This document shows, piece by piece, positions 1-64,000 of a DNA stretch of 64,000 nt (position 1 is the first letter of the stretch; every line of letters starts with the position of its first letter). Below the pieces are notes generated by a model. That model worked only from the letters and a program-made list of their open reading frames with translations. It searched no databases and was not told the DNA's origin. The position numbers and the translations under genes were made by a program. This DNA is from Pseudoalteromonas sp. '520P1 No. 423' (GTDB taxonomy: Bacteria > Pseudomonadota > Gammaproteobacteria > Enterobacterales > Alteromonadaceae), in assembly GCF_001269985.1 (NCBI RefSeq), contig NZ_BBZB01000002.1, positions 992,001-1,056,000 of the forward strand. The letters run 5' to 3'.

Positions 1-2
1 AG

Positions 3-218
3 CAGTTTTCTAAAAATTATATAGAACCAATTAGTGATCCAATAAGCGGTAGTAAGTGGTATTTAAAAATGGATGTAGACAATACAGATTTACTTTGTGC
101 GGTACAAAGGAATTTGCTTGATTTAGCTAAAGAAAATGAATCAACCTATTTTAATCATGTAAAGTTATTTAAATCTTGTAATACGGAACTATTAACAAAG
201 GTACTAACAGATGCTTAA
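3..218 (+). CDS. 3' end of an unrecognised gene, cut by the window edge
   Basis: An open frame runs from the left edge to a TAA at 216-218, giving about 71 residues of a C-terminus. It is mixed polar and hydrophobic, has two cysteines (around LLCAV and KSCNT) and shows no motif I recognise. The stop lies inside the first codons of the next gene: that ATG is at 211, so the two frames overlap by 8 bases. Such an overlap usually means translational coupling and a shared transcript. The frame is inferred from this overlap and from the uninterrupted reading; the function is unknown. Confidence 0.55.
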   Translation, partial: QFSKNYIEPISDPISGSKWYLKMDVDNTDLLCAVQRNLLDLAKENESTYFNHVKLFKSCNTELLTKVLTDA

Positions 219-1143
219 GTATCATAAAGTAATTATATCATTTCTCTTTTTCTGGTTAGTATTACAACTTTCATATTCTTTGGGGGCTTATGTAGATCAC
301 AGGGCGAATATAGATAAATCGGTAAGTCAAATACAGACAAGAATTGCACTTGATTTACCAAGATTAAGCCTTCCAGATCGGTCACTTAATAATGTAGGCG
401 ATCATTCTTCTATTATAAACTACATAAAAAAATTCAATACCCAACTGAATAAAATGGGATATAAAGCCCAACTCCACACAATTCAAAACATTTCAATTGA
501 TAATAAAAATAACGATAGCCTAATATATCGAAGCTTACTTGCACCAGGTGAATCTGTAAATATACAAATATCTGAACCTAGTTTCGTTATTTCAGAGTAT
601 TTAAGCCTAATTCCCCTTCTAATAGCCATATTATTTGCTTACCTTACTTTAGATCACATCCTAATTTGGCAAAACCGTAAAAATACATTATTAATCACGC
701 AAGATGAGCCTAAAACGCCGTTTTTAATAATCAATTTAAAAGAAAAAGTGCTGATCAATAGTGAGACTAACGTAACCATTTCGCTTGCAAATAAGCCCTT
801 ATGTTTTTATGTTGCGCTTACAGAGTTTTGTACACTCAATAAAGATATCGTGCTCAATCAAAATAAAGACCTACCAGATGAACTAACGGAATTAGCCAAT
901 AAATACTTCCTTAGACTTATCGAGTTAGGACACACAGTTCGTAAAAGGCCAAACTTTAGTAATAGCTTAGAAAAAACTTTAAGTGAGATCAGAGCAGCTT
1001 TAGATGAAGTATTTACTGATACGCCTGAATTAAAAGCAATCTATTACCCGCCGAAAGCACATGGAGAAGGCTCAAGGTCTAAGTTACACCACTATGGATT
1101 AAGTACAATTGAAACAGAGCATATTGAACTGATAGGGAAATAG
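211..1143 (+). CDS. Two-TM membrane protein of unknown function
   Basis: A 310-residue protein I do not recognise. A hydrophobic segment at about residues 7-26 is followed by a roughly 100-residue polar domain, a second hydrophobic segment at about 130-149 and a soluble C-terminal domain of about 160 residues. The predicted topology is an inner-membrane protein with an N-terminal periplasmic loop and a cytoplasmic C-terminal domain. The C-terminal part contains a basic HTVRKRPNF stretch reminiscent of regulator output regions, but that is not enough to assign a function. It overlaps the upstream gene by 8 bases, so it is probably the last gene of an operon that lies mostly outside the window. 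The next gene, ushA, is on the other strand and converges on it. Confidence 0.7.
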   Translation: MLKYHKVIISFLFFWLVLQLSYSLGAYVDHRANIDKSVSQIQTRIALDLPRLSLPDRSLNNVGDHSSIINYIKKFNTQLNKMGYKAQLHTIQNISIDNKNNDSLIYRSLLAPGESVNIQISEPSFVISEYLSLIPLLIAILFAYLTLDHILIWQNRKNTLLITQDEPKTPFLIINLKEKVLINSETNVTISLANKPLCFYVALTEFCTLNKDIVLNQNKDLPDELTELANKYFLRLIELGHTVRKRPNFSNSLEKTLSEIRAALDEVFTDTPELKAIYYPPKAHGEGSRSKLHHYGLSTIETEHIELIGK

Positions 1144-1191
1144 AGAGTAGAGAGTATGGATGAGTATAAACTAATACTCATCCAAATTTTA

Positions 1192-2850
1192 TTAAAGGTA
1201 CTTAATTTCACCTTTAGGAGAATATTCATTTGCATTAATAGGGCTGTTTTGAATTAAGAATTCTTTTAAAACTTCAGCATCTATATAATTGGTAGGTACA
1301 TACCCAGGGTGTTTATTCAATTTCGGATAACCATCACCGCCTGCAGCATTATAACTATTGAGACTAAATCTATAGGTACGATTTAAATCGATTGGTTTAT
1401 TTTGAATTTTAATATTCTCAGCAATGCCTTGCTTCAAAGTTAAAGAAACACCATAAAACTGTGTATAAGCGCCGGCATCAGATGGGAAACTAGCGACTTT
1501 AGATAAAAAAGACTTTATTTCATCTCCTTTCATTTCAACATAAGCTAAACGATTTTTAAACGGATGTACGGTTAATACATTTTTATAGTTTATATCGCCA
1601 GCTCTAATAGAGTTTCTGATCCCACCGCCACTGATCACACCAAAGTCAGCATTTACTTTTTGCATTTGCGCAGCAGCAATTAATCTACCTAAGTTTGTTT
1701 GATGAAATCTGACATGATTTCTCTCACCGTCTAAATCACCTTTTAACTGTGCAATAGGTTGTATTAGTTGTGCTTGCCCTTGATTTTGAAACTTAGACAA
1801 AAAGTGATACATTTCAGGGTCATTTTCAATTTTTTTGCCAACTAATTTTTTAACCTTTGTACCATCAGCTGCAATCGTTGTTCTTTTGTAATTAACAGGT
1901 ATTAATTGATAGTCAACCAATACTAGTTCATCATTAGTAAATTCAAACTCTGCTTTACCTACATATTTACCCCATTCATGGGCTTGCATGATCCAAGTAC
2001 CATTTTGTTGGTCGGGAGTACAAACATCACCAGGTTGAAAATCTGTATCATATTTGTTTTCACCATCCATACACGCAGGCTCTTGCGAATGGCCCCCAAT
2101 AATAATATCTAATGATCCTTGTTTAAGGTTTCTAGCTAGCTTTACATCACCTGGTGCATTTATGCCATGTTTTCCATCTGTAAAATGGCCCATATGAGTT
2201 ACTGCAATAACAATATCTGGCTTTTCAGTTGATTTAAGTTCATTAATCAATTTTTGACTAGATAGAGTAGGAGATTCAAATCTTAGGTGACTAATATATT
2301 CAGGATTACCAATTTTAGCTGTATCAGTTGTTGTTAATCCAATAACAGCAATTTTAAGTCCATTTTTATTAAACATTTTATAGGCTTGGAATGGACGTTC
2401 GCCTGTAGTTTTATTAAAAATATTAGCTGATAATAAAGGAAAGTTAGACCATTGTTGTTGTTTTTTAAGTACTGAAAGTGGATTATCAAACTCATGATTA
2501 CCAATTGCCATTGCATCATAACCTAATAAAGACATACCTTTGAAATCAGGTTCGGCATGTAGCATATCTGACTCAGGGATCCCAGTATTAATATCACCAC
2601 CAGATAATAATAAAACTTCACTGTCTTGTGCTTTGGCTTCTGAACGTAAGCGATCTAATAATGTTTTACGGGCCGCCATGCCATACTCACCATCTTCATT
2701 ATGCCAAAAGCGACCATGGTTATCATTTGTATGCAATATTGTTATTTTGTGTGTTTTCGAAACGGAAGCTTGTTCTTTAAATACAGAGCAAGCACTTATT
2801 GTGAAAATACTTGAGATTAAAATTGATTTGTATATTAGTGATAAAGACAT
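1192..2850 (-). CDS. ushA: Lipoprotein 5'-nucleotidase / UDP-sugar hydrolase, UshA/NutA type
   Basis: This enzyme hydrolyses extracytoplasmic nucleotides and UDP-sugars to nucleosides and phosphate so they can be salvaged. The 552 residues align along their whole length with what I know of UshA. The metallophosphoesterase motifs are all present: HTNDNHG near residue 40, GGDINTG, GNHEFD, THMGH and GGHSQ. The C-terminal substrate domain carries SGGGIR and the aromatic AAGGDGYP region. The N-terminus ends in a lipobox (TISAC, Cys21), so the protein should be membrane-anchored like Vibrio NutA rather than freely periplasmic like E. coli UshA. The catalytic residues are intact. A hairpin with a T-run lies about 23 bases before the start codon on the same strand and may attenuate expression. 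The symbol could equally be nutA. Confidence 0.93.
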   Translation of the reverse strand: MSLSLIYKSILISSIFTISACSVFKEQASVSKTHKITILHTNDNHGRFWHNEDGEYGMAARKTLLDRLRSEAKAQDSEVLLLSGGDINTGIPESDMLHAEPDFKGMSLLGYDAMAIGNHEFDNPLSVLKKQQQWSNFPLLSANIFNKTTGERPFQAYKMFNKNGLKIAVIGLTTTDTAKIGNPEYISHLRFESPTLSSQKLINELKSTEKPDIVIAVTHMGHFTDGKHGINAPGDVKLARNLKQGSLDIIIGGHSQEPACMDGENKYDTDFQPGDVCTPDQQNGTWIMQAHEWGKYVGKAEFEFTNDELVLVDYQLIPVNYKRTTIAADGTKVKKLVGKKIENDPEMYHFLSKFQNQGQAQLIQPIAQLKGDLDGERNHVRFHQTNLGRLIAAAQMQKVNADFGVISGGGIRNSIRAGDINYKNVLTVHPFKNRLAYVEMKGDEIKSFLSKVASFPSDAGAYTQFYGVSLTLKQGIAENIKIQNKPIDLNRTYRFSLNSYNAAGGDGYPKLNKHPGYVPTNYIDAEVLKEFLIQNSPINANEYSPKGEIKYL

Positions 2851-2865
2851 TATGAACCTATATTT

Positions 2866-2905
2866 TAAAAAAAGATGGCTATTTAAATGTTTTAAATAGC
2901 CATCT
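2866..2905 (-). terminator. Intrinsic terminator or attenuator just upstream of ushA
   Basis: A perfect 15-bp inverted repeat (2873-2887 and 2891-2905, half-site AGATGGCTATTTAAA, 3-nt loop) is followed on the minus strand by a run of seven T. It lies between the ushA start at 2850 and the upstream intergenic region, so RNA polymerase heading into ushA from further upstream would meet it. It is either an attenuator in the ushA leader or the terminator of a transcript or lost gene upstream, with the ushA promoter downstream of it. Confidence 0.7.
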
Positions 2906-3281
2906 GATATTAATCATATGGTAACTGAAAATTGGGATTTGAACAATTATACTAATTTTGTTGGAGCCTTTTATTGCTAGTATTCTTTCTTTTATTGGTA
3001 TTTTACAATCTAGATTTTATATGAGCTAGTATTTATCATTCAAAAGGTAAATTAGCCTATTCACTTTTTTACCAGAAGACCTCGATCAATATATTATGTT
3101 TAAATAAAGGAAAAATTTGAATTTCATAGCACTTTCTAGCTTTTTATAAAACAATCAATTGTAACCAATATGTAATCAAAGCAACTAAAAATGTGAACAA
3201 GCAAAGCTATTTGTGGTTTTTTGTACTTCAAATGTTTATGCTAGTTTCACTAACAAGAAAATTACATAGTAGTAACAATTA
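2906..3281. other. Intergenic region between divergent ushA and the cyclophilin gene
   Basis: About 375 bases with no convincing gene on either strand. It must hold the promoters of ushA (minus) and of the cyclophilin gene (plus). I looked for a known riboswitch ahead of the ushA leader hairpin and did not recognise one. Confidence 0.5.
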
Positions 3282-4061
3282 ATGAAGAATAAAATATCTA
3301 AGCTCATCAAACCAGTAATCGCTTTAAGTGCACTAACACTGAGCATGTCATCACAAGCTACAATTGTAGAATTCGATGTCTCAATTTCAAATGAAGTTAA
3401 AAGCGTTAAAGTGAATTTATTTGATGAAACAACACCAATCACAGTCGCTAATTTTTTGAAATATTTGAATGATGGGAGTTATACAGATACCGTTATACAC
3501 AGGGCTATACCAGGGTTTGTCGTTCAAGGCGGTGGGTTTACTTTTGAAAATGAAATTCCTTTAACCAAAGTAGATACAGATTCTGCCATTAAAAACGAAC
3601 CTGTTTGGTCAAATGTCAAAGGCACAATCTCTATGGCTAAGCTTGAAAATCAAATTGATAGTGCTACTAATCAATGGTTTTTTAATCTCGAAGACAATAG
3701 CGCTAATCTTGACCTCCAAAATGGCGGTTTCACAGTTTTTGGTCAAGTTATTGAAGGGATGGAAGTAATTGAATCAATAACCAGTCTATCTTTTTGTGGT
3801 GAAATGCCTATGCCCGATTATACTCAAGACCAATGTACAAATGGTGATTTACCAGGCCTAGAAAACTTTGTAGTTGTAAATCAAATTACAATTAATGATC
3901 CAGATGTTACTTCTGCTAGTTCGCTTTCACCAATAAAAAATACACTAATAGAAGAAAGTAATAAAACACCTGATCAGGTTAATAGTAGTAGCGGTGGTAC
4001 TTTTTCTTGGCTAAATATACTAGCCTTTGGTCTGATTGCATTTCGTAAAAAATTTAGATAG
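3282..4061 (+). CDS. Secreted cyclophilin-type peptidyl-prolyl isomerase with GlyGly-CTERM tail
   Basis: Cyclophilins catalyse cis-trans isomerisation of Xaa-Pro bonds. This 259-residue protein has a Sec signal peptide (residues 1-27, ending SMSSQA) and a cyclophilin domain at about 29-205, with the family's FDETTPITVANFLKY, TVIHRAIPGFVVQGGG and NGGFTVFGQVIEGM blocks. The catalytic Arg is in HRAIPGFVVQGG. After a short linker the C-terminus reads SGGTFSWLNILAF followed by a hydrophobic stretch and RKKFR. This matches the GlyGly-CTERM sorting signal, which is cut by rhombosortase and usually sends proteins through the type II secretion route to the surface. It is therefore probably surface or extracellular rather than periplasmic. 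Likely monocistronic, with a weak hairpin after the stop. Confidence 0.88.
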   Translation: MKNKISKLIKPVIALSALTLSMSSQATIVEFDVSISNEVKSVKVNLFDETTPITVANFLKYLNDGSYTDTVIHRAIPGFVVQGGGFTFENEIPLTKVDTDSAIKNEPVWSNVKGTISMAKLENQIDSATNQWFFNLEDNSANLDLQNGGFTVFGQVIEGMEVIESITSLSFCGEMPMPDYTQDQCTNGDLPGLENFVVVNQITINDPDVTSASSLSPIKNTLIEESNKTPDQVNSSSGGTFSWLNILAFGLIAFRKKFR

Positions 4062-4081
4062 CACTTTAATTATTGTCAATA

Positions 4082-4112
4082 AAAGCAGCCAGTTAAGGTT
4101 GCTTTTTAAACA
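4082..4112 (+). terminator. Probable terminator after the cyclophilin gene
   Basis: AAAGCAGCC and GGTTGCTTT pair across a short loop, with one G-T wobble, and are followed by a T-rich tract 20 bases after the stop codon. Confidence 0.5.
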
Positions 4113-4315
4113 GTATAAAAATAAATACAGCTACAAAGGGAAATAAATACCAATTAATACTATATCCTGATCTAACGTATTGAAGTTATCTATAGCTTAG
4201 GTATTATGTTTAGAAATATTAAGTATTTAACATATGTAATTTGAAGTGTTTACTCTAAACTTTATCAACATAGTTTCAACTATTAATAACGAACAATAAT
4301 AAAAAGGCAGTTAAG

Positions 4316-5638
4316 ATGACATATGTAGTTGAAAATATAGGCCTAGAAGCTTTAATGGATCGCGCTAATATCATTTTCACAAATGGATATGTTTTTGATG
4401 GCGCTGCCAATATTAATCAACTTAAACACAGTTTTGAAGCTGTATTTGGTTGTGTAAATAAATTTAAGTTTCAATTAAATTATAAATCTCAAAATGATTT
4501 TATTTGGCTTAACAATGAACCGTCTACTATCTTATTTGGCCATCAACTATGTGATGATATAGAAGGTGACTTTAAACAGCTATCAAGTCAAAGTATCGAT
4601 CTAATCAGTACCGCGCCAATGATCATGAATGTCCTAGAGAATAAAAATAGATCAGAATTCATCATAGCTATATCAAGTAACCATACTTATATGGATGCAA
4701 GAAGTGCCAATTATATTTTTAACAATTTCATTAATCATTATAATGCTGTGTTACAAGATGAACCCGCTTTAAGTAAAGGCATATTAAGTAAAATAAAATC
4801 TCTTAAAACAATTTCAGGTGAAAACTTTGTGACACAAGCTTTATCACAAAGAGAAGAAATTCATAATGCAAAGAATATTGAAGACTTACTTGAATACAAA
4901 ATTGAAGATATTGGTGAATATGGCATAGACAGAACTGAGTTAACAAAGTGCCTTGATAATTTCAAAAAAAATATCAGAGAGCCTCTGAACAGTCAGTTAG
5001 ATATTAATCAATGTATCGCTCACTGTCGTAATACTTACCCTCAACTAACAAAGAATAGTATTGTATGTGCAATGCTTGCCAAATCAGTTTACTTAGTCAA
5101 TGTTGAGAAAAGATCCAAACCAAAAAAACATAAAATTAGTTTTAAAATGTTATCCGATTTATTAAACAATGAGGATAGGCAACGTTATACAGGTAACTAT
5201 ATTTCTTTTTTACCTGTGACTGTTGATGGTGAAAAATCACTGAGTGATATAGCATTACAAATACATAATCGTATTGTGGAATTTAAAACTCAAGGCATAG
5301 ATGTTTCTATGTTTTCTTTAACTGAAGAGGCAATAAAACAAGAGTTAGTAGGTACTTCTGACGAAGCACTTTCTTTTGTTGTAACCAATTGGAATAATTA
5401 TGATTACCTTGGATGCGACAGATTCTTACATGATTGTATTTCTAAAAAACATTTAAGTGCTGTCAATATTGAGCCTAAAGACAACTTAGGAGCTGCACTA
5501 GTAAATAGACCGGTTGCTGTTATCAACTTCTCTCCTAACAAGGAACTATGTTTATCTTTTTTTCCATCTTTAAAATGTCCACAAGTGAATAAAGATTTAT
5601 TATCGCAGTTTAAAACTTTACTTCACGCTAAAGATTAA
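4316..5638 (+). CDS. HxxxD acyltransferase/condensation-domain-like protein
   Basis: A 440-residue soluble protein with no signal peptide. The stretch SSNHTYMDARSA near residue 120 carries an HxxxD motif in the position and context typical of the chloramphenicol-acetyltransferase fold (condensation domains, BAHD enzymes, alcohol acyltransferases). It begins with an N-terminal half of the expected type (FKFQLNYKS, then an acceptor loop), and a later VVTNWNNYDYLG segment resembles the second strand-loop region of that fold. The usual Gly after the Asp is replaced by Ala, so activity is not certain. It ends 3 bases before the giant kinase gene and is almost surely co-transcribed with it. I infer either an acyltransferase making a signal or modification read by the kinase, or a catalytically dead partner. 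The family assignment rests on motif and length, not on an alignment. Confidence 0.6.
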   Translation: MTYVVENIGLEALMDRANIIFTNGYVFDGAANINQLKHSFEAVFGCVNKFKFQLNYKSQNDFIWLNNEPSTILFGHQLCDDIEGDFKQLSSQSIDLISTAPMIMNVLENKNRSEFIIAISSNHTYMDARSANYIFNNFINHYNAVLQDEPALSKGILSKIKSLKTISGENFVTQALSQREEIHNAKNIEDLLEYKIEDIGEYGIDRTELTKCLDNFKKNIREPLNSQLDINQCIAHCRNTYPQLTKNSIVCAMLAKSVYLVNVEKRSKPKKHKISFKMLSDLLNNEDRQRYTGNYISFLPVTVDGEKSLSDIALQIHNRIVEFKTQGIDVSMFSLTEEAIKQELVGTSDEALSFVVTNWNNYDYLGCDRFLHDCISKKHLSAVNIEPKDNLGAALVNRPVAVINFSPNKELCLSFFPSLKCPQVNKDLLSQFKTLLHAKD

Positions 5639-5641
5639 GAT

Positions 5642-8600
5642 TTGGATTTATTAGTGAATTTCTCAGATTTTAAAATTACAGAAAAAATATATGAAAGTGA
5701 CATTTCAATTATTTACCGTGCGGTTACTTTAGATGACTTAACACCTGTTATATTAAAGACACTTAATCGTGATTACCCAACACAATTAGAGTTAAGCCAA
5801 TTTCGTCGAGAGTATGATGTTTCCAAAGAGTTAAGAGGAATTGACAGTGTTTGGCAAACAAAAAACTTGCTTCAAATACATAATACATTAGTCATTGTTG
5901 GTAATGATATTGATGGAATCTCATTAAGTAAATGGTTGAAATTTAATACAGAAATCAATATTGATAAAAGATTAGTAATCGCAATATCTTTAGCTAATGC
6001 CTTAAAAACCTTGCACTTAAATCATTTGATTCATAAAGATATTACACCAGATAATATTGTTTATAATGAAGATACCAACCAAATCCAAATTATTGACTTT
6101 GGCATAGCATCTTTACTAAATAATGAGTTTCATAATTTTCAAAATGTAAATCAACTTGAAGGTACGCTTTCCTACATCTCACCAGAGCAAACTGGGAGAG
6201 TGAATAGAAACCTTGATTATCGCAGTGATCTTTATTCCTATGGCGTTGTATTATATGAATTATTTTCTGGGTTATTACCATTTAAAGAACAGCAAGAACT
6301 TGCTTTAGTTCATGCCCACATTAGCAAGCAAGCAATCGATGTGCGTGAAATTAATAACAAAATTCCAAAAGCGCTTGCAAAAATAATTATGAAATTATTG
6401 TCTAAATCTGCAGATTCACGCTATCAGAGTTCTGAAGGTTTAATCTCTGATTTAGATACCTGTTTATTTGAATTAAAACTTAATAATCAAGATTTTGATT
6501 TTGAAATTGGTAAAAAAGATAGCCTTCAAGTCTTTAATATCCCGCAAAAATTATATGGTCGTCAAAAACATATAAAAACGATATTAAATTCTTTTTTTAA
6601 TATTTGTAGTGCAAAAGCTGAAGTTTTATTTATTTTAGGGCAATCAGGCACAGGGAAAACCGCTCTGGTACAAGAAATATATAAACCTTTAACCAGTACA
6701 TCTGGTTTCTTTATATCTGGGAAGTTTGACCAGTTTCAAAAAAATATTCCCTTTTATGCTTGGTCCCAAGCATTAAATGAATTGGTTCACCTTTTATTAA
6801 AAGAAAAAGCAGATGTATTGGAATTCTGGAAAGATATTATTCAAGACGCAGTAGGGGACTTAGGCAAAGTCATAACACAAGTTGTACCTTCACTTGAACT
6901 AATAATAGGAACGCAACCAGATGTATCAGAGCTCTCTAGCAGCCAAGCATATAATAGGTTTAATTATGTATTTATAAAGTTTTTAACTTCTTTAGCAACT
7001 AAAAAATTCCCTTTAATTATCTTTATTGATGATTGGCAATGGGCTGATAATGCCTCACTATCATTATTAAAGCGTGTATCTGATGACATGCAGGATTCAT
7101 GTTTATTATTGATCAATGCATACAGAGATGATGAAGTTGATGATGCACATTCACTCTCACTTGTTAGAAGTCACATTGAAAGTTCAGCTATTAACAATCA
7201 TGATATTTTACTTGAAAACTTAACATATAATGATGTTTATGACCTTATAAATGAAATGCTTCAAAGTCCTATAGGGATCGACGATTTAGTAAAATTAGTA
7301 TTTGATAAAACAGCCGGAAATGCTTTCTTTTTAATTCAGTTTTTAGACACTCTAAAAGAAAAATCTCTTATCTTGTTTGATGTTAAAAATGACTCTTGGT
7401 ATTGGCATCATGATGAATTACATAAAGAGAATATGACAAGTAATGTCATTGAATTGCTGTCTCAAAAGTTATTAATATTGGCCCAAGATACACAGCAAGC
7501 GTTAAGATATGCTGCCAGTATTAATAATCGCTTTTCGCTTAAAATGCTCGCTAGTGTAATAGGTAAACCCCAAAATATAATCGCTCAATCATTAGAACCG
7601 GCTTTATTAGAAGGGATAATAAGGCCGCTGGATATCAATTACCGTTATGCTACACAAAAAGTAATTTATCAAGATGTACATTATCGATTTACCCATGATA
7701 ACTTACAACAAGCAGCATATGCTTTGCTTCCTGAGCCATTAAAAACACAAACCCACTTACAAATAGCACGCACATTAGAATCAAAACTATCAAACACAGA
7801 AAAACAAAAAGAGCTGTTTAACATCGTTAATCACTACAATATTGCGACAAATTTGATTAAAAATGATGCCGATATTCATAATTTAATTAATTTAAATATG
7901 GCTGCAGGTAAAAAAGCCATGAACAGTACCGCATTTTCATCTGCTCTTTGTTATTTTGAAAATGCAATTTCGTTACTACCGGAAGATCCTTGGAGTAATT
8001 TACAAGATATTTGTGCTCAATTGCTTACGTTAGCTGCCGAAACCGCATTATTAGAAAAACAATATTGTAAAATGGAATCGTGGATTGATGAACTATTAGC
8101 GCATACACGCTTACCAATTGAACAAGCAAGTATCTGGACATTAAGACTACAAGCATACACTGCACAAAACCGACTTGAAGAAGCTGTTGAGGCATCGAAT
8201 ATTGCTTTATCTTTTCTTGACGTAAATTTGTCTAAATTGCCTTCTTTTTCAAAGGTAATGTTTGAGTTATTCAAAACAAAATATAAATTACGAAATCAAA
8301 CCTGTGAAAGCTTACTAGAACTGCAAGAAATGACCGATCCTAGTAATTTATTAATTATGAGGATTTTAGGTTTAACAATCCCACCCGCATATTGGACTAG
8401 TCAAAATTTAGTCGCTGTAATCGTTTTTAAAATGACGCAAATATCTGTTGAACTAGGTTATTCGCCAATGACAGGTTATGCTTTTTCGTGGTGGGGGATC
8501 ACAGAATCTGCGCTATTAAATCAAATTAAATCTGGCACTGAATTTGGCAATCTTGGAATAAAAATCGCTGAAAAATATGACTTACAGTTACAGCAGCCGT

Positions 8601-10789
8601 TATTCTTTATGGGCTGGATGTTACAAAACTTTGAAAAACCGCTAACTGATTCTATTGCAACTTTAGAACACGCTTATGAAGTATCTTTAGAAAAAGGTGA
8701 TAATGAATACGCATCTTATGCACTAAATAATTTAACACAAGCTAAATTTAATAGTTCGCAGCCATTAGATGAGCTTGTAGCAGGTATGAAAGATACACAC
8801 AAAATACTTAAAGGTTTTGGATATACTTCTTCTCAATACTGGCATGATATCTGTTGGCAAACTGCTAACAACTTTTACGAGCCATGTGATGACCCCGATA
8901 TGTTATGTGGAAAAGCTTATAACGAAAATCAAAAATTAACACTACATCACAAAGCACAAGATAACAGTACCTTATTTTTATTATATTTTAATAAATTATT
9001 ATTGAGTATATTTTTTAACAAAGAAAATGCCATAACCTATGCAAATAAAGGCCGTGAGTTTTTAAAATCTGGGGCAGGCATGTATGCATATGCAGCTTTT
9101 CACTTTTACGATTCTCTAGCCTTAATAAAAGATATTAAAGCTGTACCCGCAAATAAGCGTAAACATCTAAAACGTATTAAAAAGAATCAAAAAAAGTTAA
9201 AACATTGGGCACAGCATGCACCTGAAAACTATTTAAATAAATGGCAACTTGTTGAAGCCGAGTGTTGTAGCCTTTTTGGAAAAATCCAGAAAGCCATGAC
9301 ATTTTATGCTGATGCAATTTGTAATGCGCAAAATGCAAATTTACACCATGAGCAAGCACTTGCCCATGAATTAACCGCTAAGTTTTACCTATCATTAAAT
9401 CAAGAACGTTTAGCGATTACAGATATTAAACAAGCATATTATTTATATAGGAACTGGCAGGCACATAATAAAGTAAGCGAGATAGAAAAAGAGTTCATAA
9501 ACATTATGCCTAATTTATCTCAACCTGACCTTAATACACAACTTAGCTTAACACGAAAAACTCACACAGGTGACGGACTTGATTTAACAAGCTTAATTAA
9601 ATCATCTCAAATGATGACTAAAGAAATAGAGTTAGAAAGTTTAACCAAGACATTGTTAAAAATTATTATGGAAAATGCTGGGGCTGATCGCGGTTTTCTA
9701 TTTTTATTGCAAGAAAACGATAGTCTTGCATTACAAGCCTTTGGTTGGGTTGAATCTCTAGCTCTGAATATCACTTCAATAAATGAAACTGATGAGCAAA
9801 AATTAAAATCTATGTTACCAGTCAGTATCATTAATTATGTAACAAGAACACAAACTGATTTATCAATAGAAAATGCAACGCAAGATAAACTCTTTAGCGA
9901 TGATGAATATTTTGAGAGCCATGCGGTTTATTCATGTTTTTGCCACTGTATTATGCATCAAGGTAAACAAGTTGGCATCTTATATCTAGAGAATAGTCTA
10001 TTACAAGGTGCATTTAGTAATCAAAAGATAGAAATGATTGAGCTTTTATCATCTCAAGCTGCTATTTCAATTGTTAACTCCCACTTTTTCTCTCAATTAG
10101 AAAAGAAAGTATTAAATAGAACTAAAGCACTGCAAACATCCCTTGAAAAACAAGAGTTACTTAATCATGAGTTGTTAAAATCAAATAAAAAGCTAGATGA
10201 TACCCATCAAAAATTACAACAAGCGAATTTAAAACTGTTAAAACTAGCAAATACAGATGGCTTGACAAATTTAGCAAATCGCAGACAGTTTAATCAACGT
10301 CTTGATGATGAATTTAATAGAGCCAGGCGCCTTGCTCAACCTTTAACCTTATTATTTTGTGATATAGATAATTTCAAATCTTTCAATGATACATTTGGTC
10401 ACGTAGAAGGAGATGAGGTATTAAAACAAGTTGCTAAAGCGATGGAATCTTTATTTGTCAGAAGTTCGGATTTAACCGCTCGTTATGGTGGAGAAGAGTT
10501 CTCAATTATTTTGCCTGATATTGATAAAAAACAAGCGAATTTTATGGCACAAAGGCTCAATCAAGTTATTGCTGAACTTAATATTACACATTCTGGTAAC
10601 TTACCACATAATAGAATTACGTTAAGTATTGGTAGTTATACTATAGTACCAACAAATGAAACCAACATTAAAATGTTATTAGAGGGTGCAGATAAAGCTG
10701 TTTATGCAGCTAAACATAACGGACGTCACTGCCATATTGATTTTGAAAGTCTTAAAAAAGATATCGGCGAAGTTACAACAATGAATTAA
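5642..10789 (+). CDS. Giant Ser/Thr kinase - AAA ATPase - GAF - GGDEF diguanylate cyclase
   Basis: A 1715-residue cytoplasmic signalling protein. Order: kinase domain (about 5-270) with ATP-binding Lys in VILKTL, catalytic loop HKDITPDN and DFG; an ATPase module (about 300-570) with Walker A LGQSGTGKT and Walker B IIFIDDWQWAD; a long helical TPR-like region (about 700-1290); GAF (about 1315-1480); a coiled coil; GGDEF (about 1535-1705) with active-site GGEEF and, five residues before it, RSSD, a product-inhibition I-site. The Gly-rich loop of the kinase is degenerate and the catalytic-loop Lys is Thr, as is common in the HstK-like kinase-ATPase family, where the C-terminus is usually a histidine kinase. 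Here it is a diguanylate cyclase with intact motif, so the output is c-di-GMP. The start is TTG at 5642, 3 bases after the previous stop; a GTG at 5654 is an alternative. Confidence 0.87.
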   Translation: MDLLVNFSDFKITEKIYESDISIIYRAVTLDDLTPVILKTLNRDYPTQLELSQFRREYDVSKELRGIDSVWQTKNLLQIHNTLVIVGNDIDGISLSKWLKFNTEINIDKRLVIAISLANALKTLHLNHLIHKDITPDNIVYNEDTNQIQIIDFGIASLLNNEFHNFQNVNQLEGTLSYISPEQTGRVNRNLDYRSDLYSYGVVLYELFSGLLPFKEQQELALVHAHISKQAIDVREINNKIPKALAKIIMKLLSKSADSRYQSSEGLISDLDTCLFELKLNNQDFDFEIGKKDSLQVFNIPQKLYGRQKHIKTILNSFFNICSAKAEVLFILGQSGTGKTALVQEIYKPLTSTSGFFISGKFDQFQKNIPFYAWSQALNELVHLLLKEKADVLEFWKDIIQDAVGDLGKVITQVVPSLELIIGTQPDVSELSSSQAYNRFNYVFIKFLTSLATKKFPLIIFIDDWQWADNASLSLLKRVSDDMQDSCLLLINAYRDDEVDDAHSLSLVRSHIESSAINNHDILLENLTYNDVYDLINEMLQSPIGIDDLVKLVFDKTAGNAFFLIQFLDTLKEKSLILFDVKNDSWYWHHDELHKENMTSNVIELLSQKLLILAQDTQQALRYAASINNRFSLKMLASVIGKPQNIIAQSLEPALLEGIIRPLDINYRYATQKVIYQDVHYRFTHDNLQQAAYALLPEPLKTQTHLQIARTLESKLSNTEKQKELFNIVNHYNIATNLIKNDADIHNLINLNMAAGKKAMNSTAFSSALCYFENAISLLPEDPWSNLQDICAQLLTLAAETALLEKQYCKMESWIDELLAHTRLPIEQASIWTLRLQAYTAQNRLEEAVEASNIALSFLDVNLSKLPSFSKVMFELFKTKYKLRNQTCESLLELQEMTDPSNLLIMRILGLTIPPAYWTSQNLVAVIVFKMTQISVELGYSPMTGYAFSWWGITESALLNQIKSGTEFGNLGIKIAEKYDLQLQQPLFFMGWMLQNFEKPLTDSIATLEHAYEVSLEKGDNEYASYALNNLTQAKFNSSQPLDELVAGMKDTHKILKGFGYTSSQYWHDICWQTANNFYEPCDDPDMLCGKAYNENQKLTLHHKAQDNSTLFLLYFNKLLLSIFFNKENAITYANKGREFLKSGAGMYAYAAFHFYDSLALIKDIKAVPANKRKHLKRIKKNQKKLKHWAQHAPENYLNKWQLVEAECCSLFGKIQKAMTFYADAICNAQNANLHHEQALAHELTAKFYLSLNQERLAITDIKQAYYLYRNWQAHNKVSEIEKEFINIMPNLSQPDLNTQLSLTRKTHTGDGLDLTSLIKSSQMMTKEIELESLTKTLLKIIMENAGADRGFLFLLQENDSLALQAFGWVESLALNITSINETDEQKLKSMLPVSIINYVTRTQTDLSIENATQDKLFSDDEYFESHAVYSCFCHCIMHQGKQVGILYLENSLLQGAFSNQKIEMIELLSSQAAISIVNSHFFSQLEKKVLNRTKALQTSLEKQELLNHELLKSNKKLDDTHQKLQQANLKLLKLANTDGLTNLANRRQFNQRLDDEFNRARRLAQPLTLLFCDIDNFKSFNDTFGHVEGDEVLKQVAKAMESLFVRSSDLTARYGGEEFSIILPDIDKKQANFMAQRLNQVIAELNITHSGNLPHNRITLSIGSYTIVPTNETNIKMLLEGADKAVYAAKHNGRHCHIDFESLKKDIGEVTTMN

Positions 10790-10822
10790 CTGCTGATACT
10801 TAATTGTGCTCAAATATCATTT

Positions 10823-10850
10823 AAAGACTTTAAAAAGTCTTTATTTACTT
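10823..10850 (+). terminator. Probable terminator after the kinase gene
   Basis: AAAGACTT and AAGTCTTT (10823-10830 and 10835-10842) form an 8-bp stem with a 4-nt loop, followed by TATTTACTTTA. The stem is AT-rich, so it is weak. Confidence 0.45.
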
Positions 10851-10971
10851 TAAACCAGATCGTTTCTAGTGCAGAAACTAAACCGATTTAACCAAGTTGT
10901 TAAATTTGACAGCCAAAAATCTTTAGAGACTTTTGCATAATACTTAAAGCCTCATGTGTTAAATTTAAATG

Positions 10972-11315
10972 TTATTTTTCTATTAGATCTTTTTCTATAT
11001 TTTCTATTTTTTCCCAATGAGCTAACTTAACTTTATTGTGTTGATAATCATATATATTCTGAAATTTTTGATGCTGTAAATCTAAAGAGTGAGCATATTT
11101 AAGTTGATTTTTTTCTTCGTTATTTAACGCATAACTTTGACCTAAAATATTTGCTATACACATGCGTTTTAGTAGGGGAGGTTCTTGTTTTTCACTTTCC
11201 CATTTACTTAAGATAGACTGAGAAACAGCTTCAAACATAGGGTGATTTGTAGCCAATTCTTGAGAAAACTGGTCTTGAGATTACTGTTGCATTTATCCTT
11301 TAACCTTAACACATC
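10972..11315 (-). pseudogene. Broken XRE-type helix-turn-helix regulator
   Basis: The open frame 10972-11256 starts only at a TTG and encodes the back half of a helix-turn-helix domain: QELATN, then VSQSILSKWESEKQEPP and an IANILG segment, as in XRE/Cro-type regulators, followed by a charged tail. Upstream in the same frame a further nine codons (SQDQFSQE and on) fit the missing first helices, but a TAA interrupts them after ATG CAA CAG. A different frame just upstream reads VLRLKDKCN, which is what the first helix of this family looks like. One missing base near 11275 would join the two. Reading: a frameshifted regulator, or a sequencing error. A translated fragment starting at TTG would lack a complete DNA-binding domain. 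Confidence 0.5.
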
Positions 11316-11359
11316 AAAAATCAAGTGTGAAAAGATGATTAAAGTTTAAAGGAATCTAT

Positions 11360-11613
11360 ATGAAAAATTTAATTGTTACTATTGTATTAGCTTGTTTGTC
11401 ATTTAACGTAAATAGCACCACAACAATTTTTGAAGATGTTGTTAAAAAATCTGAAGTCATCACAACTAAAATGGTTATGATGGTAAACCACTAATAGGTG
11501 CCGCTGTAGGTGTTGGTTTCGGTTCTGCTTTTGGATCTGGAAGTGGCAAAGATGCTGCAAAAATCTCAGGTACATTATTAGATGCATTCGCTGCTAGAAA
11601 AGTTAAACAATAA
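11360..11613 (+). pseudogene. Frameshifted small glycine-zipper envelope protein
   Basis: An ATG at 11360 with GGAATC before it starts a signal peptide (MKNLIVTIVLACLSFNVNS) and continues to a TAA at about 11492. In another frame the sequence continues without interruption as GKPLIGAAVGVGFGSAFGSG, then GKDAAKISGTLLDAFAARKVKQ, to a TAA at 11611-11613. This second part is a glycine-zipper (2TM) segment typical of small outer-membrane or 17-kDa-antigen-like proteins. Joining the frames near 11478 gives a protein of about 84 residues. The most likely reading is a single-base frameshift; a sequencing error is the alternative. Confidence 0.5.
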
Positions 11614-11634
11614 ACATTAAAGGGATCAATATAC

Positions 11635-11766
11635 ATTGTTGAAGTTAAAGGGGAGTTAGAGGTCGTTGATACTTGGTGCCCTCAACCAAATCAACAATGC
11701 AGCGCTATAATGAAAGATAAGATAGTTTATATAGTTAACAACAATGAATTAGTTGTAAAACAATAG
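11635..11766 (+). pseudogene. Short remnant frame after the glycine-zipper gene
   Basis: In the same frame as the glycine-zipper tail, and after its stop, a reading frame encodes IVEVKGELEVVDTWCPQP, then NQQCSAIMKDKIVYIVNNNE, and ends at a TAG at 11764-11766. It looks like a natural small beta-rich domain with two cysteines but has no normal start codon (ATA, ATT or an out-of-frame TTG only), although AAAGGGA precedes it. It may be the second half of a larger decayed gene or a small protein with an unusual start. Confidence 0.3.
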
Positions 11767-11828
11767 GCCATACACTACTTTTGAAATAGCGCTTCAATTT
11801 AATATCTTGAATTTAAAGGAACCTCTAC

Positions 11829-12170
11829 ATGTTTTTAGACTACTTTGCACTATTTTTAGTTTTTTTTGTTTTCCTTGTCGTATTTTACGGAATTATTGTA
11901 ATTCACGATATTCCTTATGAAATAGCAGTACATAGGAATCACCCTCATCAAGATGCAATTCATGCAACAGGTTGGATCAGCTTATTTACTTTACATGCAC
12001 TTTGGCCTTTTTTATGGATATGGGCCACTCTATATCGTGAAGACAGAGGCTGGGGTTTTAAAAGTCACACAAGAAAGAACAATCAAGAAGAATGTGAATT
12101 ATCAGATCAATTAGCTCAACTAAAAGATACAGTTAATAAACTTCAAAACCAAATAGCGCAAAAGGAATAA
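11829..12170 (+). CDS. yiaW: DUF3302 inner-membrane protein, YiaW/YibI family
   Basis: A 113-residue protein with two membrane segments (about 4-25 and 45-68), the family block IHDIPYEIAVHRNHP between them, the GWISLFTLHALWPFLWIWA segment, and a C-terminal coiled coil (about 85-110). This is the DUF3302 family, E. coli YiaW/YibI, always found next to an HlyD-type membrane fusion protein. Here that partner starts 5 bases downstream. No transport substrate is known for the pair; the family is thought to work at the inner membrane as an accessory of the YiaV/YibH protein. AAAGGA precedes the ATG at a normal distance. The gene is intact, unlike its upstream neighbours. Confidence 0.85.
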   Translation: MFLDYFALFLVFFVFLVVFYGIIVIHDIPYEIAVHRNHPHQDAIHATGWISLFTLHALWPFLWIWATLYREDRGWGFKSHTRKNNQEECELSDQLAQLKDTVNKLQNQIAQKE

Positions 12171-12175
12171 TATTT

Positions 12176-13324
12176 ATGGATTTACTCATTATTTTAACTT
12201 ATACCGCAATTTGTATTATGATTTTTAAGACATTTAAAATACCGCTTAATAAATGGTCAGTTCCAACCGCTGTTTTGGGTGGTATATTTATTTTATCAGC
12301 GATTATTGTCACAATGAATTACAACCATCCTTATGCAAAATATGCAAAAGAAGTATTTGTATCTGTACCTATCGTTCCTCAAGTAACGGGGACAGTTAAC
12401 ACTGTGAATGTAGTACCTAATCAGCTCGTTAATAAAGGCGAAGTTTTGTTCACTCTTGAAAATGAACAACAAAAAATCGCACTAGCCAAAGCCGATGCGG
12501 CGCTAATTGAAGCAAAAAGTGGTGCATTGCAAAAAAATGAAAGTTTATTAGCAGCCATCGCAAAAGTAGAGAAAGCAAAAGCAAATAAAGACAGAAGCAA
12601 CACGACGTATATACGTTATCGTGATGGCCACTTAAAAGGAGGCGTAAATTCACCTTTTTCTGAACAGCAAGTAGATACTAAAAAGAAATTATATGAGGCT
12701 GATGTTGCTACATTAGATGCTGCGCAAGCTGATGAAAGACGTATAAGGTTAATCACAGAATCAACAATTTTTGGTGAAAATACACAAGTAGCACAACTAA
12801 AAGCAGCGAGAGATAAAGCTAAACTTGATTTAGAGCGTACTTTTGTTCGTGCACCATCAGATGGCTTTCCAACTCAGGTTGCTATTAGACCAGGTATAAG
12901 GGCAGCGAGCTTACCACTAAGGCCTGTTATGACATTTGTACCAAAAGAAAAACGCAGAATAGCAGGCCTGTTTTGGCAAAATTCATTATTAAGGCTAGAG
13001 AAAGGAATAGATGCAGAAGTCATTTTAGATGCAGTACCAGGTCATGTATTTACTGGTAAGGTTGTTGAAGTTTTGCCAGCAATGGCTGAGGGTGAAGTAC
13101 AAGCAAATGGCTCACTAATACCATCTACTATGATTGCCAAACATGGATATGCGATTGCGATTATCGAATTAGATGATGATCTTGGGAAATTCAACTTACC
13201 ACTTGGTGTTCAAGGGCAAGCTGCTACCTTAAATTATGAACACGACATTTTACATGTTTCACTTGTACGTCGAATTTTATTACGCATGCTAGGCTGGTTG
13301 AAATATATCTACCCAGTAAAATAA
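12176..13324 (+). CDS. yiaV: HlyD-type membrane fusion protein, YiaV/YibH family
   Basis: A 382-residue periplasmic adaptor. Two N-terminal membrane segments (about 2-18 and 28-45) anchor it, followed by a lipoyl-like domain (PQVTGTVNTVNVVPNQLVNK), a long alpha-helical hairpin (about 95-215) containing the family's RSNTTYIRYRDG and GGVNSPFSEQQVD blocks, then the second lipoyl half (RTFVRAPSDGFPTQV) and a beta-barrel domain. These blocks are those of E. coli YiaV/YibH. Its partner yiaW lies 5 bases upstream, so the two form an operon, ended by a hairpin at 13333-13356. No TolC or ABC partner is adjacent, as is usual for this family. Function: probably export or envelope maintenance; substrate unknown. 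Confidence 0.88.
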   Translation: MDLLIILTYTAICIMIFKTFKIPLNKWSVPTAVLGGIFILSAIIVTMNYNHPYAKYAKEVFVSVPIVPQVTGTVNTVNVVPNQLVNKGEVLFTLENEQQKIALAKADAALIEAKSGALQKNESLLAAIAKVEKAKANKDRSNTTYIRYRDGHLKGGVNSPFSEQQVDTKKKLYEADVATLDAAQADERRIRLITESTIFGENTQVAQLKAARDKAKLDLERTFVRAPSDGFPTQVAIRPGIRAASLPLRPVMTFVPKEKRRIAGLFWQNSLLRLEKGIDAEVILDAVPGHVFTGKVVEVLPAMAEGEVQANGSLIPSTMIAKHGYAIAIIELDDDLGKFNLPLGVQGQAATLNYEHDILHVSLVRRILLRMLGWLKYIYPVK

Positions 13325-13332
13325 CTTTATTA

Positions 13333-13360
13333 AAAGGCTCAGAATAAATAGCCTTTCTTT
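13333..13360 (+). terminator. Terminator after yiaW-yiaV
   Basis: AAAGGCT (13333-13339) and AGCCTTT (13350-13356) form a 7-bp stem with a 10-nt loop, followed by CTTTT. Confidence 0.55.
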
Positions 13361-13387
13361 TACCCAAACATTAATTTAGGAAACATT

Positions 13388-13676
13388 ATGATAAAGACGA
13401 AAGTGATTTTATTATTAAGTTTAATGGTATTTTTGATTGCATGCGCCTCACCTGGCCCAAAGGTAAATTTTGATAAAAATCCAAATATTGATATTAGTTC
13501 AGCTAAAACATTTACATGGCTAAAAGAATCAAAGCCATTACAAGTCAGAGCAGGCTTTAACCCTATAACTAAAGCCCGAATCGACGAAATAATCGAAGAA
13601 ACGCTACTATAAACTTGTTAGTGATGTAAAAACAGCTGATTTAGCTATTTCTGACAACTTTTAGAACCTTAGTCAT
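13388..13676 (+). pseudogene. Frameshifted DUF4136-like lipoprotein
   Basis: The ATG at 13388 (GGAAAC upstream) opens a lipoprotein: signal peptide with lipobox LIACA, then VNFDKNPNIDISSAKTFTWL and NPITKARIDEIIEETLL, matching the N-terminal half of DUF4136 lipoproteins. The frame stops at 13610-13612 after only 74 residues, while the family is about 170-190. The family's next motif, KGYxLVxD with a following ADLAI, is visible in the neighbouring frame as YYKLVSDVKTADLAISDN from about 13606. One base change restores it. Beyond about 13670 the rest of the domain is not recognisable, so the gene looks frameshifted and deleted. Confidence 0.6.
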
Positions 13677-13690
13677 CAATATTATTGAAA

Positions 13691-13921
13691 ATGCAGCAAA
13701 AGTTGAAGATGCAATCAAGTAAAAATTGCACAGAATCAATAGCAAATAAACTAAGCGATCGAGAAGCAATCTCAGATGTCTGTTGATATGGAGCTATTGA
13801 TCATTTCAATGACTCTTCTACTCAATTACTAAATGAATTACAAAGCATACTAGATAATTTGGATGACGTGTCTAAACAAGCCCATGCACTAACGGAAGAG
13901 TTAGCTAAATTTAAAGTTTAA
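13691..13921 (+). pseudogene. Small helical gene remnant with an in-frame TGA
   Basis: From an ATG at 13691 a 77-codon frame runs to a TAA at 13919-13921, interrupted once by TGA at 13784-13786. The predicted product is helical and hydrophilic: CTESIANKLSDREAISDVC, the TGA, then YGAIDHFNDS, TQLLNELQSILDNLDDVSK and QAHALTEELAKFKV. The heptad pattern after the stop suggests a coiled coil. The simplest reading is a nonsense mutation (TGG to TGA) in a small gene. I do not recognise the family. Confidence 0.35.
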
Positions 13922-14036
13922 GTGATGATTTGAATAATGACATAAAAATTAATAGATATAATATTCTAATTTACTTTGCAGTATTTTAAAAAACAGATAA
14001 GGTGGGCTTATAACAATAATAATTATAAGTTCAGCT

Positions 14037-15245
14037 ATGCTACTAACAACAAAACTTTTTTATCGTAGTTATCATTATTCACTTAAACTATTTAGTTCAA
14101 TTATTCCTTTCCCTAGGCCAATTTTATATCAAGGTGAGCATGCCTTAAGTCAGTTAGTTGAAAATATAAAATCAAATGAACAGCGTTCATTATTACTTGT
14201 TACAGATAAAGTATTAAAAGACCTTGGTTTATTAGAGCCTTTAATTACACTACTTAATAAAAATAAAATAGCGCATACAATTTATAGTGATGTACAGCCA
14301 AATCCAACGATTGAAAATGTCGAAAGTGGTTTACGTGCTTATTTAACTTCTGACAGCCAAGCAATAATCGCGCTTGGTGGTGGTTCAGTAATGGATTGTG
14401 CGAAATTGATTGGTGCAAGAGTTGTCAAACCAAAAAAATCTATTGCACAATTAAAAGGACTGTTTAAAGTTCTTAAAAAGTTACCCGATCTATATGCGAT
14501 ACCAACAACCGCAGGCACAGGATCAGAAACTACTATTGCTGCTGTTGTATCTGATCCTATAAACAAACAAAAATATGCCGTCACAGATCTGGTGCTTATG
14601 CCAAAAGCTGCGGTTTTACTGCCAGAATTGACTTTAAAATTGCCTGCACAGATTACAGCCGCAACCGGCATGGATGCATTAACGCATGCAATAGAGGCTT
14701 ATATTGGAATCAACGGCAATAAATTCACAAATGATCGTGCTTTAAAAGCATGTAAACTGATTTTTGACAATTTATTGAATGTATATAAAGAAGGAGGAAA
14801 TTTAACGCAAAGAAACAATATGTTATTAGCATCTTTTTATGCTGGCGAGGCTTTTACGCGTACATCTATTGGCTACGTACATGCCATTGCACATAATTTA
14901 GGTGGATTATATGGCACACCTCATGGACTCGCAAATGCAGTGACTTTACCTTACATACTTAGGTGGTATGATAATAAAGCACATAAATCACTTGCTGAAA
15001 TCGCTCGTTATTGCAACTTAGGAAATGAGTTTAAACTCGATTGCGATAAAGCCAATGCTTTAATTGAAACCATAGAGAATTTAAATAAACAGATGGGCCT
15101 ACCAACAGGCTTGTCTGAATTAAGAGAATCAGATATCAGTATGCTTGCAACTAAAGCATTAAAAGAAGCGCATCCAGATTACCCTGTACCAAAATTTATG
15201 ACTTTAATGCAATGTAAAGAAGTTATAAGTAAGTTATTAGTTTAA
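14037..15245 (+). CDS. Iron-containing alcohol dehydrogenase
   Basis: A cytoplasmic NAD(P)-dependent, metal-dependent dehydrogenase that interconverts alcohols and aldehydes or ketones. The 402 residues have the full family signature: nucleotide-binding GGGSVMDCAK near residue 117, PTTAGTGSE near 156, the metal ligands in GMDALTHAIEAYIG (Asp and His) and in YVHAIAHNLGGLYGTPHG (two His). Length is normal for the group. An N-terminal extension of about 25 residues (FYRSYHYSLKLFSS) precedes the Rossmann part, as in the fused-tail subgroup of proteobacterial enzymes. The ATG at 14037 lacks a clear Shine-Dalgarno sequence; GGTGGG lies about 30 bases upstream. It stands alone between decayed genes and the cupredoxin operon. 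The substrate cannot be read from sequence. Confidence 0.9.
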   Translation: MLLTTKLFYRSYHYSLKLFSSIIPFPRPILYQGEHALSQLVENIKSNEQRSLLLVTDKVLKDLGLLEPLITLLNKNKIAHTIYSDVQPNPTIENVESGLRAYLTSDSQAIIALGGGSVMDCAKLIGARVVKPKKSIAQLKGLFKVLKKLPDLYAIPTTAGTGSETTIAAVVSDPINKQKYAVTDLVLMPKAAVLLPELTLKLPAQITAATGMDALTHAIEAYIGINGNKFTNDRALKACKLIFDNLLNVYKEGGNLTQRNNMLLASFYAGEAFTRTSIGYVHAIAHNLGGLYGTPHGLANAVTLPYILRWYDNKAHKSLAEIARYCNLGNEFKLDCDKANALIETIENLNKQMGLPTGLSELRESDISMLATKALKEAHPDYPVPKFMTLMQCKEVISKLLV

Positions 15246-15339
15246 ATAAATAATTTGAAAGTTATTTCTTATAAATAGGGTCTATAATTTCTAGAGTAGA
15301 TTTTTAGATGTTATAAACCCTATTTAGAGGTGATTTTTC

Positions 15340-15990
15340 TTGATATACAAATTTAATTTCATTAGTTTTTTATTGTTAAGTAGCCAAGTTTTAGCTAATT
15401 ATACTACTGTGACAGTATTAGACCCAAAATTGGCTGCAATAGAAGGGGTAGTAGTGTATTTATCCCCTTTAGATAAATCGTCCGTTAATTCTCATACAAC
15501 TCAAACTCTCATAATTTCTCAAAATAACAAGAAATTTACACCCTATATTGCTGTTTTACAAAAAGGTCAAAAAATAAAATTTAAAAACCAAGATGATGTA
15601 ACTCACCACATATACTCTGTTTCAGGTCAAAACCGTTTTGATTTCAAAGTGAAAGCAGGGGGGCACAAGGATAATATTAATATTAGCACAGCAGGTGAGA
15701 TTGCCATGGGTTGTAATATACATGATTGGATGAGTGGTTATGTGTTAGTTGTTGATACGCCATATTTTAATAAAACAACATCAAGTGGTATCAGTAATTT
15801 TGAAAATATACCTTCGGGTAATTATAAACTAACCATATGGCATCCACAGTTAGAAACTAACAATAATGAGTTTGTAACAGATATAATGATACAAAAAACA
15901 CAAAATTTTAAAGTAACATTACCTAAAGCACTGCTTCCTATACCCGTTCAGCAAAATCAAGACGAATTTGATTTCTTAGAAGGATACTAG
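15340..15990 (+). CDS. Periplasmic cupredoxin-like protein (methylamine utilisation type)
   Basis: A 216-residue exported protein: signal peptide to about residue 19 (SSQVLA), then a cupredoxin fold. Probable copper ligands are a His in DDVTHHIYS and the Cys, His and Met of GCNIHDWMSG. This is the family often annotated methylamine utilisation protein, but no methylamine genes are near. After it a Gly-Asn-Tyr-rich region (ENIPSGNYKLTIWHPQ) looks like a carboxypeptidase-regulatory-like beta domain. The start is a TTG at 15340, preceded by AGAGGTG at good spacing; no ATG lies nearby. It ends 5 bases before a membrane GGDEF-EAL protein, which in turn overlaps an outer-membrane barrel, so the three form one operon. 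Confidence 0.78.
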   Translation: MIYKFNFISFLLLSSQVLANYTTVTVLDPKLAAIEGVVVYLSPLDKSSVNSHTTQTLIISQNNKKFTPYIAVLQKGQKIKFKNQDDVTHHIYSVSGQNRFDFKVKAGGHKDNINISTAGEIAMGCNIHDWMSGYVLVVDTPYFNKTTSSGISNFENIPSGNYKLTIWHPQLETNNNEFVTDIMIQKTQNFKVTLPKALLPIPVQQNQDEFDFLEGY

Positions 15991-15995
15991 TTTTT

Positions 15996-18356
15996 ATGAA
16001 AGTTTCTTTTATGAAAAGTTTACAAAGTCGTATTTTTATCTTGTTTCTCTTTTTGCTTTTGTGCATCCAAATGATGTCTTTTTATTCAACATACCAAGCA
16101 AAGCAAAAATCTGAAACCGTTCAATTAAATAATAAAATAGCAACCGCTAAACAAGTGTTTGAAACACAGCTAAACAATCGAAACTATTACCTAAATGCCT
16201 TTGCTGAAACAGCGGCAAAAGATTATGGTTTAAAAAATGTATTTACCGAAGACAGAAAAAGTTTTTTGTTAGCACTTAATAACCATAGAAAAAGAATTAA
16301 TGCAGATTTAGCGATATCAATTAAATCAGATGGCGAAATCACTGGTCAGTTAATTACATATCATAAAAACAAACAAAAAAAAGTAAAAGTAGGTCCAGAT
16401 CAAGGAAAGACTTTTAATAACTTTGAAATTTTTACTCAAACAGATACAACTGAGCTTTATTATTTAGATACTAAAATCTATCAATTAAGCTTAGCGCCTT
16501 TAAAAAGTGGTAGTAGGATAATAGGCTGGGTCGGATTCGGCTATATCATAGATCATAATTTAGCAAATGAATTAGCAAAATTAACAGGTGTTAATATTAG
16601 TTTTTTGCTTGAAGATCCTGCTTTGAATAATACTACAGAAGTGATCAGCTCTCACTTATCAGATAATGAACAATATGATCTTAAGTCGATTCAATCGATA
16701 AACGCTGGCATTGATATTAATTATATTTCAAGTCACTTTAGATTAGGTGAAGTTAATAGTTCAAACCTGACGGCATTAATGTTTCAGTCTAAAGTATCAG
16801 TGCTTAAGAATATTCAGGCAGACTGGCAGGAATTCCTCATAATATTCATGTTTGAACTTGTATTATCTCTTTTTGGCGCATATTTAATTTCAGCGGGCAT
16901 TACCCGTCCCATTAAACAATTGATACATCAAATAAAACATATTGGCCAAGGGAAATATGATCATGATGTTGAGATTGATGCCTCTCACGAATTAACCCAA
17001 TTAGCTGATGAATTTAATCAAATGAAAGATGCTGTAGTCGCTCGTGAGCAGTTGATCAGACATCAAGCATATCATGACTCAATTACTGATTTACCTAATA
17101 GGAACTACCTTGCAGAAAGGTTAGTTGAATATAAAAACAAGGAAACAGGCTTTTTAATTCTTCAAATTAATATTAGAAGAATTAAAGAAATAAATGACAC
17201 TTTAGGTCATAAAGTCGGAGATAAGGTCATAATTGAGTTTTCTAACAGACTTAAAGAATATTGTCTGGAAGATGAGCTGTTTCATTTAGGGGCTGATGAA
17301 TTTGTATTGATAAGTCAGAAATTAGAGATCGAAAATACCATATCACAGTTATCAATTCGTTTAGACCCTTTGTTTAACCACGAAAATTTAAATCTTCATT
17401 TGCAATATTGTATCGGAATAGCGCAATACCCAATACATCATACAGGTGAAATTACCGACCTATTAAAGAGAACAGACATTGCCTTGCAATACGCAAAAAA
17501 ACATAATCGCATCTATCAAACTTATGATCGCCAATTTGATTTTAATACAGTTGAGCGACTTCATCTAATTAATAGTTTAAAAACTGCAATAGAACAAAAC
17601 CAACTGGTATTACATTATCAACCTAAGGTTTCTTTATCTTCGATGCAAATTAGTCATGTTGAGGCACTTGTTCGTTGGGAGCACCCTATAAATGGATTAA
17701 TACCACCAGATTCATTTATCAGCATTGCAGAGCAAACCGGTCAAATGGATGCATTAACCCGTTGGGTGACTAAAGAAGCGATTGAGCAATACTTAAAATG
17801 GCAAAAACTTAATATTAATATCAAAATCGCCATTAATATTTCAGCTGATAATTTAAAAGACAAATCTTATAGCGACTATGTCATCGCATTGAAAGAAGAT
17901 AATAATATTGCAGATTATGAGATCACTTTAGAAGTGACTGAAGATGCTGTTTTATCTGATCCACAACAGGCAACTGAAATTTTAGCTTACTTAAAATCTC
18001 ATGGGTTTAAACTCTCTATAGACGATTATGGCACTGGCTATTCTTCATTGGCTCAGTTAAAGCAATTACCTGTACAAGAGTTAAAAATTGATAAATCATT
18101 TGTTCAGCAATTAATGCAAAACAAAGATGATCAAATCATTGTCAGATCTACAATTGAATTAGCACATAATATGGGGTTAAGTGTTGTTGCTGAAGGCATT
18201 GAAGATGAAAGAACATTACTTTGGCTGCAAAAACATAATTGTGAATTAGCACAAGGTTATTTTATTAGTCGGCCAATTAAAGCTGATTTATTTCAAACAT
18301 GGTTAAAGGAAAGCGCATTCAGCACAGCTAAGGATGGTAAATGGTTAAAATTATAG
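15996..18356 (+). CDS. Membrane sensor GGDEF-EAL protein, probable c-di-GMP phosphodiesterase
   Basis: A 786-residue inner-membrane protein. TM1 at about 10-28, periplasmic sensor domain to about 275, TM2 at about 277-300, HAMP (about 300-350), GGDEF (about 355-515) and EAL (about 530-775). The GGDEF motif is degenerate (GADEF), so cyclase activity is doubtful. The EAL side looks complete: EALVRW, NISADNL, the Glu in EVTEDAV, DDYGTGYSS, the Lys in LKIDKSF, AEGIEDE and QGYFISRP. I therefore expect c-di-GMP hydrolysis, controlled by a periplasmic ligand. It sits between a periplasmic cupredoxin and an outer-membrane barrel gene, so the signal may be copper or redox, which is inference. A second ATG at 16011 is an alternative start. 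Confidence 0.9.
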   Translation: MKVSFMKSLQSRIFILFLFLLLCIQMMSFYSTYQAKQKSETVQLNNKIATAKQVFETQLNNRNYYLNAFAETAAKDYGLKNVFTEDRKSFLLALNNHRKRINADLAISIKSDGEITGQLITYHKNKQKKVKVGPDQGKTFNNFEIFTQTDTTELYYLDTKIYQLSLAPLKSGSRIIGWVGFGYIIDHNLANELAKLTGVNISFLLEDPALNNTTEVISSHLSDNEQYDLKSIQSINAGIDINYISSHFRLGEVNSSNLTALMFQSKVSVLKNIQADWQEFLIIFMFELVLSLFGAYLISAGITRPIKQLIHQIKHIGQGKYDHDVEIDASHELTQLADEFNQMKDAVVAREQLIRHQAYHDSITDLPNRNYLAERLVEYKNKETGFLILQINIRRIKEINDTLGHKVGDKVIIEFSNRLKEYCLEDELFHLGADEFVLISQKLEIENTISQLSIRLDPLFNHENLNLHLQYCIGIAQYPIHHTGEITDLLKRTDIALQYAKKHNRIYQTYDRQFDFNTVERLHLINSLKTAIEQNQLVLHYQPKVSLSSMQISHVEALVRWEHPINGLIPPDSFISIAEQTGQMDALTRWVTKEAIEQYLKWQKLNINIKIAINISADNLKDKSYSDYVIALKEDNNIADYEITLEVTEDAVLSDPQQATEILAYLKSHGFKLSIDDYGTGYSSLAQLKQLPVQELKIDKSFVQQLMQNKDDQIIVRSTIELAHNMGLSVVAEGIEDERTLLWLQKHNCELAQGYFISRPIKADLFQTWLKESAFSTAKDGKWLKL

Positions 18357-19570
18357 TTTCAATATTTGCACTACTCAGTGTGAATGCTTTTTCAATTGAA
18401 CATGAATTTAAAGGTTTAATTGATACTAGAATCGTATCTGTTTCTGACAATAATACGAGTTATCTAGAAGGTGATTATGGTAAATTTAATTATAGTGATG
18501 ATACCCAGTTAACCTTGTCTCAACTTGGTTTGCAATACGCTTTAAAATGGGAGAATAATCTTGAATTACGTGTTGTTGGAAATTTATATCTAGATGGTGT
18601 TAAAGATGGAGGTGGCTTAACTGAAGCATTTATATCTTATAAAAGCTTACCAAACCAAAATGGCTGGCGTGTAAAATCAAAAGCGGGCATTTTCTATCCT
18701 AATATTTCATTAGAAAATATCGCAACAGCTTGGTCTACGCCTTATACATTAGCAAGCTCAAGTTTAAACAACTGGGTAGGTGAGGAATTAAGACACTCTG
18801 GCGTGCAATTTTCATTAGATAAACTTGGAAAATTCACCAAATCTTCTCATAACTTTTCTTTCGATATGGCCTTATTTCACAATAATGATACTACTGGCGC
18901 TATGTTATCTTGGCATGGTTGGACTCTAGGCAATAGACAGACTCTGTTGAATGAAAAGTTAGTTGTGCAACCTTTTGCTGCGCGGGAATCTACTTTAAAT
19001 GGACAAGCAGCCAGTTCAGATCCATTTATTGAACTTGATAACCGATGGGGAGTACATTTAACAACAAATTGGAAATACCAAAATTATTTAACAGTGTCTG
19101 GAGGAGTCTATAACAATAATGCCGATGCAAGTATTGTAAAATCAGGACAATACACTTGGGACACAAACTTTGAACACTTTGGCATCAAATATAACGTATA
19201 TAAACAGCTTCAGTTTATTGCGCAATATATGACTGGCAGTACATTTATGCAATCGCCTTATGGCGATAAGGTTGTTGAAAATGACTTTAATAGCGGCTTT
19301 GTTATGATACGTTATCTTCAGAATAACAATCAATATGCATTAAGATTAGAAGAATTTGAAGTTAAAGATTATGATTCTACAGTGGGTGATAATAACAACG
19401 AATACGGAAAAAGCATCACATTAAGTTATAGGTATAAATTAAATAAAAGAAGCTTTATTCATACTGAGTATAACTGGATTGACTCATCAAGACCTTCCCG
19501 TTGGTATTTAAAACAGGATATAGATTTAATAGAACACCAATATCAACTCGCTTTTAGACATTATTTTTAA
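18341..19570 (+). CDS. Outer-membrane beta-barrel, porin-like, third gene of the cupredoxin operon
   Basis: A 409-residue protein with a signal peptide (about 1-18, NAFS) followed by alternating beta-strand sequence rich in aromatic and polar residues, with many Asn, Gly and Tyr turns, and a C-terminal Phe (RHYF) as required for barrel insertion by BAM. The strand count fits a 14- to 18-strand barrel. It resembles uncharacterised porin-like proteins found next to cupredoxin and GGDEF-EAL genes. Its ATG lies inside the upstream gene (16-base overlap), which means translational coupling. Ligand and selectivity are unknown; a role in copper or small-molecule passage is only a guess from the neighbours. 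A bidirectional terminator follows at 19603-19627. Confidence 0.75.
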   Translation: MVKIIVSIFALLSVNAFSIEHEFKGLIDTRIVSVSDNNTSYLEGDYGKFNYSDDTQLTLSQLGLQYALKWENNLELRVVGNLYLDGVKDGGGLTEAFISYKSLPNQNGWRVKSKAGIFYPNISLENIATAWSTPYTLASSSLNNWVGEELRHSGVQFSLDKLGKFTKSSHNFSFDMALFHNNDTTGAMLSWHGWTLGNRQTLLNEKLVVQPFAARESTLNGQAASSDPFIELDNRWGVHLTTNWKYQNYLTVSGGVYNNNADASIVKSGQYTWDTNFEHFGIKYNVYKQLQFIAQYMTGSTFMQSPYGDKVVENDFNSGFVMIRYLQNNNQYALRLEEFEVKDYDSTVGDNNNEYGKSITLSYRYKLNKRSFIHTEYNWIDSSRPSRWYLKQDIDLIEHQYQLAFRHYF

Positions 19571-19602
19571 TACTCCTAAGATAGTGAAAGAATAAAAAAA
19601 CA

Positions 19603-19627
19603 AAAAGGAGCTTAATAAGCTCCTTTT
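19603..19627. terminator. Bidirectional terminator between the porin gene and the minus-strand genes
   Basis: AAAAGGAGC and GCTCCTTTT flank a 7-nt loop; the full repeat is a perfect 12-bp dyad. A-run and T-run on the two sides allow termination in both directions. Confidence 0.75.
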
Positions 19628-19648
19628 AAAAAGTATTGATAAATATGG

Positions 19649-19795
19649 TTACTCTACGATATTTGCAACTGTATGTTCGATAGCCAATTTATATTCTGTA
19701 TCATCACAGTTTTCTGTACCACAATCTTTTTCTTCTAAAACAATAATATAGTTACCGTCTTCTTTAAAGTCTTGTTCAGGTACAGTAAGTTTCAA
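19649..19795 (-). CDS. Small acidic protein, possibly a gene remnant
   Basis: A 48-residue frame starting at a TTG (19793-19795) encodes an acidic product, KLTVPEQDFKEDGNYIIVL then CGTENCDDTEYKLAIEH, with a Cys-x4-Cys pair. The start lies just downstream of a hairpin after the exporter gene, with only a poor ribosome binding site. The composition looks like real protein, but I do not recognise it. It may be the tail of a longer lost gene, or a short free-standing gene. The 5' extension of this frame overlaps the exporter's 3' end and is not protein-like. Confidence 0.35.
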   Translation of the reverse strand: MKLTVPEQDFKEDGNYIIVLEEKDCGTENCDDTEYKLAIEHTVANIVE

Positions 19796-19803
19796 ATATA
19801 AAA

Positions 19804-19830
19804 GGATAGCCCTAAAAACTAGGGCTGAAT
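19804..19830 (-). terminator. Terminator of the interrupted exporter gene
   Basis: AGCCCTA (19808-19814) and TAGGGCT (19820-19826) form a perfect 7-bp stem, 5-nt loop, 7 bases after the exporter's original stop codon; on the minus strand it is followed by ATCCTTTTAT. Confidence 0.6.
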
Positions 19831-19832
19831 GA

Positions 19833-19970
19833 TTAAAGGCTTTTCTTAGGAGGAAGAGCGACGTTGGCAAATATTATTCCAGCAATTAAAGACATAAAAA
19901 TAATGAAAGTTTGCTGTCCTATGTGTTCAGTATGTAAAAAATCTTGACCAGACATCAGTGCGTTTAAACC
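19833..19970 (-). pseudogene. C-terminal fragment of a ThrE-type exporter, separated by IS66
   Basis: On the minus strand, directly next to the IS66 left end, the frame NALMSGQDFLHTEHIGQQTF and SLIAGIIFANVALPPKKSL runs to a TAA at 19833-19835. It is the last 43 residues, with the final membrane helix, of the threonine/serine exporter whose first 365 residues lie at 22348-23444. Joining the two at the duplicated TTTAAACC restores an uninterrupted protein of about 408 residues (IGL-NAL). This piece has no start of its own and is not expected to be made. Confidence 0.9.
19963..19970. repeat. IS66 target site duplication, left copy
   Basis: TTTAAACC at 19963-19970 is repeated exactly at 22348-22355 on the other side of the element. 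Eight bases is the normal duplication for the IS66 family. Confidence 0.93.
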
Positions 19971-20050
19971 GTAAGCGCTAATTTAACCCCACATTCCAAT
20001 TTCAATCAGCTTTAAGCAAAATTATCTCATCAAATTAATTCGGGATAATT

Positions 20051-20371
20051 ATGAAATATCAGCAAAAAATTAAACATTGGCAGTCACTCTTTATTCAGCA
20101 ACAAAACAGTGGTCTTTCTATTACTGATTTTTGTAAACAGCAAAAATTTTCAACTTCTACATTTTATGCCTGGAAAAAACGCATAGCCAAAACTAATGGC
20201 AATAAGCCCCTGCCGACTCAAAAGCAACAACTTATTCCCTTGCTTGTTGAAGGTGCCGCTGAACTTCAAACGACCTCGCTCAAATTAAGTACACCAACCG
20301 GCTATCAATTAGAATTTGATGAGGACTTATGTCATCAAAAGCTTCATCATATTGTGAGTTTACTTAAATGA
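20051..20371 (+). CDS. tnpA: IS66 family accessory protein TnpA
   Basis: A 106-residue protein with an N-terminal helix-turn-helix: HWQSLFIQQQNSGLSITDFC then FSTSTFYAWKKRI, the classic start of IS66 OrfA. It probably binds DNA and is needed with TnpB for transposition. The ATG follows GGGATAATT closely. The 3' end overlaps tnpB by 4 bases (ATGA), indicating translational coupling. Length is within the usual 90-130 residues. Confidence 0.9.
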   Translation: MKYQQKIKHWQSLFIQQQNSGLSITDFCKQQKFSTSTFYAWKKRIAKTNGNKPLPTQKQQLIPLLVEGAAELQTTSLKLSTPTGYQLEFDEDLCHQKLHHIVSLLK

Positions 20372-20718
20372 TCTGTCCTCAACAGGTATATTTGGTCACT
20401 GGCTTTACTGACATGCGTAAATCCATAAATGGTTTATCAATCATTGTTGCTGAGCAACTTGAGTTAGATCCTCTCAATCAAGCTTGGTATGTTTTTTGTA
20501 ATAAACATCGCGATAAGCTAAAAATTTTATTTTGGGATACTAATGGTTTTTGGCTCTATTATCGACGTTTAGAACAAGGTCGCTTTCAATGGCCGAAAAA
20601 CAGTTGTTCATTGGCTGCTATGGGTATTGAACAACGCCAGTTGCAATGGTTACTCTCAGGCTTGCCTGTTAGTAATCCGTCACGACATCACACATTATCA
20701 GGCCTATCGGTTATGTGA
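20368..20718 (+). CDS. tnpB: IS66 family protein TnpB (OrfB)
   Basis: A 116-residue protein of the IS66 OrfB family: VYLVTGFTDMRKSINGLSII, then WYVFCNKHRDKLKILFWDTN and FWLYYRRLEQGRFQWP are its signature blocks. It is required for IS66 transposition; its molecular role is not settled. It starts inside the tnpA stop. The last twenty residues (NPSRHHTLSGLSVM) are a plausible family end, although a neighbouring frame also stays open for about 40 codons past it. I keep the frame shown. Confidence 0.88.
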   Translation: MICPQQVYLVTGFTDMRKSINGLSIIVAEQLELDPLNQAWYVFCNKHRDKLKILFWDTNGFWLYYRRLEQGRFQWPKNSCSLAAMGIEQRQLQWLLSGLPVSNPSRHHTLSGLSVM

Positions 20719-20801
20719 TCCTGAAGAGCATTTTTTAGGTATTGAACGATCTTTTTACTGTGTCATGCTAGCCATACTTTGAGATAAATAAAGCTTTATA
20801 A

Positions 20802-22322
20802 ATGTCTGATAATGCGCAAATAAATCAACTGCAAAAACAACTGGCGGCTTTGCAAGCTCAGGTTGATGCATTGCAGCAAGATAAACAAGCATTAAAAGAA
20901 GATATGGTTGAAATGCAGGCGCGTATTGATCACCTTCTTGCAGAATTGAAACTGAGCAAATCTCAAAAATATGGCAAGAAAAGTGAGAAGGCACCACGTG
21001 GCACCTTTAACGAAGCAGAGCAAGCAAAGTCAGCGCCCAAGCATCATAAAAAAGGCAAACAAACACTGCCTGAAGATATACCGCGTGAAGAAGTTGAACA
21101 TGTATTAGCAGATAGCAGTTGTATGTGTTGCGGGAATGATATGCATGTTTGTGGCACTGAAGAAAGTGAACAAGTTAAAATTATCCCAGCCAAAATCAGT
21201 GTCATAAAACACAAGCAATTCAAATACGCTTGTCGTCATTGTGAAAATACTGAAATCAAAAACAAAATCATTACCGCTTCCAAGCCAAAACAACCGATAC
21301 CCGGCAGTATTGCCAGCGCGGAAACACTGGCTGCAGTTGTGACGGCTAAATATTGTGATGCGTTACCGCTTTATCGACAGGTTGAGATATTCAAACGCGG
21401 TGGACTTAGCTTGTCTCGGGGCACGCTGGCAAATTGGTGTATTAAAGCTGGCGCAATCATTAAACCTTTAGTTGAAGCAATGAGACGACATTTACTCGCT
21501 CAGCATAGTTTATGCGCCGATGAAACTCGAGTTCAGGTATTAGATGAGCCTGATAAAAAAGCCACAAACCAATCTTATATGTGGGTGTATCGCAGTAACG
21601 AAATGAGTGAGCAACCTGTTGTGGTTTATGATTACCAGGCGGGTAGAAGTCGCGCCTGTTTAAAAGAATTCCTAGGGGATTATCAAGGATATTTACAGTG
21701 TGATGGCTACCCTGTTTATGACAATGTTGAAAATATCACGCCTGTAGGCTGCTGGGCACATGCCAGGCGTAAATATAATGATGCACTTAAGGCTGAGTCA
21801 AAGAATAAAGGTCGGGCACATAAGGCAATCAGTTTCATCAGTAAACTTTATAAATTAGAAACGCAGGCAAAAAACAAGAAACTAAGCGCAAAGAAACGCT
21901 ATCAATTACGGCAAGAAAAAGCCAAACCAATATTAGCAGCATTTAAAATATGGTTAGATGAAGCCAAGATAAAAGTCACCAAAGAGAGCCATATTGGCAA
22001 AGCAATCAACTACACACTTAATCAATGGGATAAATTAAATCATTATATAGAAGATGGTGAATTAGGTATCGACAATAATATAACGGAGCGAGATATCAGA
22101 CCATTTACCACGGGACGGAAAAACTGGATGTTCTCACAATCAGTCAATGGTGTAGAGGCAAGTGCGATACTTTATAGTATTGTCATGACATGTCGGGCAA
22201 ATGATATAAACCCATATTACTACTTCCAACATTTATTTAAAGAAATGCCAAATCGAGAAGAAAATTCAGATTTAACAGATTTAATGCCGTGGAATGTGCA
22301 GCTAGACTTTGATTATAACTAG
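20802..22322 (+). CDS. tnpC: IS66 family DDE transposase TnpC
   Basis: A 506-residue transposase that cuts and joins the element's ends. An N-terminal coiled coil (about 3-50) leads to the KSQKYGKKSEK motif, a zinc-finger-like region (CMCCGN and CRHCEN), and the catalytic domain with Asp in CADETRV, Asp in QCDGYPVYDN, and Glu in the NNITERDIRPF block. The C-terminal IS66 tail (AILYSIVMTCRANDINPYYY) is present. No internal stop is seen and length is normal, so it should be functional. It starts 83 bases after tnpB. Confidence 0.95.
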   Translation: MSDNAQINQLQKQLAALQAQVDALQQDKQALKEDMVEMQARIDHLLAELKLSKSQKYGKKSEKAPRGTFNEAEQAKSAPKHHKKGKQTLPEDIPREEVEHVLADSSCMCCGNDMHVCGTEESEQVKIIPAKISVIKHKQFKYACRHCENTEIKNKIITASKPKQPIPGSIASAETLAAVVTAKYCDALPLYRQVEIFKRGGLSLSRGTLANWCIKAGAIIKPLVEAMRRHLLAQHSLCADETRVQVLDEPDKKATNQSYMWVYRSNEMSEQPVVVYDYQAGRSRACLKEFLGDYQGYLQCDGYPVYDNVENITPVGCWAHARRKYNDALKAESKNKGRAHKAISFISKLYKLETQAKNKKLSAKKRYQLRQEKAKPILAAFKIWLDEAKIKVTKESHIGKAINYTLNQWDKLNHYIEDGELGIDNNITERDIRPFTTGRKNWMFSQSVNGVEASAILYSIVMTCRANDINPYYYFQHLFKEMPNREENSDLTDLMPWNVQLDFDYN

Positions 22323-22343
22323 CCGCACCGCCTAGTTGCGCGT

Positions 22344-23444
22344 TTACTTTAAACCTATATAAGTTTTACTTCCTGGTACCAATACAATTAGACCTTGCAT
22401 AGATACAATACAAGCAGGTGCATTTGCAATTCGGGTAAATAAATTACTATATATTCCCACTGCAAAAGCACCAACAAAAGCACCTAAAGTGAAATCTAAA
22501 TATATCGCACCCAAATAACTGGCACCAAATGCAATGAAACCTGAGGCTATTGACCAAGTTGCATGTTTTGCTTTAGTTTTAAATATTATAATTAAGCTTG
22601 TACATAATGCAGCTATAGCCACCCAAGCAGTCCACTTTTCAAGTGGTACAGGTGCGATAAACTCAGCTTGACCAAATAGCGCAAAACCTAATGCCATGCC
22701 TAAAAACGCACCGAAATATAGCTTAAATAGCAGCATGATTGCATCCATGATCCGAGCTGTACCAGAGACCAGATGTCTTGCTGAAAGTTCAGCTAATCCA
22801 AGTGTTAAAGCAAGACCCGGAATGAACACAATAATAGCAGAGAGGATCACAAGCCTTATATTAATTCCAGGGTCGATATATACACTGATAGCACAAGCAA
22901 TTAATGCTGATACAACAGCAACTAAAGGCTCTAACATATGGGCAACGCCTTTTGAGCGCTCAGACCATAAAACAAAAATATAAACAACTAAACTGATAAT
23001 CGCAGACCAAAAAGCATCATTCCAGCTGGTGCCCATCAGCATAGCAAAAGCACCTCCAGACATTGAAAATGCTAAACCTGTGGCTACTTTACTGTATGGA
23101 TTAGGTAAATCGTTTATATAGTCTAATCTTTGTTCTGCTTCTTCTAAAGTTCTTGTGCCGTTAGATAATTCATCAACCAATTCGTCTGTACGGGACAATG
23201 AGCCTAAATCAAGTTCACCAGGGGCGACACGTGCTGCATGAGTATATTCATTTTCATGACCTTCACTCCAAATAACGAAAGTTAAAGCGGTTGGAGTGAT
23301 AATAAATGAAGACTTTAATCCAAATGAGCTGGCTACATTAAGTAAGTGTGCTTCTAATCTGTACGCTGGCGTGCCATATTTGTGAAGCATCTTTCCAAGT
23401 TTTACTATAAATTTTCTTTTCTGAGTAAAAGTCGCGTTATTCAA
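22344..23444 (-). pseudogene. Threonine/serine exporter (ThrE family), 5' part, truncated by IS66
   Basis: An inner-membrane amino-acid exporter of the ThrE type, with an N-terminal DUF1212-like domain (KLGKMLHKYGTPAYRLEAHL) followed by about nine remaining membrane helices. The 365 residues before the insertion are intact; the reading ends with one altered residue and a stop supplied by the IS end. The last 43 residues, including one helix, lie at 19833-19970. The start is a TTG at 23442-23444, the only in-frame start after an upstream TGA and before the conserved block. Loss of the last helix probably abolishes export, but a truncated membrane protein may still be made. Confidence 0.9.
22348..22355. 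repeat. IS66 target site duplication, right copy
   Basis: TTTAAACC, identical to 19963-19970. Confidence 0.93.
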
Positions 23445-23648
23445 AATTCAATCCACAAAGAAGTATACATAAACTATAGCTAAAATATTTATATAAAAGC
23501 GATAGGTAATTATATTAATAGCTTAAATACTATTAGGCTATTTTATGTAAGCATTTTTTAATGAACAGATTTTATAAAAAAACATGTTCATAATTTTAGG
23601 TGGATTGTAAATTGAAAAAAAAATCTGTCACGCTTTATTTCACATTTT

Positions 23649-24869
23649 TTATTTGTTTTTCGCTTCAATCCACTGAGCCATATATTTTGTACTGCTCATA
23701 GTATGATGTTTTAACATAGCACCCGTAAAATTATCGCGTCTATGGGAAGTTAATTCATTGATGGTACAATGAATTTTCTCAACAAGCTGTTGGCCTAAAA
23801 GTTCACCATTATATCTATTTTTTAATAGAGGAGAAGCAGCCTGACTAGCCGAATTCCATAATGCTTCATTCTCATAAAGTTTAACTGCTTGTTTCACGAA
23901 TTCATTAATATCATTCTGAATGTCTCCTGGCCATTGTTCATTATCATACATGCCCTCAGCACCAATATCCGTAGTGATATTTGGCGTGCCAACAGTCATA
24001 GCATCTAATAATTTACCTTTTATCCCTGCACCAAATCTAAGCGGTGCTAAGCAAATCTTTGCTTCTTGCATTACTTCAAGTGCATCATCAGCCCAACCTT
24101 TAATATTAAAACCCATTTTTGGATTATTGAGGGCGGTTGCTTTTGGTGGTGGATAAGAGCCATAAATATTTAATTGTGCATCTGGTATGTGTTTACGGAT
24201 CAGAGGCCATATTTTTTGTAAAAATAATACTGCATCCCAATTAGGTGCATGACGAAAGTTTCCGATTGTCATAAATCCAGAGCGTTCGTTAAAGGCTTTT
24301 GTTTTACTGGGTATTTTATTTAAATCAAGCATAAAGGGTAAATAATGCAAAACGTTACAAGGTATATTAAATGTACCTTTAAGCAACTTCATTTCAAAAC
24401 TTGATATTATTAAAGAGATATCACACCTTAAAATTGCAGCGATTTCTCTTTTCGCAATATCGCTTTGCAAGTCAGTTAGTGTCATTGCACGATCTTTTTT
24501 ATGAGCTTGATGGCGCGCATTTCTTAAACATTGTAAATCTTCCGTATCTAATATCTTTAATGCATCAGGACAAAACTTATCAACTCTCCAGCCAAATTGT
24601 TCTTCCATCATAAAACGGTCAAACATTACGATATCTGGAGATAATGTTTGAATATACTCATCAAAACTGGAGCAATTTAATGCAATTTCTTTACTTGAAA
24701 TCCCTTCAAGTTCTAAATCTATCATATGCTCTGTTTTTTGAGCCGGCGTTGCAAATTCAACTTGCCAATCTTGCTTTTTGAATAACCTCAAAATTGATAG
24801 CATATGGCTACCAGCAGCAGATGAGTTTGGTTCAGGCCAAACATAACCGATCACAAGTACTTTTTTCAT
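23649..24869 (-). CDS. Glycosyltransferase, GT4-like
   Basis: A 406-residue cytoplasmic glycosyltransferase with GT-B fold. The N-terminal Rossmann domain begins KKVLVIGYVWPEPNSSAAGS, typical of GT4-like donors/acceptor lobes. The second lobe holds FMTIGNFRHAPNWDAVLFL, NIKGWADDALEVMQEAKICLAP and the donor-binding FGAGIKGKLLDAMTVGTPNI with GAEGM. I chose the ATG at 24869 (AAGAAG upstream), which starts the first beta-strand; 13 more codons upstream are open. It stands alone, not in a polysaccharide cluster, so the acceptor is unknown. It lies downstream of the large envelope operon, separated by a broken gene. Confidence 0.83.
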   Translation of the reverse strand: MKKVLVIGYVWPEPNSSAAGSHMLSILRLFKKQDWQVEFATPAQKTEHMIDLELEGISSKEIALNCSSFDEYIQTLSPDIVMFDRFMMEEQFGWRVDKFCPDALKILDTEDLQCLRNARHQAHKKDRAMTLTDLQSDIAKREIAAILRCDISLIISSFEMKLLKGTFNIPCNVLHYLPFMLDLNKIPSKTKAFNERSGFMTIGNFRHAPNWDAVLFLQKIWPLIRKHIPDAQLNIYGSYPPPKATALNNPKMGFNIKGWADDALEVMQEAKICLAPLRFGAGIKGKLLDAMTVGTPNITTDIGAEGMYDNEQWPGDIQNDINEFVKQAVKLYENEALWNSASQAASPLLKNRYNGELLGQQLVEKIHCTINELTSHRRDNFTGAMLKHHTMSSTKYMAQWIEAKNK

Positions 24870-25046
24870 TACAGAATTCTTCTTACATAAAATAGGGTAA
24901 AAGTTCAATCTTGATAAAATTGACTAATATATAACAAACTCTTAAAAACAGATAACTAAGCTTTATACCTAATATCTTAGGTATTATATAAAGTAGATAA
25001 TAACAGGAAATCAAAGCTTTTAGACACAGTATTTATGTTTAGAGTT

Positions 25047-25844
25047 TTAATTTATTTGTTCATAAAGCTCTGAGTACTCAGTTCTATGGAGGTTAAATAA
25101 AAACTTTATCAAACAGTCTCTGCCTTGCGCAACATTCTTAAATCTTCCCGCGATGATATTATCCTCAGATCTTACAGATTCTAGGGCTAATTTTACTTGC
25201 CTCTGATCAGGTAAATGTATCTCAAGCTCTTTACCTTCGAATAGTTTATTAGCGCTTGTTATACAGTTTGCCCGCATTGTGATCCCAGAACTTGATAAGA
25301 ACAAAATTTCTACTTGTTGCTTAGTGCCTTTATTATGTAGTGAAACATTTTGAGGGGAGTTTACACGTTAGTTAGGATCAATAACTTGCATATCCATAAT
25401 TTCAGGCGTACCAAGTATTGGCGTGAATTATTCTTTTAAATCCACATTTTCTTTATTCATCTGACACAACAGGATCCGCGATTTTAGCGATTCTATCGCC
25501 ATTTGGCTTATCAAAAAATTGATAAATATGAGAGCAGACAAAGCCAATTGAATTGGACCATGCTGCATACCAAGTTTTGAATCATAAATGGCTAAGCCAA
25601 ATAATAAAAAAAGAACAACTAAGAATACTTTCAATAGCTGATTTGTATAAAAAGTTAATATACCTTCTTTTTTGATATCTTTTTTAACAAACACAGAACA
25701 AAAATATGGAATAACTTTTACTTTGAATCCAGATTTCTTTTCTACAAAGTTCTCATTCATCAGTGTTAATTGATCACGCAATGCATCAATCACTAAAATA
25801 CCTATCGAGTTAGTTTTTTGATTTTGGATTGTAATCAAATACAA
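25047..25844 (-). pseudogene. Two-TM protein with PilZ-like C-terminal domain, interrupted by two in-frame stops
   Basis: One frame stays aligned over 266 codons from a TTG at 25844 (GAGTG upstream, preceded in frame by TAA) to the stop at 25047, but TAA codons occur at 25428-25430 and 25368-25370. The first 138 residues hold two membrane helices (FLVVLFLLFGLAIY and LALSALIFINFLIS). After the stops come RVNSPQNVSLHNKGTKQQ, FLSSSGITMRAN and a beta-rich tail that resembles a PilZ domain (SxSxxG-like motif). The usual RxxxR is not clear. Likely a gene with two nonsense mutations; separate translation of the halves is the alternative. It follows the M48 gene by 28 bases and may have belonged to that operon. 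Confidence 0.5.
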
Positions 25845-25871
25845 TTAAAAAATCACTCTATAAGTAAACCG

Positions 25872-27341
25872 TTATTTTATTATTTTTATCCATTGCCCAG
25901 ATAATGGCTCTCCTCGCGGATATTGACCATTTATCAAGCGTAATTGCTGCTCTCCATAAAGTCCTATCTTTAATTGCTTAGCAAGTAATGAGTACTTAGT
26001 TTGATCATTTGCTTTAACATAATGAATGACTTTAGATTTCTTATTGGTATTTTGAACTCGATGGGGCTTGAAGCTATGAATACTTTTCAAGAAGATACTA
26101 TCGTAGTCTATCTCTGTATCTATATTATTCACTGTTGATATTAACGTATAGGCGCGTCCACCTTGAAAAATAGTCGCTACTCTTTGATCTGTTTTACCAT
26201 TAGCACCTTCAATAATACCTGTATGGCCAATTAATCCATTTTGTTTAAAGTCTTCAGAGCGTTTTAACATAGATACTTTAGTTTGATTTCTTAAATGTGC
26301 TGCAGGAGATACGCCTTTTAACCTCTTGGACACCAGTAATTGTATTTGGGCTGATTTATTTTTAGGTTCGCTAATAATTGCTTTTCTGGTGTTAGTAACT
26401 TGCCAATCTACAGGAAATAATAACGAAAAACCCAACTTTTCATGTATATATCTGTTTTTCTCAACGGGTTGTTTTTTTAAAAGGGCGCTGTAATTAACAC
26501 CGTAAATCATGCCTTCTGTTTTTTCTCTATATACTTGTTCATTAATTTTTTTATTATCATTTGATTTAAGCGTACCAGCTTTTGAAATAACCTCTTTTAA
26601 TCGAATATCATTTCTTGGGTGTGTGGAAAACACACCATGATAGCTTTTATTCTTTTTACCTTCTTCTTTAGCTCTGTACCTCGCAAACTTCTCTTGATCT
26701 TTTAAAACACCGATTGTTTCAACCATAGCATGGGGATCATAACCACTATTAAATAGATATTCAGCACCTAAACCATCAGCTTCTAGCTCCATTTCTCTCC
26801 CATAACCTTTAACTGCAGCGGTTCCCCAAAGGTTTGTAACATCACCAATGGCTGCACTACCTGTTGTAAATACAGATAATACAGATAATACACTTGCTCC
26901 TTTTCTTGCTGAGTCTTGCCTAACTACATGCCTAGCCGTCACATGTCCGACTTCATGTGCTAATACGGCAGCAAGTTGTGCTTCTGAATCTAAATAGCTT
27001 AATAAACCTCTATTGATGTATATATAACCGCCAGGCAGTGCAAAAGCATTAATATCGGGGGCATCAATGATAGTAAAATGATATTTAATATCTTTTCTAT
27101 GGCTATTTTTAACAATTTTTTGACCTATACTATCTACATATTTGGCTAACTTTTCATCCTGATAAATCGGCATAGATTTTATCAACTTTTCATGCATTTC
27201 TTTGCCCATTTCAATTTCTGAGCTTTCAGACATCATTACGATATCTGGCGTCCCAGTAGCTGGATTTATTGAACAAGCCATCATTAATAAAATAGGGATC
27301 AAAATCATAAATCTGATTATAGTCATAAGCAATATATTCAT
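25872..27341 (-). CDS. M48-family metalloprotease lipoprotein
   Basis: A 489-residue zinc protease of the BepA/LoiP type, anchored to the envelope. Signal peptide and lipobox (PILLMMACS) are followed by the protease domain: zinc motif HEVGH near residue 140 and third ligand in EMELEADGLGAEYL, with the family segments FALPGGYIYINRGLL and STHPRNDIRLKEV. A C-terminal part of about 200 residues (after residue 290) with a QWxKII end resembles the tails of BepA-like proteins without clear TPRs. I prefer the ATG at 27341 (GGGAG upstream, spacing as in other genes of this operon); an ATG at 27353 is also open and touches the upstream stop. It is the last intact gene of the operon and probably processes or quality-controls its envelope components. 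Confidence 0.88.
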   Translation of the reverse strand: MNILLMTIIRFMILIPILLMMACSINPATGTPDIVMMSESSEIEMGKEMHEKLIKSMPIYQDEKLAKYVDSIGQKIVKNSHRKDIKYHFTIIDAPDINAFALPGGYIYINRGLLSYLDSEAQLAAVLAHEVGHVTARHVVRQDSARKGASVLSVLSVFTTGSAAIGDVTNLWGTAAVKGYGREMELEADGLGAEYLFNSGYDPHAMVETIGVLKDQEKFARYRAKEEGKKNKSYHGVFSTHPRNDIRLKEVISKAGTLKSNDNKKINEQVYREKTEGMIYGVNYSALLKKQPVEKNRYIHEKLGFSLLFPVDWQVTNTRKAIISEPKNKSAQIQLLVSKRLKGVSPAAHLRNQTKVSMLKRSEDFKQNGLIGHTGIIEGANGKTDQRVATIFQGGRAYTLISTVNNIDTEIDYDSIFLKSIHSFKPHRVQNTNKKSKVIHYVKANDQTKYSLLAKQLKIGLYGEQQLRLINGQYPRGEPLSGQWIKIIK

Positions 27342-27353
27342 AAAAACTCCCAT

Positions 27354-28019
27354 TTATCCCTCTGTATTATTGAAAAAGTGCTTTAATTGCAAAGCCATAC
27401 CTTTACAGGCATCAGCTTGTACTTGTGCGATAATTGGGATGGGAATAACAACAGCAGGCATATATGATGTACCATCTGCTTCGCTACTAATTTTACCTAT
27501 CAGTTTTTTCTTTTTATAATCCCAGATTGAAGCTTCATATTCAGCTTTTTTATCCCAAGTGCCAAATCCAAAGCACCCTAAGCCACCACCGCCTAAGCTA
27601 CAGGTGATACTACCACTACTTCGGGTCGTTTCTGTATTACCATCAACCCAAATAATGTAGTGAACATTAAAATCGTTAAATTTCTCCGATACAGCATCAT
27701 AGGCTAGTAAACGTTGTAAGTCTCTCACTCTCAATGGGGCAGTGCGGGGCTCAAACCAAGGGTATAAATTATCAACAAATGTTTGTTCTGGGATCACATT
27801 CAGCTGATTTTCACCTTTTGCTAAGATCTTGCCTATGCAAGAAATAAGCTCAGGCTCAGTTTCATAATCACTGCTAGTTCTTCTACCAATAACAACAATT
27901 GACTCGCCTTCTACTAATTCAGTAGAGGCATGTTGAACTTCTTCTATGGTCACAGTAGTACAACCAAATAAAATAAAAAAAAGGCTAAATACACATGCAT
28001 AAGATAGTTTGATCATCAT
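27354..28019 (-). CDS. Lipoprotein of unknown function
   Basis: A 221-residue lipoprotein: signal peptide with lipobox ILFGCT (Cys about 20). The middle (RTAPLRVRDLQRLLAYDAVS) and the YIIWVDGNTETTRSSGSITC region resemble small envelope lipoproteins that report or modify stress, and a Gly-rich loop with two cysteines (SLGGGGLGCFGFGTWDKKAE) follows. The C-terminus has a hydrophobic proline-rich stretch (AVVIPIPIIAQVQADACKG). I do not recognise a named family. AAAGG precedes the ATG. It abuts the protease gene (stop followed directly by that gene's first possible ATG), so the two are co-transcribed. Confidence 0.7.
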   Translation of the reverse strand: MMIKLSYACVFSLFFILFGCTTVTIEEVQHASTELVEGESIVVIGRRTSSDYETEPELISCIGKILAKGENQLNVIPEQTFVDNLYPWFEPRTAPLRVRDLQRLLAYDAVSEKFNDFNVHYIIWVDGNTETTRSSGSITCSLGGGGLGCFGFGTWDKKAEYEASIWDYKKKKLIGKISSEADGTSYMPAVVIPIPIIAQVQADACKGMALQLKHFFNNTEG

Positions 28020-28103
28020 AATTACCTTTAGTATTGAGCAATTAAAAATAAAGTGCTTATAAATTAAGCATAGCTTCTATTATTTAAATTCACCATTTCA
28101 TGC

Positions 28104-28715
28104 TTATTTATTTGCGTGTTTCTTTAACCAGTTATTTATTTCAGGTATATGACTAAATTTAAGCGTTAAACCAGCGCCTGCATCCCTTAATGCGATAACC
28201 ATAGCCTCGTTTAACGCACTTTCTTGAGTTTGCATAAACGCGGTAGGAGTTTTACCATAAGCTGTTAATATCCAATCTGCTAATAACTGGCCTTGGTTAT
28301 CATATACCTTCATATTATATTTGATCCAAACCTCAAACATATTTAGCTTAGTTTCTGCTGGTACGTTATATTGCAACTCATCAACATGGGGTTTAAAAAA
28401 TATATCAATGGGGTTATTTGGTTTACTTTCAAGATCTGGCACACTAACAACATCAGAGAACATAGCAGGCAATACTGTGTTAAATAACGCTAACTGAGCA
28501 TCGCCGACTTCAATTTCCCATTCTTCTCGTTTTTCATCTTTTTCATTATATTGATATGCCTTAAACTCTTTATCATAAATTACCCCTAAGGTGTAAGGTA
28601 GTTTATTAACGACGGGGGTAGGGAACTCCCCCTCTACTGTTAAAGTGCTTTTACATCCTGTAAAAACAAACAAAACTAAAATAAAAGAGATGAATTTTAT
28701 AATATTAAATATCAT
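28104..28715 (-). CDS. Lipoprotein of unknown function
   Basis: A 203-residue lipoprotein with signal peptide and lipobox FVFTGC. The mature part begins KSTLTVEGEFPTPVVNKLPY TLGV in two blocks, like small outer-membrane-assembly lipoproteins with a beta-sandwich, and ends with an amphipathic helix. A conserved-looking WILTAYGKTPTAF segment and an ESALNEAMVIALRDAGAGL helix are typical of lipoproteins in type VI or other machine clusters, but no family is certain. The ATG at 28715 is preceded by AAAAGGAC at proper spacing; the ATG two codons earlier is too close to it. Part of the operon, 36 bases downstream of the second vWA gene. Confidence 0.7.
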   Translation of the reverse strand: MIFNIIKFISFILVLFVFTGCKSTLTVEGEFPTPVVNKLPYTLGVIYDKEFKAYQYNEKDEKREEWEIEVGDAQLALFNTVLPAMFSDVVSVPDLESKPNNPIDIFFKPHVDELQYNVPAETKLNMFEVWIKYNMKVYDNQGQLLADWILTAYGKTPTAFMQTQESALNEAMVIALRDAGAGLTLKFSHIPEINNWLKKHANK

Positions 28716-28751
28716 TAACATGTCCTTTTTATAAAAATTAAGCGTTATTAT

Positions 28752-29750
28752 CTATTTGTAATCATTTAGCCCAACAAAAGTACCGCCATTTCTATATGTT
28801 AGTTCTCGCATTAAGGTTGCAAATCGAATGCCTGTTGTTTGTAAATGAGTAGGTCGCATAAATTGAACAGGAAAACCAACCGCGTGTATTCTTACCAATC
28901 TTTCGTTATCCTTATTTACTTTGTTTATTCGCTCTATGGTACCCAGTACTGTTTGAATTGAACGTCCAGAAAATTCATCACCCATGACATACAAACTAAT
29001 TTTTTTATCTTGAGTAAAAAAAGTACTAATCGCCTTTTGAATGCCTTCAACTGGACTACTGTTACTAAAGGGGTTCCATGTTCTTAACCGTTTTATAATT
29101 GCCTCTCTACGTCCTGGTGTATCGGGGATCCACTTCCTTCTATAATTTGTGAACATATATTTACCCATATCATTCATAATTTGAATGCCTTTGACTTTAG
29201 GGTATATATCCAATGTTGCGATAATTTCTTCTAATAATCTTTGCCAACCATAGTTATACATACTGCCGGATGTATCTATAATGAAAACTAAATATTCACT
29301 ATCAACTGGGATCCCCCCAATTAAGTTATTTTTATTCTTATAATTTGCACCTAACAAACGGGTCATTTCATCCGAAAGCGATTGCAGCGCAATTGCTAGT
29401 TTCCCTTTTTCTTTCTGCATGTAAGTTGCAGCTTTTGAAGTTTGGGCGTATTGGGCTTCAATGGTCGCGAGCTTTGTACGTAAAATAGCAATACGCTTTT
29501 TTTCGTTATCTATTTGTTCATGTTTGGCCGTTAAATTACGATTAAAGATGGTTGTTTCGCCTCTAATACTAAATAAGGTTTTTTGTAGGTTTTCAACTTG
29601 GGCATCTAAATTAACTGCAGACTTTTCAAGTACAATTGGCTGTACAGTTTTAGTGATCATTAACAGTAAAATGATGGCACCAAAGCCACAACAAATCACA
29701 TCTAAAAATGCAATACTTGACTCTTGTTGTATCCTTTTATTTCTTGCCAT
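28752..29750 (-). CDS. ExbD/MotB-like membrane protein with vWA domain (second copy)
   Basis: A 332-residue single-pass protein. The N-terminal membrane helix (about 12-33) starts SSIAFLDVICCGFGAIILLL; its FLDV aligns with the FIDVM of ExbD, whose Asp carries protons. A coiled coil follows (about 42-130), then a periplasmic von Willebrand A domain (about 150-325) with a MIDAS motif DTSGS at 159-163. I chose the ATG at 29750 because AGGAG lies six bases before it; the longer frame upstream is not protein-like. It lies 8 bases after the first vWA gene, with similar architecture but low similarity, so the two may form a heterodimeric stator-like subunit with the ExbB-like channel upstream. Confidence 0.83.
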   Translation of the reverse strand: MARNKRIQQESSIAFLDVICCGFGAIILLLMITKTVQPIVLEKSAVNLDAQVENLQKTLFSIRGETTIFNRNLTAKHEQIDNEKKRIAILRTKLATIEAQYAQTSKAATYMQKEKGKLAIALQSLSDEMTRLLGANYKNKNNLIGGIPVDSEYLVFIIDTSGSMYNYGWQRLLEEIIATLDIYPKVKGIQIMNDMGKYMFTNYRRKWIPDTPGRREAIIKRLRTWNPFSNSSPVEGIQKAISTFFTQDKKISLYVMGDEFSGRSIQTVLGTIERINKVNKDNERLVRIHAVGFPVQFMRPTHLQTTGIRFATLMRELTYRNGGTFVGLNDYK

Positions 29751-29758
29751 AAAAACTC

Positions 29759-30838
29759 CTAGGGCCAATCTTGTGAAGGGCTCATAAATGAACCTGAAGT
29801 ATATTGTGCAAGTTTCCAAAATGCAGAAGCAGCCATAGGATCACCTTCCATTGGCCACAATAAAACATTAACAGGAATACCTTCAGGCAAACTATTTACT
29901 GCTTTTTCAAATAAAGCTTCTCTTTGAGGGCCTGTAATCGTGGTCGCATTTTTATCCGTGGTACTACTTTGAGTTGGTAAACCATCGGTAATTAACAAAA
30001 TATTATCGGGTAGGGGATCTAAGTAATTAACCACCTGAAATGCTTTTTCTAGATTTGTACCGCCAGTAGGCGCTGTTGTTCTCAGGTTTTTAATACTAGA
30101 GTTTAGAGTCTCTTTATCCGATATATAATGCCATTTGTGAATACTGTCTTTAAATGCCGCAGACACATCTGTATTAAAAGCATAAATTTGATATTGGCTT
30201 TGAACCGGAAATTTAGCGATTAACCATTCAACGGCTAAAATGGCACGCATCCATTTTGAAGAAGCTCTTTTTGCTTCATCTGGCATATATTTTTTTCGAA
30301 TGATATTTACAATCGAGTTATCTAACATACTTGCGGAGGTATCTATTAAAATTAAGGTTCTGGCGCCACTGAGCTTTAGGCCTGTTAAATATTGTCTATT
30401 TCCTTGACCGGAAAAGTCTCTGGCGTCATTCCCTTTAGCTTGTTCATCTTCAAGCTTTTCTTTTTCAAGCATCAGGGTTTTTATTTTATTCTTTAAATCT
30501 AATAATTGTTGATCGTCATCGGGTATATCTAGTTGTGTTACTTTATTATTTATTGCATCAATTTCATCATTAATCCTACGGGCTAAACCACTTGTTTCGA
30601 CCAAAGTTTGATCTAAAGTTGAAATTGTATTTTTTAGTTTTACTAAATTTTTATCTCCTTCTAAAATTTCTTCTTCTAATAAATTAACTTCAGCCTTTAA
30701 AGTAATGTTTTGTGCATCAACAACAGTATCAACATCGTGTTTAATAATTAAAAAAACTAAGATCACAGCACCAAAACCGCAAGACATAATATCAAGAAAT
30801 GATAAGCTAAAAGTTGTAAACTGGCGCTTTTTTGTCAT
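29759..30838 (-). CDS. ExbD/MotB-like membrane protein with vWA domain (first copy)
   Basis: A 359-residue single-pass protein. The membrane helix (about 11-33) reads SLSFLDIMSCGFGAVILVFL with an ExbD-type FLDIM; the Asp at about 15 is in the position of the ion-carrying residue of ExbD, TolR and MotB. A long coiled coil (about 45-135) leads to a vWA domain (about 155-355) with MIDAS residues DTSAS (166-170), TGGT and ITDG. It ends WP after TSGSFMSPSQD. GAGGAG gives a strong ribosome binding site. It is 3 bases after the Hsp70/FHA-like gene and followed by its paralogue. Inferred role: force-transmitting subunit reaching the periplasm. Confidence 0.85.
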   Translation of the reverse strand: MTKKRQFTTFSLSFLDIMSCGFGAVILVFLIIKHDVDTVVDAQNITLKAEVNLLEEEILEGDKNLVKLKNTISTLDQTLVETSGLARRINDEIDAINNKVTQLDIPDDDQQLLDLKNKIKTLMLEKEKLEDEQAKGNDARDFSGQGNRQYLTGLKLSGARTLILIDTSASMLDNSIVNIIRKKYMPDEAKRASSKWMRAILAVEWLIAKFPVQSQYQIYAFNTDVSAAFKDSIHKWHYISDKETLNSSIKNLRTTAPTGGTNLEKAFQVVNYLDPLPDNILLITDGLPTQSSTTDKNATTITGPQREALFEKAVNSLPEGIPVNVLLWPMEGDPMAASAFWKLAQYTSGSFMSPSQDWP

Positions 30839-30841
30839 AGA

Positions 30842-32134
30842 TTAGAACTCCTCTTCAACAGTAATTAATTCGAAATTAAAGTTATCGGAAATTGAAATTA
30901 TGTCTGCATTGTTTAAAAGAATATTATCTTTAACGGATGCACCATTGACAGTTAAGCTTTTTGCTCTAATTGAAGTTAAGGTGATTTTGTTACCATTGGG
31001 AGTCAAAACTGCAAAAGATTCGGATGTTTGATGTCGACTAAATGGGTGTATGGTCTTTTTATCATTAGGATTGTTTAAGTACACATGTTTATTTTTAAAT
31101 GCCACACTTAAATGATTAAATACAATATGTGTGGCATGCTTGATATTTATAACCTTATCTTGTTGGTATCGTTTTAGAGTCGGGATTTGTTCCAATAAAC
31201 ACACGCCAGATTGCTGTTTAATAAAAGGTAGTAGGTTTTGTATCAAGGCGAATATAGAAGGTTTTTTTAATCGTTTACCGTCATTTTTATACTGAGTATT
31301 AGCAATTAAATTATAAAAGTCATGTGTAAAATATAATGGAGCATCATTTGGTTTATTTTCAAATAGAACACTAAAAAATTCAGCTATTTTTTCTAATAAA
31401 TCTTGAGTTTCTAGATTAATTGATTTTTCATTAATAGATATATCAGTATCTGCTAATTGTCCTGTATTTGATAACTTAATAAGCAATGTATAAATTTGGT
31501 TAAATAAGCTTTGTTCAGTGTGAGCACTATGAAAAACATCAAAACGGATATGTTTAATAAACTTTTGGTTGCACCAGTTTGATATATACCAAACTAACTC
31601 AATAAACCCTAATTCAAGAAATATATTTTGCTCATTGAGTTTAATTGTCTTGCTAATGGTCAAATTCGATAAATTACAATTATGTAACCCTAATTGGCCA
31701 ATAGTATAATCACCCATATAATCAACAGCTTCAATATTTATTACATCTTGATTTACCAATGCTAATGTATTTAAATTACAACTTTGGGCTAAACCTAATA
31801 ACAATGATAATTCTTGCTCTTTGTAATAAGATGGCGTGATGAAAACAACTGGAATATTTGAATCATATTTTTCAGTAATCTTTAAAAGCTGCTGATACGC
31901 TAAATCTGCAAAATGCCTAATACTGTCATTTTTACAGTTAATTTCTTCATAACATAAACGTTGCCAAAAATGAGAATAAAAGTCATCAGGAGATAATTTG
32001 ATATTAGGTAAAGCATCTTCACCAAATATAAGCTTATCTTTTGTGATATATGCATAAGCTCTTGACTCTGAGCTTGAGTGACTATCATGGACTATAAGTT
32101 GAAAGTCATTAACTTCGATAACAATAAAATCCAT
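30842..32134 (-). CDS. Degenerate Hsp70/actin-fold protein with FHA-like C-terminus
   Basis: A 430-residue cytoplasmic protein with no signal or membrane segment. The N-terminal two thirds has Hsp70/actin-like order: a first phosphate-loop region (VIEVNDFQLIV), a GEDALPNIKLSPDDFYSHFW block like the GeeA-Np-F of DnaK relatives, and VVFITPSYYKEQELSLLLGL with LVNQDVINIEAVDY, which matches the Vpa-F and lNEptAAal segments. Key glycines of the nucleotide site are missing, so ATP binding is doubtful. The last 60 residues (ITLTSIRAKSLTVNGA and ISISDNFNFELI) look like the end of an FHA domain, a phosphothreonine reader. The TAA of the ExbB-like gene directly precedes its ATG, with GAGGAG. Possibly a cytoplasmic regulator of the channel. 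Confidence 0.6.
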   Translation of the reverse strand: MDFIVIEVNDFQLIVHDSHSSSESRAYAYITKDKLIFGEDALPNIKLSPDDFYSHFWQRLCYEEINCKNDSIRHFADLAYQQLLKITEKYDSNIPVVFITPSYYKEQELSLLLGLAQSCNLNTLALVNQDVINIEAVDYMGDYTIGQLGLHNCNLSNLTISKTIKLNEQNIFLELGFIELVWYISNWCNQKFIKHIRFDVFHSAHTEQSLFNQIYTLLIKLSNTGQLADTDISINEKSINLETQDLLEKIAEFFSVLFENKPNDAPLYFTHDFYNLIANTQYKNDGKRLKKPSIFALIQNLLPFIKQQSGVCLLEQIPTLKRYQQDKVINIKHATHIVFNHLSVAFKNKHVYLNNPNDKKTIHPFSRHQTSESFAVLTPNGNKITLTSIRAKSLTVNGASVKDNILLNNADIISISDNFNFELITVEEEF

Positions 32135-32947
32135 TTAGCACTCCTCTGAACTATCAATTTTTAAATGATTTAACAGATTTTCATCGCAATAATCTTGTGT
32201 ATTTTGTACATGCCGTTCTTGAAATAGTTGCAATTGATGAGTGAAAAACATGATAAATATACTGATCACTAAAGCGATAAAGGTTGAGTTAAATGCCACA
32301 CCTAGGCTATTGGTTACCCCAATAATATCGCCTTCAACAGCTTTATGCGCTTGACCTAATGCTTCACCTATTCCTCGTACAGTACCAATAAATCCAATAG
32401 AGGGAATTGCCCAAGAAATATATCTGACCATTGCTAATTCACTATCTAATCTATCAGCTTCTGAATCACAGGTATCTTTTATAGCGGTCGCAACTGCTGC
32501 GATATTTTCTGTTGCTATAAATCGCTTTAGTGCAATTAAAATTGTGCGTGGTAATAACAATACTTGTTTGTCTTTTGACAGGTTCTCAATTGGACGGCAT
32601 AAACTATTGGCATCTTCTGGCAAAACCTTGGTACCTTGTTGAATATTTAATACTGAAAAATTTAGCATTGAAGTTTCATGAACAGTTTTTTTTGCTTTAA
32701 ATGCCATGATCAACAATACCCAAAACATTAATATAAAGCAGGTTTCTTGTTCATAATCTTTTAGCACTATATAAAGGGATCTTTGAGTACTAATTTCACT
32801 ACCGGCTTGTTGCTGTGCTTCTTGCTGTTGTAAAAGCGCGTCTGCATTGGGTCTGATCACAGCAACATAAACTGCATGTACAATTAAAATTGAGATCAAT
32901 AAAGAAAATATTTGGAATATAAATTCACTGCCAGAACTTCGTTTCAT
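32135..32947 (-). CDS. ExbB/TolQ/MotA-family ion channel subunit
   Basis: A 270-residue inner-membrane protein of the proton-channel family. Helices at about 9-30, 66-83, 173-196 and 208-230. The cytoplasmic segment holds ALKRFIATENIAA, and the third helix contains PSIGFIGTVRGIGEALGQA, the family signature GLxGTVxGM. The fourth helix reads GVAFNSTFIALVISIF, with the Ser/Thr region that lines the ion path in ExbB. Family members form pentamers that convert the proton or sodium motive force into motion of ExbD/MotB-type partners; the two vWA genes downstream supply these. It is followed without gap by the Hsp70/FHA-like gene. Confidence 0.9.
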   Translation of the reverse strand: MKRSSGSEFIFQIFSLLISILIVHAVYVAVIRPNADALLQQQEAQQQAGSEISTQRSLYIVLKDYEQETCFILMFWVLLIMAFKAKKTVHETSMLNFSVLNIQQGTKVLPEDANSLCRPIENLSKDKQVLLLPRTILIALKRFIATENIAAVATAIKDTCDSEADRLDSELAMVRYISWAIPSIGFIGTVRGIGEALGQAHKAVEGDIIGVTNSLGVAFNSTFIALVISIFIMFFTHQLQLFQERHVQNTQDYCDENLLNHLKIDSSEEC

Positions 32948-32959
32948 AATAAATATCCT

Positions 32960-33235
32960 TTATATATCAACAGGGAATGGAACAGATAAGTCTTCAGAAA
33001 TAGACTCTGTCGGAATAAACTTTTTATCTTTGTTTTTAGGTTTTTCGTTACTTTTAATTGGTTTATTTTCTGATAAGCTAAAAACTCTTTTAGGCTTATC
33101 AGTTATTAGCTTATCAATATCACTTGTTGATATTTTTGCTTGTTTATTACTAGTAGGTGATATGTTAATCGCTTCATTTGATACACTTGATGTTGTAAAA
33201 ATTAAGAACATAAAAACACTTATTTTTATAACCAT
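32960..33235 (-). CDS. Small exported protein of the operon
   Basis: A 91-residue protein with a signal peptide (about 1-17, FTTSSVS) and a mature part that is short, polar and Lys-rich: SNKQAKISTSDIDKLITDKP, then a KPKNKDKKF stretch and an acidic C-terminus. It is predicted disordered and resembles no family I know. An AGAGG ribosome binding site precedes the ATG and it is spaced 12 bases from each neighbour, which argues that it is a real gene. Its role in the machine is unknown; it might be a small periplasmic regulator or linker. Confidence 0.6.
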   Translation of the reverse strand: MVIKISVFMFLIFTTSSVSNEAINISPTSNKQAKISTSDIDKLITDKPKRVFSLSENKPIKSNEKPKNKDKKFIPTESISEDLSVPFPVDI

Positions 33236-33247
33236 ATAATTTGCCTC

Positions 33248-35320
33248 TTAATTAGCATATTTAGCAATTCTAAAACCAAGATCTTGTCTTTTATCATTGC
33301 CATAATCCCGAAATGAAAGTCTTAGTTCTGTCCGAGTTCCATGTGCCCAACTTGAGCCGCGGATAACATGATAGTCTCCTGTTAGAGGCCCCATAGGATC
33401 ATATTGCACTTTTGAAGATAGACCGGTTTGAATTTCATATAAATCATGACTCCATTCGGCGACATTACCAGCAAGATCATAAATCCCTTTTTGGTTTTTA
33501 TTAAATGAAGCAACGGGAGCAGATACTGGATATTCGTCATTGTATTTAGGTTGCACATTACCCAAAATTGCTGCGCCAGAAATATCAGCGAAATTTCCTG
33601 ACTTTTTAGCTGGAGGCAGTGAATCCCCCCAAGGGTATTTCAGCATTTTGTCATCTATAAATCTTGATGACCAAATCCATTCAGCTTCTGTTGGCAATCT
33701 ATAACCTGTGGCATTTTTATCAAATGAAACCAGTTTATTATCTTTTATGTCATAAAAATTGTTTAATTTTTCTTTGTCTGATAACCAGTTACAAAATAAT
33801 GCAGCCTGAATCCAAGTGATATTTACAACAGGTTGAAGTTTGCCATTTAAGCTTTTACCTTTTACATTGCCAGAAGAGTGTTCGCTTTGAAACTGCTTAA
33901 ATTGTTTATTGGTAACTTCTGTAAACCCTAAATAAAAAGGGCGAGATAAGTTTAGTGTACGCTTGATCTCATTTGCACGACGACCTTGTTCACGACGCGA
34001 AGCACCTGCGTAAAACGTTTTTTTCGGCTTAAATAATTTTAGTTTTCCACCTGAGGGATCTGAAATAATTGGCTTCATATTTTCCCACTTTGCTTGTTCT
34101 AACGTTTTAAGCTGAACACTAAATGTTTGTGCTAATGTGGGATTAGGTAGTATGTCTTTGTGATATGTAACATATCCGCTCTTTTCTATTCGTATACTTT
34201 GTTTTTTAACAGATAAAGTTAAATCTTGTGATGCGCGTCCCATCAAAGTGTCATTAATATAAATCAAAGCATCAGATGGGGCGACTTTAAACTTAACATC
34301 ACCGAGAATAGGGGATAGACTGATATTTTTATTAACCTGGGTATTAGAATTAACAATTAATGTTTGACTATGCTGCTTAAATCCCTCCTTAAAAATCAAT
34401 AATGAAGCACTTTGATCAGGAACTACATTAGCTAAAATAGGGGTTTTTCCTAAAAACTCATTACCATAGGTAACACTTGCACCACTAGGAGAGCTTGTAA
34501 TTTTCAAAATACCTAACAACTTTTCTAAATGCACATCTCTCATTGTTTCATTTTTTAGCGCTATTACATCTATATTTCTTTGAACATCTTGATAACCTTT
34601 CTTTTTAAACACTAAGGAATGAGCACCTTGAAGTAAATCGAGCAAGGCGGGAGTCGTACCAAGATGTATGCCATCTTTAAATATTTTAGTTTCTGTAGGC
34701 GTTGAACTTATGCTGATCTGAGCCCAAGCGGGTGATAAATCTATCGTTAAATTTTGAGTTTTATTTTTACCGACAATTGTTATGGGAGTTTCGTAGTCAA
34801 AATATTTATTCGCTGAAACTATTAAAGTATGATCTCCAGCAGGAATGCTTTTTATAATTCCATCTATTAAATCAACAGATTCAGAATCTATTTTTACTGC
34901 GACTTTGACTTTGGGTTTAACAATTAATTCAAGATTTCCTGGTAACTTAGTAAACTCAAAATCGAAAGATTGATTTTGTTCTTGAGTTACTTCAAAACTA
35001 GTATCAAGTTGATAATATCCTGTTTTATCTGACTTTAAGCTGTATTTACCAGGCAACATTAAATAGTAATCTGACATTTTAACGTAGAAGCCACCCGATA
35101 AAGTAATATTCTTAGAAGCGGGCATAGTGCTGAAAGTAACTGATTTAGCAGTAAACACATATAATATCGCGATAATACTGATACATAATAGAATTACCAG
35201 TACCAGATGCTTTGTGCTAAATTGACTTTTTTTATGCGCTATCACTTCACTTGAAGGCACAAAATTTGACGGTTTAATTATATTGTTTGAGTTATTCGTA
35301 AAATTTGAATCTTTATTCAT
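33248..35320 (-). CDS. Membrane-anchored PEGA-repeat protein with FGE-sulfatase-like domain
   Basis: A 690-residue protein. A membrane anchor lies at about 38-58, followed by a beta-rich start and three clear PEGA repeats (about 195-250, 265-320 and 340-395), each with the signature turn such as STPTETKIFKDGIHLG, SSPSGASVTYGNEFLG and KSGYVTY; a degenerate fourth repeat lies before them. From about 415 an FGE-sulfatase (SUMF1) domain follows with YRLPTEAEWIW, GNVAEWSHD and RGSSWAHGT. The two active-site cysteines of true formylglycine-generating enzymes are absent from the RGSSWAHGT-LRLSFR segment, so it is a ligand- or glycan-binding version, not a sulfatase activator. The topology places the domains in the periplasm. 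It ends 12 bases before the next gene. Confidence 0.86.
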   Translation of the reverse strand: MNKDSNFTNNSNNIIKPSNFVPSSEVIAHKKSQFSTKHLVLVILLCISIIAILYVFTAKSVTFSTMPASKNITLSGGFYVKMSDYYLMLPGKYSLKSDKTGYYQLDTSFEVTQEQNQSFDFEFTKLPGNLELIVKPKVKVAVKIDSESVDLIDGIIKSIPAGDHTLIVSANKYFDYETPITIVGKNKTQNLTIDLSPAWAQISISSTPTETKIFKDGIHLGTTPALLDLLQGAHSLVFKKKGYQDVQRNIDVIALKNETMRDVHLEKLLGILKITSSPSGASVTYGNEFLGKTPILANVVPDQSASLLIFKEGFKQHSQTLIVNSNTQVNKNISLSPILGDVKFKVAPSDALIYINDTLMGRASQDLTLSVKKQSIRIEKSGYVTYHKDILPNPTLAQTFSVQLKTLEQAKWENMKPIISDPSGGKLKLFKPKKTFYAGASRREQGRRANEIKRTLNLSRPFYLGFTEVTNKQFKQFQSEHSSGNVKGKSLNGKLQPVVNITWIQAALFCNWLSDKEKLNNFYDIKDNKLVSFDKNATGYRLPTEAEWIWSSRFIDDKMLKYPWGDSLPPAKKSGNFADISGAAILGNVQPKYNDEYPVSAPVASFNKNQKGIYDLAGNVAEWSHDLYEIQTGLSSKVQYDPMGPLTGDYHVIRGSSWAHGTRTELRLSFRDYGNDKRQDLGFRIAKYAN

Positions 35321-35324
35321 AACT

Positions 35325-36842
35325 TCACCCGTTATTTACTTTTTCAACGCACTTAACAAGAATTTTATTATTTTTACTGCCAGGTAGTAAATTCACAACT
35401 TTTCTAATATCCCTATAACCATTTCTTGAGCCGATTAAAGTATATTCACCTGGTTTTAGAGACATATTTTTATTGGTGAAATGACCAATATCTCCAATAC
35501 GATAAATAGTGATACGTGTTAAATCATCAGATAAAATTTCAATATTGATTGGTAATTTACTTTGCCTCAAAATATGTTGTACTGATGTGATTTGTTTTAG
35601 TAGGTTTACATCTGGGTTTTGTATTTCAGTTGCTTGTTTATAAATATTTTGTGCCTCTTGATACACATTATTGTTTGATAACCGCGCTGGATAATTAATA
35701 ATGCCATTAAGTTTATGCTCTAAGTCAGCTTTTGATTTAGTTCTTATTAAGCCCACTCGTGCTGAGGTAAGGCTTGAATCTATTAATAAAGCTTTATTAT
35801 ATTCTTTAGCAGCATCTTGCCATTTAAGTGACTTTTCTAGTTCTAAGGCTGATTTTAATATGTTCGAAATTTGACTCTGTGTTTGTTGATTTTTAGATTG
35901 TAATATTGCTGCATTTGGATCATTCGAATCAGGTATTATTTTTTGTGCTTGGGTAAAATACTTTATGGCAGTTTTAAATTCATGGTTATTTAAACTGATA
36001 TAACCTTGAGACATGGCTTTAGAGAAATCTCTTTGTGTGATTTTAGCTTCAACTAATTTTAAATTATCTTGTGTTAATTGAGAGTTTTTATCTAAATCTA
36101 TAGCAGTTAAAAAACGTTTTTTAGCATTATCTAATGATTTATTTTTTATTAAAATGACACCCTCATTATTTAATGAGAGTACCTCATCTAATACTAGTGC
36201 ACGATCGTATTTTTTTTGTGCCTCAACGTCTGTGGGCTTTAAATACATGGCTATTTGTAATTGTTTCTTTGCTCTCGTTGCATTATTGTTAGCTAAAGCT
36301 TCACTGCCTTTATTTAAATACAATTGATAGTGTTGTTCAATTTCATGCTCTAGATTAGTTAGTTCAGTGAGCGATTCAGTATAGAGTGAAATCGCTTTAT
36401 TAAACTCCTGAAGCCGATAAGATAAATCACCTTGTTTCGCTTTTTCAAAAGCCAGATCAAACTTCTCTTTTCCCCATAGCTCAACATGATGCTGTTCGAG
36501 TATATTCTGTTTATCAAGCACTTTAGCCAAAATTGTTTGAGAGGTTTTTCGATGTTTTGATAATTGTGCTTCATGCCATGGAGATTCATCAATTGCTTTA
36601 TTTAACTCTTTCTCCATAAACACTTTACTATCAGTTTCTAACTCAGGTTTAGAGATATTTTTTGGTAAATAAAAAATAACAAAAATCAAAGCGAAAACTA
36701 AGGCTGTTATCCCTATAAGGTAATAAAAGTTAACGCTATTAAACTTAGTATTTGAGTTCCTTATATTTTTATCATTTAATTCAAAAGTTTTAGAGTGAGT
36801 TATCGCCTGTTCTTGTTGTTCCGAAGTATCTTTATGAGTCAT
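35325..36842 (-). CDS. Membrane-anchored TPR protein with PEGA-like C-terminus
   Basis: A 505-residue protein with a cytoplasmic N-terminal tail (about 1-38), a membrane helix (about 40-62, YLIGITALVFALIFVIFYL) and a large periplasmic TPR-rich region (about 115-400) with repeats such as YRLQEFNKAISLYTESLTEL and HEFKTAIKYFTQAQKIIPDS. The last 50 residues (MSLKPGEYTLIGSRNGYRDI) look like a PEGA domain. It has a strong AGGAGG ribosome binding site and ends 4 bases before the PEGA-FGE gene, whose TM-plus-PEGA layout it shares. It probably scaffolds other periplasmic parts of the machine. Confidence 0.85.
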   Translation of the reverse strand: MTHKDTSEQQEQAITHSKTFELNDKNIRNSNTKFNSVNFYYLIGITALVFALIFVIFYLPKNISKPELETDSKVFMEKELNKAIDESPWHEAQLSKHRKTSQTILAKVLDKQNILEQHHVELWGKEKFDLAFEKAKQGDLSYRLQEFNKAISLYTESLTELTNLEHEIEQHYQLYLNKGSEALANNNATRAKKQLQIAMYLKPTDVEAQKKYDRALVLDEVLSLNNEGVILIKNKSLDNAKKRFLTAIDLDKNSQLTQDNLKLVEAKITQRDFSKAMSQGYISLNNHEFKTAIKYFTQAQKIIPDSNDPNAAILQSKNQQTQSQISNILKSALELEKSLKWQDAAKEYNKALLIDSSLTSARVGLIRTKSKADLEHKLNGIINYPARLSNNNVYQEAQNIYKQATEIQNPDVNLLKQITSVQHILRQSKLPINIEILSDDLTRITIYRIGDIGHFTNKNMSLKPGEYTLIGSRNGYRDIRKVVNLLPGSKNNKILVKCVEKVNNG

Positions 36843-36997
36843 CCAGCCTCCTAAGTTAACGAATAATCTAAAATCTTTTCTATGTTTAATATATAGTTTA
36901 GAAATTAATGAATTGCATTATTAAATTTAAAATTAATTCATTTAAAACCAACTTCCTTGTCATGGGTAATCGCTTATATAACAAGCATCATAAGCTG

Positions 36998-38167
36998 TTA
37001 TTCACCTACATTAACTTTATAGATATCTTTTAATATTTCTCGCCATTGCTCATATTGATTATCAACAGTACCACTTAATGTAATAGTGCGATCTTCAAGT
37101 TCTATAACATGTGTTTCTAAGTTAGCCTCTAATGAATCACCCAGCTCTTGAAGTGCCTCTATGTGAATTTGAGACTCAGCATCTCTATCGAATCCATCTT
37201 TAATAATGTAACTACCACCAGCCACTGCGACGGTGCCTGCTGCACGAGCTGCACCACTTGAGTGTCCTGTAGCAAAAATACCAGCGATGATAGAGGCTGC
37301 CCCGATGAGCTTTTGGTTATTGGCCTTTCTTTGCATTGTTCTCATAGCTATGACTTCATTGTAGCTTTCTTTACGCCAGGTTTGATATGGGGTTTTCATG
37401 CCTTTAACATAACGACCGTAATATTCTTGAAGCGTATCAACAAATAAGTAATCTCTCTCTCTTATTTGTCTGATCCTAACCATCATAGGATCGCCCTCGG
37501 CAGGCAGCCTGTTCACAGAATAATTGCCCGATTGATCTTGTGATAAATGGCCCTCGAACATATTCGGAGAAAAAGACTTAGCAAATTTTAATTCTGATAT
37601 TTGCCTTATTTTAGTTAATTGATTGGGCTGTAGTGTTTTTAGATATAGATATAGATCATTTGTTATTTGATTATATACATTCTGAAAGGGCTCTTTTGGT
37701 AACTGCATTTTAGCATTGTAAGAATATTTACTTGCTTTATGTCGATATTCTTTAGTGTACCAATGCTTACCCGTTGCATCTGTTACTTTTATGCTAAGTG
37801 TTAGTAATTCACCATCAGATTTAAGTATTTCACCAGCGACTAAAACATCTACTGAATCATGCTCCAAAGGGACAACCCTAACAGCTCCCCACGCGGCACT
37901 TGTTTGTAGTGTTTCCATTAATAGATAGGGAAAATAACTCGCTTCAGCCACACGTATTTCGGGGAAATAGATAGCATCATCATCTAATTCTTGTAGCTTA
38001 TCTAAACCAGGATCAAAAACTCGTATTCCAATATCAAGCAGATGTGCATCTGAAATTTCAGTGGTTACAAGTATGACAGGGGTTACTTTAGTCGTTTTAA
38101 CCTCTGTTGTTGCACAGCCTAGCTGCAAAATGATTAAAGGAATTAGAACATGTATAAATTTTAGCAT
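36998..38167 (-). CDS. Lipoprotein with glycine-rich hydrophobic segments
   Basis: A 389-residue lipoprotein: signal peptide and lipobox LQLGCA (Cys about 18). The first 130 residues (TTEISDAHLLDIGIRVFDPG, with LVAGEILKSDGELLTLSI) resemble the N-terminal domain of envelope lipoproteins that sense or build a complex. A Tyr-Arg-rich middle (LFVDTLQEYYGRYVKGM) is followed by two Gly-Ala-rich hydrophobic stretches (about 285-320) that could insert in the outer membrane, and a C-terminal BON-like unit (ITLSGTVDNQYEQWREIL). I do not recognise the family. GGAG precedes the ATG. It lies 5 bases after the repeat-rich lipoprotein gene and 155 bases before the TPR/PEGA gene, which may have its own promoter. 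Confidence 0.75.
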   Translation of the reverse strand: MLKFIHVLIPLIILQLGCATTEVKTTKVTPVILVTTEISDAHLLDIGIRVFDPGLDKLQELDDDAIYFPEIRVAEASYFPYLLMETLQTSAAWGAVRVVPLEHDSVDVLVAGEILKSDGELLTLSIKVTDATGKHWYTKEYRHKASKYSYNAKMQLPKEPFQNVYNQITNDLYLYLKTLQPNQLTKIRQISELKFAKSFSPNMFEGHLSQDQSGNYSVNRLPAEGDPMMVRIRQIRERDYLFVDTLQEYYGRYVKGMKTPYQTWRKESYNEVIAMRTMQRKANNQKLIGAASIIAGIFATGHSSGAARAAGTVAVAGGSYIIKDGFDRDAESQIHIEALQELGDSLEANLETHVIELEDRTITLSGTVDNQYEQWREILKDIYKVNVGE

Positions 38168-38172
38168 TTCAT

Positions 38173-39288
38173 TTACTCCTTACCTTGATTTTTATATTTT
38201 CGATATTCTTGCCATAATTTTTCTCTAATAATCGGATCAGCTTCTTTAAGTGCTGCCTCTCTGATTTGCCTTGCAACAATATCATCATCTTCACCACTGG
38301 GAATATCAGTAGGGGGTGCATATATTTGCTGATTTTTTGAATGCTTAAAGTCTCCTTCAGGTTGTCTACTAGGCATTGGCATTGATCCGTTTCCTGAATT
38401 CGAATCCGAATTCATACCTCTTTGTGTAGATTGAGAAGAATCAGTTTCACCATTGAGGACATCGTCATAAAGTCTGCCATTATTTGCATTTTCTACTTCT
38501 TCTTCACTGCCTTCTTCACTACCTTTGTTTTGAATATAAGCTCTTTCACTCAGTATCATGCCATCGTAATCATTCATTGATTTATTCAGTTTATCTTCAA
38601 GCTTTGCGATTATTTCTCCTCTGGTAGACTGAAGGGCGCCAGTACTTGATTGTGCACCTGAACTTGATTGCTCGCCTGAACTTGATTGTTCGCCTGAACT
38701 TGATTGTTCGCCTGAGCTTGATTGTTCACCTGAGCTTGATTGTTCACCTGAGCTTGATTGTTCACCTGAGCTTGATTGTTCACCTGAGCTTGATTGTTCA
38801 CCTGAGCTTGATTGTTCACTAGCACTAGATTGTGAACTTGAGGATGTACTTGCTTCCTCTTCTGAAAAGTCTATTTCTTTATTGCTTGGTTTACTTTGTT
38901 CATTACCAAATGTATCTTCTGATTGTTGCTCTGATTGTTGCTCTGATTGTTGCTCTGATTGTTGCTCTGATTGTTGTGCTGATTGTTGTGCTGATTGTTG
39001 TGCTGATTGTTGCTCTGATTGTTGTGCTGAATCATTAGAGCGCGTTTGTGCTTGAGTTTGACTCTTTTGAGATGAAGGCTTTGATTGGCTTTGGCTTTGG
39101 CTTTTAGTGCTACTTTGAGATTGAGAAGGGGGACTCGACTTTGTAGGTGTAGACTTTGAAGCCGAAGAGCTTGATGGTGGCGAACTCGAAGGCGGCTGAC
39201 TTGGAGGCGCAGGCGTCTGGGTAGACTTACACGCCACTAGAATAAAAATCAAAGTCATCATACAAAATAATTTAAGTGCTGTATTCAT
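38173..39288 (-). CDS. Repeat-rich (Ser/Gln) lipoprotein
   Basis: A 371-residue lipoprotein with signal peptide and lipobox FILVACKS (Cys about 20). The mature N-terminal half is low complexity: a Ser/Pro stretch, about eight four-residue QSEQ or QSAQ units, then about eight six-residue SSSGEQ units. The C-terminal 150 residues are a normal-looking acidic sequence (EIIAKLEDKLNKSMNDYDGM and PIIREKLWQEYRKYKNQ). The repeats are directly visible in DNA as 12-bp and 18-bp tandem arrays. The likely role is a flexible tether between the outer membrane and other parts. GGAG lies before the ATG and the gene sits 14 bases after the TPR/TonB gene. Confidence 0.8.
   Translation of the reverse strand: MNTALKLFCMMTLIFILVACKSTQTPAPPSQPPSSSPPSSSSASKSTPTKSSPPSQSQSSTKSQSQSQSKPSSQKSQTQAQTRSNDSAQQSEQQSAQQSAQQSAQQSEQQSEQQSEQQSEQQSEDTFGNEQSKPSNKEIDFSEEEASTSSSSQSSASEQSSSGEQSSSGEQSSSGEQSSSGEQSSSGEQSSSGEQSSSGEQSSSGEQSSSGAQSSTGALQSTRGEIIAKLEDKLNKSMNDYDGMILSERAYIQNKGSEEGSEEEVENANNGRLYDDVLNGETDSSQSTQRGMNSDSNSGNGSMPMPSRQPEGDFKHSKNQQIYAPPTDIPSGEDDDIVARQIREAALKEADPIIREKLWQEYRKYKNQGKE
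38640..38822. repeat. 18-bp tandem repeat array (SSSGEQ units)
   Basis: About nine to ten copies of an 18-bp unit, consensus on the plus strand CTTGATTGTTCACCTGAG. The left copies vary at two positions (AACTTGATTGCTCGCC), the right copies are nearly identical, so the array looks recently expanded. Being a multiple of three it does not shift the frame. Confidence 0.85.
38917..39030. repeat. 12-bp tandem repeat array (QSEQ / QSAQ units)
   Basis: About eight to nine copies of a 12-bp unit, plus strand TGATTGTTGCTC or TGATTGTTGTGC, coding for the QSEQ and QSAQ repeats of the same lipoprotein. Unit length is a multiple of three. Confidence 0.8.
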
Positions 39289-39302
39289 TATATAACTCCA
39301 AT

Positions 39303-40568
39303 TTATTTCGGAAAGATATGTAGTTTCATTTGTTCGGTTTTTATCGGTATTCCTTTTACAAGTTTAGGTCTGAATTTAGTATGTCTCAATGATTTTAATG
39401 CAAGTGATCTTAACCTTGTGCTTTCTTTCATATTTGAATTAACAACCCTTATGTTTTTTGCTCGACCATGTTTAGTCACATCAAAAGATGCTTGTATGAA
39501 TTTAGTATTTGATAGTAATAAATCCTTCGATATGTTTTCTCGGGTATTAGTGGCCAAATTTGGTAAATAAGGAAGTGCAATTGGTTTTTGGAATAAGTCT
39601 TCAGTAAATGTATTACCAGCATCATTTAGCATCGCAAATTGATAAGCTTCATTGTATAAATGCATAGCGGATTGCCTTTTTTCAAATAATAAATACCAAT
39701 CAGCAAGTTTCAGTTTAACTGTAGAAATAGTAAAATAATCCGGTTGCGTCTGATTTTCCAATATCTCAATTTCATTTAATATTGTATCTCTACCATTTGA
39801 AAAGCTGGTACGTTTGAGTGAAATAATTTGGTTTTGATAATTCGTTGTAGTGGTATATTCGGTATTATCTATTAAGTTTGAATTAATCTGTGAAATATCA
39901 AAAGTTGCAAAAAAATAGTTTATTATCAATTTGTTATTCAATATATATATATTGCGCTTATCAAATTCACCATAAACTGTTTCACTAATATTTAACGCCA
40001 TTTTATATAGGTAATGTGCATTATAGAGATCTTGCGCAGGGCTAGGAGAGTAGCTCATGGCGTAAGATGTTAAATTCCAATTAGCCAACTTAACCAAAAC
40101 TTGTAACATCTCTTCATCTTGCTCGGCAAAATTACGATTATGCAGCCAATATAAATAATTGTACTTCTCATGAACTTGTTTCCATTTTTTTTGCTGTTTT
40201 AAGCTTAGAATTATTTTTTCTAAAATGGAAATTTGCGCTTTTGAATATAATCCATCATTAATTCTATTTAAATGAAGAGAACGATTAAAAGTGGTGATCG
40301 CTAAATCATGCTTTTGTTGTTTTTGATATATGTCGGCTAAATTGGCTAATTCTTGAGCTAACTTATCACTATAAACGCCTTCAGCAGATTCGAGTTCTTC
40401 AATTGCATTTTCGTAGTCTGTGATTTGCTCATTTAAGGTTTTTGGTGAGTTGTTATCAGCAAGTTTAAATGGGTTACTGGGGTTACTGATTGTATTAGCT
40501 GCACTAATAGAAAAACACAAAAATGTCAGTATTAAAAAACTAAAATTCAAATATAAATTTTTTGTCAT
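39303..40568 (-). CDS. Periplasmic TPR protein with TonB-like C-terminal domain
   Basis: A 421-residue exported protein and the first gene of the operon. Signal peptide (about 1-22, CFSISAAN), then a TPR-type helical region (for example LANLADIYQKQQKHDLAITT) to about 330, and a C-terminal domain (about 345-420) with SFDVTKHGRAKNIRVVNSN, then LKSLRHTKFRPKLVKGIPIK. This is the pattern of the TonB C-terminal (energy transducer) domain. Unlike TonB it has no N-terminal membrane anchor and no Pro-rich linker. I chose the ATG at 40568, with GGAG seven bases before; seven more codons upstream are open. A 9-bp inverted repeat at 40682-40705 lies upstream. Confidence 0.78.
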   Translation of the reverse strand: MTKNLYLNFSFLILTFLCFSISAANTISNPSNPFKLADNNSPKTLNEQITDYENAIEELESAEGVYSDKLAQELANLADIYQKQQKHDLAITTFNRSLHLNRINDGLYSKAQISILEKIILSLKQQKKWKQVHEKYNYLYWLHNRNFAEQDEEMLQVLVKLANWNLTSYAMSYSPSPAQDLYNAHYLYKMALNISETVYGEFDKRNIYILNNKLIINYFFATFDISQINSNLIDNTEYTTTTNYQNQIISLKRTSFSNGRDTILNEIEILENQTQPDYFTISTVKLKLADWYLLFEKRQSAMHLYNEAYQFAMLNDAGNTFTEDLFQKPIALPYLPNLATNTRENISKDLLLSNTKFIQASFDVTKHGRAKNIRVVNSNMKESTRLRSLALKSLRHTKFRPKLVKGIPIKTEQMKLHIFPK

Positions 40569-40681
40569 AACTAATCTCCATGATTGCACCGAATTGGACG
40601 TAATCTTTTGAGCAAGTTTTCCCTGACAGAAATTTTTCTTAGTTATAGCTAAGATATTTAATTTATTATTATATTTTATTT

Positions 40682-40705
40682 AAAACATTTTAAACTAAAT
40701 GTTTT
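40682..40705. promoter_or_regulatory. Inverted repeat upstream of the large operon
   Basis: AAAACATTT and AAATGTTTT (40682-40690 and 40697-40705) are a perfect 9-bp inverted repeat with a 6-bp spacer, about 115 bases before the first gene's ATG. It could be an operator, but the region is AT-rich and the match may be fortuitous. Confidence 0.3.
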
Positions 40706-40776
40706 CTTTTATTCAATTAAAGTATAGACGATAAAAATTAGATAGTTGTAAATATTAGACAGATTTTAAATTAATA

Positions 40777-40806
40777 AAAAAAGCATCATAAAAATGATGC
40801 TTTTTA
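40777..40806 (-). terminator. Terminator of the M24 peptidase gene
   Basis: AAAAAGCATCAT (40778-40789) and ATGATGCTTTTT (40794-40805) form a perfect 12-bp stem with a 4-nt loop, 8 bases after the stop codon; A- and T-runs on both flanks. Confidence 0.85.
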
Positions 40807-40812
40807 ACATGT

Positions 40813-42027
40813 TTAAGCTTCTAATCCGAAAGGATCATCTATCGAGTGAGAAGGGGTTGTAAACCATACTGGTCCATTGTCATCCATATAAAAATGATCT
40901 TCTAAGCGGATTCCAAATTTTCCTGGGATCACTAACATAGGTTCATTACTAAATACCATGCCAGTTGCAAGTTTTGTTTCTGTTCCTTTAACTAAGTATG
41001 GCCATTCATGGATATCTAAGCCACATCCATGACCCGTTCTATGAGGTAAGCCTGGTAGCTGATAGTCTGGACCATACCCATGAGCCTCTAATACTGTTCT
41101 TGCACCGTCATCAACATTGCCACAAGGTGCATTCAATTTAGCTTCATTAAAGGCATTTATTTGAGCATCTTTTTCAACCTGCCAAGCAGCTCTTTGCTCT
41201 GCTGTTGCTTCTCCATAAGCATAAGTTCTTGTGATATCCGAATTGTAACCATGTAATAAACACCCAGTGTCTATTAATACCCAATCATTTTCTTTTAAGG
41301 TCTGAGGATCTTTAACACCATGAGGGAATGAGGTGGCTAAACCAAATAGCACGATGCAAAAAGAAGAACCTGTTGCACCGACTCGTTTATGCGCTTCATT
41401 TATAAATTGCGTTACTTCCAATGTTGTTATGCCTGGATGTAAAACCCTAGCGGCAGCTTTGTGTACTTCAATTGTCATATCTTTTGCACGCTGCATCAGT
41501 GCAATTTCAGATTTTGATTTTATTTGCCTACATAATGCGCTCACATCTGAACCATTAACATATTCATAATGCGACGCTGCTTTCCTTAAACCATCAAAAA
41601 CAAAAAATGAAGCCGACTCATCAATAGCAATTTTACCTGATGAGATCCTCATTTTATTTAAAGTACTTGCAAATAGGGCATATGGGCTTTCATGCTCGTG
41701 CCAACCATTAAAACGGCCTTGAATAAGCATATGATCTCTTAAAGAGCCTTCTTCAAAATGCGGTGCGATAAACTCTAATTCGCCCTGAGCTGGCAAAATA
41801 GCACCTACAAGCCTTTCACTCTTATACCATTTTAAACCTGTAAAATAATATAAATTAGTGCCAGCATCTAGATACATAGCTTTAATATTTTGTTCACGCA
41901 TTAACGATTGTGCTTTATAAATACGCGCTTCAAATTCATTTTTAGATATTGAATCAATCTCTTTTGTCATATCTGACAATTTATTTAGCTCTTTCTCTAT
42001 CGTAGAGCCACCTACGCCTAATGTCAT
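40813..42027 (-). CDS. M24-family metallopeptidase (Xaa-Pro peptidase type)
   Basis: A 404-residue cytoplasmic metallopeptidase. The N-terminal creatinase-like domain (about 30-170) is followed by the pita-bread catalytic domain with all five metal ligands: Asp in VLIDTGC, Asp in NSDITRTYAYG, His in HRTGHGCGLDIHE, Glu in SNEPMLV and Glu in RLEDHF. Family members remove N-terminal residues before proline or split Xaa-Pro dipeptides. It stands alone, divergent from the CDF transporter gene and ended by the hairpin at 40777. The first codons (MTLGVGGSTIEKELNKL) are slightly long for the family; an ATG at about 41970 (MTKEID) is an alternative start. Confidence 0.92.
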   Translation of the reverse strand: MTLGVGGSTIEKELNKLSDMTKEIDSISKNEFEARIYKAQSLMREQNIKAMYLDAGTNLYYFTGLKWYKSERLVGAILPAQGELEFIAPHFEEGSLRDHMLIQGRFNGWHEHESPYALFASTLNKMRISSGKIAIDESASFFVFDGLRKAASHYEYVNGSDVSALCRQIKSKSEIALMQRAKDMTIEVHKAAARVLHPGITTLEVTQFINEAHKRVGATGSSFCIVLFGLATSFPHGVKDPQTLKENDWVLIDTGCLLHGYNSDITRTYAYGEATAEQRAAWQVEKDAQINAFNEAKLNAPCGNVDDGARTVLEAHGYGPDYQLPGLPHRTGHGCGLDIHEWPYLVKGTETKLATGMVFSNEPMLVIPGKFGIRLEDHFYMDDNGPVWFTTPSHSIDDPFGLEA

Positions 42028-42184
42028 GTTAAACCCTCAATTGCATACAATATGTAAAATGTACCATGTAGATATCCAAAAATGAAGATAAGCTAAGTGT
42101 TTAACTGTAATAATTGAAAATTAAAGTGCTTTTGATTGTTACGGAGGATACAATTGCGATTATATAACATTATATATTTTTTAA

Positions 42185-43081
42185 ATGACAGATATTACAA
42201 CCCATAAATCTTCTCAAAGACGTTTATTAACAGCACTGGCCATCACTTGTAGCTTTATGATTATACAAATTATCGGTGCTTTTTATGCCAACTCACTTGC
42301 TGTGTATGCAGATGCAGGCCATTTGTTTGTTCATAATAGTTCATTATTTATCGCTTTAATTGCTTCTGCTCTTGCAATTAAACTTGCAACAACTTTTAGT
42401 GATGGTTACCGTAAAGCAGAGTTAACTGGCGGGTTAATTAATGGCTGTTTATATCTATTGATCAGTGGCTTTATTTTATTTCAAGGGTCTGAACGATTAT
42501 TAGAGCATGAACATCACGCAGGATTAGAAGTTAATACTTTTATCATGTCTTCAATTGCTGCAGTTGGGTTCTTATTCCACGGTATTTCTGCTTTCGTATT
42601 ATATAGAGGAAGAAAGGATAGCATAAATGTATACGCGGTCTTTCTTCATACATTTTTTGATTTATTATCCACAATCATAACGTTTATAACCAGTATTGTG
42701 ATTCATTATACGGGTTGGTTAGCTGCAGATTCTATTTCAAGTATGATAATTTCAATTTTTGTATTAGTAACCGGTTTAAAACTCGTTCATAAGTGTGTCA
42801 TCGGCTTATTCTTTTGTGGCGTACGCCTACCTTCAGTTAAAAAAATAGAAAAAGCCTTACGGCAGCTAGATCACGTTGATAATATTCATAACTTGATTAT
42901 TAAAATTGAAAACAAAGAGATATGCGTAGGTGTACATATTGTATTAAAGCACGCTTGTACTTTAGGCAAGCATGATGAAATATGCCGTTTAGAGGTAGAA
43001 TCTCTATTGAAAAAACAATTCAACGTTACTCAGTGTGTATTACAAATTGAAGCACACGGCTGTAATGGCGCATTTGCTTAA
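42185..43081 (+). CDS. Cation diffusion facilitator with altered metal site
   Basis: A 298-residue inner-membrane metal/proton antiporter with six helices and a C-terminal cytoplasmic domain, of the ZitB/CzcD type. The TM5 pair is normal (HTFFD). In TM2, where family members have ADAGHMLTD, this protein has YADAGHLFVHNSS, so the second ligand Asp is His. The TM2-TM5 site thus becomes three His and one Asp. The His-rich cytoplasmic loop is short (EHEHH). The C-terminal domain ends VLQIEAHGCNG. Such a change can alter metal preference, for example from Zn to Mn or Cu; this is inference. It is monocistronic and divergent from the M24 gene. Confidence 0.85.
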   Translation: MTDITTHKSSQRRLLTALAITCSFMIIQIIGAFYANSLAVYADAGHLFVHNSSLFIALIASALAIKLATTFSDGYRKAELTGGLINGCLYLLISGFILFQGSERLLEHEHHAGLEVNTFIMSSIAAVGFLFHGISAFVLYRGRKDSINVYAVFLHTFFDLLSTIITFITSIVIHYTGWLAADSISSMIISIFVLVTGLKLVHKCVIGLFFCGVRLPSVKKIEKALRQLDHVDNIHNLIIKIENKEICVGVHIVLKHACTLGKHDEICRLEVESLLKKQFNVTQCVLQIEAHGCNGAFA

Positions 43082-43214
43082 TCTAATACAATAATAACTC
43101 CGGTATCTTTTAACATGTTATTTTTTGTTAAATAAATCAGCTTTTGAGCATTTTGATTATTTAACATGATCACAGAGTTGTTGTTGTTGTTGTTACATAT
43201 TTTATTCGCCTTTA

Positions 43215-43698
43215 TTAATAAAGGCGTGTCACCCACAATAGGGTGTTCCATTGCGAATTCAACCTCTGAAGCAAAAGTGATTCTATTTGACCGCTTGCTA
43301 TCATCTCATTGATATTTTTTTCATTTGGATAAAGGATATCACCATTACTTCTTCTGATTTTAGGAGCAAGTGAAGGAATAAAATCACTGACTCTCACATC
43401 AATTACGATACCAGAGATTTCACTAATTCTCTGCGAGGCTTTTAATTCAGGTTTTTCATCCAGAAGTGCTTCAATATCAGACACTCTCTTAGATAATATT
43501 TTTATTTGTTTTAGTAAATCTTGAGTTGAACAGTTACTTTGGCTTACATATGCTGAACTCATGAATCCGTTAAATAACATCTTGATATTAAATGCAGAAT
43601 TTTGTTTATTATTTAAATCTGCATAAATAGATTTAGAAATTTTACCTTTTGCAGCTACATTATCCATAAAAAAAAATGATTAATGGATAAGCTCTCAT
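43215..43698 (-). CDS. Unknown protein, probably translated from ATG at 43698 with a slip at a 9-base homopolymer
   Basis: The obvious frame (43215-43667) encodes 150 residues with a coiled-coil segment (LLKQIKILSKRVSDIEALLD) and a C-terminal domain IDVRVSDFIPSLAPKIRRSN that I do not recognise. A better start is the ATG at 43696-43698: GGAGG lies 7 bases before it, and it overlaps the stop of the small gene upstream (ATGA). That frame begins MRAYPLIIF and meets a run of nine T (plus-strand A at 43668-43676), then would hit a stop. With eight T it reads straight into MDNVAAKG. Either one extra base is a mutation, a sequencing error, or the tract controls frame by slippage. Confidence 0.5.
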
Positions 43699-43838
43699 GG
43701 TTGTACCTCCATTTTACCTAACACAGCTCTTGAAGCTGATTTATCAAACGAGACACCTTTTAGCTGTACTGCGAAACTAAATGAGTTTTGAATATGAAAT
43801 GGTTTATTGCTTTGCAATTTAAATGTTGCAAACGCCAT
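43695..43838 (-). CDS. Small 47-residue protein, coupled to the next gene
   Basis: A frame from ATG at 43838 to TGA at 43695-43697 gives MAFATFKLQSNKPFHIQNSF and FAVQLKGVSFDKSASRAV plus a short tail. Its stop overlaps the next gene's ATG and the intervening GGAGG lies inside its end, so the two appear coupled. The ATG itself has no clear ribosome binding site. It is preceded by a 16-bp palindrome. The sequence looks coding but belongs to no family I know. Confidence 0.4.
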   Translation of the reverse strand: MAFATFKLQSNKPFHIQNSFSFAVQLKGVSFDKSASRAVLGKMEVQP

Positions 43839-43843
43839 GTAGT

Positions 43844-43859
43844 TTGAACACGTGTTCAA
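43844..43859. promoter_or_regulatory. 16-bp perfect palindrome, candidate operator
   Basis: TTGAACACGTGTTCAA is perfectly self-complementary. It lies 6 bases before the start of the small minus-strand gene, where a TetR- or similar dimeric repressor would bind to control it. The regulator is not identified in the window. Confidence 0.5.
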
Positions 43860-43886
43860 TGAATTAGCATTCCTTCATGCCCCGTC

Positions 43887-43910
43887 AAGGCAAGCTATGC
43901 TTGCCTTTTT
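43887..43910 (+). terminator. Palindromic terminator-like hairpin
   Basis: AAGGCAAGC (43887-43895) and GCTTGCCTT (43899-43907) pair perfectly with a 3-nt loop and are followed by TTT on the plus strand. It is just downstream of the minus-strand NTF2-isochorismatase gene (its T-run is on the plus side, so termination of that gene is less sure). Confidence 0.5.
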
Positions 43911-43919
43911 ATTCAAAAT

Positions 43920-44849
43920 TTATAACAAGTCATCAAGGGATCTTATTTTTGCGCCACCAAAGGTTAAAGATAATAAATTAGCAGCAACAATTTGTTTTCC
44001 TGTAAAATCTTCATCTTTAGACGATAATTTTGGTGCTGCTATTGCATCTTCAATAACAGTACATTTATAGCCTTTATGGGTTGCTGTTCTGCAGATTGTT
44101 TGAACACAAGCCTGTGCCATAGCGCCGACTATCAAAAGATTATGAATGCCTAGCGATATTAAAGTTTGCTCCAAATCTGTATCAGTAAAGCTGTCTATGT
44201 AATGTTTAACAATCACAACTTCATTATCTCTAGGGGCGACACTATGGTGAATTTCAATGCCATTTGATTCAGGAGCAAAAAAAGCAGCTTGTTTGTCTTC
44301 GAAAATATGTTGTATATGAATAATAGGCAGATTTTCATCTCTAAATTTATTTAATAATTTACTTGCTTGATTTGCTGCGATCTTAGTTTCTTCCAATTGA
44401 AATTTACCATTTTCAAAATAATCGTTTTGAAAGTCAACCAATACCAAAGCTGAGCGTTTATCATCAGTTAAAGGTTCGCTCAATTGTGTTAAAACACTAA
44501 AATCATCTTCTTCTAAATACCATTGACCATCGTCAGCTAAAGTCCAAAGCTCTTTTGTAATAAAACCACTAGCAATATTCATACTCCAGTTTGCAGATAA
44601 TATAGCTTGTGTAGCGCTGAGTACTTTTATCTGAACGTTTTTATAAACTAAATCTGTTGGATTACTTTTTGCAAAACCTTGCCAAAAATTAGATATCTCA
44701 GATTTAGAATTAAAGCGTCCAAAAGGATGTACTTGCATAAATGCATTTGATGTATATCTGTCTATACACGCATTTACGTCACCATTATTAAAGCTATTTA
44801 TCCAGTTTTGACTCGCTTGCATTACTTCTTTTCTAATTGATTGGCTCAT
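43920..44849 (-). CDS. NTF2-like/SnoaL domain fused to isochorismatase-like cysteine hydrolase
   Basis: A 309-residue cytoplasmic protein made of two domains. Residues about 1-125 are an NTF2/SnoaL-like fold (NWINSFNNGDVNACIDRYTS, EDDFSVL end). Residues about 130-309 are a cysteine hydrolase of the isochorismatase/nicotinamidase superfamily with catalytic Asp in LVDFQNDYF, Lys in VVIVKHYIDSF and Cys in VGAMAQACVQT. The superfamily hydrolyses amides, carbamoyl or vinyl-ether bonds. The second half is complete, so activity is expected; the first half may bind the substrate or pair subunits. The divergent LysR gene and a shared dyad in between suggest inducer-controlled expression. Substrate unknown. 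Confidence 0.83.
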   Translation of the reverse strand: MSQSIRKEVMQASQNWINSFNNGDVNACIDRYTSNAFMQVHPFGRFNSKSEISNFWQGFAKSNPTDLVYKNVQIKVLSATQAILSANWSMNIASGFITKELWTLADDGQWYLEEDDFSVLTQLSEPLTDDKRSALVLVDFQNDYFENGKFQLEETKIAANQASKLLNKFRDENLPIIHIQHIFEDKQAAFFAPESNGIEIHHSVAPRDNEVVIVKHYIDSFTDTDLEQTLISLGIHNLLIVGAMAQACVQTICRTATHKGYKCTVIEDAIAAPKLSSKDEDFTGKQIVAANLLSLTFGGAKIRSLDDLL

Positions 44850-44863
44850 GATGTGTTTCCTTG

Positions 44864-44900
44864 TTATTTGATTAAGTTAAGTATATTGTTTATCAAATAA
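44864..44900. promoter_or_regulatory. Inverted repeat between the hydrolase and LysR genes
   Basis: TTATTTGAT (44864-44872) and ATCAAATAA (44892-44900) are a perfect 9-bp inverted repeat with a 19-bp spacer, in the 78-bp region between the divergent hydrolase gene and its probable LysR regulator. This is the usual place for LysR binding and autoregulation. Confidence 0.5.
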
Positions 44901-44927
44901 TAGATAATCACCTAAAAAGTGAAATAT

Positions 44928-45842
44928 ATGTTCATTAAATCTGAACAAAAGAAACTTGCATATCAAATGTTAGTGTTTGATGAAGTTGTTAATAAAGGAT
45001 CATTTACTTTAGCAGCACACTCACTTGGTCATACAAAATCTGCTGTTAGTTTGTACATAACACAACTAGAAACTGCATTGGATACCAGATTATTAACTAG
45101 AAGTACACGCACATTAAACTTAACACCTTCAGGTGAGTTGCTAGTAAAAAGAAGTGAGCAATTAGTCAATTTACTATCTGATACATTACAAGATTTAGAT
45201 ACATATAATAATGAGCCCGCTGGGCGTATTACAATTACAGCGCCCCATGCTTTTGAAACAAACTTAATCACACCGATTATTGCTAATTTATGTGATGAGT
45301 ACACAAAACTTACACCTGAGTTAATCTACACTGATGAACGTTTAGATTTACTTAATAATCAACTAGATTTGGCTATCAGCGTCGGCCCACAAAAAGACAG
45401 TAATTATAAAGCTGTATTAATTGGTAAACTCGATAGTGTACTGGTCGCATCGCCTAAATACATTGCAAATGCAACAGAGATCACAAGCGAAAATTTAAAC
45501 ATTCAATCCTTAGTCGTTTTACCCTGGCAAATAGACAGTGTTATAAACTGTCTTAAAGATGAAGATTTAATTTTTGATAGTAATACTTTGATAAAAATGA
45601 ATACATCAACAAGTGCAATTAACAGTATAAAGTGTGGATTAGGCATAGGACTGCTGCCGTCTGTTTTTATAAAAGAAGAATTGACATTAGGGCAATTACA
45701 GAGGGTTTTACCTGAGTACTCAGGGCAGCAAAGAGATGTATATGCAGTCCATTCATATCAAAATAAATTACCCGTTGTGCTTCGAAAATTTATAAATGAA
45801 TTAAAAAGAAAGTTTATAAATCAAATGGTCGTAAATACTTAA
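44928..45842 (+). CDS. LysR-family transcription regulator
   Basis: A LysR-type regulator of 304 residues from the ATG at 44928 (a GTG at 44919 is also in frame). N-terminal winged helix: FDEVVNKGSFTLAAHSLGHT followed by KSAVSLYITQLETALDTRLL, then the classic RSTRTLNLTPSGE. The C-terminal part is the periplasmic-binding-protein-like effector domain, ending near SYQNKLPVVLRKFINELK. It is divergent from the NTF2-isochorismatase gene and probably regulates it through the inverted repeat at 44864-44900. The effector is unknown. Confidence 0.9.
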   Translation: MFIKSEQKKLAYQMLVFDEVVNKGSFTLAAHSLGHTKSAVSLYITQLETALDTRLLTRSTRTLNLTPSGELLVKRSEQLVNLLSDTLQDLDTYNNEPAGRITITAPHAFETNLITPIIANLCDEYTKLTPELIYTDERLDLLNNQLDLAISVGPQKDSNYKAVLIGKLDSVLVASPKYIANATEITSENLNIQSLVVLPWQIDSVINCLKDEDLIFDSNTLIKMNTSTSAINSIKCGLGIGLLPSVFIKEELTLGQLQRVLPEYSGQQRDVYAVHSYQNKLPVVLRKFINELKRKFINQMVVNT

Positions 45843-45949
45843 TACCATTTTTTACTGTGTTTTAAATAATTCTAAATCCAACAAAGAAGATGGGTGTGTG
45901 TACCATGTGTAAAATACCACCCATAATTTATTAGATAATAAGTTATAAA

Positions 45950-46057
45950 ATGACTAATGCAGTAATATTATTTTTACCTATCATCTCGACAGCCATTATA
46001 GTTTTAATCACTTCATTCTTAGTTTTTATGCGGAATACAAGTTTAAAGTTCTTTTAA
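45950..46057 (+). CDS. Small 35-residue membrane protein
   Basis: An ATG at 45950 encodes MTNAVILFLPIISTAIIVLI and TSFLVFMRNTSLKFF, one hydrophobic helix with a positively charged tail. A strong terminator follows 10 bases after the stop (46067-46093), which supports a real transcription unit in this otherwise empty gap. The ribosome binding site is weak (AATAAG). Many such small membrane proteins modulate larger complexes; nothing more can be said. Confidence 0.4.
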   Translation: MTNAVILFLPIISTAIIVLITSFLVFMRNTSLKFF

Positions 46058-46066
46058 AAAATTAAC

Positions 46067-46093
46067 AAAAGCCAACTAGGTCGTTGGCTTTTT
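46067..46093 (+). terminator. Strong intrinsic terminator
   Basis: AAAAGCCAAC (46067-46076) pairs with GTTGGCTTTT (46083-46092), 6-nt loop, followed by T. Confidence 0.85.
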
Positions 46094-46164
46094 CATTAGG
46101 CGTCAATAAACTGCACCTGCTATCACAGTGATATAAACTGTTTGACGAATACCTAACATTGAAT

Positions 46165-46632
46165 TTAGTGTTTTTCTACAGTCCCAATATCTGGTCTATT
46201 TGAATGTTGATGATCTACTGCATATTTACTATCTGGTGCCGGAGGTGGCATATGTTGATGTTGTCTTGAGGGTTTTATTTCCTGACCTTCCGGAAGTGGT
46301 TGTGGTGGTAGCGCATCTAAAGCAAGCTTAGAATTCACGCTTTTTTTAAGTATTGTAGTTTGATTAACTTTAGTTGATTTATCATCATCTAAGATATTAT
46401 TACTCATTACATCATGGTTTATTTCAGAAAATTGTTCGTTACTTTTTTGACGCTGTTCATCAGAGGTTAAATTATCTGTTGTTGTATTACTGACATGACT
46501 TGAAAGTATGGCGTTAGTTTCACTCGATGTTAGTTCGGTATTATTATTTTGTGAAAATACATAAATGATTGAGATCAAGCAGGCTAAAACCGCTAAAAAA
46601 ATGATTCTTGTTCTGTTTGTAGTTGTTTTCAT
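46165..46632 (-). CDS. Membrane-anchored periplasmic protein of unknown function
   Basis: A 155-residue protein with one N-terminal membrane helix (about 9-27, IIFLAVLACLISIIYVFS) and a polar, largely disordered periplasmic part. The C-terminal third is rich in Pro and His: LPPQPLPEGQEIKPSRQHQH, then PPPAPDSKYAVDHQHSN. Such stretches may bind metal or act as a spacer. I do not recognise the family. It has no close co-directional partner and is separated from its neighbours by about 100 bases or more. Confidence 0.6.
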   Translation of the reverse strand: MKTTTNRTRIIFLAVLACLISIIYVFSQNNNTELTSSETNAILSSHVSNTTTDNLTSDEQRQKSNEQFSEINHDVMSNNILDDDKSTKVNQTTILKKSVNSKLALDALPPQPLPEGQEIKPSRQHQHMPPPAPDSKYAVDHQHSNRPDIGTVEKH

Positions 46633-46883
46633 AATTCACTCACATTTCATGGATATTGTATGCAAAATATCATGTATTTATACTGTAAATCAAGTAAACC
46701 ATACCTGTGACTCCCTTATATCAATTATATGTTAGGTAAGTATGAGATTACTCATGATTTAATTTATGAAATATATTCTGTATAAATATAAAAAAGGCGG
46801 CTGAGATAAACCTATTTTGTTCAGGACTATCATTGTTGTTTCTGAAAAATTTAGAATATCTTAGTGAGGATATCTTCATCATT

Positions 46884-47117
46884 TTAAGTAAGGGGCACAC
46901 CAGTTCCAATACTAATGGATTTTAATTGTGTACGCATTGCATTCACCCAATTTTTTGCTATTGGCGTCAGTTTATCGGCAATATTGTGATCATTTGCATA
47001 AGAGAAAGAGGTAACAATAACAGCTTCCAATTCATTTACAGGAGAAATAACAAACGCTTTAGCATTTATAATGCAAAGGAAAACAATGACAAAGAAATTT
47101 ATCAAATGTGATTTCAT
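46884..47117 (-). CDS. Small secreted protein of unknown function
   Basis: A 77-residue protein with a clear signal peptide (about 1-22, IVFLCIINAKA) and a mature part of about 55 residues, FVISPVNELEAVIVTSFSYA then AKNWVNAMRTQLKSISI, predicted helical. No cysteines. Not a family I know. It is alone, in a region otherwise without genes. Confidence 0.5.
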   Translation of the reverse strand: MKSHLINFFVIVFLCIINAKAFVISPVNELEAVIVTSFSYANDHNIADKLTPIAKNWVNAMRTQLKSISIGTGVPLT

Positions 47118-47222
47118 ATTTTTTGTTCTATTTAAATTGTGGAAATTATTTACTTATATTTTGTTTTAAATTAGGTAATTGTAATAAATTTGTATGTTCA
47201 TTTATTACTGGTTTTAATAAAT

Positions 47223-47258
47223 AAAAATGCCGTCATATTGCATGACGACATTTTTGTT
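47223..47258 (-). terminator. Terminator of the RND pump operon
   Basis: AAAAATGCCGTCAT and ATGACGACATTTTT pair with one mismatch around a 4-6-nt loop, 13 bases after the RND gene's stop. Confidence 0.75.
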
Positions 47259-47271
47259 TTAGGTGTTAAAT

Positions 47272-50200
47272 TTAAGCTTCAGCAGTGTCCGTTTTATTCT
47301 TACGCGCTGAAAATTTACGTTTTAATGCACGTATTGGGGTACGAACATCTTGACCTATAATGTATAAACAGGGCACTAATACCAGTGTGATCACAGTCGC
47401 AAACATCACAGCAAAACCAAGCGAAACAGCCATAGGTATAACAAACCTTGCTTGTAAGCTGGTTTCGAACATAATCGGTAATACACCAACAAATGTCGTA
47501 ATAGAGGTTAATGTGATTGCTCTGAATCTTGCACAACCAGCCTCTAATACAGCATCACGTATAGATGCGCCAGCTTTACGAGCTTGGTTAATATAATCTG
47601 TCATTACCAAACTATCATTGATCACAACACCCGCGGCAGCTATGATGCCAAAGAATGACATCATGCTTAAATCTAAACCAAAGAAGAAATGGCCCCAAAT
47701 TGCCCCCGTTAAACTAAATGGAATAACTGACATAATAATAAGAGGTTGCGTATAACTTTGAAGTGGCACAGCAAGTAATATATAAACAATGATCATCCCA
47801 GCAACAAAAAACAATATTTGCTCATTTTGTTGCGCTTGTTGCTCTTCTATAGAGCCTCCAAGTTCTGTTTTCACCGTTGGAAATAACTTTTTAAGTTCAG
47901 GTAAAAGCGTGTCATCTATGCTTTTAACTACTTCATTAGGTTCAACAGTTTCTTCATCAATGGCACCATATATATAAACTGTACGATAACCACCTTCACG
48001 GCGTATATAGCTTATGCCAGGTTTTTCAGACAAAGCGACCACATCTCCCAGCATGACTTCTTTGCCGTTTTTAGTTGAGATAACAGTATATTTAAGTGAG
48101 GCAAAAGCTTCACGGGTGAGTTTAGGGTAACGTACCATGACACGAACTTCTTCACCGTTTCGTATTACACGTTGTGCTTCACCGCCATAAAAACTCGCAC
48201 CAACTTGATTTGCGATTGTTACCAGATCGAGTCCTAAATCATAAGCGACGGGTAATAAAGTTAATTGCACTTCTTTACTGGCAGGATCAATGGTTGAACT
48301 AATATCAAACAGACCTTTTTCTTGTTGTAACATCGCAATAAATTGTAGTCCGGCTTTATTCAAAGTTTCAACGTCTGGGCCATATAGCAGGTAGCCAAAC
48401 TCACCGTCTGAACCTGAGCCATTCACATCATCTTGTATAGTGATTGATTTTAATCCTGGTATTTTTGGCAATAACTCACGCCAGCGTCGAGATAACTCAA
48501 ATGTACTAAATGGTCTCAAATCTTCATCAACTAAAGGTACTAAGATCCTTGCTTCAGTTCTGCTTTGATTAAATGCAAGTAAGTCTCTTACCATGCCTTG
48601 ATCAAATTCAGACTTGGTTTGCTCTTCAACTCGCCAAACAACCGCTTCAATTGTTTTTAAAGCAGAAATTGTTTGCTGATCTGAAATATTATCGTTCATT
48701 TCAATTTCAATGCTTGGGAAATCATGTGGCACTTTTGGATTTGGAACCGTACGTACTAAATTAGAAGAGATCAAAGCAAAGCTAATGATCAGTAATCCAA
48801 TAAACGCAGATAAGACTAACCAACGCCACTCAACCGCTCTTGTTATTGCACGTCTATAAGGTCCATTTACAAATCCCATAAAACGTTTATTAAACTTCGC
48901 TCTCCAACTGTTTTCAGGAATAGGGGTAAAGGTAGAGTGAGCTAAATGTGCAGGTAATATGAGTTTAGATTCAATTAAGCTAAATGCTAAACATAGAATA
49001 ACAACAACTGCGATACCGTAAAAGAAAGCACTTTCAGGACCGCTTGATAGGGTGAATGGCGCAAATACAGCCATAGTTGTTAGTACACCAAAAGTTGCAG
49101 GAGTAGCTACTTTTTTAGCTCCTTTGACAACATTTTCAACACCACCTCCTGACTTTTCGATTTCACTATAGGCACTTTCACCTATTACAATTGCATCATC
49201 AACTACAATCCCCAAAACCATAATAAAAGCAAATAGGGAAATTATATTAACGCTTACACCTAAAATTGGCATCATCAATACAGCACCTAAAAAACACACA
49301 GGTAAGCCTATCATCACCCAAATTGCTAACTTAAAGCGTAAAAAAAGCGTGAGCATCAGTGCTACCATGATTGAACCTTGAATGAGGTTTTTCAGCATCA
49401 TATCTAGGCGTGCGTTGAGATAATAAGTCATATCAACTATGGTTTTTAGCTCTAAACCAGGAGGTAATGTTTTATTTCTTTGTTCAATAAAGGCTTTAAC
49501 AGACTCTGCGACAGGGATCATATTTTGATCTTTAGTCGCTTTAACTGACATAAACATCGCGTTACTACCAGAATATTTAAAATAGCGTTCACCTTCAGTG
49601 AAACCATCTTTAATAACAGCAATATCTTGCAATAACACTTTTGCGCCATTTTCACCTATTTTTATTGGTATTTGGCGGAATTCATCACCATTATAATATT
49701 GGTTTTCGATTCTAACAGAAATAAAACCAGTATCAGTACGTAACTGACCTGCAGAAAAATTAGCTGAATGTCGGCTTATCGCATTACTTACATCACTTAA
49801 AGATAAATTATATTTACGTAAGTTTTCAGGCTGTATTTCAATTGCAATTTCATCTTCTGGTACATTTAAATTAACTAAAGATACGTTTTGAAGTTGCAAT
49901 AATTCGTCTTCTATTTGTTGGGCGATGGGTTTTAGCTGTGTTAAAGGTAAATCACCGACTAGAGACATCTCTATAACATCTTGCTGAAACTCCGCTTGAT
50001 AAATAGTGACAGGTTCCATCCCAGCAGGGAAGGTGGCTATGCCATCAACTCTTAATTTAATTTTATCCAATACATCCGATAAATTTTTATTTGGATCGAT
50101 TTCTAAAGAAATACGGCCACTATTACGAAATGACCGGGATACACCTTTTTTTATCTCTGTTACATCTTTAATTGATTCTTCAATTTTTATTAAGATGCTT

Positions 50201-50400
50201 TCTTCAATTTCTTGGGGTGATGCACCTGGGTAAGATGCATTGATATTGATGTAATTGATTTCAATATTTGGAAACATTTGCCTTTGGATTGTTAAATAAC
50301 TCAATATACCCATAATGATGATAAATCCCATCATCAAGTTAGCGGCAACGGGGTTATTAGCAAAATAAGCTATGATCCCTGTTTGTTTTTGCTGTGTCAT
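47272..50400 (-). CDS. RND efflux pump inner-membrane transporter (HAE1-like)
   Basis: A 1042-residue proton-driven pump of the AcrB/MexB superfamily: TM1 near 15-30, a large periplasmic porter loop, TM2-6 with VMIGLPVCFLGAVLMMP and the ion-relay GIVVDDAIVIGESAYSEIE in TM4, a second loop, and TM8-12 ending VITLVLVPCLYIIGQDVR. The two central Asp residues of TM4 are present, so proton coupling is expected. The sequence fits the drug/lipophile group rather than the metal (CusA) group. It follows its adaptor gene by 18 bases, so the two form an operon, but no TolC-like outer-membrane gene is attached. Substrate unknown. Confidence 0.93.
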   Translation of the reverse strand: MTQQKQTGIIAYFANNPVAANLMMGFIIIMGILSYLTIQRQMFPNIEINYININASYPGASPQEIEESILIKIEESIKDVTEIKKGVSRSFRNSGRISLEIDPNKNLSDVLDKIKLRVDGIATFPAGMEPVTIYQAEFQQDVIEMSLVGDLPLTQLKPIAQQIEDELLQLQNVSLVNLNVPEDEIAIEIQPENLRKYNLSLSDVSNAISRHSANFSAGQLRTDTGFISVRIENQYYNGDEFRQIPIKIGENGAKVLLQDIAVIKDGFTEGERYFKYSGSNAMFMSVKATKDQNMIPVAESVKAFIEQRNKTLPPGLELKTIVDMTYYLNARLDMMLKNLIQGSIMVALMLTLFLRFKLAIWVMIGLPVCFLGAVLMMPILGVSVNIISLFAFIMVLGIVVDDAIVIGESAYSEIEKSGGGVENVVKGAKKVATPATFGVLTTMAVFAPFTLSSGPESAFFYGIAVVVILCLAFSLIESKLILPAHLAHSTFTPIPENSWRAKFNKRFMGFVNGPYRRAITRAVEWRWLVLSAFIGLLIISFALISSNLVRTVPNPKVPHDFPSIEIEMNDNISDQQTISALKTIEAVVWRVEEQTKSEFDQGMVRDLLAFNQSRTEARILVPLVDEDLRPFSTFELSRRWRELLPKIPGLKSITIQDDVNGSGSDGEFGYLLYGPDVETLNKAGLQFIAMLQQEKGLFDISSTIDPASKEVQLTLLPVAYDLGLDLVTIANQVGASFYGGEAQRVIRNGEEVRVMVRYPKLTREAFASLKYTVISTKNGKEVMLGDVVALSEKPGISYIRREGGYRTVYIYGAIDEETVEPNEVVKSIDDTLLPELKKLFPTVKTELGGSIEEQQAQQNEQILFFVAGMIIVYILLAVPLQSYTQPLIIMSVIPFSLTGAIWGHFFFGLDLSMMSFFGIIAAAGVVINDSLVMTDYINQARKAGASIRDAVLEAGCARFRAITLTSITTFVGVLPIMFETSLQARFVIPMAVSLGFAVMFATVITLVLVPCLYIIGQDVRTPIRALKRKFSARKNKTDTAEA

Positions 50401-50418
50401 ATTTATAAATTCCTTTTA

Positions 50419-51579
50419 CTACAATTTTTCAGTCGTTAAAACATCAGAATCAGCGATATTTACCTGCATCCCTTTTTGAGGATATTCAGGTAAGGTAACA
50501 ACTAATTTATCTTGATTGTTTAAACCTTGATTAACTAAAAAGAACTCTCCTTCCTCTCTAATTACTTGCACTTGCTTGGCTTCTAACTTGTCTTGTGAAT
50601 CTACAACCCAAACTGTACGGTTATTAACAAGTTCTTGTGGTAATTTATAAATTTTTTGCAGTGTTTGTCCTGCAAAATTAACTTCAACATAGCTGCCGAA
50701 TTTAATCACGGGCAAATCAGAATCCAAACCGTAAGGGTCCTGAATTCTAACAACTAAGTTACTCATACGCGTATCACTATCTACTACGCCTAAATCACGA
50801 GAGATAATTGCATCACGTTTAAAAGCATTTAGCCCTTTTTTACTAACTGTCGCATGTAAGCCATTTAAATTATTTGGTAAAAACGCACTATCAAAGCCAG
50901 CGATTGGTATCAACACTTCAGCTGACTCTATGTTATTTAGTACTGCAACAGTAGAGCCGGTGTTAACAAATTGACCAAGGCCGATATTTTTTGAAATAAC
51001 TAGGGCATCAAAGGGAGCCTTAACTTCACATTTTGCTAGATTACGTTGTGCACGCTTTAGAGCTGCTTGAGCAGATTTTACTGCAGCTTGTGCACTTAAT
51101 ACTTGAGGTTTTCTAAGATATAAATCTGTGAACTTTTTAGTAGGAAAACGTTTCGCTTCATCAATAGCGACTTCTTGTTTTGCATTCTCTTCTATCAATG
51201 CCGCTTTAGCACTAACCAACTGAGCTTGAGCTTGTAATAAGTCTGCTTCATAGTTATCTTTTTCAATAGTGAATAAAATATCACCACGATGAACCAAGCC
51301 ACCAGGAATAAAGCTTGGATGCCATTGAATGACTTCACCTTGAACTTGCGCTGCTAGTTGCGTACTTTCTAAAGGTGCAACTTCTCCATAACTAGTAATT
51401 ACAATTTGATGATCACTTGCTGTTATATTTTCCACTTTAACAGTTGGGCGACTATCAACTGCTTTTTTTTCTTCAGTATTTTTGGCAATCGCATTAATTG
51501 TTACAGAACTACCAATACATGACGCTAAAACAACAACAGGTAATAGGCCTTTTATCCATTTTTGATTCATTTTATTCAC
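50419..51579 (-). CDS. RND periplasmic adaptor (membrane fusion protein)
   Basis: A 386-residue HlyD/AcrA-type adaptor with an N-terminal membrane or signal segment (about 10-27). The lipoyl-like barrel begins SYGEVAPLESTQLAAQVQGE, the long helical hairpin spans about 100-175, and the second half restarts with CEVKAPFDALVISKNIGLGQ, followed by a beta-barrel and a membrane-proximal domain. It joins the transporter encoded 18 bases downstream to an outer-membrane channel elsewhere in the genome. Its leader region (51580-52025) holds no intact gene. Confidence 0.92.
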   Translation of the reverse strand: MNKMNQKWIKGLLPVVVLASCIGSSVTINAIAKNTEEKKAVDSRPTVKVENITASDHQIVITSYGEVAPLESTQLAAQVQGEVIQWHPSFIPGGLVHRGDILFTIEKDNYEADLLQAQAQLVSAKAALIEENAKQEVAIDEAKRFPTKKFTDLYLRKPQVLSAQAAVKSAQAALKRAQRNLAKCEVKAPFDALVISKNIGLGQFVNTGSTVAVLNNIESAEVLIPIAGFDSAFLPNNLNGLHATVSKKGLNAFKRDAIISRDLGVVDSDTRMSNLVVRIQDPYGLDSDLPVIKFGSYVEVNFAGQTLQKIYKLPQELVNNRTVWVVDSQDKLEAKQVQVIREEGEFFLVNQGLNNQDKLVVTLPEYPQKGMQVNIADSDVLTTEKL

Positions 51580-52025
51580 CTTGAAAGCACAATTGAGATG
51601 ATAATATCAAAAACCTATAAATATATGTAAATTGATTTGTAAGTTTGTGTTTATATATTGCTTAAATATATTGAACGATACATATGCCAGGTAATTGATA
51701 AGTCAGAAAAATGCTATTTAATATAAAGACATTTCTGCGGTATCCAATTTTTCATCTTGCTATTATTTTCAGATAGCCAAAGTTTAGCTGCGCTGTGATA
51801 TGACATCATAAGCCTCTGCATCAATTAACTTTCCTTGGGTAGTCAATTGGGTCTGTTTTTCAGCCATAGTGCTTTGCAATACTTAGACCTGAATATGCGC
51901 AATATTATGTTTTAAAATATACCATTAGCCCGTGCTTGGGTAAGTGACATATTCAACCTATAGACCTTGGCTTATGTAAATCTCGCCTAAGATGTATGAA
52001 ACTACGATTTGAGATGACCAATTAT
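51580..52025. other. Gene-free region, possible decayed coding sequence
   Basis: No intact gene. On the minus strand, short coding-like bits occur in different frames, for example MAEKQTQLTTQGKLIDAEAY followed by a stop and then AKLWLSENNSK in another frame, and MSLTQARANGIF. They suggest a rotted gene but I cannot name it. The promoter of the RND operon should lie in the part nearest 51579. Confidence 0.35.
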
Positions 52026-52988
52026 TTAATCTATTAATATCATTGAAAATAACACGTTACTTAATAAAATTAATATACCTAAAAAAACACATAATAAAAT
52101 GAGATTAAAACACCACTTAAATGGATAATATAACTTTGGGTTTTGCTTTTTAAAGGCTGTTAGAAAAGGTGTCACTTTAGCAAATAATTTATTAACGATA
52201 CCGGCTTGATCATCGGGTAAATTAGGCACCAACACCTTACTAATTAAAAACGTATAAATTTTGTTAAATAGCTTCCCAAAAATATTAATTGGACGCTCGA
52301 TGTCACACATTAGGATTAAACGTATATCTTGGCTGTTGTTTTCTACATAATGCAGACACGTGTCATAATAAATAAAGGCTTCACCATCTTTCCAAGATTG
52401 TTTAGTACCATCAACATTAATAAAACAGCATTCATTATTAGGTGTATTTAACCCTAAATAGTACCTAAAAGAACAGGCAACAGGATCTAAGTGACGGGTT
52501 AATTTTGACTTTGTAAGTAGTAATGTGAACATAGCACCATTGACCGAAGGTATTTGATTCAATAATTCAACAGTTTTTGGACAATGTAGCAGAGTTGAGG
52601 CTAGTGACGTATCAAGTACAGTAGAATTAACTCCAGCAATATTTGTAGAATGTACGAAAACCGACATCATAAAAACTGCTATTTTCTTTTGAAATCGTTT
52701 TGTTCAAAAAAGCCTTTATCATGCAGTCCTTGTGCTTCTTGTGCGATTTTTTGCCAGCTCTCTTCAACGATATTTAATTTATTAAACTTCTCAGTTTTAA
52801 CAAATGCTTTTTGTGCAAAGCGTTTTGTACATATAAAGAAAAACATTTAAAGGCGCAAAGATTGGCTAACCTTTTCGTAGATATTCTGCAAAAGAGTTGA
52901 ACCTAGCTTGGCCTCGAAATCTATAAACATAAATCACAGAACATAAAGGAAACAGGAAAAATACAACAAACGTAAAAATTGAGGTCAT
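52026..52988 (-). pseudogene. lpxO: lpxO-like lipid A hydroxylase gene, broken
   Basis: The minus strand from the ATG at 52988 encodes, in pieces, an LpxO-type aspartyl/asparaginyl beta-hydroxylase, an enzyme that hydroxylates the fatty acyl chain of lipid A. The N-terminal membrane helix and RFRGQARFNSF come first, then a TAG, then PIFAPLNVFLYM, a shift to KLNIVEESWQKIAQEAQG, another shift to SSFYDVGFRTFYKYCW, two stops and a further shift. Finally an open 214-codon frame holds the catalytic part: LTRHLDPVACSFRYYLGL (Fe-binding His, Arg) and FIYYDTCLHYVEN (second His; FDDS changed to YYDT) and the C-terminal helix. At least two frameshifts and three stops are needed to explain it, so it is a pseudogene, although the 214-residue part looks superficially complete. 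Confidence 0.8.
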
Positions 52989-53041
52989 AATAAAAGTAAG
53001 TAATTAAATAGTTCAAAATTATAAAAGAAGAGGATTCTAAT

Positions 53042-53072
53042 AAAAAACCAAGACATATTATCGCCTTGGTTT
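53042..53072 (-). terminator. Terminator of gltS
   Basis: AAACCAAG (53045-53052) and CTTGGTTT (53065-53072) form an 8-bp stem 24 bases after the gltS stop, followed on the minus strand by TTTTATTAG. Confidence 0.6.
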
Positions 53073-53095
53073 AAAATTGTATTTTAAATAAGCAC

Positions 53096-54307
53096 TTAGG
53101 GAGTTACAAAAGGCAGACTTAAATAAAACTGAATAACTAACGCATTGGTTATATCTATAAAGAACGCACCAACCAATGGCACAACTAAAAAAGCCTGTGG
53201 AGAGGGGCCATGGCGTGCAACTAACGCTTCCATATTAGCAACGGCTGTAGGAGTTGCACCTAAACCAAAACCACAATGGCCGCCTGCCATAATTGCAGCA
53301 TTATAGTTTTTCCCCATAATTCTAAAAGTGACAAAATAAGCAAACAACATTAATACGATAGTTTGGGCGAATATGATAAATACCATAGGGCCAGCAAGAT
53401 TAACCAGCTCCCAAACTTTTAGTGACATTAATGCCATAGCTAAAAATAGTGATAACGCCATGGTACCCCATAAATCGATACATGCACGGCTGATACTATA
53501 TACCTTAGATAATTCACATAAATTAGTTGCTATCACACCAAATAACAAGGGTATTAAGAATGAAGGCAATACAACGCCTGCTTCTTTTAAACCAACATAA
53601 CCTAAGTGGCCTAATGTCATACATAATAAAATAATGAAAAGTGTTTCCATCATAGATTTAGGGGTTACTAAATCGTGATCTTCAGGATTAAAAGTAACCG
53701 TGTCATCGAGTTCTTCATGATATTCGTCAGCTTTTAAATTGTATTTAGTAATTAGACGTTTGCTTACTGGCCCACCAACTAAGCCACCTAACACTAAACC
53801 TAAAGTCGCTGCCGCCATTGCTAATTCAAAGAAGCTTGAGGGCATACCATATTCTGTAATAAATAAATCAGCATAAGTTGCGCCATTACCATGACCACCA
53901 GATAAAGTAACAGAACCACCAATTAAACCCATTAGTGGCTCAATACCTGAAGCCATAGCTAAAGATACGCCAAGGGCGTTTTGAATCAATAAGTACAAGG
54001 TTGCAACACCTAAAAATAAAACAACTTTAGGACCACCTTTTAATAAAAGTTTAAAACTTGCACCTAATCCAACCGTTGTAAAGAATATTGTCATCAACGG
54101 TGCTTTAAAGCTCATATCAAACTGCACATGAAAATTAAATAAGCTATGTGCAATTGCTGCAAGAAATGAAAATATGATGCCACCAACTACAGGCTCTGGT
54201 ATATTGTTGTTTCTTAAAAAGGCGACTTTACTGTTACAAAAATAACCTGTAAACAGAATCACCAGTGCGACTAATACTGTTTCTATTATGCCAACTTCGA
54301 TATCCAT
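53096..54307 (-). CDS. gltS: Sodium/glutamate symporter GltS
   Basis: A 403-residue inner-membrane carrier that imports glutamate with Na+. The family blocks are present: FTTVGLGASFKLLLKGG, the first re-entrant loop GGSVTLSGGHGNGATYADLF, and its inverted repeat mate AAIMAGGHCGFGLGATPTAVANMEAL. About ten helices. I chose the ATG at 54307 (MDIEVGIIETVLVALVI), which is the conserved start; a longer TTG-started frame adds 13 residues (NKKRKNSP) that are not part of the family. AGAGGA lies somewhat far upstream. It follows a PLP decarboxylase gene by about 100 bases in the same direction, so the transporter may bring in that enzyme's substrate. Confidence 0.93.
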   Translation of the reverse strand: MDIEVGIIETVLVALVILFTGYFCNSKVAFLRNNNIPEPVVGGIIFSFLAAIAHSLFNFHVQFDMSFKAPLMTIFFTTVGLGASFKLLLKGGPKVVLFLGVATLYLLIQNALGVSLAMASGIEPLMGLIGGSVTLSGGHGNGATYADLFITEYGMPSSFFELAMAAATLGLVLGGLVGGPVSKRLITKYNLKADEYHEELDDTVTFNPEDHDLVTPKSMMETLFIILLCMTLGHLGYVGLKEAGVVLPSFLIPLLFGVIATNLCELSKVYSISRACIDLWGTMALSLFLAMALMSLKVWELVNLAGPMVFIIFAQTIVLMLFAYFVTFRIMGKNYNAAIMAGGHCGFGLGATPTAVANMEALVARHGPSPQAFLVVPLVGAFFIDITNALVIQFYLSLPFVTP

Positions 54308-54410
54308 TGGAGAATTTTTCCTCTTCTTGTTTATATGATTGGTCAATCGGAATTATGTTACGATCTATCGTGAAAAATACTCGCAGACCGCAATTTTTCT
54401 CGGCATTCCG

Positions 54411-55688
54411 TTACATTTTATTGAGAACATTTTCAAGAGAATCTGATTTACGGATGCATTTGATTGTTAAATCATCATCTTTACCAGTTATGGCAAATAC
54501 TGCCACTCTAGGTAGACTGTTGTAGTCAAAGTGGTTACTAAAATAATAGCCTCCGGTATCATGTACCATTACATAATCATTTTGTTCTAAATTAGGCAAT
54601 TGTTGGTTTTTACAAATTAAATCACCTGCAAAACAACATGGGCCAGCAACGTCTGTTGTCACTAATGGAGAAATTTCTTCAGTTCGTTCCTCACCTGTTG
54701 GTAAAAATCCAGTGACTCTTAGAGGCCATGAATTAGGTAGAAAAGCAGTACGGGTAAGAATTTGAGCACCAGCATGTGTTGTTGCGATATGGCGGTTACC
54801 AGAATTTTTAGTGTATTCAACTCGTGTTACTATTACACCGTTTTTAGCTGCAATAGCACGACCAAACTCAGTTTTAACTTGGTATTTATCAGTAAATAGT
54901 AATGGTACAGTTTTTTGCAAAATATCTGCATATTGTTTAAATGTCGGTGAGATTTCTTCTGATGCAAAATTTACAGGCAATCCACCACCAATATCTAATC
55001 TAACTATTTGTTGCGAGCCAATTGTTTCATTTATTTCTTCTGCTAACTCAGTGATAACAGCAATACCTTGCGCCATGAGTTCAAGCTCACACCCTTGAGA
55101 ACCCGTATGAGTATGAATGCTTTTCAGCCAAGGACGTTGTTTATATATTTCGATTAACTCATTTCTATTATCGTTATCATTTAATGCATAACCAAACTTT
55201 GATGTAGCTGTAGCTGTACTTGTTGAGCTGATTTTTCCGCTGCCAATTTGTGGGTTTACTCGAAAACCAATAATTGATTTTGTATTAGGATATTGCAGCA
55301 TTAGTGCATCTATACGAGCAAGTTCTTGTAGGTTATCAATATTTAAAGATATACCATTTTTAAGACAGGTTGTTAAGTCGTCTATTGTTTTAGCTGGCGA
55401 ATCAAAAATGATATTCTCTACTTCGTAACCCGCTTTTAAAGCGATTAATAATTCTCCTGGGCTTGCAACCTCAGCGCCCATGCCAGATTTTCTAAGTGAC
55501 TTTAATACTTCTACTAATGCATTCGCTTTAACTGCAAAAGTATGGGTGAAATTTTTAGGAAAAGAAGCATATACATCATCAACTGTTTTATCTAATCGTT
55601 CGAAGTCCATGATCCCAATAGCGGTTAAGTTATTATCGATTATATTTTCGTTGATGGCTTTTTGAATTATTTTTTGCTTTCTTGTCAT
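54411..55688 (-). CDS. PLP-dependent fold-III decarboxylase (DapDC/ODC type)
   Basis: A 425-residue PLP enzyme of the alanine-racemase-fold group (ornithine, diaminopimelate, arginine and carboxynorspermidine decarboxylases). The PLP Lys is in HTFAVKANALVE near residue 54; other blocks are GAEVASPGELLIAL, FDSPAKTIDDL, IGGGLPVNF, the Glu-Phe-Gly-Arg of KTEFGRAIAAKNG, and the C-terminal GPCCFAGDLICKNQQ and GGYYFSNHF. The GPCC-Asp motif is the second-subunit active-site loop. It resembles LysA, but is not in a lysine cluster, and it stands next to gltS, so an acidic amino acid or polyamine precursor is possible. A catabolic or polyamine role is inferred; substrate not readable. Confidence 0.85.
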   Translation of the reverse strand: MTRKQKIIQKAINENIIDNNLTAIGIMDFERLDKTVDDVYASFPKNFTHTFAVKANALVEVLKSLRKSGMGAEVASPGELLIALKAGYEVENIIFDSPAKTIDDLTTCLKNGISLNIDNLQELARIDALMLQYPNTKSIIGFRVNPQIGSGKISSTSTATATSKFGYALNDNDNRNELIEIYKQRPWLKSIHTHTGSQGCELELMAQGIAVITELAEEINETIGSQQIVRLDIGGGLPVNFASEEISPTFKQYADILQKTVPLLFTDKYQVKTEFGRAIAAKNGVIVTRVEYTKNSGNRHIATTHAGAQILTRTAFLPNSWPLRVTGFLPTGEERTEEISPLVTTDVAGPCCFAGDLICKNQQLPNLEQNDYVMVHDTGGYYFSNHFDYNSLPRVAVFAITGKDDDLTIKCIRKSDSLENVLNKM

Positions 55689-55965
55689 GGGTTATCTCTA
55701 AATTCTGTGACTTAAAATGTGATCATCTATTTAAATTTTGATAATCGCTGTCAACGTTTCACCATATTTTAATACAAGTGAAAACTTGATAAGTGAATGA
55801 CAATAAAAAAGGCCTATAACTAGAAATTTATTATCTTAAGAAACTATTGTCTCACTTATTTGATAAATCCAAGATAAGTTAGCAGTGAAAAAAAGAACAA
55901 TGTTAAAGCTTTGCGAGTGTATAACTTTTGGTTATGGGCTTTAGGTGAACTGGTGAATTTTAGGC
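55689..55965. other. Gene-free leader of the decarboxylase gene
   Basis: About 280 bases with no coding frame of note on either strand. The decarboxylase promoter should lie within 100 bases of 55688. I see no riboswitch. Confidence 0.5.
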
Positions 55966-55990
55966 AAAAAAAAACGCGTTTAAAAACGCG
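55966..55990 (-). terminator. Strong terminator of the LysR gene
   Basis: CGCGTTT and AAACGCG (55975-55981 and 55984-55990) with a 2-nt loop, followed on the minus strand by nine T (plus-strand A 55966-55974). Confidence 0.8.
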
Positions 55991-56098
55991 CGAATATTAC
56001 TCTAGGGAAATCATCTAACTCGTAATATAAGAGTCATGGAATTAAAATAAGTTCATAAAATTTTAATAAATTTATAATTATCTCAAAATCACTTATTA

Positions 56099-56998
56099 TT
56101 AAGAGATGTTTTGAGTTAACAGTTCTATAAAACACCTTACTTTTGGAGATAAATGTTTTCTACTTGGATATAAAGCAAATACATCTATCGTTTGTGATTG
56201 ATAGTCATCAAATAGGATTTCTAATTTGTCTGATTTTAATTCATTTGCCAGATAAAATTCAGGTAATCTGCATATACCATGACCAGCTAAAACCATAGCC
56301 AGTTGCATTTCGGCATTATTAGATAATACCTTTTGTGGTACATCTACATAAATAGCTTCACCTTTTCTCGTGGTATACATCCAACGCGTTGGGTTTTTAA
56401 GATTGGAATAACACATACATTGATGGTTTATGAGTTCCTCTGGTGTTTTGGGTTTGCCATGCTTTTTAACATAATCAGTTGATGCAACTGTGTACCCTAA
56501 AAATGATTTAAGCTTTTTACATATCAGACTAGAATCTTCAAGCGCAGTTGTTGCTCGAATAACTAAGTCAAAACCATCTTGTATAACATCAACCTGACGG
56601 TCACTAAAATCTATATCTAAACTCACTTCGGGATATTTGGTTAAATACTCAACTAAAATTGGCTTTAGGTAAATAGACCCAAAACCCAGTGGACAGCTTA
56701 TTTTCAATGTACCTTTAGGCGATATATTACTTTGATCTAAAATTCCTTGCGCTTGCTCGGCATCAAATATGATTTGCTGGCATTGATTATTAAACGCTTT
56801 TCCCTCAGGCGTTAAACTGATAGAGCGTGTTGTTCTGTTTAATAATCTGATCCCTAACCTTGCTTCAAGTTTATTGATTTCTTTACTGATATACGAAGTA
56901 GAGTGACCAGTAGCAAACGCCGCAGCCGAGAAGCCACCTGTCGTTACAACCTGATTAAAGATCACAATACCATCAAACAACTTTGTATTAACTGCCAT
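56099..56998 (-). CDS. LysR-family transcription regulator
   Basis: A 299-residue regulator: winged helix FDGIVIFNQVVTTGGFSAAA then TSYISKEINKLEARLGIRLL and RTTRSISLTPEGK, followed by the effector-binding domain with CPLGFGSIYLKPILVEYLTK and DIDFSDRQVDVIQDGFDLVI. It is divergent from the FMN-reductase gene, 143 bases apart, and is presumably its regulator. A terminator with nine T follows. The effector might be a quinone or electrophile, which is inference from the target's function. Confidence 0.9.
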   Translation of the reverse strand: MAVNTKLFDGIVIFNQVVTTGGFSAAAFATGHSTSYISKEINKLEARLGIRLLNRTTRSISLTPEGKAFNNQCQQIIFDAEQAQGILDQSNISPKGTLKISCPLGFGSIYLKPILVEYLTKYPEVSLDIDFSDRQVDVIQDGFDLVIRATTALEDSSLICKKLKSFLGYTVASTDYVKKHGKPKTPEELINHQCMCYSNLKNPTRWMYTTRKGEAIYVDVPQKVLSNNAEMQLAMVLAGHGICRLPEFYLANELKSDKLEILFDDYQSQTIDVFALYPSRKHLSPKVRCFIELLTQNIS

Positions 56999-57074
56999 TT
57001 GGAAATAATCCTTTTACATTTAGGTTATTAATCTTTATTTGGAATGAATGTATAGTTTACACATCGAAACGCAG

Positions 57075-57111
57075 ATAAGTCATCATATTTTTAAAATGAC
57101 TTATAAGTTAT
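57075..57111. promoter_or_regulatory. Dyad operators between LysR and the FMN-reductase gene
   Basis: ATAAGTCAT (57075-57083) and ATGACTTAT (57096-57104) form a perfect 9-bp inverted repeat, 12-bp spacer. The second half is also the core of a dyad with ATAAGTTAT up to 57111. It lies 31 bases upstream of the reductase ATG, where a LysR protein would bind. Confidence 0.55.
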
Positions 57112-57141
57112 ATAAAATCAGATACAAAATGAGGGTATATC

Positions 57142-57663
57142 ATGAAAGTATTAGCATTCGCAGCGAGCAACAGCAAAAATTCAATCAACAAGCAGTTAGC
57201 AACATATACAGCAAACTTAGTTGAAAATTCAGAAGTAGAAATCTTAGATATAAACGACTATGAAATGCCAATTTTCAGTGAAGATCGTGAAAAAGAGCTA
57301 GGTCATCCAGCACAAGCGCAAGCATTTTATAAAAAGCTAGGAGAAGCTGATACGATTATAGTTTCTTTTGCAGAACATAATGGGTCATATACAGCGGCAT
57401 ATAAAAACTTATTTGATTGGACTTCTCGGATCGATATGAAAGTTTTTCAAAATAAACCTATGCTTATGTTAGCAACTTCACCAGGTCCTGGCGGGGCAGC
57501 CAGTGTATTAGCAGCAGCGTCAGGTTCAGCGCCTTATTTTGCAGCGGATGTAAAATCCAGTATTTCCATCCCAAGCTTTTACGACAATTTTGATGTAGAA
57601 ACAGGTCAATTAACTAACCCAGAATTAATCGACAAATTATTAACGGCTATATCACTTTTATAA
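57142..57663 (+). CDS. NAD(P)H-dependent FMN reductase / quinone reductase (ChrR-like)
   Basis: A 173-residue flavodoxin-fold reductase that passes electrons from NAD(P)H to FMN, quinones or chromate. Motifs: FAASNSKNSINKQLATYTA (FMN phosphate loop), EILDINDYEMPIFSED, FAEHNGSYTAAYKNLFDWTS (the EHN-S-Y-A family block) and SPGPGGAASVLA. GAGGG lies before the ATG. It is divergent from a LysR gene which probably controls it through the dyad sites at 57075-57111, and is followed by a strong hairpin. Physiological substrate probably a quinone or nitro compound. Confidence 0.9.
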   Translation: MKVLAFAASNSKNSINKQLATYTANLVENSEVEILDINDYEMPIFSEDREKELGHPAQAQAFYKKLGEADTIIVSFAEHNGSYTAAYKNLFDWTSRIDMKVFQNKPMLMLATSPGPGGAASVLAAASGSAPYFAADVKSSISIPSFYDNFDVETGQLTNPELIDKLLTAISLL

Positions 57664-57706
57664 AACTTGGTTATCAAATACCCTCAATGGGTCATTTATA
57701 ACGAAA

Positions 57707-57750
57707 CAATCTAATATTCAAATGATTGAATATTAGATTGTGCTTTATTT
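57707..57750 (+). terminator. Strong terminator of the FMN-reductase gene
   Basis: CAATCTAATATTCAA (57707-57721) and TTGAATATTAGATTG (57726-57740) form a perfect 15-bp stem with 4-nt loop ATGA, followed by TGCTTTATTT. Confidence 0.8.
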
Positions 57751-57776
57751 ATGGTCCATTTTCAATTTTTGAATGA

Positions 57777-58127
57777 CTAAGTAACAAACATACCAACAGA
57801 ATTCACTTCATAGTTGATAGTTTGTAAATTTAATATGCCCAGATGCTCACCTCCGTCTGCTGTACTTGAATGCTTCCATAAAACAGTGACGGCACTTTTT
57901 CTTTTTAAAATACCAACAAATTCTTTTGAATTATTTAGTGAAGTGAGAATGGGTTATTGTTGCTATTGCTGTTCGTCCTCTTTTTCAGGTTGAGCGCTTA
58001 CCTATCTTCAAGCATATAGTTTGAAAACAAGTTACCAGTTTTTATTCTTTACTCCTTAAACAATGTTATCCCAAATCGGCTCGGCTATTTGTAAAATTTA
58101 AGCAACAGGTGTAGCTAATATGTCCAT
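57777..58127 (-). pseudogene. Decayed unknown gene with seven in-frame stops
   Basis: The frame from ATG at 58127 (AAGGAA at good distance) to TAG at 57777-57779 is 117 codons long and contains several stops. The readable pieces are protein-like: MDILATPVA, ILQIAEPIWDNIV, GVKNKNW and, uninterrupted at the end, KEFVGILKRKSAVTVLWKHS then TADGGEHLGILNLQTINYE and VNSVGMFVT. The end reads as a beta-sheet domain of a NTF2- or DUF-like small enzyme. The start, with its ribosome binding site, and the total length in frame show a genuine former gene. Later frame-preserving decay is evident. I do not know its family. Confidence 0.55.
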
Positions 58128-58314
58128 TGATATTTCCTTAACGTTTTAAGTTCAGAGCAATTTTTTTATTATTTGAAAAACTGATTAACTAAACTATCAA
58201 TTATAAGAAACGATAACCATTCTGATATCGATAGTTTTTGGTAATCTTTTATGTCAGATATCAGTATAAATTAACATCAAATTTATTGTCTGATAAACAA
58301 ATATACTTTACTTA

Positions 58315-58354
58315 CCTAGAACTTCTATGTATAAATATACATAGAAGTTCTAGG
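58315..58354. promoter_or_regulatory. 40-bp perfect palindrome, PadR operator candidate
   Basis: Two 19-bp arms (CCTAGAACTTCTATGTATA and its complement) flank a 2-bp spacer. The inner part ATGTATA-AA-TATACAT is the known type of PadR-family target. It ends 12 bases before the padR-like start, so the regulator probably represses itself and the downstream gene. Confidence 0.8.
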
Positions 58355-58366
58355 CAAGGTGTAAAA

Positions 58367-58702
58367 ATGAATTATTCAAAAGATTTTGTAGCAGCATCCA
58401 CAACACCATTGATCTTAGCAATATTGAAAAATGGTCAAAGCTATGGCTATGCCATTATTCAAAAAGTAAATGAATTGTCTGATGGAAAAATGCGATGGGC
58501 TGATGGTATGTTGTACCCAATATTACATAGACTTCAGAAAAAAGAATTTATACTTGCTATATGGGGAGTCAGTGATACCGGGCGAAAAAGAAAGTATTAC
58601 CAACTTACCGGTGCAGGTGAGGCCGAACTTATTGCGCAACGAAGTAATTGGAAACAACTCGATAAAATGTTGGATCAGTTAGCAGGAGATGATGATGTTT
58701 AA
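58367..58702 (+). CDS. PadR-family transcription regulator
   Basis: A 111-residue regulator of the PadR subgroup with winged helix and C-terminal coiled coil. Motifs: TPLILAILKNGQSYGYAIIQ, RWADGMLYPILHRLQKKEFI and SDTGRKRKYYQLTGAGEAEL are the family core. The ATG at 58367 is chosen because AAGGTG precedes it, the conserved region begins there, and the palindromic operator ends just upstream; an open frame extends 43 codons further back but runs through the operator. It overlaps the next gene by 8 bases. The ligand is unknown. Confidence 0.9.
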   Translation: MNYSKDFVAASTTPLILAILKNGQSYGYAIIQKVNELSDGKMRWADGMLYPILHRLQKKEFILAIWGVSDTGRKRKYYQLTGAGEAELIAQRSNWKQLDKMLDQLAGDDDV

Positions 58703-59150
58703 TTTAAACCAAGCAATACAGCAATGGTGTGAGTTGGTACTGAGTAATGACAGTATCAAAAGTAAAAATATAGATGAGCTTATTGATCATCTTTATTGTG
58801 AAGTTGAACAATTTATTAAAAATGGTAAAAGTGAAGAGCAAGCGTTTAAAGCGGCGATAGAAAAAATGGGAGAAATAGATATGCTAGCTGGTGAATACGA
58901 AAAAAACCGATCTTTTTTACAAAAGTTATGTGCGTTTGAATATGGTACTGTAGGCCAAAATACCAATCCAAACAAAACTAAATCAAGCATACTTTCGCAA
59001 TCGATATTGTGGGCCTCAGCGATGATCGCTAGCGCTTTAATAATTACAAATGAAAAAGAAGCTTTTAGCGTTATTTTTCTTGTATTATTACCACTGAGCT
59101 TAGCTAATATTATCGCTTTAAGAAAAAATAATAAAAGAAATAAAAATTAA
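58695..59150 (+). CDS. HAAS-domain membrane protein, partner of PadR
   Basis: A 151-residue protein: cytoplasmic HAAS-like helical domain (about 1-80; IDELIDHLYCEVEQFIKNGK, EQAFKAAIEKMGEIDMLAGE, the signature of this domain) followed by two membrane helices (about 103-120 and 125-140) and a basic tail. HAAS proteins often sit next to PadR genes and are thought to keep the regulator at the membrane or act as a sensor. AGGAG gives best spacing to the third of three consecutive ATGs (58695). It overlaps the PadR gene's 3' end. A co-regulated pair. Confidence 0.78.
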   Translation: MFNLNQAIQQWCELVLSNDSIKSKNIDELIDHLYCEVEQFIKNGKSEEQAFKAAIEKMGEIDMLAGEYEKNRSFLQKLCAFEYGTVGQNTNPNKTKSSILSQSILWASAMIASALIITNEKEAFSVIFLVLLPLSLANIIALRKNNKRNKN

Positions 59151-59403
59151 CTTATTTGTAACCGTTCGGCCTTTCTGTCCACACGCTGGCTTATCTGATT
59201 TATCTTTGGTTTGTTTTTCTCGGTTAATATCTTTTGATGGCGCAATACGACTATTTTTACTGTTAAGTCCCAATTTACTGGCAAGCATAACAACGATAAC
59301 AAGAATAAGCTCGATAGACAGCTTCAACGCAGGCGTGAGACTTTTATCTTCTTGTAACTGAGCTTTAGTTTGCTCAACTATTTCAGTGATGTTGATGCTG
59401 TTT
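59151..59403 (-). pseudogene. Remnant of an IS66-type transposase (N-terminal part)
   Basis: On the minus strand the frame VEQTKAQLQEDKSLTPALKL, a short helix, then SKLGLNSKNSRIAPSKDINR, then EKQTKDKSDKPACGQKGRT is the N-terminal region of a short-type IS66 transposase (DUF6444-like; the LGLNSKNSS-PPS-D and KKxGGQKGH motifs are typical). It breaks off at the right before the catalytic domain and shows no start at the left. It is a different lineage from the complete IS66 at 19971, which lacks this motif. Low AT bias and no frame beyond 59160 confirm decay. The IS ends are not recognisable. Confidence 0.65.
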
Positions 59404-59607
59404 AAATTAATTGAAGCTAGGGCGATTAAGTCATAGCCCTAGCTTGGCATACTGGCAGGATCGGTCAATAGCTAAAAAGGATCATTAGAAAATAATTTTC
59501 CCCTAGTGGATAGTTACGATCTGGCTACATATACTCGGAAAAAAACTCTATATTTAAGGTGATATATAAATACAAATTGAGTACATAAAAATGATGAGTT
59601 AGGAGAT
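59404..59607. other. Intergenic junction region with a 10-bp hairpin
   Basis: A perfect 10-bp inverted repeat (AAGCTAGGGC at 59414-59423, GCCCTAGCTT at 59436-59445) lies beside the transposase remnant and may mark an element end or an old terminator. The rest, up to the cut GGDEF gene, holds nothing recognisable. Confidence 0.35.
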
Positions 59608-60162
59608 ATGGAAGATGCCTTAGGGGAACTTAAACTTTATGTAGAAAAAGCAAAGAAATTATCAACGCGAGATTCATTAACTGGTTTGTTAAATCATGGG
59701 CAATTTAAACAAAATTTAAATGCAGAAATCAAAAGAAATGCCAGACAAAAAATATCACTCAGTTTGGCAATTATAGATATTGACTATTTTAAAGAGTTTA
59801 ACGATTCTTATGGACATCCCAGAGGTGATAAATGTTTAAAACAAATATCTAAATTAATAAAGCAGACCTTTAAGCGTACAGGAGATTCTTGCTATAGAAT
59901 AGAGGGTGAAGAATTTGCTATTTTAATCGTAAATACAGATTCAGAGATTCAAGAGTTGAAATTGCTCGAGCTTCAAGATGAAATATTAAAAGCAGGCCTG
60001 AAACACGAAAAATCTAAAGTATCAGAATTATTAACTATTTCAGCTGGAATATATAGCAGCGTACCGGCTGAAAATGATGCTTTTGAAGATTTTTATAGCA
60101 AAGCAGATATTGCATTGTATGAGGCTAAAAATAATAGAAATACAATTGTTATCCAACAATAA
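59584..60162 (+). pseudogene. N-terminally truncated GGDEF domain protein with EGEEF site
   Basis: An open frame from 59584 (in-frame TGA just before) encodes NDELGDMEDALGELKLYVEK, the end of a HAMP-like signalling helix, and then a whole GGDEF domain (KLSTRDSLTGLLNHGQF and RIEGEEFAILI). The first Gly of GGEEF is Glu, so cyclase activity is doubtful; the upstream RTGD keeps an I-site. A putative start is the ATG at 59608, with AGGAG only two bases away. The helix that normally links to a sensor is present but its sensor and membrane segments are missing, and a transposase remnant lies upstream. I read it as the 3' part of a membrane diguanylate cyclase gene cut by a deletion. It may still express a 184-residue soluble fragment. 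Confidence 0.6.
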
Positions 60163-60316
60163 ATCTTCTTGATTGAAAAAAATTAATTTTGTTAATTTCG
60201 TGCTAGTTTTATCTGCTTTTCAATGCTAAATTCAGCAATCAAATATACCAATTTATCTAAAAAACTCACGCAATTTGTAATTGGTTTTTAATGAAAAAAT
60301 TTTAGGGTTTTTAACT

Positions 60317-61429
60317 ATGAAAAAAGTAGGGCTAGTAGGTTGGCGCGGCATGGTTGGTTCAGTATTGATGGACCGAATGCAAACAGAAAATGATTTTGAT
60401 AATTTAGATGTGACATTTTTCACCACATCTCAAGCTGGACAGATGGGACCTGACTTTGCAGGTACCATTAAGCCGTTATTAAATGCAAAGGATTTAGATG
60501 CCTTAGCTGAAATGGATATTATTTTAACCTGTCAAGGTGGAGATTATACTAACGCGGTTTATCCTCACCTAAAAGAAACCGGTTGGAATGGTTATTGGAT
60601 TGATGCTGCATCTAGTTTACGTATGAAAGATGATAGCATTATCGTACTTGATCCTGTTAATAAAGATGTGATCCTTCAAGGCTTAGAACAAGGCGTTAAA
60701 ACCTTTGTTGGCGGAAATTGCACTGTTTCATTAATGTTACTCGCATTAGGTGGCCTGTTCGAGCAAGATCTTATTGAATGGGTAAGCCCACAGACTTATC
60801 AAGCTGCATCTGGTTCTGGCGCTAGGCATATGAAAGAACTTATTAAGCAAATGGGTGAAGTTCATCAAAGTGTTGCTGATAAGTTAGACGATCCACAATC
60901 TGCAATTTTAGAAATTGATCGAATAGTAAGTGAAAAAATACAATCTGAATCACTCAGTACAACACAATTTGGTGTGCCTTTAGCTGGTAGCTTGATCCCT
61001 TGGATTGATGTGCCAATGCCTTCAGGACAAAGTAAAGAAGAATGGAAAGCACAAGTTGAAGCCAATAAGATCTTGGGGTCATCACAGCAGCCTATTCCAA
61101 TTGATGGCTTATGTGTCAGAGTAGGTGCAATGCGTTGTCATTCTCAAGCAATGACAATCAAATTAAAAGAAGATATTTCAGTAGAAAAAATTGAATCTAT
61201 ATTGGCGCAGCATAACCCTTGGGTAAAAGTGATCCCTAATGACAGAGAGTTAACATCAACTGACTTAACACCTGTTAATGTAACTGGTACATTAAGTATT
61301 CCAGTTGGGCGTATCCGTAAACTCGCTATGGGCCCTGAATATATAAGTGCCTTTACAGTAGGTGATCAGTTGTTATGGGGTGCTGCAGAACCGCTTCGAC
61401 GCATGTTACGTATAATAACTGAACAATAA
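60317..61429 (+). CDS. asd: Aspartate-semialdehyde dehydrogenase
   Basis: This enzyme reduces aspartyl phosphate to aspartate semialdehyde with NADPH, the branch point to lysine, diaminopimelate, methionine and threonine. From the ATG at 60317 the protein has 370 residues, the standard gammaproteobacterial length. [20 protein letters not shown] opens the NADPH-binding site, the catalytic Cys is in [30 protein letters not shown] and [20 protein letters not shown] hold the substrate residues and the catalytic His. The 12 codons upstream in the same frame (VFNEKILGF) are not part of the protein. Likely essential. Terminated by a strong hairpin. Confidence 0.97.
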
Positions 61430-61434
61430 TAAAG

Positions 61435-61459
61435 AAACCCGATTAATTCGGGTTTTTTT
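61435..61459 (+). terminator. Terminator of asd
   Basis: AAACCCGA (61435-61442) and TCGGGTTT (61448-61455) with a 5-nt loop, followed by TTTTA, 5 bases after the asd stop. Confidence 0.9.
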
Positions 61460-61539
61460 ATGTCAAAAATTGCAGATTTAAAAAAGTAATCAGGTATTAT
61501 GCTGCTTTTGATATAAATGGTTTAAGTTAAGGGTATCCA

Positions 61540-62010
61540 ATGAAAATGATTTTAGCGATTGGCGCTATTATTTTAGTTGTTTTTTATTTTTATAATAAAG
61601 CAAATGTTAAAAAAATATCTCTAGAGAATATTAAATTAGGTAAAGAGTATTTAGCATTTAATAAAACACAAGAAGGGGTGTTAGAAACCGACTCCGGATT
61701 ACAATATCAATTAATAACAAAGGGACAGGGAGAAAATCATCCTACAAAGACAAGTAAAGTTAAAGTACATTACCATGGTACATTAATAGACGGAACAGTA
61801 TTTGATAGTTCAGTAGATCGAGGCCAACCTATCTCATTTGGTTTAAATCAAGTGATATCAGGTTGGACTGAAGGTGTTCAACTTATGGTTGAGGGTGATA
61901 AAATGCGCTTTGTGATCCCGAGTCATTTAGCCTATGGCAACCGAAATGCTGGTAAAATCACAGCAGGATCAACATTAATTTTTGAAGTAGAGCTATTAGC
62001 GATAGACTAA
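61540..62010 (+). CDS. Membrane-anchored FKBP-type peptidyl-prolyl isomerase
   Basis: A 156-residue FKBP-fold isomerase. A short N-terminal membrane helix (about 3-18, ILAIGAIILVVFYFY) anchors it, and the FKBP domain (about 55-155) contains GLQYQLITKGQGENHPTKTS, VKVHYHGTLIDGTVFDSS and the active-site aromatic set (Tyr, Asp-Ser-Ser, Trp in SGWTEGVQL, Phe in MRFVIPSHLAYG). The residues that bind FK506 in the family are retained. It has no partner gene and is not fused to other domains. Inferred role: envelope protein folding in the periplasm, since the anchor would leave the domain outside. Confidence 0.9.
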   Translation: MKMILAIGAIILVVFYFYNKANVKKISLENIKLGKEYLAFNKTQEGVLETDSGLQYQLITKGQGENHPTKTSKVKVHYHGTLIDGTVFDSSVDRGQPISFGLNQVISGWTEGVQLMVEGDKMRFVIPSHLAYGNRNAGKITAGSTLIFEVELLAID

Positions 62011-62095
62011 TATCAATTATTTTATAATTTAATTAATGTAACATGACTATTCTAAGGATTCATGGTATTTTAGCCGGCCTTATTTTGGAGTTTTT

Positions 62096-62626
62096 ATGAT
62101 TAATAACCTAGTACTACGCCGTTTACGTTATGCTTTAAATTTGCGTGAAGAATCTATGGCGGATATTTTCGCATTATCAGGACATAAAATAACAAAATTC
62201 TCAATTAGCTGTCTTCTAAAAAAAGATGAAGATGAAGCGTTTGTTGAATGTACTGATGTTGTATTAGAAATGTTTCTGGACGGTTTAATCATAAAAAATC
62301 GCGGTGTTAGAGAAGATAATAAAGCACAACCAGTTAAAAATGAAGCTGAAGTAGTGAGACTTAATAACAATATTATTATGAAAAAATTACGAATTGCGTT
62401 CGAATTTAAAGATGATGATATGCTTGATGTGATGAAAAAAGCAGGATTTAGATTTTCTAAAACTGAACTGACTGCGCTATTTAGGAAGCGTGGTACACGT
62501 AACTTCAAGCCTTGCGGAGATCAGTTATTAAGAAACTTTTTAATCGGGTTATGTGAAAAATTTAGACCATCTGAGAAAAAATCTGTTGCTGCCGAAGATT
62601 CTCCTTGGAATAAAACGAACAAATAA
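62096..62626 (+). CDS. DUF1456 family protein (YehS-like)
   Basis: A 176-residue cytoplasmic protein made of two DUF1456 repeats: NNLVLRRLRYALNLREESMA and then IIMKKLRIAFEFKDDDMLDV with similar second halves (KFSISCLLKKDEDEAFVECT and FSKTELTALFRKRGTRNFKP). This matches E. coli YehS. Function in the family is not established; a role related to nucleic acids has been suggested but is not shown. A short linker in the middle (NKAQPVKNEAEVVR) and a C-terminal tail add to the usual length. Followed by a CTAAAGTT repeat array and a terminator. Confidence 0.9.
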   Translation: MINNLVLRRLRYALNLREESMADIFALSGHKITKFSISCLLKKDEDEAFVECTDVVLEMFLDGLIIKNRGVREDNKAQPVKNEAEVVRLNNNIIMKKLRIAFEFKDDDMLDVMKKAGFRFSKTELTALFRKRGTRNFKPCGDQLLRNFLIGLCEKFRPSEKKSVAAEDSPWNKTNK

Positions 62627-62666
62627 CTAAAGTTCTAAAGTTCTAAAGTTCTAAAGTTCTAAATTA
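62627..62666. repeat. 8-bp tandem repeat CTAAAGTT x4
   Basis: Four exact copies of CTAAAGTT at 62627-62658 and a partial fifth, starting right after the stop codon of the DUF1456 gene and ending just before its terminator. Copy number is likely to vary between strains. Confidence 0.85.
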
Positions 62667-62669
62667 ATA

Positions 62670-62696
62670 AAGGCTAGCATTTGCTAGCTTTTTTTA
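62670..62696 (+). terminator. Terminator of the DUF1456 gene
   Basis: GGCTAGCA and TGCTAGCT (62672-62679 and 62682-62689) form a 7-8-bp stem, 2-nt loop, followed by TTTTTTTA. Confidence 0.85.
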
Positions 62697-62755
62697 TGCG
62701 CCTATTTATCTAAGTGGTATCAATGTTAATTGTGCACTTTATAAGGAGAATAATA

Positions 62756-63046
62756 TTATTTTTGACGTTTGTTAAATGCAGCCATTTGTTCATCAGTAGC
62801 AGGAAGTTGATGATTTTCTTTCCATTCACTGTAAGGCATTTTATAAACCCACTCTTTTGCATCATCCATATCAAGTGAAACATCACGTTCTTTAGCTTCT
62901 GAAACTAACCACTTACTTAAACAATTACGACAAAAGTTGCCTGTGATCATTAAATCTATATTTTGCACATCTTTGTTTTCATCTAAATGAGACAATAACT
63001 TTCTAAAAGCTGCTGCTTCTAGTTCTGTTTGTGTTTGCTTATCCAT
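62756..63046 (-). CDS. DUF1244 family protein
   Basis: A 96-residue cytoplasmic protein of the DUF1244 family. The conserved core NIDLMITGNFCRNCLSKWLV carries the CxxC of the family and is followed by DVSLDMDDAKEWVYKMPYSE WKENHQLPATD in two blocks. No function has been shown; the CxxC suggests metal or redox. AGGAAAAATCA gives a fair ribosome binding site. It has its own terminator pair at the right (63096). Confidence 0.9.
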   Translation of the reverse strand: MDKQTQTELEAAAFRKLLSHLDENKDVQNIDLMITGNFCRNCLSKWLVSEAKERDVSLDMDDAKEWVYKMPYSEWKENHQLPATDEQMAAFNKRQK

Positions 63047-63095
63047 TGATTTTTCCTGTAATATTTAATCTAAATGCATTTTAACTAAGACAAAT

Positions 63096-63124
63096 AAAAA
63101 AGGGTAGCTAAGCTACCCTTTTTT
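63096..63124. terminator. Bidirectional terminator between deaD and the DUF1244 gene
   Basis: GGGTAGCT and AGCTACCC with a 1-nt centre, flanked by A5-6 and T6-8. Both adjacent genes are on the minus strand, so it ends deaD. Confidence 0.85.
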
Positions 63125-63137
63125 ATTTATATATCAA

Positions 63138-64000
63138 TTATGAAAATTGACGAATGATTCTGCCTGAATCATTACCACTATTTGCACGTGGTTTTTTAGA
63201 CCAAACATCATCACGGCTACGCGAATCGCTACGACCTCTAGAGTCATTTCGACGACCACGAGATTGATCGCGACGAGAATCATTTCTGTTTCCACGATCG
63301 TTACCATTGCCACGACGTTCTTGAGAATTTTGATCTGCAGACTTTGCTTCTTGAATCTGTTCAGCAGTTGCTAGACTTGGTGAAATATCTTGTCTGCGAA
63401 TTTGAACATCTTGTAATTTATCAAAAGCTTGCTTGTCCATATCTTTTGGTAAATCAACATGTGTGAACTCACCATATAAACGGATTTGTCCGATGTCACT
63501 TGCACTAATTGAAATCTCATTTGCAACAGCGCCAACGATATCACCAGGGCGAACACCTTGAGCACGACCTACATTGAAACGGTATGTATTAAATTCACCA
63601 TTATCACGACGAAGTCTACGTTCACCACGATCAGCTCTGTCATTGTTACGGCCACCACGATCATTTCTAGCGTTTCTATCATTGCGATCGTTTCGAGAAC
63701 CACGTTCATTCCTATCCGAAGCACGCTCTACTGGGTCTGCTTTCGGGAAAAATGGCATTTTCACCTGTCTTTCAAACAATAATGCAGAAGCGAGCTCTAG
63801 CGGTGAAAGTTCAGTATCTTTTGCAACAGTTTCAATAATTTCAGTGAATTGTGCTAAATCATTGCTTTCAATAATTTTTTGTAGTTTTTCCTGAGTTTTA
63901 GCTACACGTTTTTTACCAAGTTGCTCAGACGTTGGCATGTCAAAAGTACCTATTTGACCATCAGTTACTCTTTCTAAACGGTGTAGGCTACGCATTTCAC
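63138..64000 (-). CDS. deaD: DEAD-box RNA helicase DeaD/CsdA, C-terminal part
   Basis: The gene runs past the right edge; the 3' 287 codons are seen. They begin EMRSLHRLERVTDGQIGTFD, the end of the second RecA-like helicase domain (REMxxLRxIER in CsdA), then a dimerisation region, a long disordered Arg/Asp/Asn-rich stretch with many RND and RNDRN units, the RNA-binding RRM-like domain (TYRFNVGRAQGVRPGDIVGA, then VANEISISASDIGQIRLYGE) and a second Arg-rich tail. CsdA unwinds RNA in ribosome assembly, chiefly in the cold. The ATG at 63995 is internal; the true start is outside the window. Confidence 0.93.
   Translation of the reverse strand, partial: EMRSLHRLERVTDGQIGTFDMPTSEQLGKKRVAKTQEKLQKIIESNDLAQFTEIIETVAKDTELSPLELASALLFERQVKMPFFPKADPVERASDRNERGSRNDRNDRNARNDRGGRNNDRADRGERRLRRDNGEFNTYRFNVGRAQGVRPGDIVGAVANEISISASDIGQIRLYGEFTHVDLPKDMDKQAFDKLQDVQIRRQDISPSLATAEQIQEAKSADQNSQERRGNGNDRGNRNDSRRDQSRGRRNDSRGRSDSRSRDDVWSKKPRANSGNDSGRIIRQFS

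Follow-up and report, generated by a model that had tools for sequence, protein, structure and literature searches.

A conserved envelope gene cluster combining an ExbB-like channel, a vWA pair and a ring-type lipoprotein, a candidate trans-envelope motor

A thirteen-gene unit and its conserved core

The unit, composed of thirteen ORFs on the minus strand, spans positions 25872 to 40568 of the window, a 64,000-nucleotide stretch of Pseudoalteromonas sp. '520P1 No. 423' DNA, its 40568 end being the ATG of the first gene (gene 13). Intergenic gaps measure 0–155 bases, and the single minus-strand unit delineated in a first-pass annotation is confirmed. Two further genes are excluded: 25428–25844, with relatives in loci L019 and L020 only, and 25047–25304, with a relative in L020 only. 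Relatives were compared in the best 80 loci, by vWA1 (gene 05) similarity, of at least 570. Alignment rows used for residue conservation include the source protein and omit weak ORFs and those outside 0.7–1.4x its length.

25872..27353, minus strand: gene 01, M48 metalloprotease (Peptidase_M48, 3e-35), probable lipoprotein, peripheral
27354..28019, minus strand: gene 02, lipoprotein without known family (lipobox Cys in 78/78 rows), an addition absent from minimal cores
28104..28721, minus strand: gene 03, lipoprotein without known family (lipobox Cys in 80/80 rows), an addition absent from minimal cores
28752..29750, minus strand: gene 04, vWA2, core (VWA_2 0.0045, below the Pfam cut-off; in 80/80 loci)
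29759..30838, minus strand: gene 05, vWA1, core (VWA_2 1e-8), with ExbD-type membrane helix, coiled coil and MIDAS
30842..32134, minus strand: gene 06, cytoplasmic pseudo-Hsp70 NBD with FHA-like domain, variable
32135..32947, minus strand: gene 07, MotA/TolQ/ExbB-type channel, core (MotA_ExbB PF01618, 3e-13, above cut-off)
32960..33235, minus strand: gene 08, encoding a small, poorly conserved protein that is hydrophobic near its N-terminus (47/80 loci)
33248..35320, minus strand: gene 09, single-pass TM protein with PEGA repeats (1e-38, four stretches) and FGE-like domain (1e-36), core
35325..36842, minus strand: gene 10, single-pass TM protein with periplasmic TPR (TPR_2 2e-12; TM peak at residue 41), core
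36998..38167, minus strand: gene 11, ring-type lipoprotein, FlgT/PelC/CsgG/TolB-N-like domain followed by a long helical hairpin, core
38173..39288, minus strand: gene 12, Ser-rich lipoprotein (lipobox Cys in 66/66 rows), core
39303..40568, minus strand: gene 13, periplasmic TPR protein (TPR_12 8e-8) with signal-peptide-like N-terminus, peripheral

Gene order is kept on one strand in 79 of the best 80 loci, well above what chance would give; a locus was scored as conserved when its detected genes followed one another in the same succession, with missing genes allowed. Because these loci were picked by vWA1 similarity, the thirteen-gene layout is biased to near relatives. All twelve genes except gene 08 are seen in 52 of the 80, and vWA2 adjoins vWA1, present by construction, in 80/80 and the channel in 79/80. 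Such a gene-order comparison by profile search had been proposed as a test at first pass, and the synteny extends beyond this strain, across genera.

Distant relatives, including Mariprofundaceae, possess a shorter core of genes 12, 11, 10, 09, 07, 05 and 04, encoding the Ser-rich lipoprotein, ring-type lipoprotein, TPR protein, PEGA-FGE protein, ExbB-like channel, vWA1 and vWA2, respectively. Among 31 further loci, chosen by hand in sets of 20, 7 and 4, genes 11, 10, 09, 07, 05 and 04 occur together in 24, including 6/6 Mariprofundaceae loci, with gene 12 joining them in 20 of these 24. Four of the seven further loci with an incomplete core (L132, L134, L144 and L148) end at contig ends; L137 and L138 are devoid of gene 11, L137 also of the channel, and L147 is a relic. 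A conserved core of six to seven genes is present in at least two classes.

Across a class sample of 369 genomes, vWA1 and gene 11 occur together in 26, vWA1 only in 5, gene 11 only in 1 and neither in 337 (Fisher p 8e-34, the genomes not being independent of each other). The vWA1 profile matches 39 of the 369 at 0.001, of which the 31 below 1e-40 were counted and 8 weak ones dropped (best E 6e-7). In 3/3 genomes carrying a stand-alone motor, genes 12-11-10-09 sit at a separate site of that genome. A fortuitous clustering of envelope genes with no functional link would fit the behaviour of genes 06, 08, 13, 03, 02 and 01, which come, go or move between loci, but is opposed by the common order, the strong vWA1/gene 11 co-occurrence and the split modules held within one genome; for the core, the order and co-occurrence counts already weigh against it, and we regard it as barely credible.

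The channel and the vWA pair

The gene 07 profile matches TolQ (E 0.02), with channel residues Thr189 and Thr222 aligning ungapped on TolQ Thr145 and Thr178; both threonines are kept in 79/79 rows. The single channel sequence has no match among PDB sequences. One hydrophobic peak, at residue 14, is present in each of the vWA1 and vWA2 source proteins, and the membrane helices display an (S/A)FLD(I/V/T) pattern, with the SHLS motif absent, as read in the alignments. Asp16 and the MIDAS residues DxSxS/T/D of vWA1 are invariant (81/81 rows), as is DxSxS in vWA2, whose membrane-helix Asp17 is present in 78/78 rows. The vWA1 profile matches adjoining vWA2 genes of the class sample with E values down to 1e-17, and the two proteins are, judged from their sequences, paralogues.

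No ExbD/TolR domain (PF02472) is found up to E 0.1 in the thirteen proteins of the source unit. Since the TolQ-type threonines of the channel and the ExbD-type aspartates of the vWA helices are kept and the unit holds no ExbD/TolR protein, the vWA1–vWA2 pair is probably the axle of the motor. Two sequence features of a 5:2 motor are present: a PF01618 A subunit with pore threonines, and a B subunit with one N-terminal helix bearing an aspartate. Domains, invariant residues and synteny bear out the first-pass annotation of an ExbB-like channel with two adjacent single-pass vWA partners, and its reading as a motor holds.

A heterologous vWA pair with a predicted motor has been described as a second TPH-vWA family accompanied by TolQ; in a published AF3 model, a pair of TPH-vWA helices sits within a pentamer of TolQ (Mol Biol Evol 2025 msaf138, PMC12204202). 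As described there, this family resembles the unit in its TolQ-like channel, in a pair of non-identical vWA proteins that each bear an ExbD-type helix with its Asp, and in the lack of both an adjacent tolR/exbD and the SHLS motif, the PF02472 absence covering the source unit. Section 8 of the article is confined to the motor genes of this family and mentions neither a scaffold nor a ring-type lipoprotein, an FHA protein or the seven- or thirteen-gene layout. The motor core is already published, as a prediction (PMC12204202); no description of the whole cassette was found in searches of an open-licence library.

TolR, TolA, the TolB propeller and Pal of the Tol-Pal system are absent from the thirteen proteins by Pfam, with a vWA pair instead, and the tolQ model scores 27 bits on the channel against a cut-off of 221. 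A TonB system is rejected on the signal-peptide-like N-terminus of gene 13, its sub-threshold TonB_C match and the absence of ExbD. The Agl-Glt/Nfs machinery (Myxococcus, gammaproteobacterial Glt core) resembles the unit in its ExbB-like motor with two different B subunits (AglQ and AglS) and in its FHA, TPR and TonB-type parts; AglQ and AglS are, however, ExbD/TolR proteins, a type (PF02472) that the thirteen proteins do not contain, and the unit has a vWA pair (PMC3169522, accessible text). The terms 'vWA' and 'PEGA' occur 0 times in the accessible text of PMC3169522, and 'vWA' is absent from that of PMC12505986 and PMC9389320.

Spread within the genus is patchy, with 3 of 35 genomes besides the source genome carrying the unit, which would suit a Zorya-type anti-phage defence whose motor senses envelope damage and which likewise comprises an ExbB/MotA-type channel (ZorAB). 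The PADLOC ZorA profile matches the channel at E 6e-4, a weak match that is expected because ZorA and ExbB are related. Neither ZorB nor ZorC/D/E is among the PADLOC matches, which cover 10/13 proteins; Pfam (13/13 proteins) and PADLOC (10/13) reveal no helicase, nuclease or ZorB-type axle, and gene order is stable across genera, all arguing that a defence role is highly improbable. The remaining PADLOC matches of these 10 proteins are weak (PbeC 0.002, LmuB 7e-4, PD-T4-10_B 0.02 and peptidase_U41 0.026). The initial view that the locus fits neither Tol-Pal, TonB nor Zorya stands, given the missing TolR/TolA/TolB/Pal, ExbD and ZorB/effectors.

Periplasmic scaffold, lipoproteins and accessory proteins

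The PEGA-FGE protein of gene 09 has no Cys within 30 residues from VIRG in 73/73 rows, a stretch that we take to be where the FGE active-site cysteine pair would lie; the only common Cys of the domain is residue 510 (70/73 rows), and the aligned sequences characterise it as an FGE domain devoid of that pair. Gene 10 has a PEGA-like but uncertain C-terminus (PEGA E 0.022, under the curated cut-off), with PEGA not seen at 0.01 in 3 relatives scanned. The C-terminus of gene 13 is weakly TonB_C-like (E 0.0025, 18.7 bits vs a cut-off of 24.6), with TonB_C not seen at 0.01 in 1 relative scanned. Gene 13 is present in 65 of the best 80 loci, many of the remaining loci being cut by the 10 kb flank; among the 31 further loci, it is encoded on the other strand, beyond the far end of the cluster, in L140, L141, L142 and L145 and is not found beside minimal cores.

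The gene 11 lipoprotein resembles, in its predicted model, several ring-forming outer-membrane proteins, with a FlgT/PelC/CsgG-like fold. Unlike FlgT, PelC and CsgG, it adds a long helical hairpin; Foldseek returns no match at E 0.001, and the profiles of genes 11, 03 and 02 have no credible match among PDB sequences. No Pfam match at 0.01 is obtained for genes 03, 06 and 11 (alignments of 26, 32 and 30 rows) and no credible one for gene 02 in 29 rows, a PDGF_N match in 1/29 rows (E 0.006) looking like chance. Gene 12 has a conserved C-terminal motif (invariant residues in 19 rows), its divergent forms scoring weakly. Two tandem repeat arrays also lie within gene 12.

A secretion or surface-motility machine, its motor powering the export or displacement of surface proteins in the manner of GldLM in gliding and type IX secretion, with the PEGA-FGE protein as GldK/GldJ and the gene 11 ring as outer-membrane port, would agree with the resemblance of the gene 11 model to CsgG and PelC, which serve export. 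Gene 09, like GldK/GldJ of type IX secretion, is an FGE-fold protein adjoining a membrane motor, and GldK/PorK is its best NCBIfam match (E 2e-29); the score of 103 bits vs a cut-off of 350 reflects the general domain only, and gene 09 differs in its PEGA repeats and TM anchor. Moreover, the region downstream offers no adhesin, substrate or barrel gene common to most of the best 80 loci, which is half a test because upstream of gene 13 at most 1.5 kb is visible. We consider such a machine unlikely.

Gene 06 adopts an Hsp70 NBD fold by prediction, and the usual Hsp70 phosphate-loop motifs are not visible in its 32-row consensus. Gene 01 retains HExxH in 65/65 rows, the third-ligand Glu191 in 62/65 and the lipobox Cys in 61/65; its nearest NCBIfam model is BepA (143 bits vs a cut-off of 570), and in several divergent loci it scores weakly or is not detected. 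Both proteins would fit quality control in a Bat or MoxR-vWA-like assembly or chaperone system, in which the vWA proteins would insert metals or aid periplasmic folding and the ExbB-like protein would do no more than power release; two adjacent vWA genes accompanied by a TPR protein also bring the Bat operon to mind. A MoxR-type ATPase is, however, absent from the thirteen proteins, the invariant ExbD-type Asp of both vWA helices would have no obvious role, and neither gene 06 nor gene 01 belongs to the core, leaving this reading quite improbable.

The anatomy given at first pass is mostly right. The degenerate Hsp70/FHA-like protein agrees with the predicted fold of gene 06, a gene variable among loci, and the M48 protease is correctly identified and peripheral rather than part of the core machine. 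Of two proposed TM-PEGA scaffolds, gene 09 is upheld and the PEGA label of gene 10 is unsupported, as is the "TonB-like" label of gene 13.

Proposed mechanism and significance

From the gene content, order, linkage and invariant residues observed, together with the predicted folds of two proteins, we infer an assembly with its stoichiometry, rotation, ring formation and output. With moderate confidence, we favour a trans-envelope, ion-driven machine composed of an ExbB-like channel, a vWA heterodimer axle, a periplasmic scaffold and an outer-membrane gene 11 ring. Five copies of the gene 07 protein would make up the inner-membrane channel, into whose pore vWA1 and vWA2 would insert their ExbD-type helices as a heterodimer, and proton binding at Asp16/Asp17 would turn this axle against the ring. 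Motion would be relayed along the vWA coiled coils to the periplasm; there, the vWA domains, via their metal sites, may grip the TPR and PEGA-FGE scaffold connecting them to the outer-membrane ring of the gene 11 lipoprotein. Force on this lipoprotein ring, Tol-Pal-like, is the most likely output in our analysis, and mechanical action on the outer-membrane assembly may amount to tethering, remodelling or gating. Lineage-specific regulation or quality control may fall to the pseudo-Hsp70/FHA protein, the extra lipoproteins and the M48 protease.

Outer-membrane work must draw power from the inner membrane, and to our knowledge few machines provide it: the Tol, Ton, gliding and type IX motors. 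A bolder version of the favoured mechanism, possible if doubtful, would be a further widespread trans-envelope motor beside Tol-Pal and Ton, in which an asymmetric vWA1–vWA2 axle drives a FlgT/PelC/CsgG-type ring through PEGA/TPR struts, proton flow directly gating or moving an outer-membrane pore or surface structure. New here are the complete cassette together with its core and distribution, the two modules kept in one genome, the pseudo-Hsp70/FHA-like protein, the FlgT/PelC/CsgG-like fold predicted for one lipoprotein and the FGE domain without the cysteine pair. The six- to seven-gene core with a two-vWA axle and ring-type lipoprotein offers a part list for a motor published without partners, and the compact cluster makes the machine's role testable by a single deletion.

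At the DNA level, a promoter scan is uninformative (55 found vs 71.6 expected), and a terminator-like hairpin at 40805–40778 lies directly upstream of gene 13 (hairpin scan: 9 found vs 8.3 expected by chance). Downstream of the unit, the commonest neighbouring family, CoA-ligase-like by eye, is present in 24 of the best 80 loci.

Composition of the unit

The thirteen minus-strand ORFs proposed in the first-pass annotation were all found, at 25872-40568, with the intergenic spacing of 0-155 bases described there; the 5.39-Mb genome comprises two contigs, and the smaller one carries the window. Pfam supports M48, MotA_ExbB and TPR among the unit's proteins, PEGA and FGE together in one protein, and the twin vWA assignment through one strong and one weak match. 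The scores of two further proposals, a second PEGA protein (the TPR protein, gene 10) and a TonB-like protein (the first gene, gene 13, via TonB_C), fall under the curated Pfam cut-offs. Gene 12, encoding the Ser-rich lipoprotein, carries two tandem arrays, one of an 18-base unit (9.7 copies, 38645-38819) and one of a 12-base unit (8.9 copies, 38918-39024); as both units are multiples of three, its length may vary among strains without frameshift.

Conserved order and two modules

Thousands of vWA1 relatives exist: 6308 of the 7999 scored pass E 0.001. A named-genome scan with vWA1 yielded at least 570 loci, the best 80 of which were retained and searched with all thirteen window proteins as queries. 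Synteny extends outside the strain: the detected genes lie on one strand and in the same order in 79 of these 80 loci, the lone exception (L089) having one weak extra M48 match at the locus edge. Thalassomonas, Colwellia, Microbulbifer, Exilibacterium, Simiduia and Halieaceae are among the owners. All twelve genes apart from gene 08 are present in 52 loci. Median identity to the window proteins ranges from 0.22 (gene 06) to 0.65 (vWA2), with 0.62 for the channel and 0.51 for both vWA1 and gene 11.

Presence of each gene in the best 80 loci; many absences are due to contig or flank ends
13, TPR/TonB_C-like: 65
12, Ser-rich lipoprotein: 69
11, FlgT/PelC/CsgG-like lipoprotein: 70
10, TPR: 71
09, PEGA-FGE: 73
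08, small protein: 47
07, MotA/TolQ/ExbB-type channel: 79
06, pseudo-Hsp70/FHA: 74
05, vWA1: 80 (by construction)
04, vWA2: 80
03, lipoprotein: 79
02, lipoprotein: 78
01, M48 protease: 68

The cluster becomes smaller in more distant genomes. Among 31 further loci, our own choice rather than a random sample, genes 11, 10, 09, 07, 05 and 04 are all present in 24 (13/20, 7/7 and 4/4 by batch), accompanied by gene 12 in 20 of those 24. The other seven comprise four contig ends, two loci without gene 11 (one also without the channel, within 19 kb) and one relic. In another class, six loci from the family Mariprofundaceae (L159-L162, L164, L165) hold solely 12-11-10-09-07-05-04, disregarding one additional 13-bit match in L162. 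Relatives of a Mariprofundus vWA2 include proteins from Candidatus Kentrum, Desulforhopalus and Sneathiella marina (P0341, P0354, P0357).

Gene 13 lies on the opposite strand, beyond the other end of the unit, in L140, L141, L142 and L145, and may therefore have been recruited repeatedly; with gene 02 or 01 also out of position in L141 and L145, the order of peripheral genes is not kept at distance. The channel gene stands behind vWA2, rather than before gene 06, in L136 and L138. Gene 06 is missing, with the rest of the motor kept, from six loci of Colwellia MAGs, Pseudoteredinibacter-type genomes and a Cellvibrionaceae MAG (L026, L027, L043, L046, L047, L049), where 15-107 bp remain between its neighbours.

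vWA1 occurs in 31 of the 369 sampled genomes of the class, own included: with gene 11 in 26 and without it in five; one further genome has gene 11 without vWA1. In G244, a genome of one 2.2-Mb contig, genes 10 and 11 are fragmented (L147, 7370-10174) and the motor, including vWA1, was not found; this locus is a decaying relic of the cluster. A second search of the five vWA1 genomes again found no gene 11. Three are assemblies of 300-410 contigs; G272 and G372, of one family and 99-100% complete, are true exceptions to the linkage at the search sensitivity used. Three genomes carry a solitary motor (L058, L094, L096) with 12-11-10-09 grouped elsewhere, and from this separation within the same genomes we conclude that the cluster consists of a scaffold module and a motor module that are retained jointly.

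Proposed motor architecture and output

The unit appears to be a variant of the known ion-driven motors, and its cassette, core, linkage and invariant coupling residues are established here. The channel-family profile matches TolQ weakly (E 0.02) and gap-free, aligning channel Thr189 and Thr222 on TolQ Thr145 and Thr178; both threonines are present in 79/79 aligned homologues, the window's included. Hydrophobicity peaks at 13, 71 and 217, plus a helix at ~177-197, suggest one membrane helix more than in TolQ. Both vWA proteins consist of an N-terminal membrane helix, a coiled coil and a vWA domain, with an invariant membrane-helix Asp (vWA1 81/81, vWA2 78/78) and an invariant DxSxS. In vWA1 a retained Thr and Asp complete the MIDAS; vWA2 has Ser and Asp at those places. 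The window's unit contains no ExbD/TolR.

On the simplest interpretation, the axle is formed by the vWA pair. The motor core is already in print as a prediction: a 2025 paper on TolQ and TPH-vWA pairs (PMC12204202) places the vWA pair as axle from AlphaFold 3 models and calls the function unknown. Our residue and locus counts lend that axle reading further support, with more sequences and with partner genes, two of whose products have predicted folds. A description of the full machine was not found in the open-licence papers searched. An ion-driven ring would enclose the vWA1-vWA2 axle, which would pass force via TPR/PEGA struts to a ring of lipoproteins in the outer membrane. In our view the most likely output is a Tol-Pal-like force acting on the outer membrane; secretion or movement is given less weight.

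Distribution and flanking genes

Distribution is patchy: the cluster is found in 3/35 same-genus genomes, the window's own not counted, and 1/24 other genomes of the order, with a channel match below 1e-40 in 6/375 genomes of the order, own included. Long and short versions both occur within the genus (L010, L011 versus L129, L177), which suggests spread by horizontal transfer; vWA1 of the same-genus genome G011 is 30% identical.

Genes beyond the unit include:
25428-25844, small hydrophobic protein
23649-24908, glycosyltransferase
22344-23444, ThrE-type exporter, adjoining the next
20802-22322, IS66 transposase, ~3.5 kb beyond the unit's end
Relatives of the first two were found, among the best 80 loci, only in L019 and L020.
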